From Isoetes taiwanensis (Eukaryota; Streptophyta; Lycopodiopsida; Isoetales; Isoetaceae), in NCBI GenBank assembly GCA_021234155.1, contig JAJEKV010000037.1, positions 250,001 to 314,000 on the forward strand: DNA of 64,000 nt, in the 5' to 3' direction. Made by a program: the position numbers and the translations under genes. The first letter of the stretch is position 1. Every line of letters starts with the position of its first letter. This document shows positions 1 to 64,000 of this stretch, piece after piece. Below the pieces are notes generated by a model. The model did not search any database. It was not told where the DNA came from and saw only the letters and a program-made list of their open reading frames with translations.

Positions 1-1060
1 CACCATGCCACCTAGCCTCCAACATGCCAAGGTGGCTCACAACATGCCACCTAGGCTTAAATATGCCAAGTTGGCTCAAACATGCCACCTAGGTCTCCAA
101 CATGCCACCGTGGCTCTAACCCCGCCACCTAGGCTCAAACATGCCACGTGGGCTCCAACATGCCACGTGCCAAGGTGGCTCCAACATGCCACCTAGGCTC
201 CAACATGCTCAAACATGCCACGCGGGCTCTAACATGCCACCTATGCTCCAACTTGCCAAGGTGGCTCAAATATGCCACGTGGGCTCCAACATGCCAAGGT
301 GGCTCAAGCATGCCACACAAGGCTCCAACATGCCACCTAGGCTCTAACATGGCAAGGTGGCTCAAACATGCCACGTGGTCTCCAACATGCCACCTAGGCT
401 CCAACATGCCAAGGTGGCTCCAACATGCCAAGGTGGCTCAAACATGCCACCTAGGCTCCAACGTGCTCAAACATGCCAAGGTGGCTCAAACATGCCACGT
501 GGGCTCCAACATGCCAAGGTGGCTCAAACATGCCACCTAGGCTCAAACATGCCAAGGTGGTTCCCACATGCCAAGGTGGCTCCAACATGCCACCTAGGCT
601 CAAACATGCCAAGGTGGCTCAAACATGCCAAGGTGGCTCAAACATGCCACCTAGGCTGCAACATGACAAAATGGCTCAAACATGCCACCTAGGCTCCAAC
701 GTGCTCAAACATGCCACGCTGGCTCCAACATACCACCTATGTCTAACTTGCCAAGGTGGCTCAAATATGCCACGTGGGCTCCAACATGCCACCTAGGCTC
801 CAACATTCCTAGGTGGCTCAAACATGCCATCTAGGCTCCAACATGCCACCCAGTGCTCAAACATGCCGTGTGGCTCAAACATGCCAAGGTGGGCTCAAAC
901 ATGCCACCTAGGCTCCAACATGCCAAGGTGGCTCAAACATGCCACGTGGACTCCATAATGCCACGTGGGCTCCAACATGCCAAGGTGGCTCCAACATGCC
1001 AAGGTGGCTCAGGCATGCCACCAAGTCTCAAGCATGCCACCTAGGCACCCCAAGTGGTGA
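1..1060. repeat. 19-20 bp minisatellite array with palindromic cores
   Basis: About 55 tandem units share the frame CAAACATGCC...GGCT. The middle of the unit switches among three cores: ACCTAGG, AAGGTGG and ACGTGGG. Two cores hold perfect palindromes (CCTAGG and CACGTG). A short block of the same satellite returns at 6149-6362, so the 5 kb between looks embedded in the array. Open frames here are repeat translations and not genes. Confidence 0.95.
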
Positions 1061-1274
1061 CATGGCATGCCAAGTAAGCAAGGTCAAGTTTTGACTAGGC
1101 CAAAAAACCAAAGATGTCCATCTTTGGTCTTTTCATTGGGTGATGTTGGCAAATTTTAGGTGACATGGCTAGATGATGGTGACATGGACCTTGGATGTGC
1201 CGCAAAACACCGGCAGCACCTCGACCAATGGCCCCTTTCTTGTGAAGGGGAGTCTCCGAAAGGTATATATGCTG

Positions 1275-4100
1275 GTGCATTTTTTCTTGCGTATCTAACA
1301 TCATCGCACATCCCGCCAAGATTTCATCTTTTTCGAGACCCGGATTTTTATCGTGCTTTTCTTTGTGTTTATGCTCCGGAAATTCATAATTAATGCATGG
1401 GGCAGGAAAAATCCTGGTTTTCAGCCAGCTGGCTTGCCAAGTGGCCCCGAGAGTATAGGAAAATCCCGGTATTTCGGATGAGTTTTAGACCCTCGATTTT
1501 TTATTGGGATGGGCCGTTTGGCCTCCGATAAGGTTTAGACCACGTTTTCGATTTTGGGGCATGGAGGAGGCTCCGGATTGGCGATCCGACCTCGCCCGGC
1601 GTCGTCAGAAGCGACGAAATTACCCTAGGGGACAAGTTCCATGGCGAAGTTTTCCGGGGGATCAATCACTTACCCCTCACTAGGAGGTATTCAAAGATCC
1701 ACCTCCATGCCAATTGACTACAAGTGTGTAGTAAACGACCTACTTTGGCGTTTCTTGGAGAGGGGTGGTCTTACGCCCACCGAAACTTCCGGGTCCATTG
1801 GCGAGCCAGTTCTCGGTTCCCGAGTGGGGGTCGGCCCGCCCCTCGGCCCCGGCTTGGACTAGCCTGCGAGAACAAGATACTTGGGGTTCACCCCGAGGCC
1901 CCGGTAGAAGATTGAAGTGAGAATAGCAGCACTAGGACTGCTAGGTGGTATACATGTGACCACCGAGAGAAGTAAAGCTAGCTCCACTACCTAGTAGGAC
2001 GTTACAGGGCGGTGGTCTCGGAAGGGGTTGGCTCGAAGCTTCGTCTCATGCCTCCCGCTTGTGCTTCTATTTGCGGTGCATTTTCTCTTGCGTGTGCAGC
2101 ATGTCATGCACATCCCGCCAAGATTTCACCTTTTCGAGACCCGAATTTTTATCTGTGCTTTTCTTTGTGTTTATGCTCCAGAAATTCATAATTAATGCAT
2201 GGGGCAGGGAAAAATTCTGGTTTTCAGCCAGCTGGCTTGTCAAGTGTCCCCGAGAGTATAGGAAAATCCCCGGTATTTCCGGATGAGTTTTAGACCCTCG
2301 ATTTTTGATTGAGATGGCCACCGTTGGCCTTGACGGGGGTTTAGACCACGTTTTTCGATTTTGGGGCATGGAGGAGGCCCCGGATTGGCGATCCGACCTC
2401 GCCGCGTCGTCCGGAACGGCGAAATTACCCTAAGGGACAAGTTCCACGGCGAGTTTTCCCAGGGGATCAATCACTTACCCCTCACTAGGAGGTATTCAGC
2501 ATCCACCTCCATGCCAATTGACTACAAGTGTGTAGTAAACGACCTACTTTGGCGTTTCTTGGAGAGGGGTGGTCTTACGCCTACTTAAACTTGGTCCCTA
2601 GGTAATGGGGATGTTCCGGGTCCATTATGAGCCAGTTCGGTTCCTGAGTGGGGGTCCGGCCGGTCCCTCATTGGCTTGGATTAGCCTGCAAGAACAAGAT
2701 ACTTGGGGTTCACCCTGAGGCCCTGGTAGAAGATTGAAGTGACAATAGGAGCACTAGGACTGCTAGGTGGTATACATGTGACCACGGAGAAGAAAAGCTA
2801 GCTCCAATCGCCAAGTATGACGTTACCGGCCGTTGGCCTCCGAAGGGGGTTGGCTCGGAAGCTTCGTCTCATGCCTCCGCTTTGTGCTTCTATTGTCGGT
2901 GCATTTTCTTTTGCGTGTGCAGCATCATGTTGCATATCCTGCCAAGATTTCACCTTTTTTCGAGACCCGGATTTTTATCTGTGTTTTTTTTTGTGTTTAT
3001 GCTCCGGAAATTCATAATTAATGCATGGGGCGGGGAAAAATCCTGATTTTCAGCCAGCTGGCTTGCCAAGTGGCATGAGCGTCTGAGGAAAATCCCGGTA
3101 TTTTCGGGCGAGCTTTAGACCCTCGATTTTTGATTGGGATGGCCACCGTTGGCCCTGACAGGGTTTAGACCACGTTTTCGATTTTGGGGCATGGAGGAGG
3201 CCCCGGATTGGCGATCCGACCTCTCCACATCGTCTGGAACGCCGAAATTACCCTAGAGGACAAGTTCCACTACCAGTTTTCCCAGGGGATCAATCACTTA
3301 CCCCCCACTAGGAGGTATTCAGCATCCACCTCCATGCCAATTGACTACAAGTGTGTAGTAAACGACCTACTTTGGCGTTTCTTGGAGAGGGGTGGTCTTA
3401 CCCCGAAACTTGGTCTCCTAGGTAATGGGGATGTTAGGGTCCATTGGCGAGCAGTTCTCGCCCCGGGAGTGGGGGTCCGGCCCGTCCCTCACCCCGGCTT
3501 GGACTAGCCTGCGAGAACAAGATACTTGGGGTCACCCTGAGGCCCTGGTAGAAGATCGAAGTGAGAATAGCAGCACTAGGACTGCTAGGTGGTATACATG
3601 TGACCACGGAGAAGCAAAGCTAGCTCCACCGCCCGATGGGGCGTTACGGCCGGTGGCCTCTGGGAAGGGGTTGGCTCGAAGCTTCGTCTCATGCCTCGCT
3701 TGTGCTTCTATTGCCGGTGCATTTTCTCTTGCGTGTCTGGCATCATGCTGCACATCCCGCCAAGATTTCACCTTTTTTCGAGACCCGGATTTTTATCGTG
3801 CTTTTCTTTGTGTTTATGATCCGAAAATTCATGATTAATGCATGGGGCGGGGAAAAATCATGGTTTTCGGCCAGCTGGCTTGCCAAGTGGCCCCGGCGTC
3901 TGAGGAAAATCCCCCGGTATTTCCGGGTGAGCTTTAGACCCTCGATTTTTTGATTGGGATGGCCACCGTTGGCCCCGGCGGGGGTTTAGACCACGTTTTT
4001 GATTTTGGGGCATGGAGGAGGCCCCGATTGGCGATCCGACCTCTCCATGTCATCCTCGAAGCGACGAATTTACCCCTAGGGGACAAGTTCCACGGCCCTC
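1275..4100. repeat. Four tandem copies of a 0.8 kb unit
   Basis: The anchor AATTCATAATTAATGCATGG recurs at 1381, 2183 and 3009, and with one change at 3827, giving periods of 802, 826 and 818 bp. Each unit carries the same ordered landmarks: a pyrimidine-rich stretch, a GGCATGGAGGAGGC block, and a segment around CTACAAGTGTGTAGTAAACG. Copies differ by scattered substitutions and small indels. No conserved reading frame crosses the copies, so I treat the array as a non-coding satellite or a tandemly amplified piece of an unrecognised element. Confidence 0.9.
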
Positions 4101-4109
4101 TTGATCGTG

Positions 4110-4815
4110 AGGAGCATCCGAGAATGTAAATCCTACCAAACCCTAGGGTTTGGTAGGGTTTACATCTCGAAGTCAAGGCGGAGACTAACACATCGAAACT
4201 TTGCATGGAGTTCTCTGTGTATGCTCGGGGACCATGCCAGGAGATGGGGTCAAATCCCCTAAAGCGGCATGCTTTTCGAACTCCCCTTCATTGGAAAGGG
4301 GCTTGTGAAGGGAGTCTCCGAAAGGTATCTTTGCACCGGAAATTTGGCTCTGTCTCCCGGTGCCATGAGGGTAATCCCGCGGGTATTCCACGCCGGATCC
4401 ACGGGCCCTACGGGTCATCGGAGCATCCCGAATGTAAACCCTATCAAACCCTAGGGTTTGCTAGGGTTTACATCTCGAGCATCAAGACGGAGACTCACAC
4501 ATCCGAAACTTTGCATGGAGTTCTCTCGTGTATGCTGCGGGGACCATGCCGGAGATGGGGTCGAATCCCCTAAAGACATGCTTTTCGCACTCCCCTTCAC
4601 TCGAAAGGGGCTTGTGAAGGGGAGTCTTCGAAAGGTATGCCGCACCGGGAAATTTGGCCTTGTCTCCCAGTGCCATGAGGGTAATCCAAAGACGGGTATT
4701 CCACGCCGGATCCACGGGCCCTCTGGGTCATCTGACATCCCGGAGAATGTAAACCCTATCAAACCCTAGGGTTTGCTAGGGTTTACATCTCGAGCGTCAA
4801 GACGGAGACTCACAC
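4110..4815. repeat. Three 0.31 kb repeats centred on a telomere-like palindrome
   Basis: Each unit contains a near-perfect palindrome built on AAACCCTAGGGTTT, extended by GTAAACCCTA and its complement, at about 4124-4163, 4433-4472 and 4747-4787. The core equals one plant telomere heptamer meeting its reverse complement. There is no heptamer array, so this is not an interstitial telomere. The rest of the unit repeats the words CCATGC..GAGATGGGGTC and GAAAGGGGCTTGTGAAGGG. Confidence 0.85.
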
Positions 4816-4829
4816 GGTTTCTATTGCTT

Positions 4830-6148
4830 CTTGTTTTCAACCGCAGCTTCTCGACCATGTCTCAAGTGCAACTGAATAAAACTCGACCTCTATAACGTAA
4901 ACCCTACAATAACCTGGCAACGCACAGGGTTTGCGTGTTGGAGGCCATACCCTAGCCAGATTGGACCAGGATCTTGCACAATGTCATGAGGTAGTGGGAG
5001 GGCGTTGGCCTTGACCTAAAACCTTCCAGAAGAAGTTCGACCCAAAGGTCCTCTCTGGAGGGTCCCTGGCCACGGACGGGCAACTCTCCCACCCCGGAAC
5101 TATGATCTGACTCTGCCAACGGACTCAAAACATCGACATTACCATAAGGACCAAGTTTTGTGGGCAGAAAACCACCCCTGCTCCCGGAAGCGCCAAAATA
5201 GCTCATGTCCAACACGTTCCTAGTGAATTGGCCTTAGCGGAGGGTGCAGAATACTGCCATGTAGAGGGTTCGTGTCTGTTTTGCTGCAAAAAATGACCGT
5301 GTAACTTGGTCTCTAGGGTAATTTCGCTGTTTCGGACAACATGGCGAAGTCAAATCTCCATTCCGGAGCCTTTGTACTGCCCGAATGACAAAACACTTGG
5401 GTTTCTACACGGTCGACTACAGGACACTTTGCGGAGGGATATGTTCTCCCGGACAGATCTTGAATTTTCTTGAGCCTGCTCGAAGCAAGTTACTTGAATG
5501 GAGAATTCAACGGTCGGATAGGGAAACCGGGTTCCGGGAAGGGAGGCATTTGCATTTGCCCTCCCGGAGGAGCACTGGTAGGAAAGCATGCCTCGGTAAA
5601 TCCAAACCCCATTTCGTCAGTTTCTGTTGCTTCTTGTTTTCAACTGCAGCTTCTCGACCATGTCTCAAGTGCAACTGAATAAAACTCGCTCTCCATAACG
5701 TAAACCCTACAATAACCTAGCAACGCACAGGGTTTACGTTTTGGAGGCCATACCCTAGCCAGATTGGACCAGGATCTTGCACAATGTCATGAGGTAGTGG
5801 GAGGGCATTGATGCCAGAAGACGGAGCCCTAAAACCTTCCAGAAGAAGTTCGTCCCAAAGGTCCTCTCTGGAGGGTCCTTGGCCACGGACGGGCAACTCT
5901 CCCACCCCAGAACTGTGATCTGACTCTGCCAACGGACTCGAAACATCGACATTACCCTGGAGACCAAGTTTCGTGGGCAGAAGACAACCCTTGCTCCCGG
6001 AAGCGCCAAAGTAGCTCATGTCCAACACATTCATAGTGAATTGGCCTTAGCAGAGGGTGCAGAATACTGCCATGTAGAGGGTTCGTGTTTCTTTTGCTGC
6101 AAAAAATGACCGTGTAACTTGGTCCCTAGGGTAATTTCGCTTTTTCGG
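4830..6148. repeat. Two tandem copies of a second 0.8 kb unit
   Basis: The word ACCCTACAATAACCT occurs at 4901 and 5704, a period of 803 bp. Both copies run through the same order of landmarks and end near a GGTAATTTCGC segment (about 5315 and 6128). That segment resembles, in reverse orientation, the GCGAAATTACCC segment of the 1.3-4.1 kb family. The array then passes directly into the short minisatellite block at 6149. Confidence 0.85.
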
Positions 6149-6362
6149 ACGACATGGCAAGGTGGCTCAAACATGCCACCTAGGCTCCAACATGACAAGG
6201 TGGCTCAAACATGCCACATGGGCTTGAACATGCCACCTAGGCTCCAACATGCCAAGGTGGCTCAAACATGCCACGTGGGCTCAAACATGCCACCTAGGCT
6301 CCAACATGCCATCTAGGCTCCAACATGCCAAGGTGTCTCAAACATGCCACGTGGGCTCCAAC
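6149..6362. repeat. Second block of the 19-20 bp minisatellite
   Basis: Same unit and same three alternating cores as the array at the window start. It marks the right edge of the satellite block. Confidence 0.95.
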
Positions 6363-8287
6363 GTTTTGAGCAATTGAGATAAGGGTATCTCTTGCTTTGG
6401 TTTTTCCGATACGTAGAAACCAATCTTAACACTAGAATACCCCCTCTCCACACAACATGGAATTTGGCAAAGCGATTTTGGAGCTACAATACTATTTTTG
6501 GAACTCCTACAAGGGCATTCGGCTTCTCCGTTGCCAATGTGCACTAGTTGGAGCACTAAAAATCATCAGAGAGCTTCGTTGTAGTTGTAAGTCTATGTTT
6601 TTGCCTAAGTTGATTCGATGTTTTTTTCTAAGTTGCCACGAAATTATCTTCCCGCTTTCCATTTTGGAATATAGTAACATGCCATGCAGTAGCATATGGT
6701 TCATCTTCCATTGAAGATCATGGTCGAAGCTCCATCTTGTTTAAATTTGCATCTCGAATGGAAACCCTTTGGTTTTTGTTTATCATGGTTTTTGTAAGGT
6801 TGAGGGTTTTTCCTTTCGATTTTAATATCTTAAGTCATGTTATTGCACAAATCAACGATGCAAACAATTTTCACTAAATAGTCCAAATTAAAATTTGTGT
6901 ACCAAGAAACTTGCAATGTGACAAACCTTCATTGGCTTCTTAATAGATGTCTAGGGTATTCAGGGTCAAGCCTTTAGATTTGACCGTATACAAAACTAAA
7001 TTGAGGTACTCCTTTCTTTCGGAATTTAAATTTCATTCGACTTCACTATGTCAACTCCAATTTCCTCATTTTTTGTACATTGCTTTTGAATCTGAGATCC
7101 GACTTATCATCTTTGTCAATTCTATCTGCCTTTCTTTTCTTCAATTTTCCATCTAGATAGCCACCTTCTTTATTTGAACTTTCTTCTCTTTTGATATACT
7201 TTTTTACTTCATTTCATATTATAAGAAGCATAGATACATATTTTTCAACTATTGAATTTTTAAAAGAAGAAATAACATTGTTGTAACAATTAAGAAAGCA
7301 CAAACTCTACATCACAAGGAATTGGCAATTAGCTTAAGAGACCTTAGACACGCATAAGGCCCGATGAAAAATCTTGATTCTACACAACGAAGTTCAAGAC
7401 AATCGACTATGCTCTCCAATCTTAGATCTATAGCATGAATCGATGGCCTACAAGAAAGAACATCAAATCAATAGCATTCAATCATAAGAAAAACTATATT
7501 TCAAGAAACCCCATTAGTTTCATGCCCTTTCTCTCACTCCCACTCTACTATTTTTTCTTCTACAAGATTCCAGGGGACCCGCGGCCGGGAGGGGGCTGGT
7601 GCGGAATCAGCGACCTTTGCCGGGCCGCCACAATCACGGAATCGCGACCCACTTCCGGGCCGCCACAACATGGCAACCGGGAGTTTTGCTTGGTTCTTAC
7701 ACGCATGTGACGCTTGAGTGGAATTCTTTGTGCCGCTTTCCATTCGGGGCCGGAATCTCCGACCCAGTTGCCATGTTGTCAAGGGTCTCAAAAATGATAA
7801 GGCGGCAATGTGGCAAGATTAAACATAAATTTTGTTGGCAAAAATGATAAATCGACATCAAAATCACTTATGTAAAAACAAGCGGCATGTTCAATGCAGC
7901 AGCGAGGCTTGAGCTTCAAGGAGGTCTGCTATGACAAAGCGAAAAATTCACGGTCACCCTTGTTGGGCTTCTTGTTAATCCACGATTGATTAATCCTCCT
8001 AGTATAAGAAGTAGGCTAGAGGCATTTCAACAAAAAAAAAAAAAATGGAGGGTCACTTTTAAAATTATAAAAAGTAAGAGGCATTTTTAGAATTTTCGTT
8101 TTTTCTATTTAACTTTTGCATCCCCATCTAACGTAGAGGTGAGTTGAGATTAACGGCCTAGATTGTGATCCGGGCTTTCTCATCCTATTGGTTGGCCTTA
8201 ATGGGCGGTTTGTGTTTCTTTGTTTCCCGCGTTGCCTGTGACTATGGCAAATTTTGCTTCATCTTGCTCCAACTATAGCGAAGGCGA
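6363..8287. other. Gene-free stretch, mostly AT-rich
   Basis: No convincing gene. 6400-7500 is AT-rich with short unrelated frames. 7565-7700 is an abruptly GC-rich patch around GGGCCGCCACAA repeats. An A14 run at about 8031, after a TAAGAAGTAGG segment, could be the tail of a retroposon, but no source is recognisable. Confidence 0.6.
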
Positions 8288-8475
8288 AGCGCATGCAAAT
8301 CCGGCAATGTCCCTTTGGGTTCCCCAAACCTAAGCTCTTCCCGCTTTCTTGAAGCGCATGCAAATCCGGCAATGTCCCTTTGGGTTCCCAAAGCGTAAGC
8401 TCTTCCCCTTTCTTGAAGCGCATGCAAATCCGCGATGTCCCTTTGGTTCCCAAACTAAGCTCTTCCCCTTTCGTT
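8288..8475. repeat. Three copies of a 64-65 bp tandem repeat
   Basis: GCGCATGCAAATCCG starts at 8289, 8354 and 8418, each followed by a CCCTTTGGGTTCCC-like word and AAGCTCTTCCC. The copies differ by a few single-base changes. Confidence 0.85.
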
Positions 8476-9012
8476 TTTTACTGTTAAAATCTGTCAATCC
8501 TTGGCTGCATGGCATTGCCGTCATTTCCCTCCCTCTTCGATTGGGCTCTGATGATTTCTTGGTGATGGGTGCATGCTTGAGCGGAGGTGGTGGCCCGGGG
8601 CGTGCTTGGCGGATTGGAACAACGTGTGATGCTTCCCCAGTGCGTCTATCACGGTATTGGATTCTAGTTTGCACTGCCTATGAGAGGTCGATCTATATAG
8701 ATAGAGCTGAGTTACATGCCGGGCATGTAGGAAATGTTTACGGGCTGTTATAGATCGATTCATTTAAACAAGGCGAGAACTACTCAACTTCGGTCCGTCC
8801 GGCCAATCAAAATATTTTTATGCTTGAATTTGTTTCCTCTCTCGAGCGGGTTGGATTACAAATCTGGTAAACTATAATGCTAATACTAGTAGATTGCTCT
8901 ATTTAGCTGCATAGATTTGTTTAGCCTACTACTAATTTGTTAAGTCTTTTCCAGCAAGCTAAGTCCAGCAATTTTAGACGATGGAAGTGAAGGCAAGTAA
9001 TCTTGCTGGATT
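8476..9012. other. No feature recognised
   Basis: Mixed-composition sequence between the 65 bp repeats and the possible exon pair. I see no gene, RNA or repeat here. Confidence 0.5.
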
Positions 9013-9378
9013 TTGCATTTACGTTTCTGCCATTCTTCTGTGCTCTACTCCTTACTTCTGTTAACTTTGTTTGCAGAACTAGCCCTTTTGCTCTTCAATC
9101 GATCTGAACTGAAGAAATGGATGGGCAAGAAATTAAAAAATGATGCTCCTAAATTTGAGGAGCTAAAGCAGCCTAAGAAAACATCAGAGGTACATGTGGC
9201 ATTTGTTTTTTTGCTCCAATTTGAGATTTCAATCATGTTCTCATCATACTTTCTTTGTCAGGTTACAGAGAAGAAAAATGTTGCAGCAGTACTATTGCAT
9301 TGCGGCACAGATCGTGTAAAATCAAATGCTCACAAGCAACTGGAGAAACAATCCATTTCAACTTCGTGCAGTTTGTAA
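9013..9378 (+). pseudogene. Possible captured exon pair, unrecognised gene fragment
   Basis: I do not recognise this protein. A stretch preceded by an acceptor-like TTTGTTTGCAG (to 9076) encodes a lysine-rich segment containing KKWMGKKLKNDAPKFEELK. It is followed by a donor-like GAG/GTACAT, a T-rich 70 bp interval, an acceptor TTTGTCAG (near 9262), and a second short coding piece ending at 9378. The exon/intron grammar suggests a fragment of a real plant gene. The lack of a start and of further exons suggests a relic or transposon-captured piece. Chance is not excluded. Confidence 0.3.
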
Positions 9379-9930
9379 TATAATAGGCAAACCATCAAGA
9401 TTTGAAAACTTACTAAGGCACTGCAATAATAGTCTTTGTAGAATTTTAATGTTTTGAAAAATGCATCCATTGGCATTGTTATATTTCAGTGTTCTGTTCT
9501 GAACTTTCTCACAAAACAATAATCCACTTAAAATCCAAAAGATATTATTAACAAGCCTTATCTTCCCCATTATCCTATAATCAGTGATAGAATTTTAAAA
9601 TTTGGATTACAAATAAATAATATTATGCTTTATGGACTTGTTTGGGTTCGATTCCCAAAAAGGCATTTTTATTTTAAATTAAGCAATTCATGATATATTG
9701 ATTTTTGGTACATATTAGCTTTTTTTAATGTGCCACGTGTTCATATTTCAATGTGCCACGTGTTGATATTTCTTAATAAAAATAATGAGTTTTTATTTAA
9801 AAAGCATGCACGTGTTAATATTTCATTGGTTAAAAAACACTTCAAAAACAACACCTCGCTTTTCTATGTGTCATAATAATGTTTTTTACATGTCCTTATT
9901 TTTGAAAAACAATAGTTGGTAGCATTAACA

Positions 9931-10171
9931 ACAATAGCTAGATTTAAATAGCGCATGTGGTATTTTATTAAACAACATGTATTTTTTTTTAAAAAACCAT
10001 CGATTTTGATGTTGTAATATTATTTTTAACCTGTAGTAATATCTAAATCTACAATAGCTAAATTTAAATAGCGCATGTGGTATTTTATTAAACAACATGT
10101 AATTTTTTTTAAAAACCATCGATTTTGATGTTGTAATATTATTTTTAACCTGTAGTAATATCTAAATCTAC
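9931..10171. repeat. Tandem duplication of a 120 bp AT-rich unit
   Basis: The word ACAATAGCTA starts at 9931 and 10051, and the following roughly 120 bp are almost identical. AT-rich sequence of unknown origin continues to about 10475. Confidence 0.9.
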
Positions 10172-10477
10172 GCATGTTATTTAGAAGACAAACAACGTAT
10201 AGCTCCTTCAAAAACTACAGTCAAGAAAAAAACTACACGTCGAAAAAGTTCGGTAAAAACAACACTGAAAAAAAGGACACGTTGACAAAAAAACGAAAAA
10301 GTGTCAGAAAAACCACCGTGGGATTTTTTGCCAAAAAACCACTGTCTCTTTGTGCAAATCCGGATAAACGGGCCACGTGGACTTTTGGGGCCATTTTGGT
10401 GTTGTTTTTGGCATAAAACAACACTTCCGTACAAGTAAAAAACAACTGTGGAGCAAAATTCGGGGTCAGTGTGGTAC

Positions 10478-10674
10478 TGATATGTATGTTTACGCTTCCG
10501 CAGCTAGATAGACCTGAGGGAGACGGGGTAAAATGACCCCTTCACTCTTCCCACTGGGACTCGTTACGGGTGCAGTGATATGTGGAGGGCCCTGTATCAG
10601 CATGGAGCTGGTATGGGGGATGAACTCCTGTTTGTATATGGTGAGTGCACCGTATACGAGTAGGGGACGTCACA
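10478..10674 (+). mobile_element. 3'-terminal fragment of a Gypsy LTR (first flank copy)
   Basis: The last ~200 bp of the same LTR that ends at 23609: the blocks GTTTACGCTTCCGCAG and GGTGAGTGCACCGTATACG, then the terminus GGGGACGTCACA. The left part of the LTR is missing; unrelated AT-rich DNA abuts at about 10478. It is followed at once by the Copia word GTTAGTCAG, exactly as the complete LTR is at 23610. This locus therefore duplicates an LTR-to-Copia junction. Confidence 0.9.
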
Positions 10675-12002
10675 GTTAGTCAGTTGTGTGATTTGGGTTA
10701 CAGAGTTACATTTGATGCTGATCAGTATAATATTTTGATGAATAATGAAATCAAATTTTATGGAAAACGTGTGGGAAACTTGTATGGACTGGATAATGCT
10801 GTTGTACATGAGTTTATTTATACAGTTCAAGAAGTTGGCATAGAAGTTTGGCATAATAGACTTGCACACACCAATTATAAAAAACTGGAATCTCTTCATA
10901 AGCAAGGGCACATAAGATGTGAAAATACAAACAAACTTGACTTGATTTGTGAAGGATGTGCTTTGGGAAAGCTAAATCGATTACCATTCCATAAAAGGAA
11001 AAGTAGAGCACAACAGAAACTTGAGCTGATACATTCAGATTTATGTGGTCCCTTAAATGTCAGAATTAGGACCAATAAGAGATATTTCATAACATTCACA
11101 GATGATTATAGCAGAATGTGCACCACATACTGTCTAAACAGAAAATCTCAAGCTCCAAGTGCTTTCAAGCAGTATGTTGCAGAAAAGGAAAGAGAAACAG
11201 GATTCAAAGTAAAATGTATCAGATCAGATAGAGGAGGAAAATACCTCTCAAATCAATTTAAAACATTCTGCATATCACATGGAATAAAGAGACAATTGAC
11301 CTGTAGACATTTACCACAACAGAATGGTGTCTCAGAAAGGAAAAATAGGACCTTGCTGGATGCAGTTAGATCAATGTTAAAGGAAAGTGGACTGCCTAAC
11401 AATCTTTGGGAAGAAGCGTTACACACAGCTGTTGAAATACAAAACATGCTACCATCAGTAAGCTTGCAGGGAAATATTCCAAAACTGTTGTGGGAACCAG
11501 AAACTAAATTGAACTATGAAAAGTTTAAAGTATATGGGTGTATGGTCTATGTACATGTGCCAACAGAGTTAAGGAAGAAGTTAGATAACAAAGCAGAAAG
11601 AGGATTCCTAGTGGGATATGATAAAGAATCTAAGGGGTACAGAATTTACTTACCTGAATCCAAGCAGACAAGAATTAGTAGAGATGTGTTATTTAATGAG
11701 CAGGTATTGTATAAACACAAATTCAGAAAGGGGAATGAAATTCAAACTGATAAGCCTGAAGAAATTCCTAAGTTTGAATTTGAAGAAGAAGATTATGATG
11801 ATTTAGAGAAACCAGAATGAGAAGAATGAGCTGGAGAAACCTGCTTGTGAGGATACCCACGAATCAAGACAAACTAGTGTTGAACCTGCAAATGATTATT
11901 CTGAAAAAAAGAAAAGGAAAACACAGGCAGAAAAACTTATAGAAGAGGCTGGACTTGGTAATCAAGCTTATGGAAGAAATGAAATGGGAAGAAGTAGAAG
12001 AA
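10675..12002 (+). pseudogene. Copia pol fragment A: GAG-pre-integrase and integrase
   Basis: The translation starts inside the GAG-pre-integrase region (VSQLCDLGY). It continues with the zinc-binding HNRLAHTNY..H and CEGCALGK motifs. The integrase core has D in LIHSDLCGP, D in FTDDYSR, and E in the PQQNGVSERKNR block. Next come the usual LWEEALHTA and YGCMVYVHVP segments and an acidic linker. It is 99%-like copy B at 23610-24931 and stops at the same element position, where it is replaced by Gypsy internal sequence at 12003. The end of the gag gene and all of the reverse transcriptase are absent here. The main frame runs to a stop at 11820, after which a one-base shift restores similarity to copy B. 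Confidence 0.92.
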
Positions 12003-12930
12003 CAGGGAGAGCCGACCCTCGATCCAGCTGAAGAAGAAGAATTAGCGGCGTGGATCAAAATGCACGAAGCGAACGAACGCCGCCGAGAGAGAAAGAGAGA
12101 AGAAAAGAAGAGAAAGAGGAACGAGGAGGAGGCGAAGGCAGCCGAGGAGCTGAAGAAGAAGAAAGGGAAATTCGTGAAGGTGAGCAAAAGGAAACTCAAG
12201 AAAACCCCTCCAATTAAGATCGTCATCCAAGAGCGGCCACAGATCAGCCACCACCCTCCTCAGATGATTCGGAGGATGAGGACTTTAATCCCTTCAATAA
12301 GGAGGCGGGTTCTTCGAAGGATCCCACCAATGAGCAGACAGTACCTGACCCGGAGCAGCTCGAGCAGGCGCAGAAGCCCCCACTATACCCGACGTGGGAC
12401 AGAAACAAAGCGCCGCGGCCAGCCCGAGAAGCGTATGTGATAGACCCCTTCAAGGTCTATCAGAAGAAACTAAAGGAGCACAACGCCTTCATGGCGAAGT
12501 GGGAGGCGTACAACACGTATTACCAGCAGAACAGGGTTAGAACTATAGAAGGTGGACATCCGACGAAGAGCCAAACACTGAAGCCGCCACCACAGAAGCC
12601 CAAGCCTCCTAGACCACCAGGCAAAAAGAGAGCCGGCAGAAAGGAGAGCGAGAGGAAAGCCCTGAGAGAGATCAGGCATTTTCAGAGAAGCTTCGGCTTT
12701 TTGATCCCCCGTGCACCGTTCGCCCGCCTAGTTCAAGAGGTGATCCAAGAGTACAACACGGAGATGCGGGTGACGCATGAGATGTTGCTGGCATTACAAG
12801 AGGCAAATGTAACGTAAACCGGTGCAAAGATTTTGAAGATTCGGACGGCTTTGCAATCCATGCAAAGAGAGTGACCCTGATGAAGCAAGACATGCATCTT
12901 GCTAGCTACATCAAGGAAGAGAGACCATAA
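12003..12930 (+). pseudogene. Retrotransposon-encoded histone H3-like protein (broken copy)
   Basis: The C-terminal part (12659-12927) aligns with the H3 histone fold. ALREIRHFQRSFG covers the N-terminal helix, PFARLVQEV the first core helix, and LALQEA the start of the long helix. After a break, [17 protein letters not shown] gives the end of the long helix, loop 2 and last helix, and it ends KEERP at the H3 terminus. Ahead lies a charged tail of at least 220 residues containing a KWEAYNTYYQQNRVRT block. The frame changes near 12240 (frame of 11955 to frame of 12437). A stop plus a net two-base insertion (12811-12835) breaks the long helix. Copia sequence replaces the true N-terminus. The minus-strand relative preserves the whole fold. 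There are no introns. An alternative is a degenerate cellular H3 pseudogene, but its place and neighbours are shared by both elements. Confidence 0.85.
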
Positions 12931-13075
12931 AGATTTTCTACATAATAGAAAACTTTTGTTAATGTAAAGAGTTTTGGAGGAAGTAATATGTGTAATCTTG
13001 CTTAATTAAGTTAAATTATTGAATTCTGGCTTTTGTTTTAGTTAAAATGGATACTTTAAGCAAAATTGAGAGGAT

Positions 13076-13142
13076 GTCTCACACGTCGCGCCAGGACCGA
13101 AAATAAAAAGTTCATTATTGGTCTGGGCGCAACGTGTGAGAC
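13076..13142. promoter_or_regulatory. Hairpin 1 between histone-like gene and ORF2
   Basis: An inverted repeat starts GTCTCACACGTCGCGCCAGG and ends with its near complement GGGCGCAACGTGTGAGAC, with an AT-rich loop. It is repeated identically at 13276-13342. The minus-strand element has the same arms at the same place, with a different loop. Role unknown. Confidence 0.9.
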
Positions 13143-13275
13143 CATGAACCAAAAGTGCCCAAAACTGCTCCAAATTGACCAAATAAGGGATCAATTCTGC
13201 CTAACTCGACGAATCTAGCAGAATTAGACCCTTACATCACCCAAATTGAACAAGTTTAACCCAATTAGAGGCAAT

Positions 13276-13342
13276 GTCTCACACGTCGCGCCAGGACCGA
13301 AAATAAAAAGTTCATTATTGGTCTGGGCGCAACGTGTGAGAC
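13276..13342. promoter_or_regulatory. Hairpin 2, identical to hairpin 1
   Basis: Exactly 200 bp downstream of hairpin 1 and identical to it, loop included. It lies about 190 bp upstream of the TATA box of ORF2. Confidence 0.9.
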
Positions 13343-13533
13343 CTCTCAGCAAATTCTCCACCATGCCATATCCAAATGACCTCTAATTTGTTGCAATAGG
13401 TTCGTTAGCTATCTTAGCATGCTCAAACCCTAAAAGTAGTCTTCAAATTCTCATTTGGACCTCCTAATAGGTCAGAATTGCCCAACCCCAGTAAATTTCT
13501 AAGTCACCCAAAAATTAGGGTTTTTCCCTCGCC

Positions 13534-13541
13534 TATAAATA
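13534..13541 (+). promoter_or_regulatory. TATA box for ORF2
   Basis: TATAAATA lies 115 bp before the ORF2 start at 13656. The minus-strand relative has TATAAATA at the matching distance (37205-37212, start 37090). Conservation of both box and spacing suggests that ORF2 has its own promoter inside the element. Confidence 0.7.
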
Positions 13542-13655
13542 AGAGCCCCATTTCCCACTTAGCACCCTACAGGTCTGCTCTTGACCAATTAGGCGATTTC
13601 CCAGCTCCCATAGGCGCTTCTGCATCTGTTTGTTACTCACCTCTTCCCTAGATCA

Positions 13656-15180
13656 ATGGCAACTGCTGGCTTCAGACGATGGTATAGCGCCAGTGGCCAT
13701 GCAGCCGAGGCTAATGTCAATGACATATTCCGAGTCTTTGGCAAAGAGATAGATGTCCAAGCAACCTTGCACGCAACGCCAGCATACAGGTGAGTTTTGG
13801 CTGAGTTCCAAACTAGTGCAGGTCAGTCCCTAGTGCAGCTTCCCCCTTGCACGGGCTATTTTGTTCCCCGCCCATCCCTTCAGGCAGCCTTGGGTGATGT
13901 CCCAAACATTGCCAAGTATTTGACCAACAAGGCACAAAGGTTGCCAGACTACATGGTCCTGACAGTTGACAGGACCAAGTACTTTTCCTACACCGCCGCC
14001 TTGGCCATATTCCTCTCCCACCGCGGTTGAAAACCCAATGGGGGAAACCTCTATTCCTCCCATGGAAGTGGACCCCATAGCATCCTCAAGAAGAGCAGAT
14101 GTTTTGCAAGACCGGCTAAGAGCGGGGAAGGAAGAACGTAAGAAGAGGAATCTGGACGAGGAAGAGTACACGAGAGCTTCGACCTGCAGGAAGAACGGCG
14201 GCAAGAAGCGAAGAGGAGCTACCCAACCGAGCCGAGCTGCGGACACTGAGTCGCCCCCACTAGGGCTAGACATTACAAGCCTAGCCCCCATTATCATTGA
14301 CGGTGAGGAGTACCCCGCCTCAAATCGATATCCGAATCTCCCCGAACGCGGGGAGAGGGAGTTCTCGACTTGATGAATTGCTGCACCAACTACGGCAGCA
14401 ACTAGACTTAGACGCTTCATCGTCCGGGGAGTCTCAGACTTCCCGCTTCAAGTGAGAGAAGCCGACACCTATACAGGGCAGTCGACTTCGGATATCCAGG
14501 CTTACAGCAACATACGGCAAATTATGGAAGCTCGAGAACTGCCATCTGAGGAGGAGTTCTACGCCATCCAAGAACGGATGGGGATCCGTGGCAAGACCAC
14601 GAGCATTTTGATGCCGAGCTCGTCGACACCACCTCGTGCAAGAGGAGCAGGAATCGACATCAGGCGGGCTTCATCGACGATTGGAGACTACCGAGAAATG
14701 ACTGAGGTAGAGGTCGATGAATACGCCGGAAGGCATAGAGCGGGAGGCCAAACAGGTGGAGAGTCATCAGCAACACACAATAACAGGTCGTTGAGGTACT
14801 ACCTTCCCCTGCTGCTGGATGGGAGAATAGCGGTGATATACTGCAAATTCAGTCCCCGGGGCGAAGAAGGAGTGTTTATGCTCATTGCACTCTCTGGCTT
14901 TGGCATGCATGCTCGAATAGCTGCAAACGTCGACTATGCTGTCTTAGTAAAGAGAGCGATGGCACTCGACATATTCGACTTCGCCGTGCCCTACCGACGG
15001 CAGGGAAGATTGGCAGTAACCGCGGCCTACACCTCCGACCGCAGGGTAGAGGAATTGGTGACAACCTTACAGGGCGGGACGTCAACCAACGTCCTCAGAA
15101 ACTTGGGACGCTCGGTAGGAACGGCCCAAGTTAAGAAATTCTTAGAGGATAACCCATCCTACCGGCGATTTCAAGAATAG
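13656..15180 (+). pseudogene. ORF2, element-specific protein of unknown function (broken)
   Basis: Not recognised. The start ATG at 13656 opens MATAGFRRW, matching MATADFGRW in the other element. Three conserved blocks follow. The first is an N-terminal domain (VNDIF..FGKEIDVQATL, ..GYFVPRPSLQAALGDVPNIAKYLTNKA). The second is a charged middle ending GLDITSLAPIIIDGEEY. The third is a C-terminal domain from READTYTGQ to DNPSYRRFQE, with DGRIAVI, SPRGEEGVFMLIALSGFG and NVDYAVLVKRAMALD. A TGA interrupts the first block at 13792 and frame changes separate the blocks, so the product of about 500 residues is not made from this copy. The C-terminal 242 residues are one open frame (14452-15180). No membrane segment or catalytic motif stands out. 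Confidence 0.75.
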
Positions 15181-15439
15181 TTAAAATCTTGATCCCGGAG
15201 GAATTGTATCTAAAAATATTATATAATAAAAATATTTTGTGTTAAATATTTAAAAACTTTGTTGAGTGTATTTGGTTCCAAATATTTCGGCAAATGCATG
15301 AATACAATAAAGTAACTGAATCTAACCGTAAAGCTATGGCCAACTGTGTATGCAGATAGGGAACAAAGAACAGTCGAACAAAATAGGAGGCCCAACAGAC
15401 GTAAGAGACCCCGACAGTAACCCATTCCAAGGAACCTCG

Positions 15440-16025
15440 CTCAAGGATAATGGTCCCATGACTCAAAGAGGAAATGTCGCCACGCGACGTAACTCCGACA
15501 CGTGATAAAGAAGCTCTACTAGCTGCACAAGCATCAGCCGCCGCAAAACCACACCCTCGAAAAGTCGGGAAGGATAAGAAGAGGAGTAAGAGAAGGAGGT
15601 CCCCTAGTACGTAAACCTCCCGACTCAAGCTCGCCCGACTCGAGTCCCAGAAAGAGGCCGGAGCAAGTGCCTAATCAGAGACTGCACGTATGACGCTTAA
15701 GGACTTAGACTACCGTAAGAAGGTAGACTCATCTTTGGGCAAATGTATGGAAGGCCCTGAAGCTTGAATAGTTCTCGCGGCAGAAACGTGATCAGGCTTG
15801 GAAGCAGAGGCGTGGCTCGACGAGATGAGCGAGTATGGCAACGCCTACGGGATGAAAGACAAGGACAAAGGCAAGGTGGCAACAGCCAACTTGAAGGGAG
15901 CCGCACGCATCTGGTGGAAGGGTTATGCCAAGGCCCATGGCTTAAGCAGAGATGGGTGCAGATTTAAGAAGTTTTCGAAAGCCTTCAAGCGCCATTATGT
16001 TCCTCGGGAACACAAGTCAATCTTC
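15440..16025 (+). pseudogene. Gypsy gag, N-terminal remnant
   Basis: The clear part (about 15795-16020) carries EAEAWLDEMSEYGNAYGM, LKGAARIWWKGYAKAHG and AFKRHYVPREHKS, the conserved capsid-type region of plant Gypsy gag. It is nearly identical to the minus-strand element at 34680-34900. A weaker homologous lead-in (DYRKKVDSSLGK) sits near 15700 and is interrupted by a stop. The gag sequence breaks off after PREHKS, where integrase C-terminal sequence is joined. The zinc knuckle and all upstream pol domains are gone. Confidence 0.88.
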
Positions 16026-16567
16026 TCGCAGCAAGGAGTCGACAAAAGAGCATCGCCGACAAACATCAGGCAGTCAGAGAGTTCCAAGTTGGAGATGATG
16101 TATGGCTCAAGATCAAGGTAAAGCAGGTGAAGCTCCGCATCGGAAACTGTAAGAAGCTTGCTCCAAGGTGGGCTGGACCCTTCAGAATAATCCAAAGAGT
16201 AGGTAATCAATCCTACAAGCTAGACTTGCCAGCACACTTAAAGATCCATAAAGTCTTCCACGTGAGTTTGCTGAAAAAGCACACTCCCAACCCAGATGAA
16301 GTTCTGGACACCCCAACGATGTTGGAAATAACAGAAGAACAGATAGAAATAGTTCCAGAGCTTATTCTTGATAAAGCGTTCAAGAAAACAAGGAGATCGG
16401 AGTTTCTCCAATACTTGGTCAAGTGGAAACACTTGTCGGTGGAAGACGCGACATGGGTACTTAAAAGAGATCTGATAAAGCAGTACCCACAGTTTATGGA
16501 GCAATGGGACGGCAAGGTCATCTCCGAAGAAATCGGCTCAGGCATGTCGATTCGTGTAGAATTATAG
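16026..16567 (+). pseudogene. Gypsy integrase C-terminus with chromodomain-like tail
   Basis: VGDDVWLKIKVKQ, LAPRWAGPFRI, YKLDLPAHLKIHKVFHVSLLK form the GPF-type C-terminal module of Gypsy integrase. The terminal YLVKWKHLSVEDATWV...YPQF matches the core of a chromodomain, placing the family with the chromoviruses. The catalytic integrase core is deleted. Stop at 16565-16567. The equivalent of the minus-strand element ends at 30591. Confidence 0.9.
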
Positions 16568-17408
16568 CTTGCATAGTTAAGTATAATCTACGCATGCAAC
16601 CTATGAGGTATGGGTTGCATGTGTTGTTACCGATGATGGGATCACTACGGTGATCTCTAGGACGTGGTGTAATGTCAATGCAGGCATGACCGCGGTTCCG
16701 CTTGGAAAGTCTACTTCTGTCCCACGGAAGTAGACGACCTCGAGATATAAGAGGTCATTCAGGAATGCATTGATAGGAAAAGCACCTCTAGTCAATGCCT
16801 GGGGAGGACCCTATCCTTCACGCCCCATATACGCGAAGGACCCTATCCTCCACGCTGGGCAACTACAGGGGTAGGCATGAGCGCCATATAGGCATTATAG
16901 GGCGTTGTCTCCACGGCCACGATGGAAGAAGCATCCTCTTCCTACGCCGGGAGATTAGCCATGCATTCATGTAGATAGTTGGGGTGGTTCCCTTATAACC
17001 AAATTTATAAATAATTAAAAATGGTACTAACGTAGTGTTGACCTGCAGGCCAATAGAGCGCTCCGGAGGGCTAGGAGTCGAGCTACGAAGACTTGCAACA
17101 CAAATTTTGTGTAATGTGTTGCAAGGAATGAAGAGTACCTCAGAGAATAATTGTATATATATTGATAAACTAAAACATTATGATAAGTAAAACTAATGGG
17201 TAATTGTTGTAATGACATACGAATTGATAAGTATTTGATTGAATAATAGTATAATAATGTTCTAAAAATATTACCTTAAGGTAATCATAATAAATGTCTA
17301 ACTATGATAATAGTATATCGTATGCATCAAGTTGATTGCAGGTTAAGAAGATCCCAAGGTGGGGAGACCCACGATGCTGCGGACAACATCAATTTAAGGT
17401 GGGGAGAA
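16568..17408 (+). other. Gypsy 3' untranslated region and polypurine tract
   Basis: Non-coding stretch shared, in reverse, with 29723-30590 of the minus-strand element (for example the words CACTACGGTGATCTC and GTCTACTTCTGTCCCACGG). It ends in the polypurine tract AAGGTGGGGAGAA immediately before the LTR, which would prime plus-strand synthesis. A second copy of the motif, CCAAGGTGGGGAGACC, lies about 45 bp upstream. Confidence 0.8.
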
Positions 17409-18367
17409 TGTGATGTTCCAGTACGATATACGGTCTCAAGACGTATACCGTACTGCACCGTCACGCGTACACGCCATTTCAAATGACGTGTACGCCGACG
17501 TGTAACCAAGCAAGGGCGCCCTGGGGGCAACTTGCAAGGGTGCGCACACTTAGCAATGTGCGCACTTTAAACCTTTAACCCATTAAAGGCAGACCAAGGG
17601 TCATGGAAACCCTAAACCTAACTGAGAGCCTATGTAAGGTAACCAAACCCTAATTCTTCCCTTTCCGTCCATGAACCTTCCGAGCTCCAGTTCGCGCGCC
17701 TGAGGAGTCAAATCCAACTCCCAAGATCTGCCCGTGCGCCCTAGCTCGTCAGATTCACCTTCCGACCGCATCCCCAAGCAGAGCAGCGACATGGACGCCT
17801 TCGGATCAAGAGGAGTGAACCAGGGATCAGGTATTTAGTCGATTTAATAGCCTAAACTGTATTCCAGCCATCGAACCAGGAGGTTTAGCCTATTAAATTA
17901 CTCTTAGTAGCCAAGCAGATCCCCAGATTGACCCTAACTAAAGAACCTAACTCTATGATATAGATTAGTTCTTATTCTTTAGTTCTATGATGATGTGATG
18001 GACGGGTGAATTTTGTGGACTCATTATATTGGGAAGGGGGGTAGAGACTTAAAGCTTAGTAGTTGATGCTCCTAGCTAATCCCTCTTAGTGCATTACTAG
18101 ATTTCGGCCTGTGTACAAGAACCACACCTGGTTGTGGGTGAAGGGGCTAGACTGGCTCAGAAGGAGGTTCGTGTTCTGAATCTTGACCGATCCCTCTGGT
18201 GTGTAAAGTCTACCGGGGATCAATGTAGACTAGGTCTAATGGCTTGCCACTGAGTGTGGGTAAGGCATGGGCTCGACACCCGTGGAGTGGTGTTCACTTT
18301 CCAGTGGGTTAAGTCGAATAAGGGCAGTGGCCCTCTAGTCACCTTGAGTCAGCATGGAGACCTCTAG

Positions 18368-21300
18368 TGTGATGTCCCCTACTCGTATACGATGCCCGCA
18401 CCGTATACAAACAGGAGTTCATCCCCCGCACCAGCTCCATACTGATACAGGGCCCTCCACATATCACTGTGACCATCTAGGATCCACAGTGGGAAGAGTG
18501 AAGGGGTCATTTTACCCCGTCTTCCTCAGGGCCTACCTAGCTGCGGAAGCGTAAACATACACGTCAGTAACATAACATCATATATCCACCTCGAAGGGTG
18601 GCGCATCAACATCTGCATAGACGAAGATCAGCACAATACAAAGGGAGTTCCTACCCAAGGCTCAGACTCCAGGGGATGACTGACATAGCTTGGGTCTCCA
18701 GAGTTCAGTGCAGACAGAATCATGACAATGGATTGGGCTGGCATAACAACATGGCTTCGGGTTGTCCACTCCATCCGCCCCTCCTGTGCACACTTTGCAG
18801 AGTAGGTTGATAAGTGTTGGGACCTGACTGTAGCCCGCCGGGTGCATAGCCAAAGGGGCTATTCCTGGGTTACATCTCCCCAGTCCCGATGGGGCAGGTA
18901 GGGATCACTCCCTCCAGAGATCTACATGCTGACCCAAGGTGACTAGAGGGCCACTGCCCTTATTCGACTTAACCCACTGGAAGGTGAACACCACCCCACA
19001 AGTGTCGAGCCCATGCCTTACCCACACTCAGTGGCAAGCCATTAGACCTAGTCACTCTGATCCCCGGTAGACTTTACACGCCAGAGGGATCGGTCAAGGG
19101 TCAGAACACGAACCTCCTTCTAAGCCAGTCTGGCCCCTTCACCCACAACCAGGTGGGCTCCTGTACACCCGGGGGCTTCACCCCTTTATATAGAGCATAT
19201 GGCATGTGCGTGCAAGGGGTCGACTGAAACCCCCCTGTATACGGCTTTTTGCGGGCGAAACCCCCCAACCATACGTACATATGAATTTTAATTTTTGGCC
19301 CCTTATCCGTACATGTACTCCAGTCCTAACTAGCAATCCATATACCCTTTCCCATACATATACTGGACACCATAAGAAAAGTCCTAGCCCTTGTAGCACA
19401 TATGGTAAGACATCATTTTTGGAATATTTTTTTAGTCATTACAAGAGCTAGCTAAGCTAGTTTGTTGTAGGGGTTTGGAGCTTGATTATTCAAATACAAG
19501 CCCATATTAAATGCAAGGTTAAAAGGGGGATTAACATCATAACCTATGGCAAATAAAGACTATACAAAGTGTGTCAATCTCGATGTCAATGCAATGTCCA
19601 TTGAATGATTGATCTAAGTTGATTAGGGAGTTGAATTATCAATTGCCCTACAAAGTTTATAAGGCAAGATCAACAAGATCAAATAGCTTCACAATTCTTA
19701 GCCAATGTTGGCCAATGGTTTATAATGTTGAAATGTTGAAATGGTTCATTATTGCATGGCTCCTAGACTTCCTAAGGTCATTATTATGAGCTTCCTATGG
19801 TTCATTATTATAAGGTAGGATTATTCATAAAATCACATCATTGCATGGCCAGAAATTGCATAATAGCAACTTATAACTTTATTATAAGTTCTTATAACAT
19901 CATCAGTTGAATCCTCTGCAGTTTTACTTGCCAAAACCATCCTAGTCCACATAAGATTAATGTCATAAAGCTGTAAAGACCTATCCTCAGATCTGGAAAT
20001 GAGCTGTAAAAATATTGATTCAAATCGGCAATGGCAAGAAATTAAAAACACGGGGAAGAGGAAAAATATATGGTACTCAAACCGACGAGGCTTGAACCTC
20101 CGAACAATACCATTACTTGACTTTTGAACCTTGCATATGGAACTCATGGCGGGGCCATGCATCGCGACTAACTTAGAGGCACAAAGAGTCCTGCGCATTC
20201 CGGCATTCCTTTTTTCTCGCTTTTGCGGTAGACTTTCGAGAGGTCTCTACACCAAACCATTGCTCATAATCATCGTAAACCCGGTAACCTTCTAAGTAAA
20301 TATAGACCACCGGTTTTGATGATCCTTTCTTTGTAAGAGGCGCTCTGCCGATATTTACGTAAGTGCCTTAATAGCATCCCGTGTCATTTTGCAATAGCAT
20401 CAACAATAGATATCCTTGGTAGCTTGTCTTTACTAGGTTACGTTGAAGATAGATTATGATGGTCACCAATCCAAGAAGATCAGCCATTGGCGATTCATAA
20501 ACACTCTTGCCAACTATAGCCTTGGCACTATTATCTTCATCTCGAATGCCGCTTTCGAGAGACAACTTGGCCAAGTGAGTGCCTGCTTGAGTCGCGGTGT
20601 TGTTTGCCCGATTCTCGCATCAACATAGAACTCCTTTTAATGCTGAAGTACATAATGGTGTACAACAAGCGAGACATCTCTTTCAACACGGATAAGGTTT
20701 TCAAAATGTAAGTTTAACTTATGTAAAAGCTCAATATGACATGCAGAGTGTCCTTCAATTTAGTGTAGGCAAACTTGTTTGGAAGATAGAAGACAACACG
20801 TAAATAATTTTGAGACCAAGTAAAGCGCAAGTTGCTCTTGGAATAGCAAGCACTTATCTCTCCTATTTGGAAAGGCGTACCCGAGTAGGCAAAGGCCATC
20901 GTCAATGCTGAAAATTTGTGATTGGAGATAAAATTAATGCTATCATCAATTCAAGGAAGTTTCTGAAAGGCAAACAAACAAACATTTGGACAAAAAAAGG
21001 TAAAGTTACGTAAGAAAAGCAACAACATGCGAGCACCTTCAAAGGTTTGCAACATTTGATTTGTTCTACCACTATCAAGCCACTACATTATCTAGAAGTG
21101 CATGGATACTCAAACTCCAACTTTTTCCTTTATCTCAAGATGAAAAAACAATTGTGCCAAGCAAAAAAAAGATGTCCTAACATCTTTGTGGCATGTTATA
21201 ACTTTCCCATCTAACCCCAAAAATTGGCAAATCAACAAGGCAGAGTTACATTTGTACCATTAGATAGAATGCAAAGATGATATAGGCGGCACATAGGATT

Positions 21301-23060
21301 TGGGGGCCATGAGCAATGTGGCATCTACATAACCAAAGGCGAACGAAAGGCCTAGCTTAATTGTTTAGGATACATATAACTAAATTACCTGATGATGGTA
21401 CGGTTGTTGCATCATGACCAAAATTCAAAATAAGAAAGTATTGTGCTTTTTTTGTGCCATCAACCCAGGTGTGGCAGCCCCCCTCAAAAATTTGAGGCAT
21501 AATTCTCTCTAGGTGAGGTAATAAACTCTCTCTCTCATATTATAATCAAGATATCAGCTTCTACCATAATCAAGCTCATTACATTGCCATGTCCAAAGAA
21601 TGTTATTGCTATATAGTCAAAATGTGCGAGAACCTAGCCACAGAGATTGATCTACTTGGAAACATTTTGGAGGCTTTGACAAAATGAAAAGCACATGATC
21701 AAAGTAAATCATGTTAGAAACAAGCAAAATAGAATAAAGTTTAGAATAAAAAGGTGCGCTATAGAAAACAGACGACGGATAATGGCATCCAAACATGGCA
21801 AATCCGTGGCGGCCAAGGAACAAATCGTAAATGGATTGTTTTGAAGAGGAACAAAAGCAAAGTCGAAATATAAGGAAGTACAAAGAAGACATTGACATGC
21901 ACGGAGGCGACCTAACACGTGGGTTAAACAAAAAACTTCGATGAAGAAACTTGTTGAAAACTTGCTGAAAAACCTTGTTGAAACTTCATTTGAAAATCGT
22001 TATTGGCTGGTTGATGTTCCAAAACGGCTTCCTGGCACAAACTCTAATATTATCCCTCTGAAAAAAGAGGTAGAACATGGTCGGATCAGAGAATCGAGAG
22101 AAGCAAAAAGTTTAGAATAAAGAAATGTAAAAAGCAAAGCAAGAAAATGCCTTAGTCGAATGCAAACCCTGTCGGATCCAAATACCCCTACCCGGATCCA
22201 TGCGGGAGCGCCATTTCCCGCCCACCACCCCTACCGTTTTGAGTACTGCTAGAACTTGGTTTTTCGTACAACCAACCCATACGTCTACGGACCCCTTTGC
22301 CAATTAAAAAACCCCCTACCAGTCACGATGTTGGTCTATACGGGTTTTTAATGGTGAAGTCCCCGGGCCTGTACACAGGCCGAATTCTAGTAATGCACTA
22401 AGAGGGACTAGCTAGGAGCATCATCTACTAAGCTTTAAGTCTCTACCCCCCTTCCCAATACAATGAGTCCACAGAAACATCTGTCCATCATATCAACATA
22501 AGTAATAAGAACTAATCTAATTCATAGAGTTAGGTTCTTTAGTTAGGGTCAATCTCAGGACCTGCTTGGCTACTAAGGGTGATTTAATAGGCTAAACCTA
22601 CTGGTTCGAAGGCTGGAATAAGGTTTAGGCTATTCAATCGACCAAATACCTGATCCCTGGTTCACTCCTCTTGATCCGAAGGCGTCCATGTCTCTGTTCT
22701 GCTTCGGGATGCGGTCGGAAGGATGATCTGACAAGCTGGGACGCACGGGCAGATCGTGGGAGTTGGAATTGACTCCTCAGGCGCGCGAATCGGAGCTCGG
22801 AAGGTCTGTGGGCGAAAAAGGGAAAGTTAGGGTTTGGTGCCTTATGTAGGCTATCAGTTAGGTTTAGGGTTTCCATGACCCTTGGTCTGCCTTTAATGGG
22901 TTAAAGGTCTAAAAGTGCGCGCATTGCTAAGTGTGCGCACCATTGCAAGTTGCCCCCTAGGGCGCCCTTGCTTGGGTACACGTCGATTGGAACGGCGTGT
23001 ACGCGTGACGGTGCAGTACAGTATACGTCCTGGGACCGTATACTGTGCTAGAACGTCACA
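18368..23060 (-). mobile_element. Solo Gypsy LTR (-) inserted in the plus LTR, itself interrupted
   Basis: Starts TGTGATGTCCCC and ends GAACGTCACA, flanked by TCTAG (18363-18367) and TCTGG (23061-23065), a 5 bp target duplication with one change. The LTR is of the same family but in the opposite orientation to its host LTR. It contains a 3.2 kb TIR element at 19168-22367. Excluding that, it is about 1.48 kb. No internal retrotransposon sequence is attached. Confidence 0.9.
19168..22367. mobile_element. 3.2 kb non-autonomous TIR DNA transposon
   Basis: Left end CCCGGGGGCTTCACC and right end GGTGAAGTCCCCGGG form a 15 bp terminal inverted repeat with one mismatch. The 8 bp CCTGTACA (perhaps 9) is duplicated at 19160-19167 and 22368-22375. 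The uninterrupted LTRs confirm that the insertion removes nothing. I see no transposase frame in the 3,200 bp. Duplication length fits hAT (8) or Mutator-like (9) elements; the TIR is too short to choose. A segment around 20085-20130 has a tRNA-like B box in reverse, probably by chance. Confidence 0.8.
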
Positions 23061-23609
23061 TCTGGTGGGAGTGATCCCTACCTGCCCCATCGGGACTGGG
23101 GAGATGCAACCCAGGAATAGCCCTTTTGGCTTTGCATCTGGCGGGCTACAGTCAGGTCCCAACACTCCTCAACCTACTCTGCAAAGTGTGCACAGGAGGG
23201 GCGGATGGAGTGGACAACCCTATGCCATGTTCTCATGCCAGCCAAATCCATTGTCATGATTCTGTCTGCAATGAACTCTGGAGACCCAAGCCGTCAGTCG
23301 TCCCCTGGAGTCTGAGCCTTGGGTAGGAACCCATATGTATTGTGCTGATCTTTGTCTATGCAGATGTTGATGTACCACCCCTCGAGGTGGATATGTGTTG
23401 ATGTTACGTACTGACATGTATGTTTACGCTTCCGCAGCTAGCTAGACCCTGAGGGAGACGGGGTAAAATGACCCCTTCACTCTTCCCACTGGGACTCGTT
23501 ACGGGTGCAGTGATATGTGGAGGGCCATGTATCAGCATGGAGCTGGTATGGGGGATGAACTCCTGTTTGTATATGGTGAGTGCACCATATACGAATAGGG
23601 GACGTCACA

Positions 23610-24931
23610 GTTAGTCAGTTGTGTGCTTTGGGTTACAGAGTTACATTTGATGCTGATCAGTGTAATATTTTGATGAATAATGAAATCAAATTTTATGGAA
23701 AACGTGTGGGAAACTTGTATGGACTGGATAATGCTGTTGTACATGAGTCTATTTATACAGTTCAAGAAGTTGGCATAGAAGTTTGGCATAATAGACTTGC
23801 ACACACCAATTATAAAAAACTGGAATCTCTTCATAAGCAAGGGCACATAAGATGTGAAAATACAAACAAACTTGACTTGATTTGTGAAGGATGTGCTTTG
23901 GGAAAGCTAAATCGATTACCATTCCATAAAAGGAAAAGTAGAGCACAACAGAAACTTGAGCTGATACATTCAGATTTATGTGGTCCCTTAAATGTCAGAA
24001 GTAGGACCAATAAGAGATATTTCATAACATTCACAGATGATTATAGCAGAATGTGCACCACATACTGTCTAAACAGAAAATCTCAAGCTCTAAGTGCTTT
24101 CAAGCAGTATGTTGCAGAAAAGAAAAGAGAAACAGGATTCAAACTGTATCAAATCAGATAGAGGAGGAGAATACCTCTCAAATCAATTTAAAACATTCTG
24201 CATATCACATGGAATAAAGAGACAATTGACCTGTAGACATTTACCACAACAGAATGGTGTCTCAGAAAGGAAAAATAGGACCTTGCTGGATGCAGTTAGA
24301 TCAATGTTAAAGGAAAGTGGACTGCCTAACAATCTTTGGGAAGAAGCGTTACACACAGCTGTTGAAATACAAAACATGCTACCATCAGTAAGCTTGCAGG
24401 GAAATATTCCAAAACTGTTGTGGGAACCAGAAACTAAATTGAACTATGAAAAGTTTAAAGTATATGGGTGTATGGCCTATGTACATGTGCCAACAGAGTT
24501 AAGGAAGAAGTTAGATAACAAAGCAGAAAGAGGATTCCTAGTGGGATATGATAAAGAATCTAAGGGGTACATAATTTACTTACCTGAATCCAAGCAGATA
24601 AGAATTAGTAGAGATGTGTTATTTAATGAGCAGGTATTGTATAAACACAAATTCAGAAAGGGGGATGAAATTCAAACTGATAAGCCTGAAGAAATTCCTA
24701 AGTTTGAATTTGAAGAAGAAGATTATGATGATTTAGATAAACCAGATGAGAAGAATGAGCTGGAGAAACCTGCTTGTGAGGATACCCACGAATCAAGACA
24801 AACTAGTGCTGAACCTGCAAATGATTATTCTGAAAAAAAGAAAAGGAAAACATAGGCAGAAAAACTTATAAAAGAGGCTGGACTTGGTAATCAAGCTTAT
24901 GGAAGAAATGAAATGGGAAGAAGTAGAAGAA
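23610..24931 (+). pseudogene. Copia pol fragment B: GAG-pre-integrase and integrase
   Basis: Homologous over its full length to fragment A, with the same H-N-R-L-A-H...CEGCALGK zinc motif and the D,D,E integrase core. The frame runs to 24161. A small deletion near 24145 shifts it, and the reading frame of 24094-24855 carries the rest, including the acidic linker. Similarity to fragment A stops at 24931, where the real Copia continues a few bases (to about 24937) before unrelated DNA. The matching reverse transcriptase part resumes at 44462 on the far side of the CACTA element. Confidence 0.92.
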
Positions 24932-24937
24932 TTGAGG

Positions 24938-25715
24938 CTAAGATCTAAATGGTATAATTTTGTTGCGTATTATTGAGTTCCCAATGGTGTAATTCATTAT
25001 ACAAATATAGTGAGCACCCCAAAAGCATTGATGCCCACAATTCAAAAGAAAGTTGCTCGATTCACCAGTCAAAGATTAAGCATAATGGCGTCGACTCCAA
25101 CATTTTCTCCTTTAAATATTGTCTAGAAAATGCCTCTTCCCTTGTTCAAACGACTATTTACAAATTTTTACATGTTTAAATCACTCTCTCTAAAGCTCTA
25201 CATGATAGCCAAATTTGTTTATTTATTAAAGCCCCAAAGTTAATTTTTATCGATGATCAAAAGTGCATGAAAAAAAGTGAGAAAACAAAGAGGAAAACTC
25301 AAAGCCGTCAAGAGGCATTCAGCACATATAACAATGGTCCGCTGATTGGTGGGTTTAAGTAATTTCTAGAAAGGAAAAGTGCACCTTGATAGTGTACAGA
25401 ACCCGTTTGTATTGTATAATAACTCTATTAGGGAATGTAATCGAGGAAGTGCTTCTAGAAATGCTCGATCCTCTTGGAATCTTCTATTAGCTTCCCCTTG
25501 CACGTACCATTGAAGTTTCTGCATTTAATGTCTAATTATAGAACATTCTAGAATCTACCCTATTATAATTATATGTTAGAGATAATGTTATATAAAAGGT
25601 TTGGGTTAATGGTTGTGACTATTCTATTCTTATTACCAATGCATATTGCTATGTTCATTTTCTCTTTTTATCATCATATGTACACAACTCCCATAAATGA
25701 ACATGATTTGTTACT
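24938..25715. other. Presumed left part of the CACTA element, no gene seen
   Basis: Lies between the Copia break and the first recognisable transposase exon. The expected CACTA terminus (complement of the right end) is not present at the junction, and the subterminal repeats of the right end are absent. Either the left end was lost or another insertion replaced it. Confidence 0.5.
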
Positions 25716-28049
25716 TTGCAGTCAAGCGATGATGGGAATGAAAACTCCTCTGCTCAAAGTGGCTTCCATGCTGAGAGTGGTTTGATGGAAGCTATTCAAA
25801 ATTACTTCCCAACCACTAACTCTAACAATGATGTAAATGTTGATGATGCCGATGAGAGACCTGTCACACTTCTAGAGAAAGAGACCAGCAAACCACTATA
25901 CCCAAATGCAAAGGTATCGCGTCTTGCGGCATGCATACTCATCCTGAACCTACAGCACAAATCCAACTGGAGCAATAATAGTGTGGATGATCTTCTCAGG
26001 CAAGTAAATTGGTCCAAACCCTTTTTTTATTTCACTTGATAATTATTTCTTTGTTTCACCAGTTTGCTAGCTGACTATATACTTCCGAGTGATAATTGTC
26101 TTCCAAAATCAAGGAGGGGCGTGAAACAACTTTTGCAAGAACTAGGCTTGCAATACAAATGTATTCATGCATGTGTAAATGATTGTGTACTCTTTCACAA
26201 TGAATACAGTGACATGAATGTATGCCCCAAGTGCAATGAGCCACGATATGATGAAAAAGCAAAGTCCAAAGTGCCAAAGAAGGTCTTGCGACAAATGCCA
26301 ATCATTCCACGTCTGCAAGTTATGTTTAAGTGTCCTTCCCTAGCACAATTCATGGACTTCCATGCAAAACACCGAAGCAATGATGGAATCTTGAGGTATC
26401 CAACCGATGGTGAGGCATTAAAATATATAGAAGACAAATGGAAGCATTTTAAGGATGAACCTAGGAATGTTCGTTTGGCTTTGGGTATGGATGGCGTATG
26501 TCCATTTAGCACATTGTCATCTACTCATAGCGTTTGGCCGATTGTTGTTATAAACTACAATATACCACCTTGGATGGCAACTAAGGCAGGCCATTTAATG
26601 CTCACACTTATAGTTCCAGGTACTTATCTCTACATAGCATTACAACTCGTGTTTACATAGGTTATGGTTTCCTGATTTAGATTTGAATGGTATGTATTTA
26701 GGCAAATGCCAAGTGAAGGATATGAACGTGTACTTAGAGCCTCTTGTAGAGGAACTTGACATCTTATGGAGAGGAATACGTATGTATGATATTTATAGAC
26801 AACCACACAATTTCATGTTTCATGGGATATTATGTTTCACTATTCATGACTATCCCGGACTTGGTGTAGCATCAGGTACAATGTTATCATTCATTATTTA
26901 TTTTAAACTATTTTCCAACTATATTACAAAATTGAAGTTGTACTTTGCAGGATTGCAAACTAGTGGAAAATGTGGATGCCCATCATGTGGCCAGGAACTA
27001 ACATCTTATAAATCAAAACATCTATCAAAGATGATATACACAAACCATAAAAAGTATCTACCATTGGATCATGAGCTTCGTCGTGGTGATACAACACATG
27101 TGCCTAAAAGAAGAACTCCACGTGATTGGTTGCAAACATGGAATGATCGTGACCTGAATAGTTCTACACCTCCACCTGGCATGAAGAGACTATCCATACT
27201 TTACAAGTTGGAATACTGGTCTGAATTGAAGATTGCACATCTCTTGGATCCTATGCATATTTTTAAGAACGTGAGCCATTCACTTTGGCGACATCTTACA
27301 GGAGATTGGGAGACTCTTAATGCTAGAAATGATTTAAAGGATAACAACATCAAAGCAGAATTGTGGCCAATCATAGAAGAAGGCAAAGCTCCTCGCTTTC
27401 GTCGAGGTCCTTGGGTATTGAAAAGGGATGAACTCAAACAAGTAAAAGACTCTCTTAAAACTCTTCGCACTCCAACGGGACATGGATCCTCCCTAAGAAG
27501 GGCATTCACAAAAGATGGAGATCTTACCGGCTTAAAATCGCATGATTGGCACAGGTTTCTACAGGTAAGTATACAAATAATGGATGAACAATATTGACAA
27601 CTTGTAAAATACGACTAATTAGATTTTTTTTCCTTGTTACAGTATATTCTCCCATGTGCATTAGAGAATTGCCTTACGCCTTCTATCCGAAAGGTCATCT
27701 ATAGACTCGCAAGTTTCTCTAGGTGGGTGTCTTCTAAAGAGATTGTAGCTGCTGATATTCCCACTATGGAAATAGAGATTGCAGAGATATTATGCCAGCT
27801 AGAACACTTATTTCCCACTAGCTTTTTTGACCTTCAGGTATGTAGTTAGTTGAATAAATTTAACATTGGCAATCACACATACTAAATGCGATTCATCAGG
27901 TACATTTGTTGGTGCATTTGCCACAAGAGATTTTGCTCGTGGGTCCAAACCCCTCTAGATGGATGTTCTTTTTAGAGAGATATATGAAGGTATTAAAAGG
28001 CTTTGTGCGTCAAATGGCTAGACCTGAGGGATGTATGGCGGAAGGACAT
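25716..28049 (+). CDS. CACTA tnp2-type transposase, 5' two-thirds (copy 1)
   Basis: Six exons fit: 25716-25999, 26063-26619, 26702-26875, 26951-27564, 27643-27837, 27900-28049. The first intron has a GC donor (CAG/GCAAGT); the others are GT-AG. Exon 1 carries PNAKVSRLAACILILNLQHK. Exon 2 has YKCIHACVNDCVLFHNEY, the zinc-like CPKCNEPRY, and GMDGVCPFS. Exon 4 holds CGCPSCGQEL and LLDPMHIFKNVSHSLWRHL. Exons 5-6 match the DUF4218-type region ending WMFFLERYMKVLKGFVR and ARPEGCMAEG. The gene is then cut by the Gypsy LTR at 28050. Copy 2 supplies the missing 3' part. The start of exon 1 is uncertain. Confidence 0.85.
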
Positions 28050-29722
28050 TGTGACGTCCCCTACTCGTATCACGGTGCACTCACCGTGTATACAAACAGA
28101 GTTCATCCCCATACCAGCCCCATGCTAATACAGGGCCCTCCACATGACACTGCAACCGTGACGGGTTCCAGTGGGAAGAGTGGAAGGGTCATTGCACCCC
28201 GTCTCCCTCAGGGCCTACCTAGCTGCGGAAGCGTAAACATACATGTCAGTAGCACATACATCAACATCATATGACCATCACGAAGGATGGCCCTCCACAT
28301 ATCTGCATAGACAAAGATCAGCACATCACATAGGGAATCCTACCCAAGGCTCGGCTTCGAAGGGATGACCGGACGGCTTGGGTCTCCGAGTTCATTCGGG
28401 CATGAATTCATGGCAATGGATTTGGCTGGCATAAGAACATGGCATAGGGTTGTCCACTCCATCCGCCCCTCCTGTGCACACTTTGCGAGTAGGTTGAAAA
28501 GTGTTGGGACTGGATCAGAGCCACGGGATGCATAGCCAAGGGGCTATATCCCGGTTGCATCTCCCGGTTCGATGGGGAGGTAGGGATCCCTCCCTCCAGA
28601 GATCTACATGCGACTCAAGGTGACTAGAGGGCCCTTTGCCCGATATCGACTTGAACTCAATGGAAGGTCATATTCACCACCTCAGCAGTGTCGAGCCCAT
28701 GCCTTGCCCACGCGCGGTGGCAAGCCATTAGACCTAGTCACAATGATCCCGCTGACAGCACTAACACACCATAGGGATCGTTCAGGTCGGAGAACACGAA
28801 CCTCCTTATAAAGCCCGGTCGGCCCCTTCACCCACAACCCGGTGTGGCTCTTGTGCCTGCCGCATCTACGGTGTGCTAGAGAGGCTACTCTAGGAGCATC
28901 AACTACAAAGCTTTAGGTCTCTACCCCCCTTCCCAATACAAGGAGTTCATAGAGATGCATCATCCATATACTTCACAGAGAACTAAAGAACTAAATCTAA
29001 TCTACAACATAGAGTTAGGTTCTTTAGTTAGAATCTGCTATCTAGAGATCTAGAGGGCTGCTGTGGGCAATCTAATAGGCTAAACCTACTGATTCAATGA
29101 CTAAAATAGGGTTTAGACTATCTAATTGGCCAAATACCTGATCCTTGAGGGGCTCCTCCGACTGAGCTTCGACCATCCCAATGAAACGCTTTCGAATCTA
29201 GAGAAACTAAGGATGCAATTCTCCCAGTCAGAGTCTGGGATGCGGTTTTGGCTGTTGAGGCAGCCAAAACAGAGTTCTGAAGCCCTAAAATCGAAAATTG
29301 GGCTAATTAGGGTTTCCTACCCTATATAGACAAGGGGGTTGGCTAGGGTTTCCAATTATCCCCTTTTTGCATGTGGGATAATTGGAAATGGGCCCACTTG
29401 CCTTTAAGGGCTAGGTGGCCAAATGTGCACACATGGAAATGTGTGCCCACATTAATGTGTACATTGGAAAATGTGCACATTAATTGCACCTATGGGTGTG
29501 GCCCACTTGGCATGAAGTGTCCACTTGGAAATGTGTGCCCCCATTAATGTGTACATTGGAAAATGTGCACATTAATAGTTGCACATATTTCTGGCAAGTT
29601 GCCCCCTAGGGCTACTCACCTGGCTACACGCTAAGCGCGTACACGCCACCGGAGGGGTGGCGTTAATGCGTGACGAGGCGATACGGTATAACGTCGGGGC
29701 GAATCGTGGCCGAAGCGTCACA
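28050..29722 (-). mobile_element. 3' LTR of Gypsy (-)
   Basis: 1,673 bp from TGTGACGTCCCC to GAAGCGTCACA, with GACAT (28045-28049) on its outer side. On the minus strand it directly follows the polypurine tract AAGGTGGGGAGAA. It carries a duplicated ~95 bp segment (two copies of TGTGTACATTGGAAAATGTG, near 29450 and 29545) that is absent from the LTRs at 17.4-23.6 kb. A minus-strand TATA-like CTATATAGGG lies near 29325. It differs from the solo LTR at 40871 mainly by small indels. Confidence 0.92.
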
Positions 29723-30590
29723 TTCTCCCCACCTTGAAATGATGCTGTCCGCAGCATCGTGGGTCTCCCCACCTTGGGATCAACCTAACCTGCAACAACC
29801 TGATGCATACGATTACTACTATAATTCCTACACATTTATTAAAATTACCTTAAGGTAATATTTTTATGACATTATCACATCATTATATTATGACATAACT
29901 TATCAATTCACAACATTACTAAACGGATTACTCCAAACTTTACTTAACATTACGATTAAGTTTATCAAAATTTTAAAATTACGTCCGAGGTACTCTTCAT
30001 TCCTTGCAACACATTCCAACAAAATTTGTGTTGCAAGTCTTCGTAGCCCGACCTCCTTGCCCTCCGGAGCGCTCTACTGGCCTGCAGGTCGACACTACGT
30101 TAGTACCATTTAATTATTAATTAAAATTTTTGGTTATATGGTGACCACCCCACCTATCTACATGGATGCATGGCTAATCTCCCGGCGTAGGAAGAGGGTG
30201 AATCTTCCATTATGGCCGCGGAGACAGCGCCTACATGCCTATATGCCGCTCATGCCTACACCTCTAGTTGCCCAGCGTGGAGGATATCCTTCTCGCGTGG
30301 GGGCGCGAAGGATAGATTCCTCCTATCAAAGCATATATGGGGCTAAAGGTGCTTTTCCTATCAATGCATTCCTCAATGACCTCCTTTCTCTCGAGGTCGT
30401 CTACTTCCGTGGGACAGAAGTAGACTTTCTAATCTACCTTCCACTCGCCCAAGCGGAAACGCGGTCATGCCTACATTGACATTACACCACGCCCTAGAGA
30501 TCACCGTAGTGGTCCCATCATCGGTAGCAACGCATGCGACCCATACTAAGCGTAGGTGGCATGCGTAGATTAATCTTAACTACACAAGAA
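29723..30590 (-). other. Gypsy (-) 3' untranslated region and polypurine tract
   Basis: Non-coding, homologous to 16568-17408 in reverse. The polypurine tract lies next to the LTR at 29723-29738 when read on the minus strand. Confidence 0.8.
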
Positions 30591-33500
30591 TTAACCTACA
30601 CAAATCGACATGCCTGAGCCGATTTCTTCGGAGATGACCTTGCCGTCCCATTGCTCCATAAACTGTGGATACTGCTTTACTAAATCTTTCTTAAGTACCC
30701 ACGTCGCGTCTTTTCCGGTAAGTGTTTCCACTTGACCAAATCTTTGGAGGAATTCGATCTCCTCGTTTTCTTGAAAGCTTTATCAAGGATCAATTCTGGA
30801 ACTATTTCCAGCTGTTCCTCCGTCATTTCCAACAACGTTGGCGAATCCAAGACTTCGTCTGGATTTGGGGTATGCTTCTTCAGCAAACTCACGTGGAAGA
30901 CCTTATGAATCTTTAGGTGTGCTGGCAAGTCTAGCTTGTAGGCTTGATTACCTACTTTCTCGACTATTCTGAAAGGTCCAGCCCACCTTGGAGCAAGCTT
31001 CTTGCAATTGCCGATCCTGAGCTTTGCCTGCTTCACCTTGATCTTGAGCCAAACATCATCTCCAACTTTGAACTCTCTTACTGTTCGATGCTTGTCGGCG
31101 ATGCTCTTTTGTCGACTTCTTGCTGCTAGCAGATACCCTCTAACCTCCTCCACAAGCTGCTGCATATCCGCCAACATCTGCTGCGAAACTTCCACTTTTG
31201 ACACGGGGTTGTGCCAAGTGTCTGGAGTTAGGCACTGATAGCCGTAATTGATCATAAACGGTGACATTTGGGATGATTCCTGCTTGGTGCTATTGTATGC
31301 AAACTCCACCAAGTGAATAAATTCTTCCCACATACTTTGCTTATTCCAGACATAGTTTCAGTAGCATGTCCTCTAAAAATCCTGTTGGTCCGCTCCGCCC
31401 GCCATCCCGTCCGAGGATGATATGCCGTGCTCATGGATAGCTTCGTCTGGATCGTCGCAAAGAGGTCTTGCCAAAAGGCGCTCATGAACTTCGGATCCCT
31501 GTCGGAGATGATCTCCCTTGGCATGCCATGAAGCCTGAAGATCTCTTTGGTGAAGAGCTTTGCTGTATCCATGGCTGTATCTGTGGTTCTGCAAGGCACA
31601 AAATGTGCCATCTTCGACAACTTGTCGACCACTACCATCAAGGCATCCTTGTCTCATTTGTTCTTGGGAGTCCTGTGATGAAATCCATGCTGATTACCTC
31701 CCACTTAGCGTTTGGCACCGCTTAATGGCTCTAATGCCCCTGGAATTTGGCTGCTCCGCCGCCGTCTGCACGGGCATAGTGACATTCCTTGATGTAGCGA
31801 GCTATTTGCTTCTTCATTCGGCCAATAGTAGGCTGCTGCGACTTTGAAATATGTTTTCATGAATCGCATGGCGGCTATTGGGCTCAAGCGTGTCATGGAG
31901 GATCAACTTCCTTACACCTGATGATTCGGTGCACGCACAACTTGTTCTTATGGTATAACAGGTTGCCTTCCTTCTTATAATGCTTGAAGGCCTCCCGCTC
32001 TTTATCCATTTCTAGCCTCCTTCAAAGGCTTGCCCATACTTCCCGAGATCCACATCCGTTGGCAAGGACTCTTCAATCCTCTTACCAAAGTCATTTGGAG
32101 AGCGTCGAAATTGCATTGCAGTGCACTCTAGTTGTCGGGGATGCCTTGAAAGCGATCTGCTACCACATTGAGCTTCCCCGGCTTGTAGACTATATCAAAG
32201 TCATATTCTTCGAGGAACTCCATCCATCTCCGCTGCCTCAGATTAAGGTGTGGTTGCGTGAATACATATTGGAGGCTCTGATGGTCGGTATCCAATTGGA
32301 ACTTCCTTCCCAAGAGATAATGCCTCCATATTCTTAATGCCCCGACAACCTAAAGCAACTCCTCGATCGTCGTTGGGTAGCGGCGTCTCGGCGTCGTTCA
32401 TCTTCACGGAATCATACGCTACCCACGCGCTCTTCTTGCATAAGCCGCTTTTTGTAGCTATCTTACTTGCATCTGTTGCTACAAGCTTATCTTTCTCCGG
32501 GTCCGGCAGGGTTAAGACTGGGGCTGTTGTTAAAGCTTCCTTCAACAATTCAAACCCCTTTTGGGCTTTCTTGTGCCAATGCTCTACCCAATCTTTCACC
32601 TTCTCGCCCCTCGTCCGGTCATTACGTTGGGGCTGCTATCTTAGCAAAGTTCTTCCACGAACTTCTGTAGTACCACTAGGCCTGGGGCGAAACTTCGACT
32701 TCATGCACATTCTTGGCGGCCCGACCACCGAATGGCGGCTTCAATCTTGGCGGAGAGTGTTGGAGATGCCTTCTCCTGAGATCACATGACCTAGATACTC
32801 CACCTTTTATTTGGTGGCGCCGACAACTTGGCGTATGGCGGTGCCTCTTCAACTTTTCTAGCACTCTTCTTCTCAAGTGTTTATGCGTGCTCTTCAAGGG
32901 ATCTGCTATACACCAAAATGTCGTCAAAGAAAACAATTACAAAGGTGTCCGGGAACTCCTCGAAGATATCGCTCATGAGCCTCATGAACGTTATGGGGCA
33001 TTTGATAAGCGAAAGGCATTACCGTGAACTCATAATGCCCATACCGCGTTCTCGAAGGCGGTCTTATGGATATCTTCTTCCTTTATCCCGATCTCGATGA
33101 TAGCGACCTTAAGTCGATTTTGGAGAAGATCTTTGCACCTTGGAGCTGATCCATCAAGTCGTCTCGATCTTGGAAGCGATACTTGTTCTTAATGGTGTGC
33201 TTATTCAACTGTCTATAGTCTATGCACATCCTCAAAGATCCATCCTTCTTCTTGACAAAAGAATGGGCGCCCAAAGCGGTAGACACACTAGGTCTAATGA
33301 AACCTAGGTCGGCGGCTCTCCTGAATCGCTTTTCACTCTCGACAACTCCTGCGTTGTCATTCTATATGGAGCCTTGCTTGTTGGCTTTGTTCCTGGTTCG
33401 AGTGCTATCTCGCACTCGACTCCCCTATAAGGAGGGAGCTGCTTGATCTCATCGGGGAAGAGATCATGGAACTCCGTGATCGCCTTTAGCTACCGCCCGG

Positions 33501-33790
33501 CAACTTGTCGAGCACCTTGTCTTCTTTGCTTCCTTCGGATTCGCTCGCTAATCTCAAGCTTGAAGATGTATGCCACTTGCTCACTCTTGATGCACTTGAA
33601 CGACCATTTAGAAGACATACACCGCATGATGGGAACAACTTCCTTACCGTTATCTCAATGATCTTGCCGCCGGTTGGTAAGGTCACCTTCCGCTTCCACG
33701 GTCGATAATGGCCCCTGCTGGCCCAAGGTACTCCATTCCTATGATCAAGTCATACTTTCCAATGCCCATTACTTCGCTCCCCATCCGGAT
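30591..33790 (-). pseudogene. Gypsy pol: protease-RT-RNaseH-integrase-chromodomain
   Basis: Read on the minus strand. [20 protein letters not shown] (near 33200) is the reverse transcriptase N-part. KGFELLKEALTTAPVL and the [16 protein letters not shown] block (32600-32150) are RNase H. VVVDKLSKMAHFVPC, IISDRDPKFMSAFW and TAYHPRTG (31640-31400) are the integrase core. LAPRWAGPFRI and a truncated LVKWKHLPEKT (31000-30700) form the C-terminal and chromodomain-like parts. The protease is recognisable as LIDSGSSHNF, which reads in the gag frame at about 33955-33925. At least six frame changes split the gene, and I do not see an intact YVDD box. Polyprotein order is that of Ty3/Gypsy. Confidence 0.88.
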
Positions 33791-33791
33791 A

Positions 33792-35252
33792 TTAATCCAC
33801 GGCAAGTCGATGTCGGTTAATTCTCTTGCCCCGCCCCCGCCTATGCGCACCACTTGCTAAAACAACGGGTCTTGGCTTTGACTTTAGCGGCTTCAACTTC
33901 AACATCTGAACCATTCTGGGGGATGCAAAGTTATGGCTACTTCCTGAGTCTATCAAGACTATGAAGGACTTAGCTTTAGCCTTCCCTACTGTGGAAATTA
34001 CCTTATACTGGCTCTCTGCTTGCTCTGTATCTATTGCGGCAAAGATGTGACACTCACCCTGAATGTAGTCGCGGGCCTCTTCGCCGTCGTCGTCCGACAG
34101 GGCGTCCCAATCTCCCAACTCCGCTAGAGCTGCACTCATGACGTAGGGGCAGTTTGCTGTCCTATGGCCTGGCTGGAAGCACCTGAAGCACAGCTGCTTT
34201 TCTATGCACTCCTGCCTCTTTTCCTTGGGCATCGCTTGCAAAAAGGATTGCACTGCTTTGGAGTAGTTTGACCTCTCCTGCTTGTCCTTGAAGGACACCT
34301 GCTTCTTCTCCTGCTGCTTCCCCTGGTTCCCACCATATGGGGCTCTAGCTGGACCTGGACTGGCTGCCCTGGGGCTATAGCTTCCTGTCGCCTTGCCTTT
34401 ATCCTGGAAGTACTGCTGCTTGTGCCCGCTATTCTGAGGTCCTGACCCCTGCAAGCTTATAGCCTTGGATTCCGCTTCTGATACTGTCCTAGGGTTTATT
34501 GCCCTCACAAGCTTGCGGATCTCCTCATTCAGCCCCTCAATATAGCTTTCTACTGCATGCTTCTCTCCCAACTTCGGCACATACAGCCTTAGCCTCATGA
34601 ATTCCTCTGTATATTTCTGAACTGATTTGTTGCCTTGCCTTGCCTCGTAAAAAAGCTGATCATCATCTTTGGACTTATGTTCCCTTGGAACGTAATGGGC
34701 TTTGAAGGCTTTAGCAAACTTTTCGAACTTACAAGCATCCCCGCTAAGCCAGGTGTGCCTTTGCATAACCCTTCCACCAAATCCGAGCGGCTCCTTTCAA
34801 GTTGGCTGTTGCAACTCTGCCTTTGTCCTTATCCTTCATGCCATAAGCATTTCCGTACTCGCTCATTTCGTCCAGCCATGCCTCTGCTTCCAATCCTGAC
34901 CTGTTCTCCCCTGAGAACTGTTCCAGTTTCCGGGCCTTCCATACATTGCCCAGTGCGGAATCTACCTTCTTCTGGTAGTCAGAGGCCCTGGTATCTCTTT
35001 GTCGTCCCTCTGGGGTGTTCCTCTGCCTTCCCTCGTTGGATTTCACGAGCCTGTTTCTTCCTCTTCCCTCGAGTGGTCCGAGGTACGAACTTGAGTCGGA
35101 AGATTCGGACTGGGGATCTCCTTCTCTTGCTCCTCTTCTTGTCCCTTCCTTCCCTCCGAGCTGATGCTTTGCGGCAGGCCGAGCATTGCCCACCAAACCC
35201 CCCACCTTGCGGCGGACGGTAATGCCTTTATGCGCTCCGTGTCTGTCCTCAT
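33792..35252 (-). pseudogene. Gypsy gag with zinc knuckle
   Basis: The N-part (35252-34745) holds a charged leader, SDYQKKVDSALGNVWK, EAEAWLDEMSEYGNAYGM and GAARIWWKGYAKAH. After one frame change the 324-residue frame (34766-33792) gives KAFKAHYVPREHKS, the ARQGNKSVQKYTEEFMRL capsid segment, and the CCHC knuckle CFRCFQPGHRTANC. It runs on into the aspartic protease motif LIDSGSSHNF, so gag and protease share a frame, as in many plant Gypsy elements. The protein would bind genomic RNA and form the particle. Confidence 0.9.
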
Positions 35253-35560
35253 CCGGGCTATCTCCTCTTTAGGGTCATGGGTTCCCTATCTTCAAATAGG
35301 TTCCTTGGGGTGGTCTGGGTGAGGGTTTGTTCTTCTATAAGGTCTCGCAGCGGTTGTCGTTCCCCCGCGCTTAGTCCTCTATTTGCATCCACAAGTGATT
35401 AATGGCTATATGGTTAGTTCCATTTGTTCTCTTGCATTGTTTATGTTTGTTGGTATAATTGTGGGGCAAAATACATCAACGAAACATTTAAAGTCTTGGC
35501 AGAATTGTATTTATATATCATATAATATTTTAGATACAAAAAGTCTCAGGGATCAAGAGT

Positions 35561-37090
35561 CTAACTAGTCTTGAAATCGCCAGAAGGCGGGTTGTCTTCA
35601 AGAAACTTCTTAACTTGGGCCGCCCCTACCGAAAGTGACCCAAGTTCCCGATGATGCTTGCTGACGAGCCTCCCTGGATGGCTCTCACCAGGTCTTCTAC
35701 CCTGCGGTCGGATGTAAGGGCCGCGATCCATCGCTAATCTCGGCCGACGTGGGGTATGGCGAAGTCGAAGAGGTCAAGTGCCATTGCCCTCTTGACTAAG
35801 ACAGCATAGTCGACATTTGTTGCTATTCGAGCATGCCTGCCGAAGCCTGAGAGTGCAATCAGCATAAACACTCCTTCTTCGCCCCTGGGACTGAACTTGC
35901 GGTGAATTACCGCTATTCTCCCATCCGTCAGCAGCGGCAAGTAGTACCCGGCGACGCTGTCGTTGTGGTGTCGCCCGAAGCTTTCTCCGCTTGTTTGGCC
36001 TCCGGCTTCGTGGCCGGCGTACTTCGTCGACCTCCACCGATTGAGCTCCTCAGTAGTCTTCGATTGTGGGTCGAGCCTCCTGAGGTCGATTCCTTCTCCT
36101 TTTGGCAGGGGTGATATCGAAGGACCCGGCATTAGGATGCTCGTGGTCTTCCCACGGATCCCCATCTGTTCTTGGAGGGCGAGGAACTCCTCCTCTGTTG
36201 GCAGCTCCCGCTCGTCCATCAATTGCGATGCCGCTTTGTAGGCACGGATATCGGAGGTCGTCTCCCCTGTGTAGGTGTCGGACTCCCTCACTTGGAAGCG
36301 GGGAAGTTCGAGGCTCCCCGGGGACGATGAAGTCGCCCAGGTCGGTCTCACTGCTTGTTGGTGGAGCATTCAGTCCAACTGAGCTCCCTCTCAGGCATTC
36401 GGGAAGGTTCGGATGTCGCCGAGGAGTAGATACTCCTCTCCGCCGATGATGATAGGGGCTAGGCTTGTGATGCCTAGCCCGGTGGGGGAGCAACTCGATG
36501 CCCTGGCCGCCTTTCGAAATTGATCAGCTCCCGCCTCCTTGGCGCCGTTCTTCGCCCTGCGAGTCGAAGCTCCAGGTGTATCCTTCGTCGTCGACTCCCT
36601 CTTCATCTTCTCTTGCTTCCTCGTTCCTCGCTGATACCGCAACATCATCCGCTCTTCCTCTTAATCGCTATGGGGTCTACCTCCACCGGAGGGATAGAGG
36701 TTGCCCCCATCGGGTTCTCGGCCTTGGGTGGGATAAGAAGATGGCTAGGGCGGGGTGTAAGAGAAGTACTTGGTCCTGTTGGCTGTCGGGACCATGTAGT
36801 CGTAGTCTAGCGCCTTGTTAGTCAAGTACTTGGCGATGTTGGGGACATCGCCCAAGGCTGCTTGAAGGGACGGGCGGGGAACGAAGTATCCTATGCAAGG
36901 GGGAACTTGAACAAGGGAGGGTCCTACCCTAGCTTGAAATTCTGCTAGCACCTGCCTATAAGCTGGGGTTGCATTTAGCGTAGCTTGGATGTCGATTTCT
37001 TTCACAAAGACTTGGAAGATGTCGTTGACATCTGCCTCGAGAATAATGGGCACCGGGCCTGCACCATCGCCCGAAATCAGCAGTAGCCAT
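35561..37090 (-). pseudogene. ORF2, second copy of the unknown element protein
   Basis: Start ATG at 37090 (MATADFGRW), stop at 35561-35563. It has the same three blocks as the plus-strand copy. The N-terminal VNDIFQVFVKEIDIQATL...GYFVPRPSLQAALGDVPNIAKYL lies at 37050-36750. The charged middle has TGLGITSLAPIIIGGEEY. The C-terminal RESDTYTGETTSD...SPRGEEGVFMLIALSGFG...NVDYAVLVKRAMALD lies at 36300-35760, ending VKKFLEDNP. At least three single-base shifts break it, but at positions different from those in the other copy, so the common ancestor was probably one frame of about 500 codons. Function unknown. Confidence 0.75.
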
Positions 37091-37204
37091 TGATCTAGCA
37101 AGGAAGGGAGTATCAAACGGATGCAGAAGCGCCTCAGGGAGCTGAAAGATCGCCTAAGCAGTGGGGAGCAAATTTGCAGGGTACCAATTGAGAAATGGGG
37201 AACT

Positions 37205-37212
37205 TATTTATA
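37205..37212 (-). promoter_or_regulatory. TATA box for ORF2 (minus element)
   Basis: TATAAATA on the minus strand, 115 bp before the ORF2 start, matching the plus-strand element. Confidence 0.7.
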
Positions 37213-37390
37213 GAAAAGGGGAAAACCCTAATTTTTGGATGACTTAGAATTTACTGAGATTAGGCAATTCTAACCTATTAAGTGATGCAATTGCAAGTTT
37301 GAAGTATATTTCTAGGGTTTGAGCATGCTAAGGACAGCTACTGAACCTATTGTGCAATTTGGAGATCATTTGGTGATGAAATGGTACGGG

Positions 37391-37457
37391 GTCTCACACG
37401 TTGCGCCCAGCCCGATTTCTAAAATGTAGAAATCTGTCCTGGCGCGACGTATGAGAC
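37391..37457. promoter_or_regulatory. Hairpin copy 1 in the minus element
   Basis: Same GTCTCACACGTTGCGCCCAG-type arms as 13076-13142 but with a different inner stem and loop (CCGATTTCTA...TAGAAATCTG), which still pairs. It differs from its partner at 37590 at one base in an arm. Confidence 0.9.
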
Positions 37458-37589
37458 ATAGGTCCCAATTGGGCTAGGATTACTCAATTTAGATGATCTA
37501 AGGCTGTAATTCCACTAAACTCATCGAGTTAGGCAGAATTGACCCCTTACTTGGTCGATTTGGAGCTGTTTTGGGCATTTTTGGGCATG

Positions 37590-37656
37590 GTCTCACACGT
37601 TGCGCCCAGCCCGATTTCTAAAATGTAGAAATCTGTCCTGGCGCGACGTGTGAGAC
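37590..37656. promoter_or_regulatory. Hairpin copy 2 in the minus element
   Basis: Near-identical partner of the 37391 hairpin, 199 bp away, lying about 145 bp beyond the end of the histone-like gene. Confidence 0.9.
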
Positions 37657-37799
37657 ATCGTCTCAATTTTGCTCAAAACTCTAATTTAATTAAAACAAAA
37701 GCTAGGGATCGATATCTTGACCTATTTAAACAAGGTTTGACACTTTATTTACACAAAATTTTCTTTATATTAACAAAATTTTCCAATTATTTACAAAAC

Positions 37800-39006
37800 T
37801 CAAGGTCGTTCACCCTTGATGTGCCTGGCAAGATACATATCCTGCCTCATGAGGGTAACCCTCTTCGCGTGCACCGTGCAGGCCGTTGAATCTTCAAAAT
37901 GTTTTACTATATGCGCTTCGGCCGCCTCCTGTAAACACAGCAGCATCTCATCGGTCACGCGCATGTCTGTGTTGTATTCTTGTATGACTTCGCGGACCAA
38001 ACGCTGGAACGGCGCCCGGGGAATCAGGAGTCCGTAACTCTTCTGGAAGTGGCGGATCTCCTTGAGTGCCCTGTCTTCCAGCTTCTTCTTCTTGCTCCGC
38101 TTCTTCCCTGGTGCTCGGGGAGGCTTGGGCTTTGGTGGAGGAGGCTTGATGAATGCGGCTCTTCGTCGGGTGCCCGCCTTCAATCGTTCTCACCCGGTGC
38201 TCCTGGTAATAGGCATTGTAGGCCTCCCACTTTGCCATATACGCGTTGTGCTCCCTGATCCTCTTCTGATAGACCTTTAAGGGGTCTATCACATAGGCTT
38301 CCCGTTGCGGCCGTGGGGCCTTGACCCTATCCCACGTCGGAAATGGTGGGGGCTTCGCCACCTGCCCGGCCTCCTCCTGCTCTTGGGCCGTCTGCTCGGG
38401 TACCTCTTCCTCTACGACCGGGGGCTTTGAAGAGCTTGCCCCGTCTGCGCCCGGCACGTAGTCTTGGTCCGAATCGTCGGTAGTGGCCGGGGTCTCCTCT
38501 CCCGACGGCTCGTTGATGACAAGGTTCTCCGCCCTCTTCCCAACCTTGACCACCTTCCTCTTGCCTGCCTTTATGGCCTTGGCCTTCCTCTTCTTGGATC
38601 CGCTGGCGTCTTCCCGACTCTTTGTTCTCCGCTCCCGGCGGCGCTCTTTGACTTCGTACTTGTGGACGAAGCGTGCGAGGTCGGCCTCTTCTTCCGGGGT
38701 GAGTCGGCGGGCATTCTCCTCCTCTCCTCCTGCTCCTCCCCGAGGGGTGGATCTCGACCCAGGGGTTGTTCTTGGGCTGTTGATGGGTCCGCCTGTTCCC
38801 TCTGCTCCTCCTGTGGGTTGGCGTCCCCCTGGTGTTGCTCCTGCTGCTGCCCGTTTTCTGCCTCCTGCCGTGCAATTTCGTCGAGGATCTCACTCATGAC
38901 GTCTGGCCCGTCGTCCTCCAAGAGTTCTGTGTGGTCGCTCCGGTCCGACCCTGCTTCCTCACTTGACGAAGATTCGTCGCCGTGGAGAAGGCGTCGCCGT
39001 GGAGAA
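37800..39006 (-). pseudogene. Retrotransposon-encoded histone H3-like protein (fold intact)
   Basis: The C-terminal 89 residues (38069-37803) align end to end with H3 without a gap. [59 protein letters not shown] and the last residues KGERP match the H3 C-terminus. EIRHFQK and TLMR.D..LAR are CENH3-like; the loop-1 length and PFQRLVRE are canonical H3. The cysteine and histidine of the CxxHAKR dimer-interface motif are kept. The tail is at least 270 residues: an acidic start (ESSSSEEAGSDRSD, possible ATG at 38897), then KERRRERRTK-type basic runs, and [16 protein letters not shown]. Single-base shifts near 38715 and 38165 split the tail, but the histone fold lies in one open frame. There are no introns. 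Presumably nuclear and DNA-associated, by inference. Confidence 0.88.
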
Positions 39007-42000
39007 TGTGTACTCTTTCGCAATGAATACAGTGACATGAATGTATGCCCCAAGTGCAATGAGCCACGATATGATGAAAAAGCAAAGTCCAAAGTGCCAA
39101 AGAAGGTCTTGCGACAAATGCCAATCATTCCACGTCTGCAAGTTATGTTTAAGTGTCCTTCCCTAGCACAATTCATGGACTTCCATGCAAAACACCGAAG
39201 CAATGATGGAATCTTGAGGTATCCAACCGATGGTGAGGCATTAAAATATATAGAAGACAAATGGAAGCATTTTAAGGATGAACCTAGGAATGTTCGTTTG
39301 GCTTTGGGTATGGATGGCGTATGTCCATTTAGCACATTGTCATCTACTCATAGCGTTTGGCCGATTGTTGTTATAAACTACAATATACCACCTTGGATGG
39401 CAACTAAGGCAGGCCATTTAATGCTCACACTTATAGTTCCAGGTACTTATCTCTACATAGCATTACAACTCGTGTTTACATAGGTTATGGTTTCCTGATT
39501 TAGATTTGAATGGTATGTATTTAGGCAAATGCCAAGTGAAGGATATGAACGTGTACTTAGAGCCTCTTGTAGAGGAACTTGACATCTTATGGAGAGGAAT
39601 ACGTATGTATGATATTTATAGACAACCACACAATTTCATGTTTCATGGGATATTATGTTTCACTATTCATGACTATCCCGGACTTGGTGTAGCATCAGGT
39701 ACAATGTTATCATTCATTATTTATTTTAAACTATTTTCCAACTATATTACAAAATTGAAGTTGTACTTTGCAGGATTGCAAACTAGTGGAAAATGTGGAT
39801 GCCCATCATGTGGCCAGGAACTAACATCTTATAAATCAAAACATCTATCAAAGATGATATACACAAACCATAAAAAGTATCTACCATTGGATCATGAGCT
39901 TCGTCGTGGTGATACAACACATGTGCCTAAAAGAAGAACTCCATTGATTGGTTGCAAACATGGAATGATCGCGGACTGAATAGTTCTACACCTCCACCTG
40001 GCATGAAGAGACTATCCATACTTTACAAGTTGGAATACTGGTCTGAATTGAAGATTGCACATCTCTTGGATCCTATGCATATTTTTAAGAACGTGAGCCA
40101 TTCACTTTGGCGACATCTTACAGGAGATTGGGAGACTCTTAATGCTAGAAATGATTTAAAGGATAACAACATCAAAGCAGAATTGTGGCCAATCATAGAA
40201 GAAGGCAAAGCTCCTCGCTTTCGTCGAGGTCCTTGGGTATTGAAAAGGGATGAACTCAAACAAGTAAAAGACTCTCTTAAAACTCTTCGCACTCCAACGG
40301 GACATGGATCCTCCCTAAGAAGGGCATTCACAAAAGATGGAGATCTTACCGGCTTAAAATCGCATGATTGGCACAGGTTTCTACAGGTAAGTATACAAAT
40401 AATGGATGAACAATATTGACAACTTGTATGTACGACTAATTAGATTTTTTTTCCTTGTTACAGTATATTCTCCCATGTGCATTAGAGAATTGCCTTACGC
40501 CTTCTATCCGAAAGGTCATCTATAGACTCGCAAGTTTCTCTAGGTGGGTGTCTTCTAAAGAGATTGTAGCTGCTGATATTCCCACTATGGAAATAGAGAT
40601 TGCAGAGATATTATGCCAGCTAGAACACTTATTTCCCACTAGCTTTTTTGACCTTCAGGTATGTAGTTAGTTGAATAAATTTAACATTGGCAATCACACA
40701 TACTAAATGCGATTCATCAGGTACATTTGTTGGTGCATTTGCCACAAGAGATTTTGCTCGTGGGTCCAAACCCCTCTAGATGGATGTTCTTTTTAGAGAG
40801 ATATATGAAGGTATTAAAAGGCTTTGTGCGTCAAATGGCTAGACCTGAGGGATGTATGGCGGAAGGACATTGTGACGTCCCCTACTCGTATACGGTGCAC
40901 TCACCGTATACAAACAGGAGTTCATCCCCCATACCAGCCCCATGCTAATACAGGGCCCTCCACATGACACTGCAACCGTGACGGGTTCCAGTGGGAAGAG
41001 TGGAAGGGTCATTGCACCCCGTCTCCCTCAGGGCCTACCTAGCTGCGGAAGCGTAAACATACATGTCAGTAGCACATACATCAACATCATATGACCATCA
41101 CGAAGGATGGCCCTCCACATATCTGCATAGACAAAGATCAGCACATCACATAGGGAATCCTACCCAAGGCTCAGACTCGAAGGGATGACTGACGGCTTAG
41201 GTCTCCAGAGTTCATTGCAGACAGAATTCATGGCAATAGATTTGGCTGGCATAAGAACATGGCATAGGGTTGTCCACTCCATCCGCCCCTCCCCGCACAC
41301 TTTGCGAGTAGGTTGAAAAGTGTTGGGACCGATCAGTAGCCCGCACGGATGCATAGCCAAGGGGCTATATCCCGGGTTGCATCTCCCCAGCCCGATGGGG
41401 CGGTAGGGATCCCTCCCTCCAGAGATCTACATGCCGACTCAAGGTGACTAGAGGGCCCACGCCCGTATCACGACTTGAACTCAATGGAAGGTCATATTCA
41501 CCACCTCACGAAGTGTGAGCCCATGCCTTGCCCACACGCAGTGGCAAGCCATTAGACCTAGTCACAATGATCCCGGCAAAGCACTAACACACCATAGGGA
41601 TCGCTCAGAGTCAACACGAACCTCCTTATAAGCCGGCCTCGCCCCTTCACCCACAACCGTGTGTGTGGCTCTTGTGCACAGCCGCGATCTACGGTGTGCT
41701 AGAGAGGCTACTCTAGGAGCATCAACTACAAAGCTTTAGGTCTCTACCCCCTTCCCAATACAAGGAGTTCATAGAGATGCATCATCCATATACTTTCACA
41801 GAGAACTAAAGAACTAAATCTAATCTACAACATAGAGTTAGGTTCTTTAGTTAGAATCGCTATCTAGAGATCTAGAGGGGCTGCTGTGGGCAATCTAATA
41901 GGCTAAACCTACCGATTCAATGACTAAAATAGGGTTTAGACTATCTAATTGGCCAAATACCGATCCTTGAGGGGCTCCTCGACCGAGCTCGACCATCCCA

Positions 42001-43805
42001 CAAACTTCGAATCTAGAGAAACTAAGGATGCAATTCTCCCAAATGAAGTGCGGGATGCGGTTTTGGCCGTTGAGGCAGCCAAAACAGAGTTCAAGCCCTA
42101 AAATCGAAAAATTGGGCTAATTAGGGTTTCCTACCCTATATAGACAAGGGGGTTGGCTAGGGTTTCCAATTATCCCCTTTTTGCATGTGGGATAATTGGA
42201 AATGGGCCCACTTGCCTTTAAGGGCTAGGTGGCCAAATGTGCACACATGGAAATGTGTGCCCACATTAATGTGTACATTGGAAAATGTGCACATTAATTG
42301 CACCTATGGGTGTGGCCCACTTGGCATGAAGTGTCCACTTGGAAATGTGTGCCCCCATTAATGTGTACATTGGAAAATGTGCACATTAATAGTTGCACAT
42401 ATTTCTGGCAAGTTGCCCCCTAGGGCTACTCACCTGGCTACACGCTAGCGTACACGTCAGCTGGAGTGGCGTGTACGCGTGACGAGGCAGTACGGTATAC
42501 GTTCTGGGGCGTATACTGTGCTGGAACGTCACAGACATCTTATTCAGGAGACGTTATTTTTCTTGACGGATGCCACTACATCAATAGATCCAAATGCATT
42601 AAAGATTTGGAAGAAGGAGGCTCCTGATTGGTTAGAAGGTGAAGTCTTACAAGGTCAGGGTAAGCAGCGAAGGTTAAGTGACGAGATGTTTGAAGGCATC
42701 AACAAGTTCGTGTTGAACAACGCAGATGGTCTTACTAGGTGGGTGGAACTGTATAAAGTTGAGAAGGCACAAAGAGATAGTGACAGAAAAGCATATGCTG
42801 CAAGGAATCGTCGAGGACGTCATAGGAAAGTACAATATCCTTCAGAACTAAGACCCCTCCCTGATACTCCGCCCCATTGGTGGCTATCTGAAAAGCTTTG
42901 GGAGGCCGAAGACAATGGAGAAAAAATTCAAGAGGATGACATCAACATTGCACTTGGATGTAATAGATCAGTAAGTCTGGATTTGTTATTGTTTTTATAC
43001 ATTTTTTCATTCATAAATCTCATAAGTGTCACTTCTTGAGCTTTTATTTAATTTGCAGGCTAAGTTTCACAATTTGATGTGGGCCTATGGTCAACATTTT
43101 CGAATTGATAGCATTGACAAAGCTCGCGTGACTTGTGATTCTGGAGTAATTGCCTCATTTGACCAAAAGAGTCGAGCAAGCGCTAGAGATGATAACCCTA
43201 TTGATGGAGAGCTTGAATATGTCGGGGTTATTACTGATATTATTGATGTAGATTTTCGTTCATTTCGACAGACCATACTAAAGGCGAAATGGTTCAAGCC
43301 TCTATACCGTGGAAGAAATCAAACAGTGCGACGACATCCATCCGGTTTCTTTGAAGTCGATTCCACGCATGTCTTAGTAGATGTCAGTGAACCATTTGTG
43401 TATCCACAACAGGTTCAACAAGTATTTTTTCATGTCAACCCTCAAAACAAGGCATGGTGGATTGTTATCCCTACGGAACCAACATCACGTCGACACGTTC
43501 CCAATACCATCCTTGAGGAAGAAGGGGAGGAGCATGAGGAAAATATAGAGCATGAGCAACAATTGGAATTTGTGGAGCCAGAAAATGTAGAAGATTATGA
43601 AGCTCAAGGGGGAACAACCAGTGAAGAGTTGAGATCACCAATGCACTCCCCAATGGAACTTGAAGAAGACTATATTGAAGAGGAGGAAGACGTTGAGCTT
43701 CAAATGCCAAATAGACAGCGAAGATTGTTTCTACAACTAGACGATGATGAATGGAATGACATTCAACATGATTTCTTGGATGAGGTTTTTATGTCAAATG
43801 AATAG
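39007..43805 (+). pseudogene. CACTA tnp2-type transposase, second copy with solo LTR inside
   Basis: 39007-40870 repeats 26184-28049 almost base for base, starting abruptly in exon 2. A four-base difference at 39946 breaks exon 4 (CCATTGATTG against CCACGTGATTG). After the solo LTR the gene continues. Exon 42534-42970 has the LRPLPDTPPHWWLSEKLWEAE block and donor ATCA/GTAAGT. The last exon, 43059-43805, carries the DUF4216-type region (ARVTCDSGVIASFDQ, EYVGVITDIIDVDF..F.ILKAKWF). It ends in an acidic tail and a TAG at 43803. Together with copy 1 this gives a complete eight-exon transposase family member. Confidence 0.88.
40871..42533 (-). mobile_element. Solo Gypsy LTR with perfect 5 bp target duplication
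   Basis: 1,663 bp, TGTGACGTCCCC to GGAACGTCACA, flanked on both sides by GACAT (40866-40870 and 42534-42538). The transposase reading resumes in frame across it once one GACAT is discounted. It has the same orientation and U3 duplication as the LTR at 28050, and the left flank GACAT is the same at both. It is what remains when a full element recombines between its two LTRs. Confidence 0.95.
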
Positions 43806-44059
43806 ATATCATATTTCAATTTGTTGTCACATGTTTCATAACACACATGTTGTTTGAAGTACATTTTCCCTTATGCTCGTATAATATATATTCTTAATTG
43901 CTTTTGAGTTTGAAGTTAGGTGATAGGAGAAACAATTTGTAGTAAGAACATCTAAACAAACACAAAATCTACTACCAATCCCCCTTTCCTCTTTGCAATG
44001 GAGCGTCTATGACCTTGCTATATAAACTACCAATAGATATCGTGTGTGACGAATGTCCT
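43806..44059 (+). other. CACTA transposase 3' flank
   Basis: AT-rich sequence between the transposase stop and the subterminal repeats. No gene. Confidence 0.6.
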
Positions 44060-44461
44060 GACGAATAAGGGGCAATAAGTCAGTTTATTAGTCAGCTTCT
44101 TAGTCAGACAATTAGTCATGTGATTCGTCAAATTATTAGTCAGATTGTTAGTCAAAATATTAGTCAGGCTTTTAGTCAAACTTTTAGTCACATTAATCGT
44201 CAGAAACTTTTAGTCAGGTTTTTAGTCAGGCTTTTAGTCACTTATTTAGTCAATTTATTAGTCAACTTATACGTCAGTTTAAACGTCAGGTTTTTCGTCA
44301 GAAAGTTAATCGTCAGAATATTAGTCATTGTTTTCGTCAGATTTAATCGTCACATAGTTAGTCATATTTTACGTCAACATATTCGTCAAGTAAGCATTTG
44401 ACAAATTGGTTTGGACACTCTGACGATTTTTCTGACGTCTAGTGGTCATTCTCTTGTAGTG
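44060..44461 (+). repeat. CACTA right end with subterminal repeats
   Basis: More than twenty copies of TTAGTCA or TTCGTCA, mostly spaced 8-13 bp, fill 44080-44390. The end is GTAGTG, the complement of the CACTA signature. Such repeats are the binding sites of the accessory TnpA-type protein in En/Spm elements. All point the same way until the last 50 bp, where TGACGATTTTTCTGACG gives two in reverse. Confidence 0.9.
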
Positions 44462-46062
44462 AGACCATTGACAAGAATATATTATGGCTATCTTGGAAGA
44501 TGAAATAATACCTCGAAGCTATGCAGACGTCCAAAAAAGCATTGACAAGGATAAATGGACAGTAGCCATGAATGAAGAACTCAACTCGTTTGAAGAAACT
44601 AAGACATATGAACTTGTGAAGTCAGGTGGCAAGCAGAATATTATTGGCAGCAAATGGCCACTCAAAATTAAACTAAACCCAGATGGTACAAAAAAATACA
44701 AAGCTAGATTAGTAGCTCAAAGGTATACACAGAAAAAGGGGAGAGATTATGATGAAACATATTCACCTATAGTCAAGTTGACAAGCATCAGGATATTATT
44801 GGCCATGGCTAATGCTATGCAATTAGAAATACATCATATGGATGTTAAAACAGCATTTTTAAATGCAACTCTAGAAGAGGAAGCATTCTTAAAGCAACCT
44901 CCAGGGTATGAACAAGGCAAGAATATGATTTGGAAGCTAAACAAAGCTGTGTATGGATTGAAACAGTCTCCAAGGGAATGGTATCTTTGCATGAATCAAT
45001 TTCTGCAAGAACAAGGATTTAACAAGCTGCACAATGATGGTAATCTTTATAGATTTGAGCAGAATAAGGAATATTGCATTATAGCCCTCTATGTAGATGA
45101 CTGTATTATGGTGGCAACCTCACTGAATGTTCTAAAAAAATGCAAGGACATCCTAAAGTCTAGGTTTCAAATGACAGATTTGGGGGAGCTAAGAAAATTC
45201 TTAGGAATCGAGGTGGTTGGAAACAAAGAACAAAAATGGCTCAAATTACATCAAAGTAAGCATATAGAGAATATGCTTAAGAGATTTAACTTGGTTGAGG
45301 CCAAAACTGCAAAAATTCCCATGACTCCAGGACATAGATTGACTGACATTCAGCAATCTACAGATGAAGATATTATAAAGATGGAAAATATACCTTACAG
45401 AGCTTTGGTTGGATGTTTCCTCTATTTAGCTAATTGCACTAGACCAGATATTTCTTATGCTGTAAACATTCTGAGCAGAAGGAATCATGATGCCACTAGG
45501 GAACATTGGGAGGCAGCCAAACGTGTACTCAAATATCTAAAGGGTACTCAAAACCAAGGAATATGCTATGATTCAACAGATCTTACAATGTCTTGCTATA
45601 GTGATGCAGATTGGGAAGGTGACCTATCTTCTAGAAGATCCACCTCAGGTTATGCTATTTTTCTTGGTGGTGGTGTGATTACATGGAGGTGCAAGAAACA
45701 AGCAACAGTAGCAATGAGCTCTGCAGAAGCAGAATATGCTGCATCATCACTTGTTGCTAAAGAAATAGTTTGGCTTAGAAGGTTGTTGCTTGAGCTAAAT
45801 TGTGAACAAGTAAGCCCTACAATAATATGGACAGATAGCCAAAGTTGTATAGCCATAGTGAAGAACCCTGTGCAACATGACAGGACCAAGCACATAGAGC
45901 TAAGTATCCATTTTATAAGGGAATTAGCTGAATTACATTCAAATGATGTATATGGATACTAACAAACAAATTGCTGATATTTTTACAAAGGCTCTTCCTA
46001 CAAACAAATTCTGGGAATTAAAGGCCAAGTTAAAGATAGCAGAAGTCAGACTTATGAGCTGA
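44462..46062 (+). pseudogene. Copia reverse transcriptase and RNase H
   Basis: Continuation of the Copia of fragment B beyond the CACTA element. SYADVQKSIDKDKWTVAMNEE opens the reverse transcriptase. HHMDVKTAFLNATLEEE and ALYVDDCIMVA give the catalytic aspartates. SCYSDADWEGD, STSGYAIFLGG, MSSAEAEYAA and WTDSQSCIAI give RNase H. KHIELSIHFIRE and, after a one-base shift at about 45950, the usual C-terminal ADIFTKALPT follow, with a stop near 46062. A one-base insertion near 44492 breaks the lead-in (YYGYLED). The long central frame of 492 codons is otherwise open, so the element is fairly young. Confidence 0.93.
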
Positions 46063-46070
46063 AGGAGGAG

Positions 46071-46640
46071 TGATGGAAATTCATCTAATAATTCTGCAAG
46101 TTCTAGCCTATGAGAAGCAGTGGCAGTAGGTTATGAGTCATATGAGCATTCATGAGAAGCAGTGGCAGTGAATGCAAGTAAAAAGCACATAAATTGAAAA
46201 GTGGCGCTGCCTGCATTTGAGGCGCTCAGAATCGATTTTTAAAGCTGTATTCCGCAAGCAGCGCCCATATACTTTTCCGCCGTATAAAATGCGTGGAAAA
46301 ATATATTCGTGGAAACCTAGTTAGGTTTCAATGGTTCAGAGGTTTTTTATACGCCTGTGGGATATTTTATACGCCTAGATTGGAAAGCTTATCTATTCCC
46401 TGAACCGCCGGATCTACAGATATATATGATTGCTTATGACTGAGGATGATGATCCACAAGCACAGGAGTGACGATTTGGCTGGTTTACTTTATGCTAGTA
46501 TTTGTTGGTAATATGTTTGATATGGCATAAGGGATTAGTGACCATACTTTGGCTCCCTTATTGCTTTTAAGACAAGTTGTAAATGATTAATCTTGCTAGA
46601 CATTAAATTGAGAATATATTTTGCTCAAATACTAACAAAA
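46071..46640 (+). mobile_element. Copia 3' LTR
   Basis: Starts TGATGGAAATTC immediately after the polypurine tract GAAGGAGGAG (46061-46070). A direct repeat ATGAGAAGCAGTGGCAGT occurs twice in the first 100 bp (46110, 46153), and GTATAAAATGCG near 46285 is a possible TATA box. The 3' boundary is not certain because no second LTR is in the window for comparison. Confidence 0.7.
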
Positions 46641-46976
46641 AGCTGTGTTATGACTCCTACCCCCTTCAAAGTTGTGTTAGAGTTTCTATAATGCCAATCT
46701 CGCATAGTGTTGAGTGTTCTTGGTCATGCCGGCGACCCGTGTTCGATTCCACCATCGCACGAGGATATGTCTCCTTGTCCTATTCAAAGCAGTCATAGTT
46801 GAGTGCCTTGCTTCCCTTTTAATTTGCCTTCACTTAGGTCCCTTGGCTAATTCACCAAAAGTCATATTTCGTATTTTGCCATCAAGGGATGCCTCCTTGT
46901 CATATTCAAGCTATATTTTGATGAGCCGATACTTCAATAATATTCTCTTGTTACAATTGCTCTTAAGTTTCATCTT
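46641..46976. other. Spacer with a tRNA-like relic
   Basis: No gene. A stretch at about 46700-46770 has a B-box-like GTTCGATTCC and a preceding AGTGTTGAGTGTT, so it could be a decayed tRNA copy related to the tRNA-Asp downstream. I would not annotate it as an RNA gene. Confidence 0.4.
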
Positions 46977-47048
46977 GTTGATGTAGTATAGTGGTGAGTA
47001 TTCCCGCCTGTCACGCGGGTGACCTGGATTCGATCCTCGGCATCGGCG
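46977..47048 (+). tRNA. tRNA-Asp (GTC)
   Basis: 72 nt. The acceptor stem GTTGATG pairs with CATCGGC with two G-T pairs, and the discriminator is G. The D-arm region TAGTATAGTGGTGAGTA contains the A box. The anticodon stem-loop is CCCGCCTGTCACGCGGG with anticodon GTC. The T arm GGATTCGATCC contains the B box. It matches the plant nuclear tRNA-Asp pattern except for a few acceptor and T-stem changes, so it may be a functional or recently decayed gene. Confidence 0.85.
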
Positions 47049-47579
47049 CAATTTTTGGCCTAACTTGTCCAAAAAATTGTATATTCAAAATCGAGATCTT
47101 ATATTCAAAATCAACTAAAAGATTCCTATTTAAGAGACAGTGACGAGATAAAAGAAATTAGTACCAGATTACAGCGGGGATTTGACAGTCTCAGCGAGTT
47201 CATCCAAACTATTTCAAAGACCTAGCTTTTGAGATATAGATAGCTTCCAACCCAACCGGGCTTTGGATCTTAAGCTCCCGATAAACCATGGCAACGCAAT
47301 TGTCGAAGACAACATCCACTCAGATCAAACGGCTCTAGAAAAACAATGGCTTTCGTTGGAACCCTATTGGGGTCTAAGCACAATGGTGGGGGACACTTTT
47401 TATGCCGGTGACACATGGTGCTTGTGCTATGCTTTAAAAACTATTTTCTTTGTATTTTGGAAAAAAATTATAGCGTAAGTATGTCATGAATGAAACCCTA
47501 ATTTGGACGGTTGAGATCATCCAATTGTATTCGGAGGCCAAGATTTATCGCACGACTTCCCACCATTATGATTGGCCAT
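47049..47579. other. No feature recognised
   Basis: Unique-looking sequence between the tRNA and the polypurine block. No supported gene. Confidence 0.5.
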
Positions 47580-47589
47580 GCTCTAATGT

Positions 47590-49612
47590 CTGAAGAGGAA
47601 AGGGAAAAGGGAGGAGAAAATGGCAAAGTGAAAGGCAAAAAGGCACGGGTAAAAGGGAAAGAAAGAAAGAGAAAAAGGAAAGCGAAAAGAGCACGAAAAA
47701 GGGAAAGGAAAATAAAGCAAAAAAAGGACACTACGAAAAGGAGAAGATGGAAAGGATGAGGATAGGAGTAAAAGGGAAGTTGAAAAGGGGATGAGGAAAA
47801 GGGTAGAGAGGAGGGAAGGGAAAAGGAAAAGGGAAAAGGAAAGAAAAGGGAAAGGGAAAGGTAAAAGAAAGGGGGAGGAGGAGGGAGTGAAAAGGAACAC
47901 TGAGAAAGGGGAAGAGGAAAAAGGTGGGGAAAGGAGGAGAAAAGGGCAAAGTGAAAGGCAAAAAGGCACGGGTAAAAAGGAAAAGGAAATGGAAAAGAGC
48001 ACAAAAAAGAGAAAGGAAAAGAAAGAGAGAAAATAAAGGAAAAAAGGATACTATGAAAAGGAGAAGAGGGAAAGGGTGAGCACAGGAGTAAAAGGGAAGG
48101 GAAAAAGGGGATGAGGAAAAGGGTAGAGAGAAGGGAAAGGAAAAGGAAAAGGGAAAAGGAAAGGAAAGGGAGAGGGAAAGGGAAAGGGAAAGGAAGGGAA
48201 AGGGAAAGGGAAAAAAGGGAGAGGAGGAGGGAGCGAAAAGGGACAGTGGGAAAGGGGAAGAGGAAAAAGGTGGGGAAAGGAGAAAAAAGGAAGGGAAAAA
48301 TGACCAAAAAAAAAGGAAAGTGAATAAGGGAGGGAAGAAGGGATGGAAAGGGAAAAAGCGAGGGGAGGGGCAAAACGGAAAAAGGGCATGGGGAAAAGAG
48401 GAAGAGAAAAGAAGGAGAGAAGAGAAAAAAATAAAGAGAGAAAGGAGGGAGGAAAGGGGAAAGGGAAAAAGAAAAGAACAAAGGAGGGAGGAAAGGGAAA
48501 GAAAAAAACTACGAGAAAAAGGGAAGAGGGAAATGGTGGGCAAAGGGAAAAGAGGGAAGAGAAATAAAGGGAAGGGAAAAAAGACATGAGAAAAAGAAAG
48601 GAAAAAAGGAAAGAAAAAGGAGGCGGAAGAGAGAAAAATGGAAGGGAAAAAGGACACGAAAAAAAGTGGAAGAGGGAAAGGGTCGGGAGAGGAGGAAAAG
48701 GGAAGGGAAAAAGGCCATTGGTAAAAGGGAAGGGGGAAAGGGAAGCGAAGGGGATGGAATGAGAGAAAGGGAAAATAAAATAAGAGGAAATGTGAAAAGG
48801 GGAGGGGAAAAAGGGGAAGGGGGAGATAGAAAAAGGGAAAAGCAAGGAGGGGGGAAATGGAAAAGGCAAACGTGAAAAAAGTGGAAGCAAATGGAAAAAG
48901 GCAAAAGGGTAAAAACGAGGGGTAAAATGTGAAAATAGAAAAGGGAGGTGAACAAAAAGAAAGAGCAAAATAGAAAAAGAAAAAGAGAAGGAAAAAAGGG
49001 GAGGGAGAGGAGGGAAAATGTGAAGAAAGGGGAAAAGAGGAGCGAAAAAGAGCATGAAAAAATAGAAGAGAAAAGGGACATGGCAAAAAAGGGAAGAGGG
49101 AAAGGGTGAGGAAAAGGGAAAACCGAAGAAAAATGGACATGAAAAAAGGGAAAGGGAAAGAGGGAAAAGAAAAAAGGAGGGCGGAAAAGGAAGGGAAAGG
49201 GCACTAGAAAAAAGGGAAGATGGAAGGGCTGGGCAAAGGAGGAAAAGGGAACGGAAAAAGGGGAAAAAAGAGAAGGTGGGGAGAAGGAAAGGGAAAAGGG
49301 AAAAGAAAGGGGAATGCGGAAAGGAAAACTTAGAAAGAAGGGCATGAGGAAAAGGGAAAGAGGGAAATGGGAAAAGAGAGGGGGGAAAGGGCACAGGGAA
49401 AGGGAAAAAAAGCAACCACAAATTGGAGAAAAGGGAAGGGGAAAATAGAAAAGGAAAAATGGGGAAGCAGAAATAGAAAAGAGAAATAGAGGAAATGGAA
49501 TAATGGAAAAAGAAAAAGGTAAATTGGAAAATGTAAAAGGGGAAAAGGGGCAAGGGGAAAATAGAAAAAAAAAAATAGTAGACAAAGGGAAAAGGTAAGG
49601 GGAAGTGCAAAA
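47590..49612. repeat. 2 kb polypurine/polypyrimidine block
   Basis: The plus strand is almost only A and G over 2 kb, built from GGGAAA-like words. A higher-order period of about 320 bp is visible, since GGGGATGAGGAAAAGGGTAG recurs at 47788 and 48108. The very long minus-strand frames rich in Phe, Pro, Ser and Leu are composition artefacts. Confidence 0.95.
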
Positions 49613-49805
49613 TGTGGTCGAATGCTCTTGATTATCCAATTTTAAAAACATGAATCCATTTAACAATTGCTCCAGTTTATCATTCACAGTTTCTAGCTAT
49701 GCCCAGCAACGCTGGGCACCTTAACTAGTTATTTTTGATATTTTTCTCTAACACGCATTTATGTTTCGCCTTATAGAATATAAAATTTCAGCCCAAACGG
49801 ACTTC

Positions 49806-52800
49806 TAGAAAAAAAGCCGGCTGAACTAGTTAACCTAGACCAGACATTTACCTTGGTCAATCCCTTGGTAATATTATCATCCTACTACTGGTCTAAGTAT
49901 ATCCAGCATAGTATCTTTTTACCCATTTTACTCAACCATAACATCTGTCCAAATAGCCCTTAAATAACTTTGTACAGTTTGTATATATTCATATGGTCAA
50001 AGTTTACATCTGTACAACTAGCATTTTATTTCAATAGAAATCATTTGTATAACACAAGCATCTCACAACTAGCTTTGAAGTTGAAAATGAAGCCTTCAAC
50101 CTTAAATAACTTTCTATTGTGTTTCCTATTTAAAATTCAGAAATATAAATGCATTCTAGATTTACCAAAAGTTGACATTTACAACCAGTTTTGACACCGT
50201 TTTTGTCACGTAGATGAACTTGCTGACACCAAGATTGTTTCTCAGCTATAGACTCTTCCAAAACTCCATCATTCTTCTAGCCAACTCCAACTACAAAAGC
50301 AAAAGGAACAATGGGAAGAAAATCCCGCACTGGCAGCCCAATCAAGACTCGTTAGCGTAAAAGCAGATCGGTGGCAAGGGCAAAAGGTACATTGGGATTT
50401 TCAGCTCTTCGCTGATTACCCATTGTGCCTCTTGCCCTGCCAGTTAGAAAAGTCTAAAAGAATGAACGGAGAATAAAATGCAACTGCATAGACATCTGTC
50501 AGCCATTAATGCACACATTTTACATGACCTTTAAAACATGGTTTCGATCAGAATAGAACAAGAATGTAATATATATGTGTTTTTTATACGAAAATGAAAC
50601 AATAGCATTTGGTAGATTATACTTATCAAGAAAGCAACATGCAATAGGCATTTCCAAATGCCATAAATTACCTATTTGTAGATCTGCCAGACCACAATTT
50701 GCATAACACGATGTTACTATTTTCATGTGCAGACCTAAGTACTCCAGAATTCTAAAACTGGAAATATCTAACATATTGTATGTTTGCTCAAAGATGGTAA
50801 GAAACCAAAGAATGAACCATGCTTAAAAACCTGTTTATATGCCGCTCCATATCTTTCGAAGCTTCATTATCAGAGAAGAGTTTGATATCCAGAAAAGAAA
50901 CCCCTTTTGCTACATGCTATCAGGGATAGAGAATAGTTGCTTAAGCCAGCACTAATTTCCAGGCTTTTGCAAAACCAGGTGAGCATTTGCATAATCCTCC
51001 AGGCATTTGCAAAGTACTCCAGATATTTCGACTTAGGGCTCTGTTACAGAAGGCATCTACAAATCTGGGCATTTTCGCATCCAAGTAAAGCGCTTCCTTT
51101 GTTTTCCGGCTGATAGAAAAGGCAATCCATGGACTGGTAAGTCCCAGAGCTTCACGTCATGCACTAGAATCATACTTGTCATTGTAAATTTTTGAAACAA
51201 AGCGGATCCAGAACTGGTTGCTGCACTTCCGCTCAAGATTAGGGCTTCCGAAAAAATTCCATATGGTCATAAATTCAGTGCGCAAATGTAAATCGTTTTC
51301 TGCGGAATATTCAATAAAAGGTATAGATACCTTATTAACTATTGCACACCGGACTTCAACAACTATAGAGTATCTTATTTTCCGTCTATTCACATACAAG
51401 CCATACTTACATACTGCCTCAAATGAAATGTAACAGGTCTTATATCCAACTGACCCAAATGAAGAATTGCACCTTAGTTCAAATGTTGAAAAACATTCCA
51501 TGGGTGGACTAGCAAAGATCTCTTAGATATGGAATTATCTCTTTTAGATATACCTTTTAGGTGCCAATTGCCTTTGAGCAACTAACCCAGGCATACGACA
51601 TTGAGTGCATGGAATAGTTTTTAGCCATGCTCATACGGACCATTGCCCTTGAGTTACCTACCCAGTCCTATGGACATAGAAAATGTCCAGACAATGTCTC
51701 TTAGTTGATGACTGCCTCAGAATTGACTCACAGATAAACATGCCTTTCTGTCAATGCCAAAAAGTTAAAATGCAAAGTCATATTGCACTGCCAGTTAGAA
51801 TATAGCTCATTGCCATGTTTAGACCTCCATGATCTATTGCCTAATAATATAAAAAAAAAACCCTACCACCTACCGTGGAATGAGGGCTAACACACCTTAA
51901 TTCTATATTCTGTGACCATGGGGATGGCAAACCCCCACTGCCACAGCAGGGGTTATGCCTCATCCCATAACTTTGATAGCAAATTTATAGAAAATCTTTA
52001 GAAGAAGTCAAAACATACCTTGATAAATGGGTGTTCAGGAGTTGCAGCACTATTGTGCGCAGCGAGCAATCCATATGGGACGCATTGTTTTGCAAAAGCC
52101 TCATCTTTAGTTCAATGCATGTGCACTGCCCATATTAGCATCCATTCGTTGCTCTCAAATTTGGATTAGAAACCTGTTGGTCATTCTCAAGTCTACGTAA
52201 ATGAACTTTCATAGCCAACTGGCCATGACATAAATAGAAAGCCAACTGGCATATGTAAAGTAGGCCAAATGGCCAACATTATTGTTGTTGTTTGCAATTG
52301 CAGCTATCCATGTTGGAGGTAACCTTACTTATTCCTCCTCTTCATCCTAACAAACATCAAAACTTCAGTATGTTTTCATCATTTATTTTTAATTTGTATC
52401 ATCCACTATCATATGACGCAACTGCCAGATATCAATACTTTTCCTAAGTATAAGCTTAGGATTACATAAGCACTCAGACAAATAGAAATGGGTAAAAGAC
52501 AACACACGGATATCTCCGGTGTAATGAAGTGTCTAAAAAAAAGCCGGCTGAACTAGTTAACCTAGACCAGACATTTACCTCGGTCAATCCCTTGGTAATA
52601 TTATCATCCTACTACTGGTCTAAGTATATCTAGCATAGTATCTTTTTACCCATTTTACTCAACCATAACATCTGTCCAAATAGCCCTTAAATAACTTTGT
52701 ACAGTTTGTATATATTCATATGGTCAAAGTTTACATCTGTACAACTAGCATTTTATTTCAATAGAAATCATTTGTATAACACAAGCATCTCACAACTAGC

Positions 52801-55800
52801 TTTGAAGTTGAAAATGAAGCCTTCAACCTTAAATAACTTTCTATTGTGTTTCCTATTTAAAATTCAGAAATATAAATGCATTCTAGATTTACCAAAAGTT
52901 GACATTTACAACCAGTTTTGACACCGTTTTTGTCACGTAGATGAACTTGCTGACACCAAGATTGTTTCTCAGCTATAGACTCTTCCAAAACTCCATCATT
53001 CTTCTAGCCAACTCCAACTACAAAAGCAAAAGGAACAATGGGAAGAAAATCCCCGTACTGCAGCCCAATCAGTACCCGTTAGCGTAAAAATGGTATCAGG
53101 GCAAGGGCCAAAAGGTACATTGGGATTTTCAGCTCTTCGCTGATTACCCATTGTGCCTCTTGCCCTGCCAGTTAGAAAAGTCTAAAAGAATGAACGGAGA
53201 ATAAAATGCAACTGCATAGACATCTGTCAGCCATTAATGCACACATTTTACATGACCTTTAAAACATGGTTTCGATCAGAATAGAACAAGAATGTAATAT
53301 ATATGTGTTTTTTATACGAAAATGAAACAATAGCATTTGGTAGATTATACTTATCAAGAAAGCAACATGCAATAGGCATTTCCAAATGCCATAAATTACC
53401 TATTTGTAGATCTGCCAGACCACAATTTGCATAACACGATGTTACTATTTTCATGTGCAGACCTAAGTACTCCAGAATTCTAAAACTGGAAATATCTAAC
53501 ATATTGTATGTTTGCTCAAAGATGGTAAGAAACCAAAGAATGAACCATGCTTAAAAACCTGTTTATATGCCGCTCCATATCTTTCGAAGCTTCATTATCA
53601 GAGAAGAGTTTGATATCCAGAAAAGAAACCCCTTTTGCTACATGCTATCAGGGATAGAGAATAGTTGCTTAAGCCAGCACTAATTTCCAGGCTTTTGCAA
53701 AACCAGGTGAGCATTTGCGTAATCCTCCAGGCATTTGCAAAGTACTCCAGATATTTCGACTTAGGGCTCTGTTACAGAAGGCATCTACAAATCTGGGCAT
53801 TTTCGCATCCAAGTAAAGCGCTTCCTTTATTTTTCGGCTGATAGAAAAGGCAATCCATGGACTGGTAAGTCCCAGAGCTTCACGGCATGCACTAGAATCA
53901 TACTTGTCATTGTAAATTTTTGAAACAAAGCGGATCCAGAACTGGTTGCTGCACTTCCGCTCAAGATTAGGGCTTCCGAAAAAATTCCATATGGTCATAA
54001 ATTCAGTGCGCAAATGTAAATCATTTTCTGCGGAATATTCAATAAAAGGTATAGATACCTTATTAACTATTGCACACCGGACTTCAACAACTATAGAGTA
54101 TCTTATTTTCCGTCTATTCACATACAAGCCATACTTACATACTGCCTCAAATGAAATGTAACAGGTCTTATATCCAACTGACCCAAATGAAGAATTGCAC
54201 CTTAGTTCAAATGTTGAAAAACATTCCATGGGTGGACTAGCAAAGATCTCTTAGATATGGAATTATCTCTTTTAGATATACCTTTTAGGTGCCAATTGCC
54301 TTTGAGCAACTAACCCAGGCATACGACATTGAGTGCATGGAATAGTTTTTAGCCATGCTCATACATAATAATATCTGAGGGGACCATTGCCCTTGAGTTA
54401 CCTACCCAGTCCTATGGACATAGAAAATGTCCAGACAATGTCTCTTAGTTGATGACTGCCTCAGAATTGACTCACAGATAAACATGCCTTTCTGTCAATG
54501 CCAAAAAGTTAAAATGCAAAGTCATATTGCACTGCCAGTTAGAATATAGCTCATTGCCATGTTTAGACCTCCATGATCTATTGCCTAATAATATAAAAAA
54601 AAAAAAACCCTACCACCTACCGTGGAATGAGGGCTAACACACCTTAATTCTATATTCTGTGACCATGGGGATGGCAAACCCCCACTGCCACAGCAGGGGT
54701 TATGCCTCATCCCATAACTTTGATAGCAAATTTATAGAAAATCTTTAGAAGAAGTCAAAACATACCTTGATAAATGGGTGTTCAGGAGTTGGAGCACTAT
54801 TGTGCGCAGCGAGCAATCCATATGGGACGCATTGTTTTGCAAAAGCCTCATCTTTAGTTCAATGCATGTGCACTGCCCATATTAGCATCCATTCGTTGCT
54901 CTCAAATTTGGATTAGAAACCTGTTGGTCATTCTCAAGTCTACGTAAATGAACTTTCATAGCCAACTGGCCATGACATAAATAGAAAGCCAACTGGCATA
55001 TGTAAAGTAGGCCAAATGGCCAACATTATTGTTGTTGTTTGCAATTGCAGCTATCCATGTTGGAGGTAACCTTACTTATTCCTCCTCTTCATCCTAACAA
55101 ACATCAAAACTTCAGTATGTTTTCATCATTTATTTTTAATTTGTATCATCCACTATCATATGACGCAACTGCCAGATATCAATACTTTTCCTAAGTATAA
55201 GCTTAGGATTACATAAGCACTCAGACAAATAGAAATGGGTAAAAGACAACACACGGATATCTCCGGTGTAATGAAGTGTCTAAAAAAAAGCCGGCTGAAC
55301 TAGTTAACCTAGACCAGACATTTACCTCGGTCAATCCCTTGGTAATATTATCATCCCTACTAATTGGTCTAAGTATATCCAAAGATAGTATCTTTTTACC
55401 CATTTTACTTAACCATAACATCTGTCCAAATAGCCCTTAAATAACTTTGTACAGTTTGTATATATTCATATGGTCAAAGTTTACATCTGTACAACTAGCA
55501 TTTTATTTCAATAGAAATCATTTGTATAACACAAGCATCTCACAACTAGCTTTGAAGTTGAAAATGAAGCCTTCAACCTTAAATAACTTTCTATTGTGTT
55601 TCCTATTTAAAATTCAGAAATATAAATGCATTCTAGATTTACCAAAAGTTGACATTTACAACCAGTTTTGACACCGTTTTTGTCACGTAGATGAACTTGC
55701 TGACACCAAGATTGTTTCTCAGCTATAGACTCTTCCAAAACTCCATCATTCTTCTAGCCAACTCCAACTACAAAAGCAAAAGGAACAATGGGAAGAAAAT

Positions 55801-57337
55801 CCCGTACCTGCAGCCAATCAGTACCCTGTTAGCGTAAAAACGGTATCAGGGCAAGGGCCAAAAGGTACATTGGGATTTTCAGCTCTTCGCTGATTACCCA
55901 TTGTGCCTCTTGCCCTGCCAGTTAGAAAAGTCTAAAAGAATGAACGGAGAATAAAATGCAACTGCATAGACATCTGTCAGCCATTAATGCACACATTTTA
56001 CATGACCTTTAAAACATGGTTTCGATCAGAATAGAACAAGAATGTAATATATATGTGTTTTTTATACGAAAATGAAACAATAGCATTTGGTAGATTATAC
56101 TTATCAAGAAAGCAACATGCAATAGGCATTTCCAAATGCCATAAATTACCTATTTGTAGATCTGCCAGACCACAATTTGCATAACACGATGTTACTATTT
56201 TCATGTGCAGACCTAAGTACTCGAATTCTAAACCGGAAATATCTAACATATTGTATGTTTGCTCAAAGATGGTAAGAAACCAAAGAATGAACCATGCTTA
56301 AAAACCTGTTTATATGCCGCTCCATATCTTTCGAAGCTTCATTATCAGAGAAGAGTTTGATATCCAGAAAAGAAACCCCTTTTGCTACATGCTATCAGGG
56401 ATAGAGAATAGTTGCTTAAGCCAGCACTAATTTCCAGGCTTTTGCAAAACCAGGTGAGCATTTGCATAATCCTCCAGGCATTTGCAAAGTACTCCAGATA
56501 TTTCGACTTAGGGCTCTGTTACAGAAGGCATCTACAAATCTGGGCATTTTTGCATCCAAGTAAAGCGCTTCCTTTATTTTCCGGCTGATAGAAAAGGCAA
56601 TCCATGGACTGGTAAGTCCCAGAGCTTCACGGCATGCACTAGAATCATACTTGTCATTGTAAATTTTTGAAACAAAGCGGATCCAGAACTGGTTGCTGCA
56701 CTTCCGCTCAAGATTAGGGCTTCCGAAAAAATTCCATATGGTCATAAATTCAGTGCGCAAATGTAAATCGTTTTCTGCGGAATATTCAATAAAAGGTATA
56801 GATACCTTATTAACTATTGCACACCGGACTTCAACAACTATAGAGTATCTTATTTTCCGTCTATTCACATACAAGCCATACTTACATACTGCCTCAAATG
56901 AAATGTAACAGGTCTTATATCCAACTGACCCAAATGAAGAATTGCACCTTAGTTCAAATGTTGAAAAACATTCCATGGGTGGACTAGCAAAGATCTCTTA
57001 GATATGGAATTATCTCTTTTAGATATACCTTTTAGGTGCCAATTGCCTTTGAGCAACTAACCCAGGCATACGACATTGAGTGCATGGAATAGTTTTTAGC
57101 CATGCTCATACATAATAATATCTGAGGGGACCATTGCCCTTGAGTTACCTACCCAGTCCTATGGACATAGAAAATGTCCAGACAATGTCTCTTAGTTGAT
57201 GACTGCCTCAGAATTGACTCACAGATAAACATGCCTTTCTGTCAATGCCAAAAAGTTAAAATGCAAAGTCATATTGCACTGCCAGTTAGAACTCATTGCC
57301 ATGTTTAGACCTCCATGATCTATTGCCTAATAATAAA
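49806..57337. repeat. Head-to-tail triplication of a 2.73-2.75 kb unit
   Basis: The word AAGCCGGCTG begins units at 49814, 52541 and 55289, giving periods of 2,727 and 2,748 bp. The third copy stops after about 2.05 kb, near 57337. Copies are roughly 99% alike. Differences include a 21 bp segment (CATAATAATATCTGAGGGG) present in copies 2 and 3 but not in copy 1. The third copy ends where GACCTCCATGATCTATTGC is repeated. A 186-codon minus-strand frame (54229-53669, 56976-56416) is open in copies 2 and 3 and broken in copy 1. It matches nothing I know. The array lies just beyond the 3' end of the HUH gene. Confidence 0.95.
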
Positions 57338-57628
57338 AGAGACCTCCATGATCTATTGCATCCGGACCATACACGTGGCATTAGCACACACATGTGCTAT
57401 CTTCCCCAAATTACTAGAGAAATAACATAATCAGTACACATTGTCAATAAAACAGCAGTATTCACATTACACAAGAGTCAACAAACGTGATCACCAAGCA
57501 AAGTACATGCCAATGACAATTGGCATCTCCAGCCAAAACCTAGTGTCCAAACACAAAACAAACACAACAATTAACAGTTCATATGCACAGAACAAGCTAC
57601 CCACAGGCTCGGCCACTGAAGGAACATC
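57338..57628. other. Spacer between repeat array and HUH gene
   Basis: Non-coding. Begins with a second copy of GACCTCCATGATCTATTGC that ends the triplicated unit. Could contain the transposon end; no terminus identified. Confidence 0.5.
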
Positions 57629-59624
57629 CTATGCATGTATAGTGTTTGGATGAGCTACAGCAAGCTGCTGAAGTTGCCGCATCTTGGACACAAGCATCGC
57701 TCGCACATGGTTTACCTCAGCCCTGAAGATTCTTCTATCACGCACTGCAACCATGACACGGGGATCATCCATGGCAGTAAGCGCCTCCTCTAAAACATCC
57801 ACTGCATTGCTCAAACTTATAGATAGGTTGCGCACCATCCTCCAAGTCTCCGTCTTCATCCATTCAACATCGAAATGAACAGCATCAACTGCAGCAGCAC
57901 GCTCTTCAACACCATCCCACTCCTCCGACTCTGCATCTAAAGGAATAAACACAGAGAATGGAGGCGGTGGAGCGGAATGTATGTCACCTTCACTGGCACG
58001 GCCTTCAACATGAGAACCTGCAACATCAAATTGAAGCAATTAATCATATGAGACATAACAGGACAAGGGGATTTCAAGAATTCATATTGTCCAACGTCAA
58101 AACTGTGATCTACGAAATCTAAAGGGACATAGTCTTCAAAGGGAAGTTGGCTCCCATGCACAGGAGGCATGAAAGCAGGTGTTTCCTCTCGATATTCCTC
58201 TTCTCCTGGGTAATCAACAGCATCTACTGCATCCTCATCATCGTTACTATTTGCTTCCTCCTCCAGCAACACATCGAGCCTATCTAACTCCGCACAAGCC
58301 AGGGCATCGTCCCAGTACCTATGGCGCCTCTTCCCCACTTTCTCCACTGGCTCCTCCCCAGGCGGCAGCCCATAAATCACACAATGTACATCCTTGATTG
58401 AGGCATTCTGTGGATCCAACGTCAACCTCCAAGCTGCCTCCACCCTATGGTAACTGATTCGAGCTGAATTCCAGGGGAGAACCCAGGCATCAGAGAGCGT
58501 GAACTTTCCAGTTCGTAGCATCCGAGCGATCGTATAACATAGGCTGGCCGTCCTTTGGCGTCTACCATGATATAGGACAAAATGACTAGCTCGACCAAGC
58601 AAATTCTTGTTATCTAGCTTAATCTCGCCAGCTCCGTACAAGGCATAGAGATTTTTGCCACGCTGAAGCTGCTAAGGCGAGACCTCTTTCATATGATTTC
58701 TGTAATGAAGTTTACCTGCGTCCTTCAGACAATATCCGAGCATCCCCTCGAAACAATGCAGACGAGTATCCTTCAGAGCCTTGCACAGAATCACACCACC
58801 AGGTGGACGATGGTTCGTCCAATCAAGAGCCTGCCTCAATCGCACATTCACAGCTGCAGGCATCGTTGAAGGCACTCGAAACACACATTGTAAGTGCAGA
58901 TGATCAAGCTCGGACCCACGCTCCATTGCTACCATCCCAGCCAAACAATCTGAATCTAGAAATTTACAAGCTCTCAGATAGTGTTCTTCAAGCACGTCAG
59001 ATCCACTTACTGTCACAGTCACACTCACATCCAGCACGTTGCTTTTGCTCTCTTTCTCTGAATTCTTCTTCAACTCCTTCTCTTTCCTCTGTATGCATTT
59101 CCCCTCCTCTTTCTCCCTCTTTGCCTTCTCTCGTTCTTCCATCTTCTCCCTCTGTTTCCTCTCTTTCTAACTTCTTGCTCTCCTCCTTTAGCAATTGCCT
59201 CCTCTTCTTAGCCTCATCCCTTTCATTCTCTTCATGAATTACAATTCCAGGATTTCTTCGTGGCCTGCCTCTCTTTCTTCTTGGCACAGACCTGTCACAG
59301 GCATCAGCCAGGATCCTAAGGTTATGTACACTCAGCACTCTCTGATGGCAGTTCAAGCATCTCCGAAGGCACCTCCACAAACCCACTACGATGGAATACA
59401 CGATGAGAGTCAAGGCTCAGAAAATTGTTGGCAGCCAAGGGATCCATGATGGCCCTGGCCCTGGCAGCTCCAGCAGAGCTGCTCTCAGGAGGTCTGCCCT
59501 CCTCATCTACGCAAACATGAACTGCCTGGGCAGACTTTACACCTCTAGCTAGCTTTTTCATCATCAACACAGACCGAAACATACCTCTTTCACCACCATC
59601 GCCAGACCCTTGGCTGCTCGGCAT
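57629..59624 (-). pseudogene. HUH endonuclease, replitron-like, interrupted
   Basis: Read on the minus strand. A possible start is MPSSQGSGDGG at 59624. An AT-hook (KRGRPRR, near 59272-59261) is followed by a Glu/Lys-rich stretch. In the frame of 59142 come the beta strand VSVTVTVSGSD, the HUH motif HLHLQ (58902-58888) in MERGSELDHLHLQCVF, and GMLGYCLKDAGKLHYR, whose YxxK tyrosine codon is 58734-58732. One TAG at 58674-58672 interrupts the frame, which then continues openly (QLQRGKNLYALYGAG...RMLRTGKFTLSDAWVLP) to about 58090. A further block in another frame (58039-57629) ends the gene, perhaps after an intron. HUH, a single YxxK and the following ...QLQRGK..Y module fit the Rep of replitron transposons better than Helitron or CRESS-virus Rep. 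No helicase is seen. Family assignment is from memory of motif order. Confidence 0.7.
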
Positions 59625-59759
59625 CTTGCTCCAGAGAAAGAAGACTGCAGTTTTCGCTTCAGACCCAGGGAACAATCTGTCTCCAAAAACACACCCAATT
59701 GGTGACAAGCGTAGGCCATCCGTCAATTTCCTGCCAGGCAGGAGCCCAATCCCAACCAT

Positions 59760-60968
59760 ACATCAGACCTTCTATTTCCCTCTGCCCAAATCGACCCAGG
59801 CCTGGCCAATCGCCCAATTTCCGGCCCAGCCCAATCCGTTAGTTCTAAAGCAAAAAGGCAGCTGAATCCGACCAGCCTTGGCCCATCGAACAGTTTCCGG
59901 CCAGGCAGGAGCTCCGCCCAACCCAATCCTGCCCCCTATCAGGCTATCAGACTTCTATTTTTGTTGCCTTCACCTGGAACAGTCAGATAAACACCATTGC
60001 AAAAAAAAATACAACAATCCTACGGCCCACAGATTTTCCACCCTAAAAAACCAACAACCCCACTCCCTTTTTGTCATTGGGAAACCTACTCTGGTGCAAC
60101 TCGTATATTTGTATAATGCCTGTAACAAACGTAGAATGGTGCTTTTTTAAATAATGGACTAACATGATCAAACTTCTTCACGCATGCGCTCAAGCAAATG
60201 GAGGACTCCCGGTTTGGAATTTTGGAAGAGGCATTAATCATGTAGCGGTTTCATGCAATCTCAGCGAAGCTTCCAGTCCACAGTCATACCTAGAAACACT
60301 AAAATACCCCTCCCGTCCACACCAAATCCATCATCGAAATCTCATGCAACCGCCAAATCACCCCTCCAAATATTATATTTTGCAGCATATACCTAAAACA
60401 CCTCGTCCAGCCCTAGGGTATGCCCTTCGGGACCCAAAAAGTCTGCAGATCTGGTAATTTCTTCATTGCCATTGCAGCAGAAGCTGGACTTAAATACTGA
60501 AAATATATGGCTGAAATGCCATCTGAACCATTGAAGCAAGGTAGTCCTTTTGCCTCTTTTGTGCTTTCATACCCCAAGTGGGCAACCCACATTGCAAAAG
60601 CACCTTGTTTATATTTGAAGGGGCAATCCCCTTTGCACCTTCTTGGTGTTTCCTCTTATTTCCTCTCATTCTCTCCCGTCATTGAGAAAAGATTAGGCTT
60701 CATTTCTTATAACGTAAGTAGGAAAGAAAAGAGTAAAAGAAAAGAAAAACGAAAACAAAAAGTAGAGGATAGATATCTGTACCTGCCTTTGTATACAAAT
60801 TACAGTTTCCTTATTCAACTGTGCAATTTTAGGAAGAAAAGAAGGTTTGGTTACTCAAACATTGATAAATGTCAACCAATTGAAAAGTTCTTAAGATTGA
60901 ATGGCATAGTACATTAAATTACATTTTTACAGCCCTATATATACAAGATGTGGCTGAGCTGTCCAGTT
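59760..60968. other. Intergenic stretch
   Basis: Minus-strand sequence upstream of the HUH gene and 3' flank of the SUMO-like gene. Two imperfect copies of a CAGGCAGGAGC-containing segment lie at about 59735 and 59910. No further gene is supported. Confidence 0.5.
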
Positions 60969-62300
60969 TCACCTGCAAGAAACCTCTATAATGTCTTCGT
61001 TTTCCAAGGCAAGCTCTCTGGGTGTAGCATTACGCGAGACCTTCTCCCCATCAAACCGAAAGAGCAAGTTACCTTCAGCAGCCCCTACTGTACGTGCATA
61101 TGCATTGAACAACTTTTCAATCTTGTCATCCTGCAAAATTGATTATACCAAGTATATTACCAGCAAGATAATGGAACATGAGAACTTAAGATATAGGAAA
61201 CACTAACCATGTAGATCTTAAACGAATGACACTTCCCATGCTTGTCTTGTATCATCAACACTATTTTCTCTCTCTCCTGTTTTTGAGAATCCTCTTCAGG
61301 TTTGCCGCCCCGTAAGGACTCGAGAGACTTTGTCGGAATAGCATCTTGGTGCTGGGAATGCCAGTGAGCCAAAGCTTCCTTTCGGGCCAATTCCTCAAAG
61401 GATTCAGGAGTTGTTGCTGCCAAACTCAAGAGCTCTGCCCGCTTTAACCTGAGAATAGCGCAGCACACTTATAAGTTGTCAATAGCAAGACAAACAATTT
61501 AAACTGGCATAACTGTGATACTATTACTTAATCGAAATTATCCCATAGCCAAAAAGATTTTGAATCAATCGTTGCCAAATTGAGCTTAACCTTTTCCATC
61601 CCTGATTACTTGTCACATCCATAAATGCGTTTTAATTGTTGATTAATCAAGGTAAACAACCGTAGATAAGACTCCTTTTTACAAAAAACATTAAATAGAC
61701 TCAGCACGGAAAAGGCAGAGGCCCAGCTCCAGGAATTTCTTAATCTTTATATTGAACTTTTTAAAAGTTTAAAACCCAAACAGCACCATACCTTAGTTGA
61801 AGAAGTGTTGGGTCTGTTTTCATGTTATCGTCATGAGGTGCTTTGATAATCTTCGGTGGAGGAGGAAGCCAGCTATCAATATCGTCATCATCATCCTTCT
61901 TAACGGTACTAACAGACTTCTTATGACCAGTCTTCACAACATCAGTCTTCCGCTGGAATTGTTTTGGCATCAATGAGGCAAAATGACAATGTACGGAAAA
62001 AGATAATGTAAAAAATCATACCTTAGAAAAAGAACTACTAGAGTTATTTCTTGAAGCAACCAATGTGCAGCCGTCATCTTCATCGCTATCATCTGATGCC
62101 AACAAAACCAAAAATTATTATAGCCTAATAAGAGTGTGTCTTGCTCAATGTCATCCATAAAAGTCCAACCTAGAAAGGAAAAAGAACCTTCTAACTAAAG
62201 ATCAAAAGTAGCTTGCCGCACCTATATCTAGAATCAAAGGGGCCTGAACGCTGCTGTAATCGAACAAGGGTTCAAGGCCGTCGTCGAGGTCCTCTTCCAT
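60969..62300 (-). CDS. SUMO-like (Rad60/ESC2-type) domain protein
   Basis: Five exons read cleanly on the minus strand: 62300-62222, 62092-62022, 61952-61792, 61448-61208, 61130-60969. All introns are GT-AG and the total is 714 nt, 237 residues plus TGA. The N-terminus MEEDLDDGLEPLFDYSSVQ and an acidic DDSDEDD are followed by a WLPPPPK segment. The central helical region has RAELLSLAATTPESFEELAR. The C-terminal ubiquitin-like fold runs from KIVLMIQDKHGKCHSFKIY through DDKIEKLFNAYA and LLFRFDGEKVS to NEDIIEVSCR. The pattern and length match Arabidopsis At1g68185-like proteins. There is no terminal GG, so it is a SUMO mimic and not a conjugated modifier. It is the only clearly intact host protein gene here. 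Confidence 0.88.
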
Positions 62301-63206
62301 AGCTAGCTTCCGGTGAAAGCTCCAAAGCACAGCACCAGGTATTTCAACGGGTTTAGGTTTTTAGAAACAAATAGATTTAGTTTTTTGTTTTTTATTCTCT
62401 TTTGTCTATCTATCTAAAAAGTTATCTATATTTTATCTTTAGTATGCCATGTTGTAAGATCCCAACGCAGGTTGAGCCTGCCAAGTCCAATACTGACCTA
62501 ATTCATGTGCAAGTGGTGGGGACAATGTCCTGTTCTAGTCCCCTGTTGGTTCTTAAACCTCTTACCTCCTAAGAGAGGCAATGGTTACGAATTTTACAGA
62601 GAACACAGAAGGTAAGAGTGAGCAAGGAAAAAGCTGAGCGGATTGATATGATGAGATTGGGGATAGGTAAGATTAGATGCAGAGGTTGAGGAAGCTCTGT
62701 ATGCGCTTCTTATGAAGGAGTTTTATGCATACCATCTGTGTAGATGAGCATGGCTTGTTTGACAGAGGACCATAGGTGCTAGTGGGACGGTGCTGGATGT
62801 AACCAATAGCCTAGTAACTTAGATTCTTGTGATGTTTGCAGTTTTATCCCTTTACATGGGTCTAATGGCGACGCAGGTGTATAACCACGATTCCATTATT
62901 TTGAAATTATTCCATCATTTTGAAATTTACAAATAGTGACAACCCCAATTTCAACAATGTGGAATTGCATGTAAATACTTTTTATTATCAGCCTTAATTC
63001 TAACAGGTCTTAAATTACAAGTTAACACTTATCACAAGCCATTATTCCACATTCAAGTAGATGTAACTCAAGTTCAAGTAGAGTAAGATACTCATATACT
63101 GAAAGTAAGATTAGAATGAAAGCACGAATACAATGAAAATGCACTGAAAGTAGGATTACAATGAAAGTAAGATTCACATTATAAGATACTCATGGACTCT
63201 CGTACT
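62301..63206. other. Upstream region of the SUMO-like gene, no other gene
   Basis: Contains the likely promoter of the SUMO-like gene just beyond 62300. Further on are AT-rich sequence and a short triplicated word, GAAAGTA(A/G)GATTA, at 63100-63175. Confidence 0.5.
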
Positions 63207-63660
63207 TTATTTTGCTTGTTCGGCTATCTTCTCTAGTGACTTCAGAACTTTATCCTTCACAGAGATTGAAAACTTCATGCACCCCTTTCTCGGATCCACC
63301 TTGCCCTTTCTGGGGTTCCATGACATCAACACGGATCTTATTAAAACGATCTTTGTAGCGCTCTTTTTCAGTAATGACTCCTTTTCCACTTACTGGACGC
63401 CACCACTCCACACGCACCTTGCTTTTGTTAGGGTTATTAGCTTCCCTACAAACACTCGAGATGGCATACCCTAACCAAATAGGATAAGTATCTTCATCTG
63501 ATGGCCTGACGATCAAATATTGGCCATCCTTCAAATCCATCTTAGGATCATATGGAGCAAGTCCATAATACTTGGGACGCTCTTTTCTAGGTCCAACATA
63601 GTGCTCTTCATCCTCTTCCACCTCCTCTTCAAACTCCTCTGTCATCAAGTGGATCGGCTG
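63207..63660 (-). pseudogene. Unknown protein with a YPIWLG module
   Basis: The frame of 63648 gives an acidic lead (TEEFEEEVEEDEE), then KYYGLAPYDPKMDLKDGQYLIVRPSDEDTYPIWLGYAISSV and VRVEWWRPV. A one-base shift near 63320 leads to a lysine-rich end, VKDKVLKSLEKIAEQAK, with a stop at 63207. The 'DGQYLIVRP..YPIWLG' arrangement resembles small beta-barrel modules found at the ends of plant transposon-related proteins, but I cannot name the family. The upstream frame (63977-63789) may be part of the same gene, which runs off the window. Confidence 0.45.
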
Positions 63661-63788
63661 CTGATCAGGTTGGAATTGACCATGGTCGAGCCTCTATCGA
63701 CTTTGAGGAGCCAACCCTCTCGAAGGACGCTACTACTTGTGTCCAAACTCCCTAAAAGTATATGAACTTCATTCCAATAATTTACAAG

Positions 63789-63977
63789 TTATTCATCGCA
63801 CGCTCTTCTCTCTGGTGCTATGTGTTTATCTGCTAAGGATTTCTCCCAGTACTTTATATAATCCATTATCCCTTCCATAATTCGTTCACAGTCCTTCACC
63901 TCTCTTAATGGTTTCATAACTTTAGGCTCTCCCGTCGGCACCATTGGTTTACCTGCCACATTCTCTTTCCAAATCAA
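63789..63977 (-). CDS. Possible upstream part of the YPIWLG gene
   Basis: Open frame of 62 codons on the minus strand, with EPKVMKPLREVKDCERIMEGIMDYIKYWE and a stop at 63789. It is charged and helical in character, continuing towards the window edge. It lies about 130 bp before the YPIWLG frame on the same strand. No family recognised; its link to the next frame is inferred from proximity only. Confidence 0.3.
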   Translation of the reverse strand: MIWKENVAGKPMVPTGEPKVMKPLREVKDCERIMEGIMDYIKYWEKSLADKHIAPERRACDE

Positions 63978-64000
63978 TATATTCTTATCTTCCGGTTTCC

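What the first reader, a model, noticed from the sequence alone, without database searches (positions are those of the whole stretch)
37800..39006. An LTR retrotransposon family that carries a histone H3-like gene
The final 89 residues of this frame align without gaps to the H3 core, ending exactly where H3 ends. It sits upstream of gag in the sense orientation of a Gypsy element. A diverged second copy occupies the same place in another element of the window (12003-12930), so it belongs to the family and is not a chance insertion. The combination of CENH3-type words (EIRHFQK, TLMR.D..LAR) with canonical loop-1 length and a tail of over 250 residues is unusual. I know of no LTR retrotransposon described with a histone. 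It could replace or mimic nucleosomes on element DNA, steer integration to centromeric chromatin, or block silencing; all three are inference.
Basis: partly seen in the sequence, partly recalled or inferred. Interest (0 to 1): 0.95.

Follow-up and report, generated by a model that had tools for sequence, protein, structure and literature searches.

The report
Jumping genes carrying histone H3
A large family of virus-like jumping genes in a plant genome (probably the quillwort Isoetes taiwanensis) carries its own histone H3 gene, which natural selection has kept nearly unchanged; the protein is predicted to enter nucleosomes and would likely help the element evade the plant's gene silencing.

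Summary
The window holds two decayed copies of a Ty3/Gypsy chromovirus (minus strand 28047-42534; plus strand about 10470-17540), each with a histone H3 frame upstream of gag. The window genome (1.658 Gb, by size probably Isoetes taiwanensis) holds hundreds of scored copies. Better kept copies have paired LTRs, a tRNA-Met-type primer site, polypurine tract and 5-bp target duplications, in the order LTR - H3 ORF - ORF2 - gag - pol - LTR; a chromodomain ends the integrase. The histone core is under extreme purifying selection (median dN/dS about 0.03, against 0.16-0.18 for the rest of the ORF), also when copies are chosen without reference to the histone. Two forms exist: a near-canonical H3 core (81-89% identical to the host's) behind a new 215-residue domain, and the window's divergent form (54%), which begins with the H3 tail MARTKQTARK (in frame in 6 of 8 fetched copies, one more with R2C) and has TATAAATA 108-110 nt before the start in 8 of 8. 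It fails tests for CENH3. Ten paper searches listed no retroelement-encoded histone. Likely mechanism (inferred): element nucleosomes that resist H3K9-methylation silencing.

The parts
40868..42534 (-). 5' LTR of copy 1 (TGTGACG...)
   Evidence: 90.6% identical over 1,688 columns to the 5' LTR of an element with paired LTRs
39004..40867 (.). foreign segment with tnp2 (CACTA transposase) between LTR and H3 frame; stands where primer site, leader and start of the H3 ORF would be
   Evidence: Transposase_21; repeat with 26181-29722; no exact primer-site match in window; one 1-mismatch hit at 53091, chance expectation 0.31
37800..39004 (-). H3 ORF of copy 1, broken by frame changes
   Evidence: in-frame counterparts L041-L046, L048
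37803..38183 (-). histone H3 core, 127-aa open frame ending at the H3 C-terminus
   Evidence: Pfam PF00125 8.2e-28; PDB H3.3 6.3e-29
37744..37749 (-). AATAAA just after the H3 stop
37391..37656 (-). two ~67-nt hairpins (GTCTCAYACGTCGCGCC ... GGCGCAACGTGTGAGAC) upstream of ORF2; the same pair precedes the H3 ORF in both window-type leaders fetched
37205..37212 (-). TATAAATA box upstream of ORF2
35566..37110 (-). ORF2 remains (no Pfam match); open part 35737-36369
   Evidence: 66% identical to copy 2, 27% over 78 residues to ORF2 of subfamily B
33795..34766 (-). gag with zinc knuckle and start of protease
   Evidence: Retrotrans_gag 2.5e-10, Ty3_capsid 1.6e-9; 47% identical to L015 gag over 175 residues
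30600..33790 (-). pol remains (RT to integrase); 30683-31333 open
   Evidence: SH3_Tf2-1 3.7e-23; integrase end 80% identical over 205 residues to L016, whose frame carries PF00385 Chromo 3.3e-9
29723..29735 (-). polypurine tract AAGGTGGGGAGAA
28047..29722 (-). 3' LTR of copy 1
   Evidence: 89.9% identical to the LTR of the LTR-paired copy; together with the following foreign segment it repeats 39004-42533 at 96.4%
10470..10676 (+). end of 5' LTR of copy 2
   Evidence: 91.8% identical to LTR end of the LTR-paired copy
12003..12930 (+). H3 ORF of copy 2, 5'-truncated and frameshifted
13076..13342 (+). hairpin pair of copy 2
13534..13541 (+). TATAAATA of copy 2
14452..15177 (+). ORF2 of copy 2
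15708..17538 (+). gag fragment and integrase end of copy 2, with a large deletion between them

Best explanation
This is a family of Ty3/Gypsy chromovirus retrotransposons whose first reading frame after the 5' LTR encodes a histone H3 with a very long N-terminal part, held under strong purifying selection, which likely pairs with host H4 in nucleosomes and would give the element chromatin that resists H3K9-methylation silencing. Shown here: the element anatomy, position of the frame, copy abundance, conservation of the H3 core, of most DNA-contact and all checked four-helix residues (near-canonical forms), conservation of the tail ARTKQTARK in the divergent form, and a hairpin-plus-TATA module before the extra frames in that form. 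Inferred: expression, entry into nucleosomes, preference for element DNA, and escape from silencing. The sampled near-canonical copies of subfamilies A and B lack the ARTKQ and ARKS sequences of the tail, so nucleosomes made with them would lack the usual K9/K27 methylation sites; the divergent form keeps K4 and K9 but has proline after K9 in place of serine 10 and about 310-345 residues between tail and core.
For: H3 identity. Position inside real elements: paired LTRs in 7 of 10 fetched near-canonical copies; in the 5 of those 7 whose outer LTR ends were both read, 4 perfect 5-bp target duplications (L011, L013, L021, L023) and one of 4 of 5 bases (L015); primer site exact in 5 of 7; window-type copy with 97.3% LTRs and primer site. 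Abundance: 135 of 150 scored matches other than host-type H3, 93 of the 135 in open frames over 200 codons; 150 of 150 scored. Selection: copies chosen by the N-domain, core dN/dS median 0.027 (41 usable of 55 pairs), rest of ORF 0.158 (55 of 55); divergent form 0.028 and 0.183 (21 of 21 pairs each). Tail: 7 of 9 codons of ARTKQTARK vary among 7 copies, 6 of them only synonymously; at R2 one copy has C. Residues: in 22 near-canonical copies 17 of 24 DNA contacts and 9 of 9 four-helix positions are invariant. ARTKQ absent in 22 of 22; ARKS upstream of the core in 1 of 22, the D copy L040. TATAAATA 108-110 nt before the H3 start in 8 of 8 divergent copies; hairpin pair in 2 of 2 leaders.
Against: No expression, protein or chromatin data could be used. 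AlphaFold models of the window core were of low confidence (mean pLDDT 57 and 56); the fold search listed nucleosome entries in nearly all of its 50 rows shown, but at rmsd of about 9 to 17 and TM-scores of 0.50 or less, so it adds nothing firm. The divergent form keeps K4 and K9, which does not fit a simple 'no methylation site' model, and keeps only 9 of 24 DNA-contact residues in the window copy. Copy L040 (subfamily D) has one ARKS in its linker. A very long N-terminal part might hinder nucleosome assembly. Copies in the ranked lists are the best scorers, so intactness there is inflated; 3 of 12 copies chosen by the N-domain have a broken core, and many N-domain matches hold stops.
Confidence: 0.5

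Rival explanations
1. Integration targeting: the element H3 marks chromatin sites (its own copies or centromeres) that the integrase complex recognises, so new copies land in safe regions.
For: The element encodes a chromodomain at the integrase end; the divergent form keeps the ARTKQTARK peptide that some chromodomains read when methylated; CENH3-like words in that form.
Against: The chromodomain read (L016) shows only one of three aromatic-cage positions (EIVPEALLDR, W of VKWK, L of KHLP, alignment to HP1 recalled), the pattern that PMC6317226 calls type II with unknown partner (passages). The near-canonical copies have no ARTKQ tail (22 of 22). Loop 1 and tail are not those of CENH3.
Confidence: 0.15
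2. Interference with the host: the element H3 enters host nucleosomes widely and disturbs host gene regulation or histone chaperones, as bracovirus H4 does with its extended tail.
For: Bracovirus CvBV-H4 is a single viral histone with an extended tail that enters host nucleosomes (PMC9145170, passages read); same layout of added N-terminal residues on a conserved core; H3.3-like residues in subfamily A (markers recalled).
Against: A vertically inherited element gains little from harming its host; no expression data.
Confidence: 0.14
3. Packaging: the H3 protein coats or compacts the element's cDNA in the particle or on entry to the nucleus.
For: DNA contacts kept in near-canonical forms; basic linker before the core.
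Against: H3 alone does not wrap DNA (recalled), and no H4 was seen among the element frames tested; retrotransposons without histones transpose.
Confidence: 0.08
4. Artefact or bystander: host histone genes hit by insertions, or a captured dead gene copied passively.
For: Both window copies are broken; host-type H3 genes are numerous (15 of 150 rows).
Against: Target duplications and primer site outside the frame show that the frame moved with the element; synonymous change far exceeds amino-acid change in the core.
Confidence: 0.02

Closest known systems
Chromoviruses (chromodomain Ty3/Gypsy retrotransposons of plants)
   Same: gag, protease, RT, RNase H, integrase, C-terminal chromodomain, tRNA-Met-type primer site, 5-bp target duplication; in the 120 hits listed of 7,092, named relatives of the pol (Closterium, Pinus, Cucumis and others) are mostly 41-52% identical; one unnamed contig is 73%
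   Different: two extra frames between LTR and gag, the first a histone H3
Retrosat2 / RIRE3 / RIRE8 of rice (ORF0 upstream of gag-pol)
   Same: extra frame upstream of gag-pol, evolving faster than gag-pol (PMC3485330, abstract and passages)
   Different: ORF0 origin and function unknown in that paper; 0 occurrences of 'histone' in its text
Phalaenopsis orchid Gypsy elements with an AlkB RNA demethylase
   Same: Gypsy element that took a cellular domain into an additional frame and kept it (PMC9289625, section 12 and passages)
   Different: domain is a 2-ODD demethylase; section 12 of that screen of 121 angiosperm genomes names no histone (its Supplementary Figure 1 was not seen)
Bracovirus histone H4 (CvBV-H4) and other single viral histones
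   Same: mobile-element histone close to the host's, with an added N-terminal stretch (PMC9145170, passages)
   Different: DNA virus-derived, H4, acting in a parasitised animal; the review has no occurrence of retrotransposon or retrovirus
Nudivirus Orf1 (HzNV)
   Same: long protein of unknown N-terminal part with a histone region at the C-terminus (PMC9145170)
   Different: H4-H3 doublet of 30-40% identity in a large DNA virus

Membership tests
Ty3/Gypsy chromovirus | gag-protease-RT-RNase H-integrase order | tested here: met
   L028 and L022 frames: RVP_2, RVT_1, RT_RNaseH, Integrase_H2C2, rve in order (rve just under its cut-off); gag Ty3_capsid 2.8e-17 in L015
Ty3/Gypsy chromovirus | chromodomain at integrase C-terminus | tested here: met
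   PF00385 3.3e-9 in L016; window integrase end 80% identical to it, though the window's own open piece gave no Chromo match
Ty3/Gypsy chromovirus | LTRs, primer site, polypurine tract, target duplication | tested here: met
   7 of 10 copies with LTR pairs; 4 perfect 5-bp duplications among 5 read; window-type copy with flanks GGGAC/AGGAC. No primer site remains in the window copies
Histone H3 | significant match to the histone profile with H3 C-terminus | tested here: met
Histone H3 | DNA-contact and H3-H3 four-helix residues (list recalled) | tested here: met
   near-canonical copies: 9 of 9 four-helix and 17 of 24 contact positions invariant in 22 of 22; divergent window copy keeps 8 of 9 and 9 of 24
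Histone H3 | forms tetramers and nucleosomes with H4 | not testable with these tools
   needs protein; fold models of low confidence
Centromeric H3 (CENH3) | longer loop 1 | tested here: not met
   gapless alignment to H3 across loop 1
Centromeric H3 (CENH3) | N-terminal tail unlike H3 | tested here: not met
   divergent form begins MARTKQTARK in 6 of 8 and MACTKQTARK in 1 of 8 fetched copies
Centromeric H3 (CENH3) | groups with CENH3 in a tree | tested here: inconclusive
   long branches meet at Arabidopsis CENH3; tool warns of false joins
Replication-independent H3.3 | H3.3-type residues (recalled: Y41, H87, L90 in plants) | tested here: inconclusive
   the six A copies have Y41, H87, L90; B copies have Y or F at 41, F87, L90
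Viral single histones entering host nucleosomes | entry into host nucleosomes | not testable with these tools
   no chromatin data

The most novel reading that the evidence does not exclude
The first retroelement that builds its own chromatin: a plant chromovirus lineage that acquired or remodelled histone H3 at least twice and deposits it, with an extra domain in place of the normal tail, on element DNA, creating parasite nucleosomes that host H3K9 methylation machinery cannot mark or misreads.
Probability: 0.35. Interest if true: 0.98.

Novelty: new variant of a known kind. Interest (0 to 1): 0.93.

Why it matters
Host silencing of retrotransposons works through histone marks. An element that encodes the marked protein itself would be a direct counter-move in that conflict, and a natural experiment on which parts of H3 matter: the core is kept almost letter for letter within each form while the tail is replaced or parted from the core by more than 300 residues. 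It would also show that histones can be carried by retroelements, not only by large DNA viruses, and open a route by which H3 variants could pass to or from hosts. The copies are abundant in one sequenced plant genome, so transcription, chromatin position and nucleosome assembly can be tested now.

Tried and rejected
CENH3 capture: two tests failed (loop 1 length; tail); tree inconclusive. The genome search with the Arabidopsis CENH3 domain (150 of 7,028 candidates scored) showed host-type H3 at the top and element-like frames below; no host CENH3 gene was recognised. Chance reading frame: rejected by E-values and selection. Bias check: the first dN/dS set was picked by histone score, so a second set was picked by the N-terminal domain; of its 12 copies L049 was dropped (early stop), 11 analysed, two of these with cores cut short (L055, L057). 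The divergent set was picked by H3 similarity and long frames; of 8 copies L047 was dropped (frameshift). N-terminal domain: no relative at E 0.001 among 2,287 candidates in the protein collection, none credible in PDB (best E 0.24) or Pfam (best 0.039). The whole-protein search was swamped by histones. ORF2: no Pfam match. Structure prediction: low confidence twice. A pattern count of the MARTKQTARKP start over the genome never ran (tool busy, 10 calls). My note says 8 of 10 copies with LTR pairs; the calls show 7 of 10 (corrected).

Full report
What is in the window. On the minus strand, 37803-38183 is an open frame of 127 codons whose last 108 or so residues align without gaps to solved H3 chains up to the C-terminus (E 6.3e-29) and to Pfam Histone (8.2e-28). 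Upstream the protein continues in changing frames to 39004, so this copy is decayed. Copy 2 on the plus strand, 12003-12930, is homologous, frameshifted and truncated (Pfam 2.7e-11). Each is followed by a second unknown frame (ORF2; the two are 66% identical), then gag and pol remains.

LTRs of the window copies. Copy 1 is bounded by direct repeats 26181-29722 and 39004-42533 at 96.4%. Comparison with a better kept element shows that the LTR proper is 40868-42534 and 28047-29722 (about 90% identity to that element's LTR), and that a tnp2-bearing segment follows each LTR. In copy 2 a Copia integrase piece takes the same place. The primer site and the start of the H3 ORF are missing in both window copies.

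The genome. The window lies in G000 (C1042:250001-314000), 1,658,258,908 bases in 1,110 contigs. The published Isoetes taiwanensis assembly is 1,658.30 Mb in 204 scaffolds plus 909 contigs (PMC8566536, passages read); I take the host to be that quillwort by size alone. Searching with the Pfam Histone model, which covers all core histones, gave 8,705 first-look candidates, 150 scored: 15 host-type H3 matches at the top and 135 others, 93 of them in open frames over 200 codons and 35 over 400. Searching with the window's H3 gave 9,943 candidates, 150 scored, all 84-99% identical (the window copy among them), 142 of 150 without a stop in the matched part (best-scoring copies only). The two scored lists should not overlap, since the window form scores 97.5 bits against the Histone model and the listed matches score 144 or more.

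Element anatomy. Ten near-canonical copies with long frames were fetched. Seven of ten show paired LTRs of about 1.3-1.65 kb, 89-97% alike; in L009, L019 and L025 no pair was found in the 20 kb read. Where the ends were read, the LTR starts TGTGACGTTCC and ends in or near GTCACA; it is followed by TGGTATCAGAGC (exact in 5 of 7), a tRNA-Met-type primer site (recalled); a purine tract AAGGAGGGGAGAA precedes the 3' LTR in the five copies whose 3' LTR start was read. Target duplications: perfect 5 bp in L011 (AACTC), L013 (AAAGT), L021 (GTGGC), L023 (GGAAA), 4 of 5 bases in L015; L017 and L027 could not be read. Order, from frames and Pfam: LTR, H3 ORF (open frames of 474-494 codons in 10 of 10, picked for that), ORF2 (open over 330 codons in 5 of 10), gag, pol with protease, RT, RNase H and integrase, LTR; a chromodomain ends the integrase in the one long frame tested to its end (L016). 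For the window's own form, C1034:25300336 has 97.3% identical LTRs of 1.67 kb, the primer site, and flanks GGGAC/AGGAC; C919:9027933 has matching LTR pieces of about 91% and the primer site.

Two forms of the protein. Subfamilies A, B and D share an N-terminal domain of about 215 residues (B and D copies 30-36% identical to an A copy) with no relative found in the protein collection (2,287 candidates), PDB or Pfam, then a charged linker, then an H3 core 81-89% identical to the host's (22 copies). Subfamily C, the window's, has a different N-terminal part. Of 8 fetched C copies 6 begin MARTKQTARKP in frame and 1 MACTKQTARKP; the eighth is frameshifted behind its start. That is the H3 tail through K9, followed by 308-344 residues, then a core that in the window copy is 54% identical to host H3. 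Yet the integrase ends of the window copy and a B copy are 80% identical, gag 47%, ORF2 27% over a short stretch. So one element lineage carries two very different H3 modules: either two acquisitions or a replacement or burst of change. The tree cannot decide this; A (88/91), B and C (both starred) each form one group, and C joins Arabidopsis CENH3 by long branches with a tool warning.

Selection. With Nei-Gojobori counts from my own script, ten copies picked by histone score gave core dN/dS between 0 and 0.07 within subfamilies where dS was countable, but that choice favours conserved cores. Copies were therefore picked by the N-terminal domain alone (2,455 candidates, 150 scored, many of the weaker ones with stops): of 12 fetched, 9 have a complete open H3 core and 3 do not; 11 entered the count. 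Core dN/dS: median 0.027, largest 0.158 (41 usable of 55 pairs; the tally gives 14 pairs as saturated in dS). Rest of the ORF: median 0.158 (55 of 55). For C (7 of 8 copies; picked by H3 similarity and long frames): 0.028 and 0.183. In the tail codons of those 7 copies, 7 of 9 codons vary; 6 vary only synonymously, and at R2 one copy has C. The element H3 therefore was selected as a protein through long element evolution.

Residues. In 22 near-canonical copies all nine H3-H3 four-helix positions checked and 17 of 24 DNA contacts are invariant (the lists are recalled). The window copy keeps 8 of 9 and 9 of 24. None of the 22 has ARTKQ; one (L040) has ARKS upstream of the core. The A copies have the plant H3.3 residues Y41, H87, L90 (recalled markers).

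Expression signals. In the C form the leader before the H3 ORF and the spacer before ORF2 carry the same module: two copies of a 67-nt hairpin, then TATAAATA, then the frame (leader against window spacer E 1.9e-25). The hairpin pair stands in 2 of 2 leaders fetched, and TATAAATA stands 108-110 nt before the H3 start in 8 of 8 C copies. In the window the module stands before ORF2 in both copies (37391-37656 with 37205; 13076-13342 with 13534), and AATAAA follows the H3 stop at 37744. No shared module was found between leader and spacers in the A and B copies tested (L027, L021). I infer that in C each extra frame is its own transcription unit.

Mechanism. Shown: a selected H3 inside a mobile chromovirus. 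Inferred: the protein joins H4 in nucleosomes; with the tail replaced (A, B) or separated from the core by over 300 residues and with P after K9 (C), such nucleosomes would escape or misdirect H3K9 methylation, the mark that maintains plant TE silencing (PMC9033089, passages). Targeting through the integrase chromodomain is less likely, since the one read has one of three aromatic-cage positions (cage rule from PMC6317226, passages; alignment to HP1 recalled).

Literature. Ten searches of the PMC library (two returned nothing) listed no paper whose title or abstract start reports a retroelement-encoded histone. Texts searched within for 'histone': PMC7264820 (0 occurrences), PMC6431247, PMC3485330, PMC8566536, PMC10541799, PMC6317226 (1, on the chromodomain). 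Section 12 of PMC9289625, a screen of 121 angiosperm genomes, names no histone domain. The viral histone review PMC9145170 has no occurrence of retrotransposon or retrovirus. Supplements were not seen; subscription journals and preprints are largely not covered.

Limits. Lists hold best-scoring copies only; first-look counts are not confirmed copies. Other lycophytes could not be searched. Host name rests on assembly size. Fold models were poor. The share of elements of this lineage that carry the H3 frame was not measured.

Noticed in passing
26181-28047, 39004-40868; 10676-12002, 23611-24931: Both window copies show the same odd layout: LTR end, foreign TE piece (tnp2 or Copia integrase), 5'-truncated H3 ORF, and the same foreign piece again after the 3' LTR. 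Tandem duplication followed by LTR-LTR loss would explain it.
   Followed up: partly
37391-37656, 13076-13342; L061, L063: A 67-nt hairpin with arms GTCTCACACGT.GCGCC / GGCGC.ACGTGTGAGAC occurs twice before each extra frame of the divergent form; it could be a regulatory protein site or RNA structure.
   Followed up: partly
35566-37110, 14452-15177; ORF2 in L017, L019, L021, L025, L027: ORF2 is a second extra frame of up to about 500 open codons without any Pfam match.
   Followed up: partly
L009-L040, residues 1-215 of the H3 ORF: The N-terminal domain of subfamilies A, B and D has no detectable relative in the collections searched; 32 invariant columns over 16 copies.
   Followed up: partly
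49809-57351: Three near-identical tandem units of about 2.73-2.75 kb.
   Followed up: no
47498-49687: Long low-complexity tract giving F/P/S/L-rich frames that look spurious.
   Followed up: no
146-1109, 6095-6368: Arrays of a 19-bp tandem repeat.
   Followed up: no
P0122: An unnamed 4,999-bp contig encodes a gag-pol 73% identical over 98% of the element's pol, closer than any named hit listed; it may come from a related plant.
   Followed up: no
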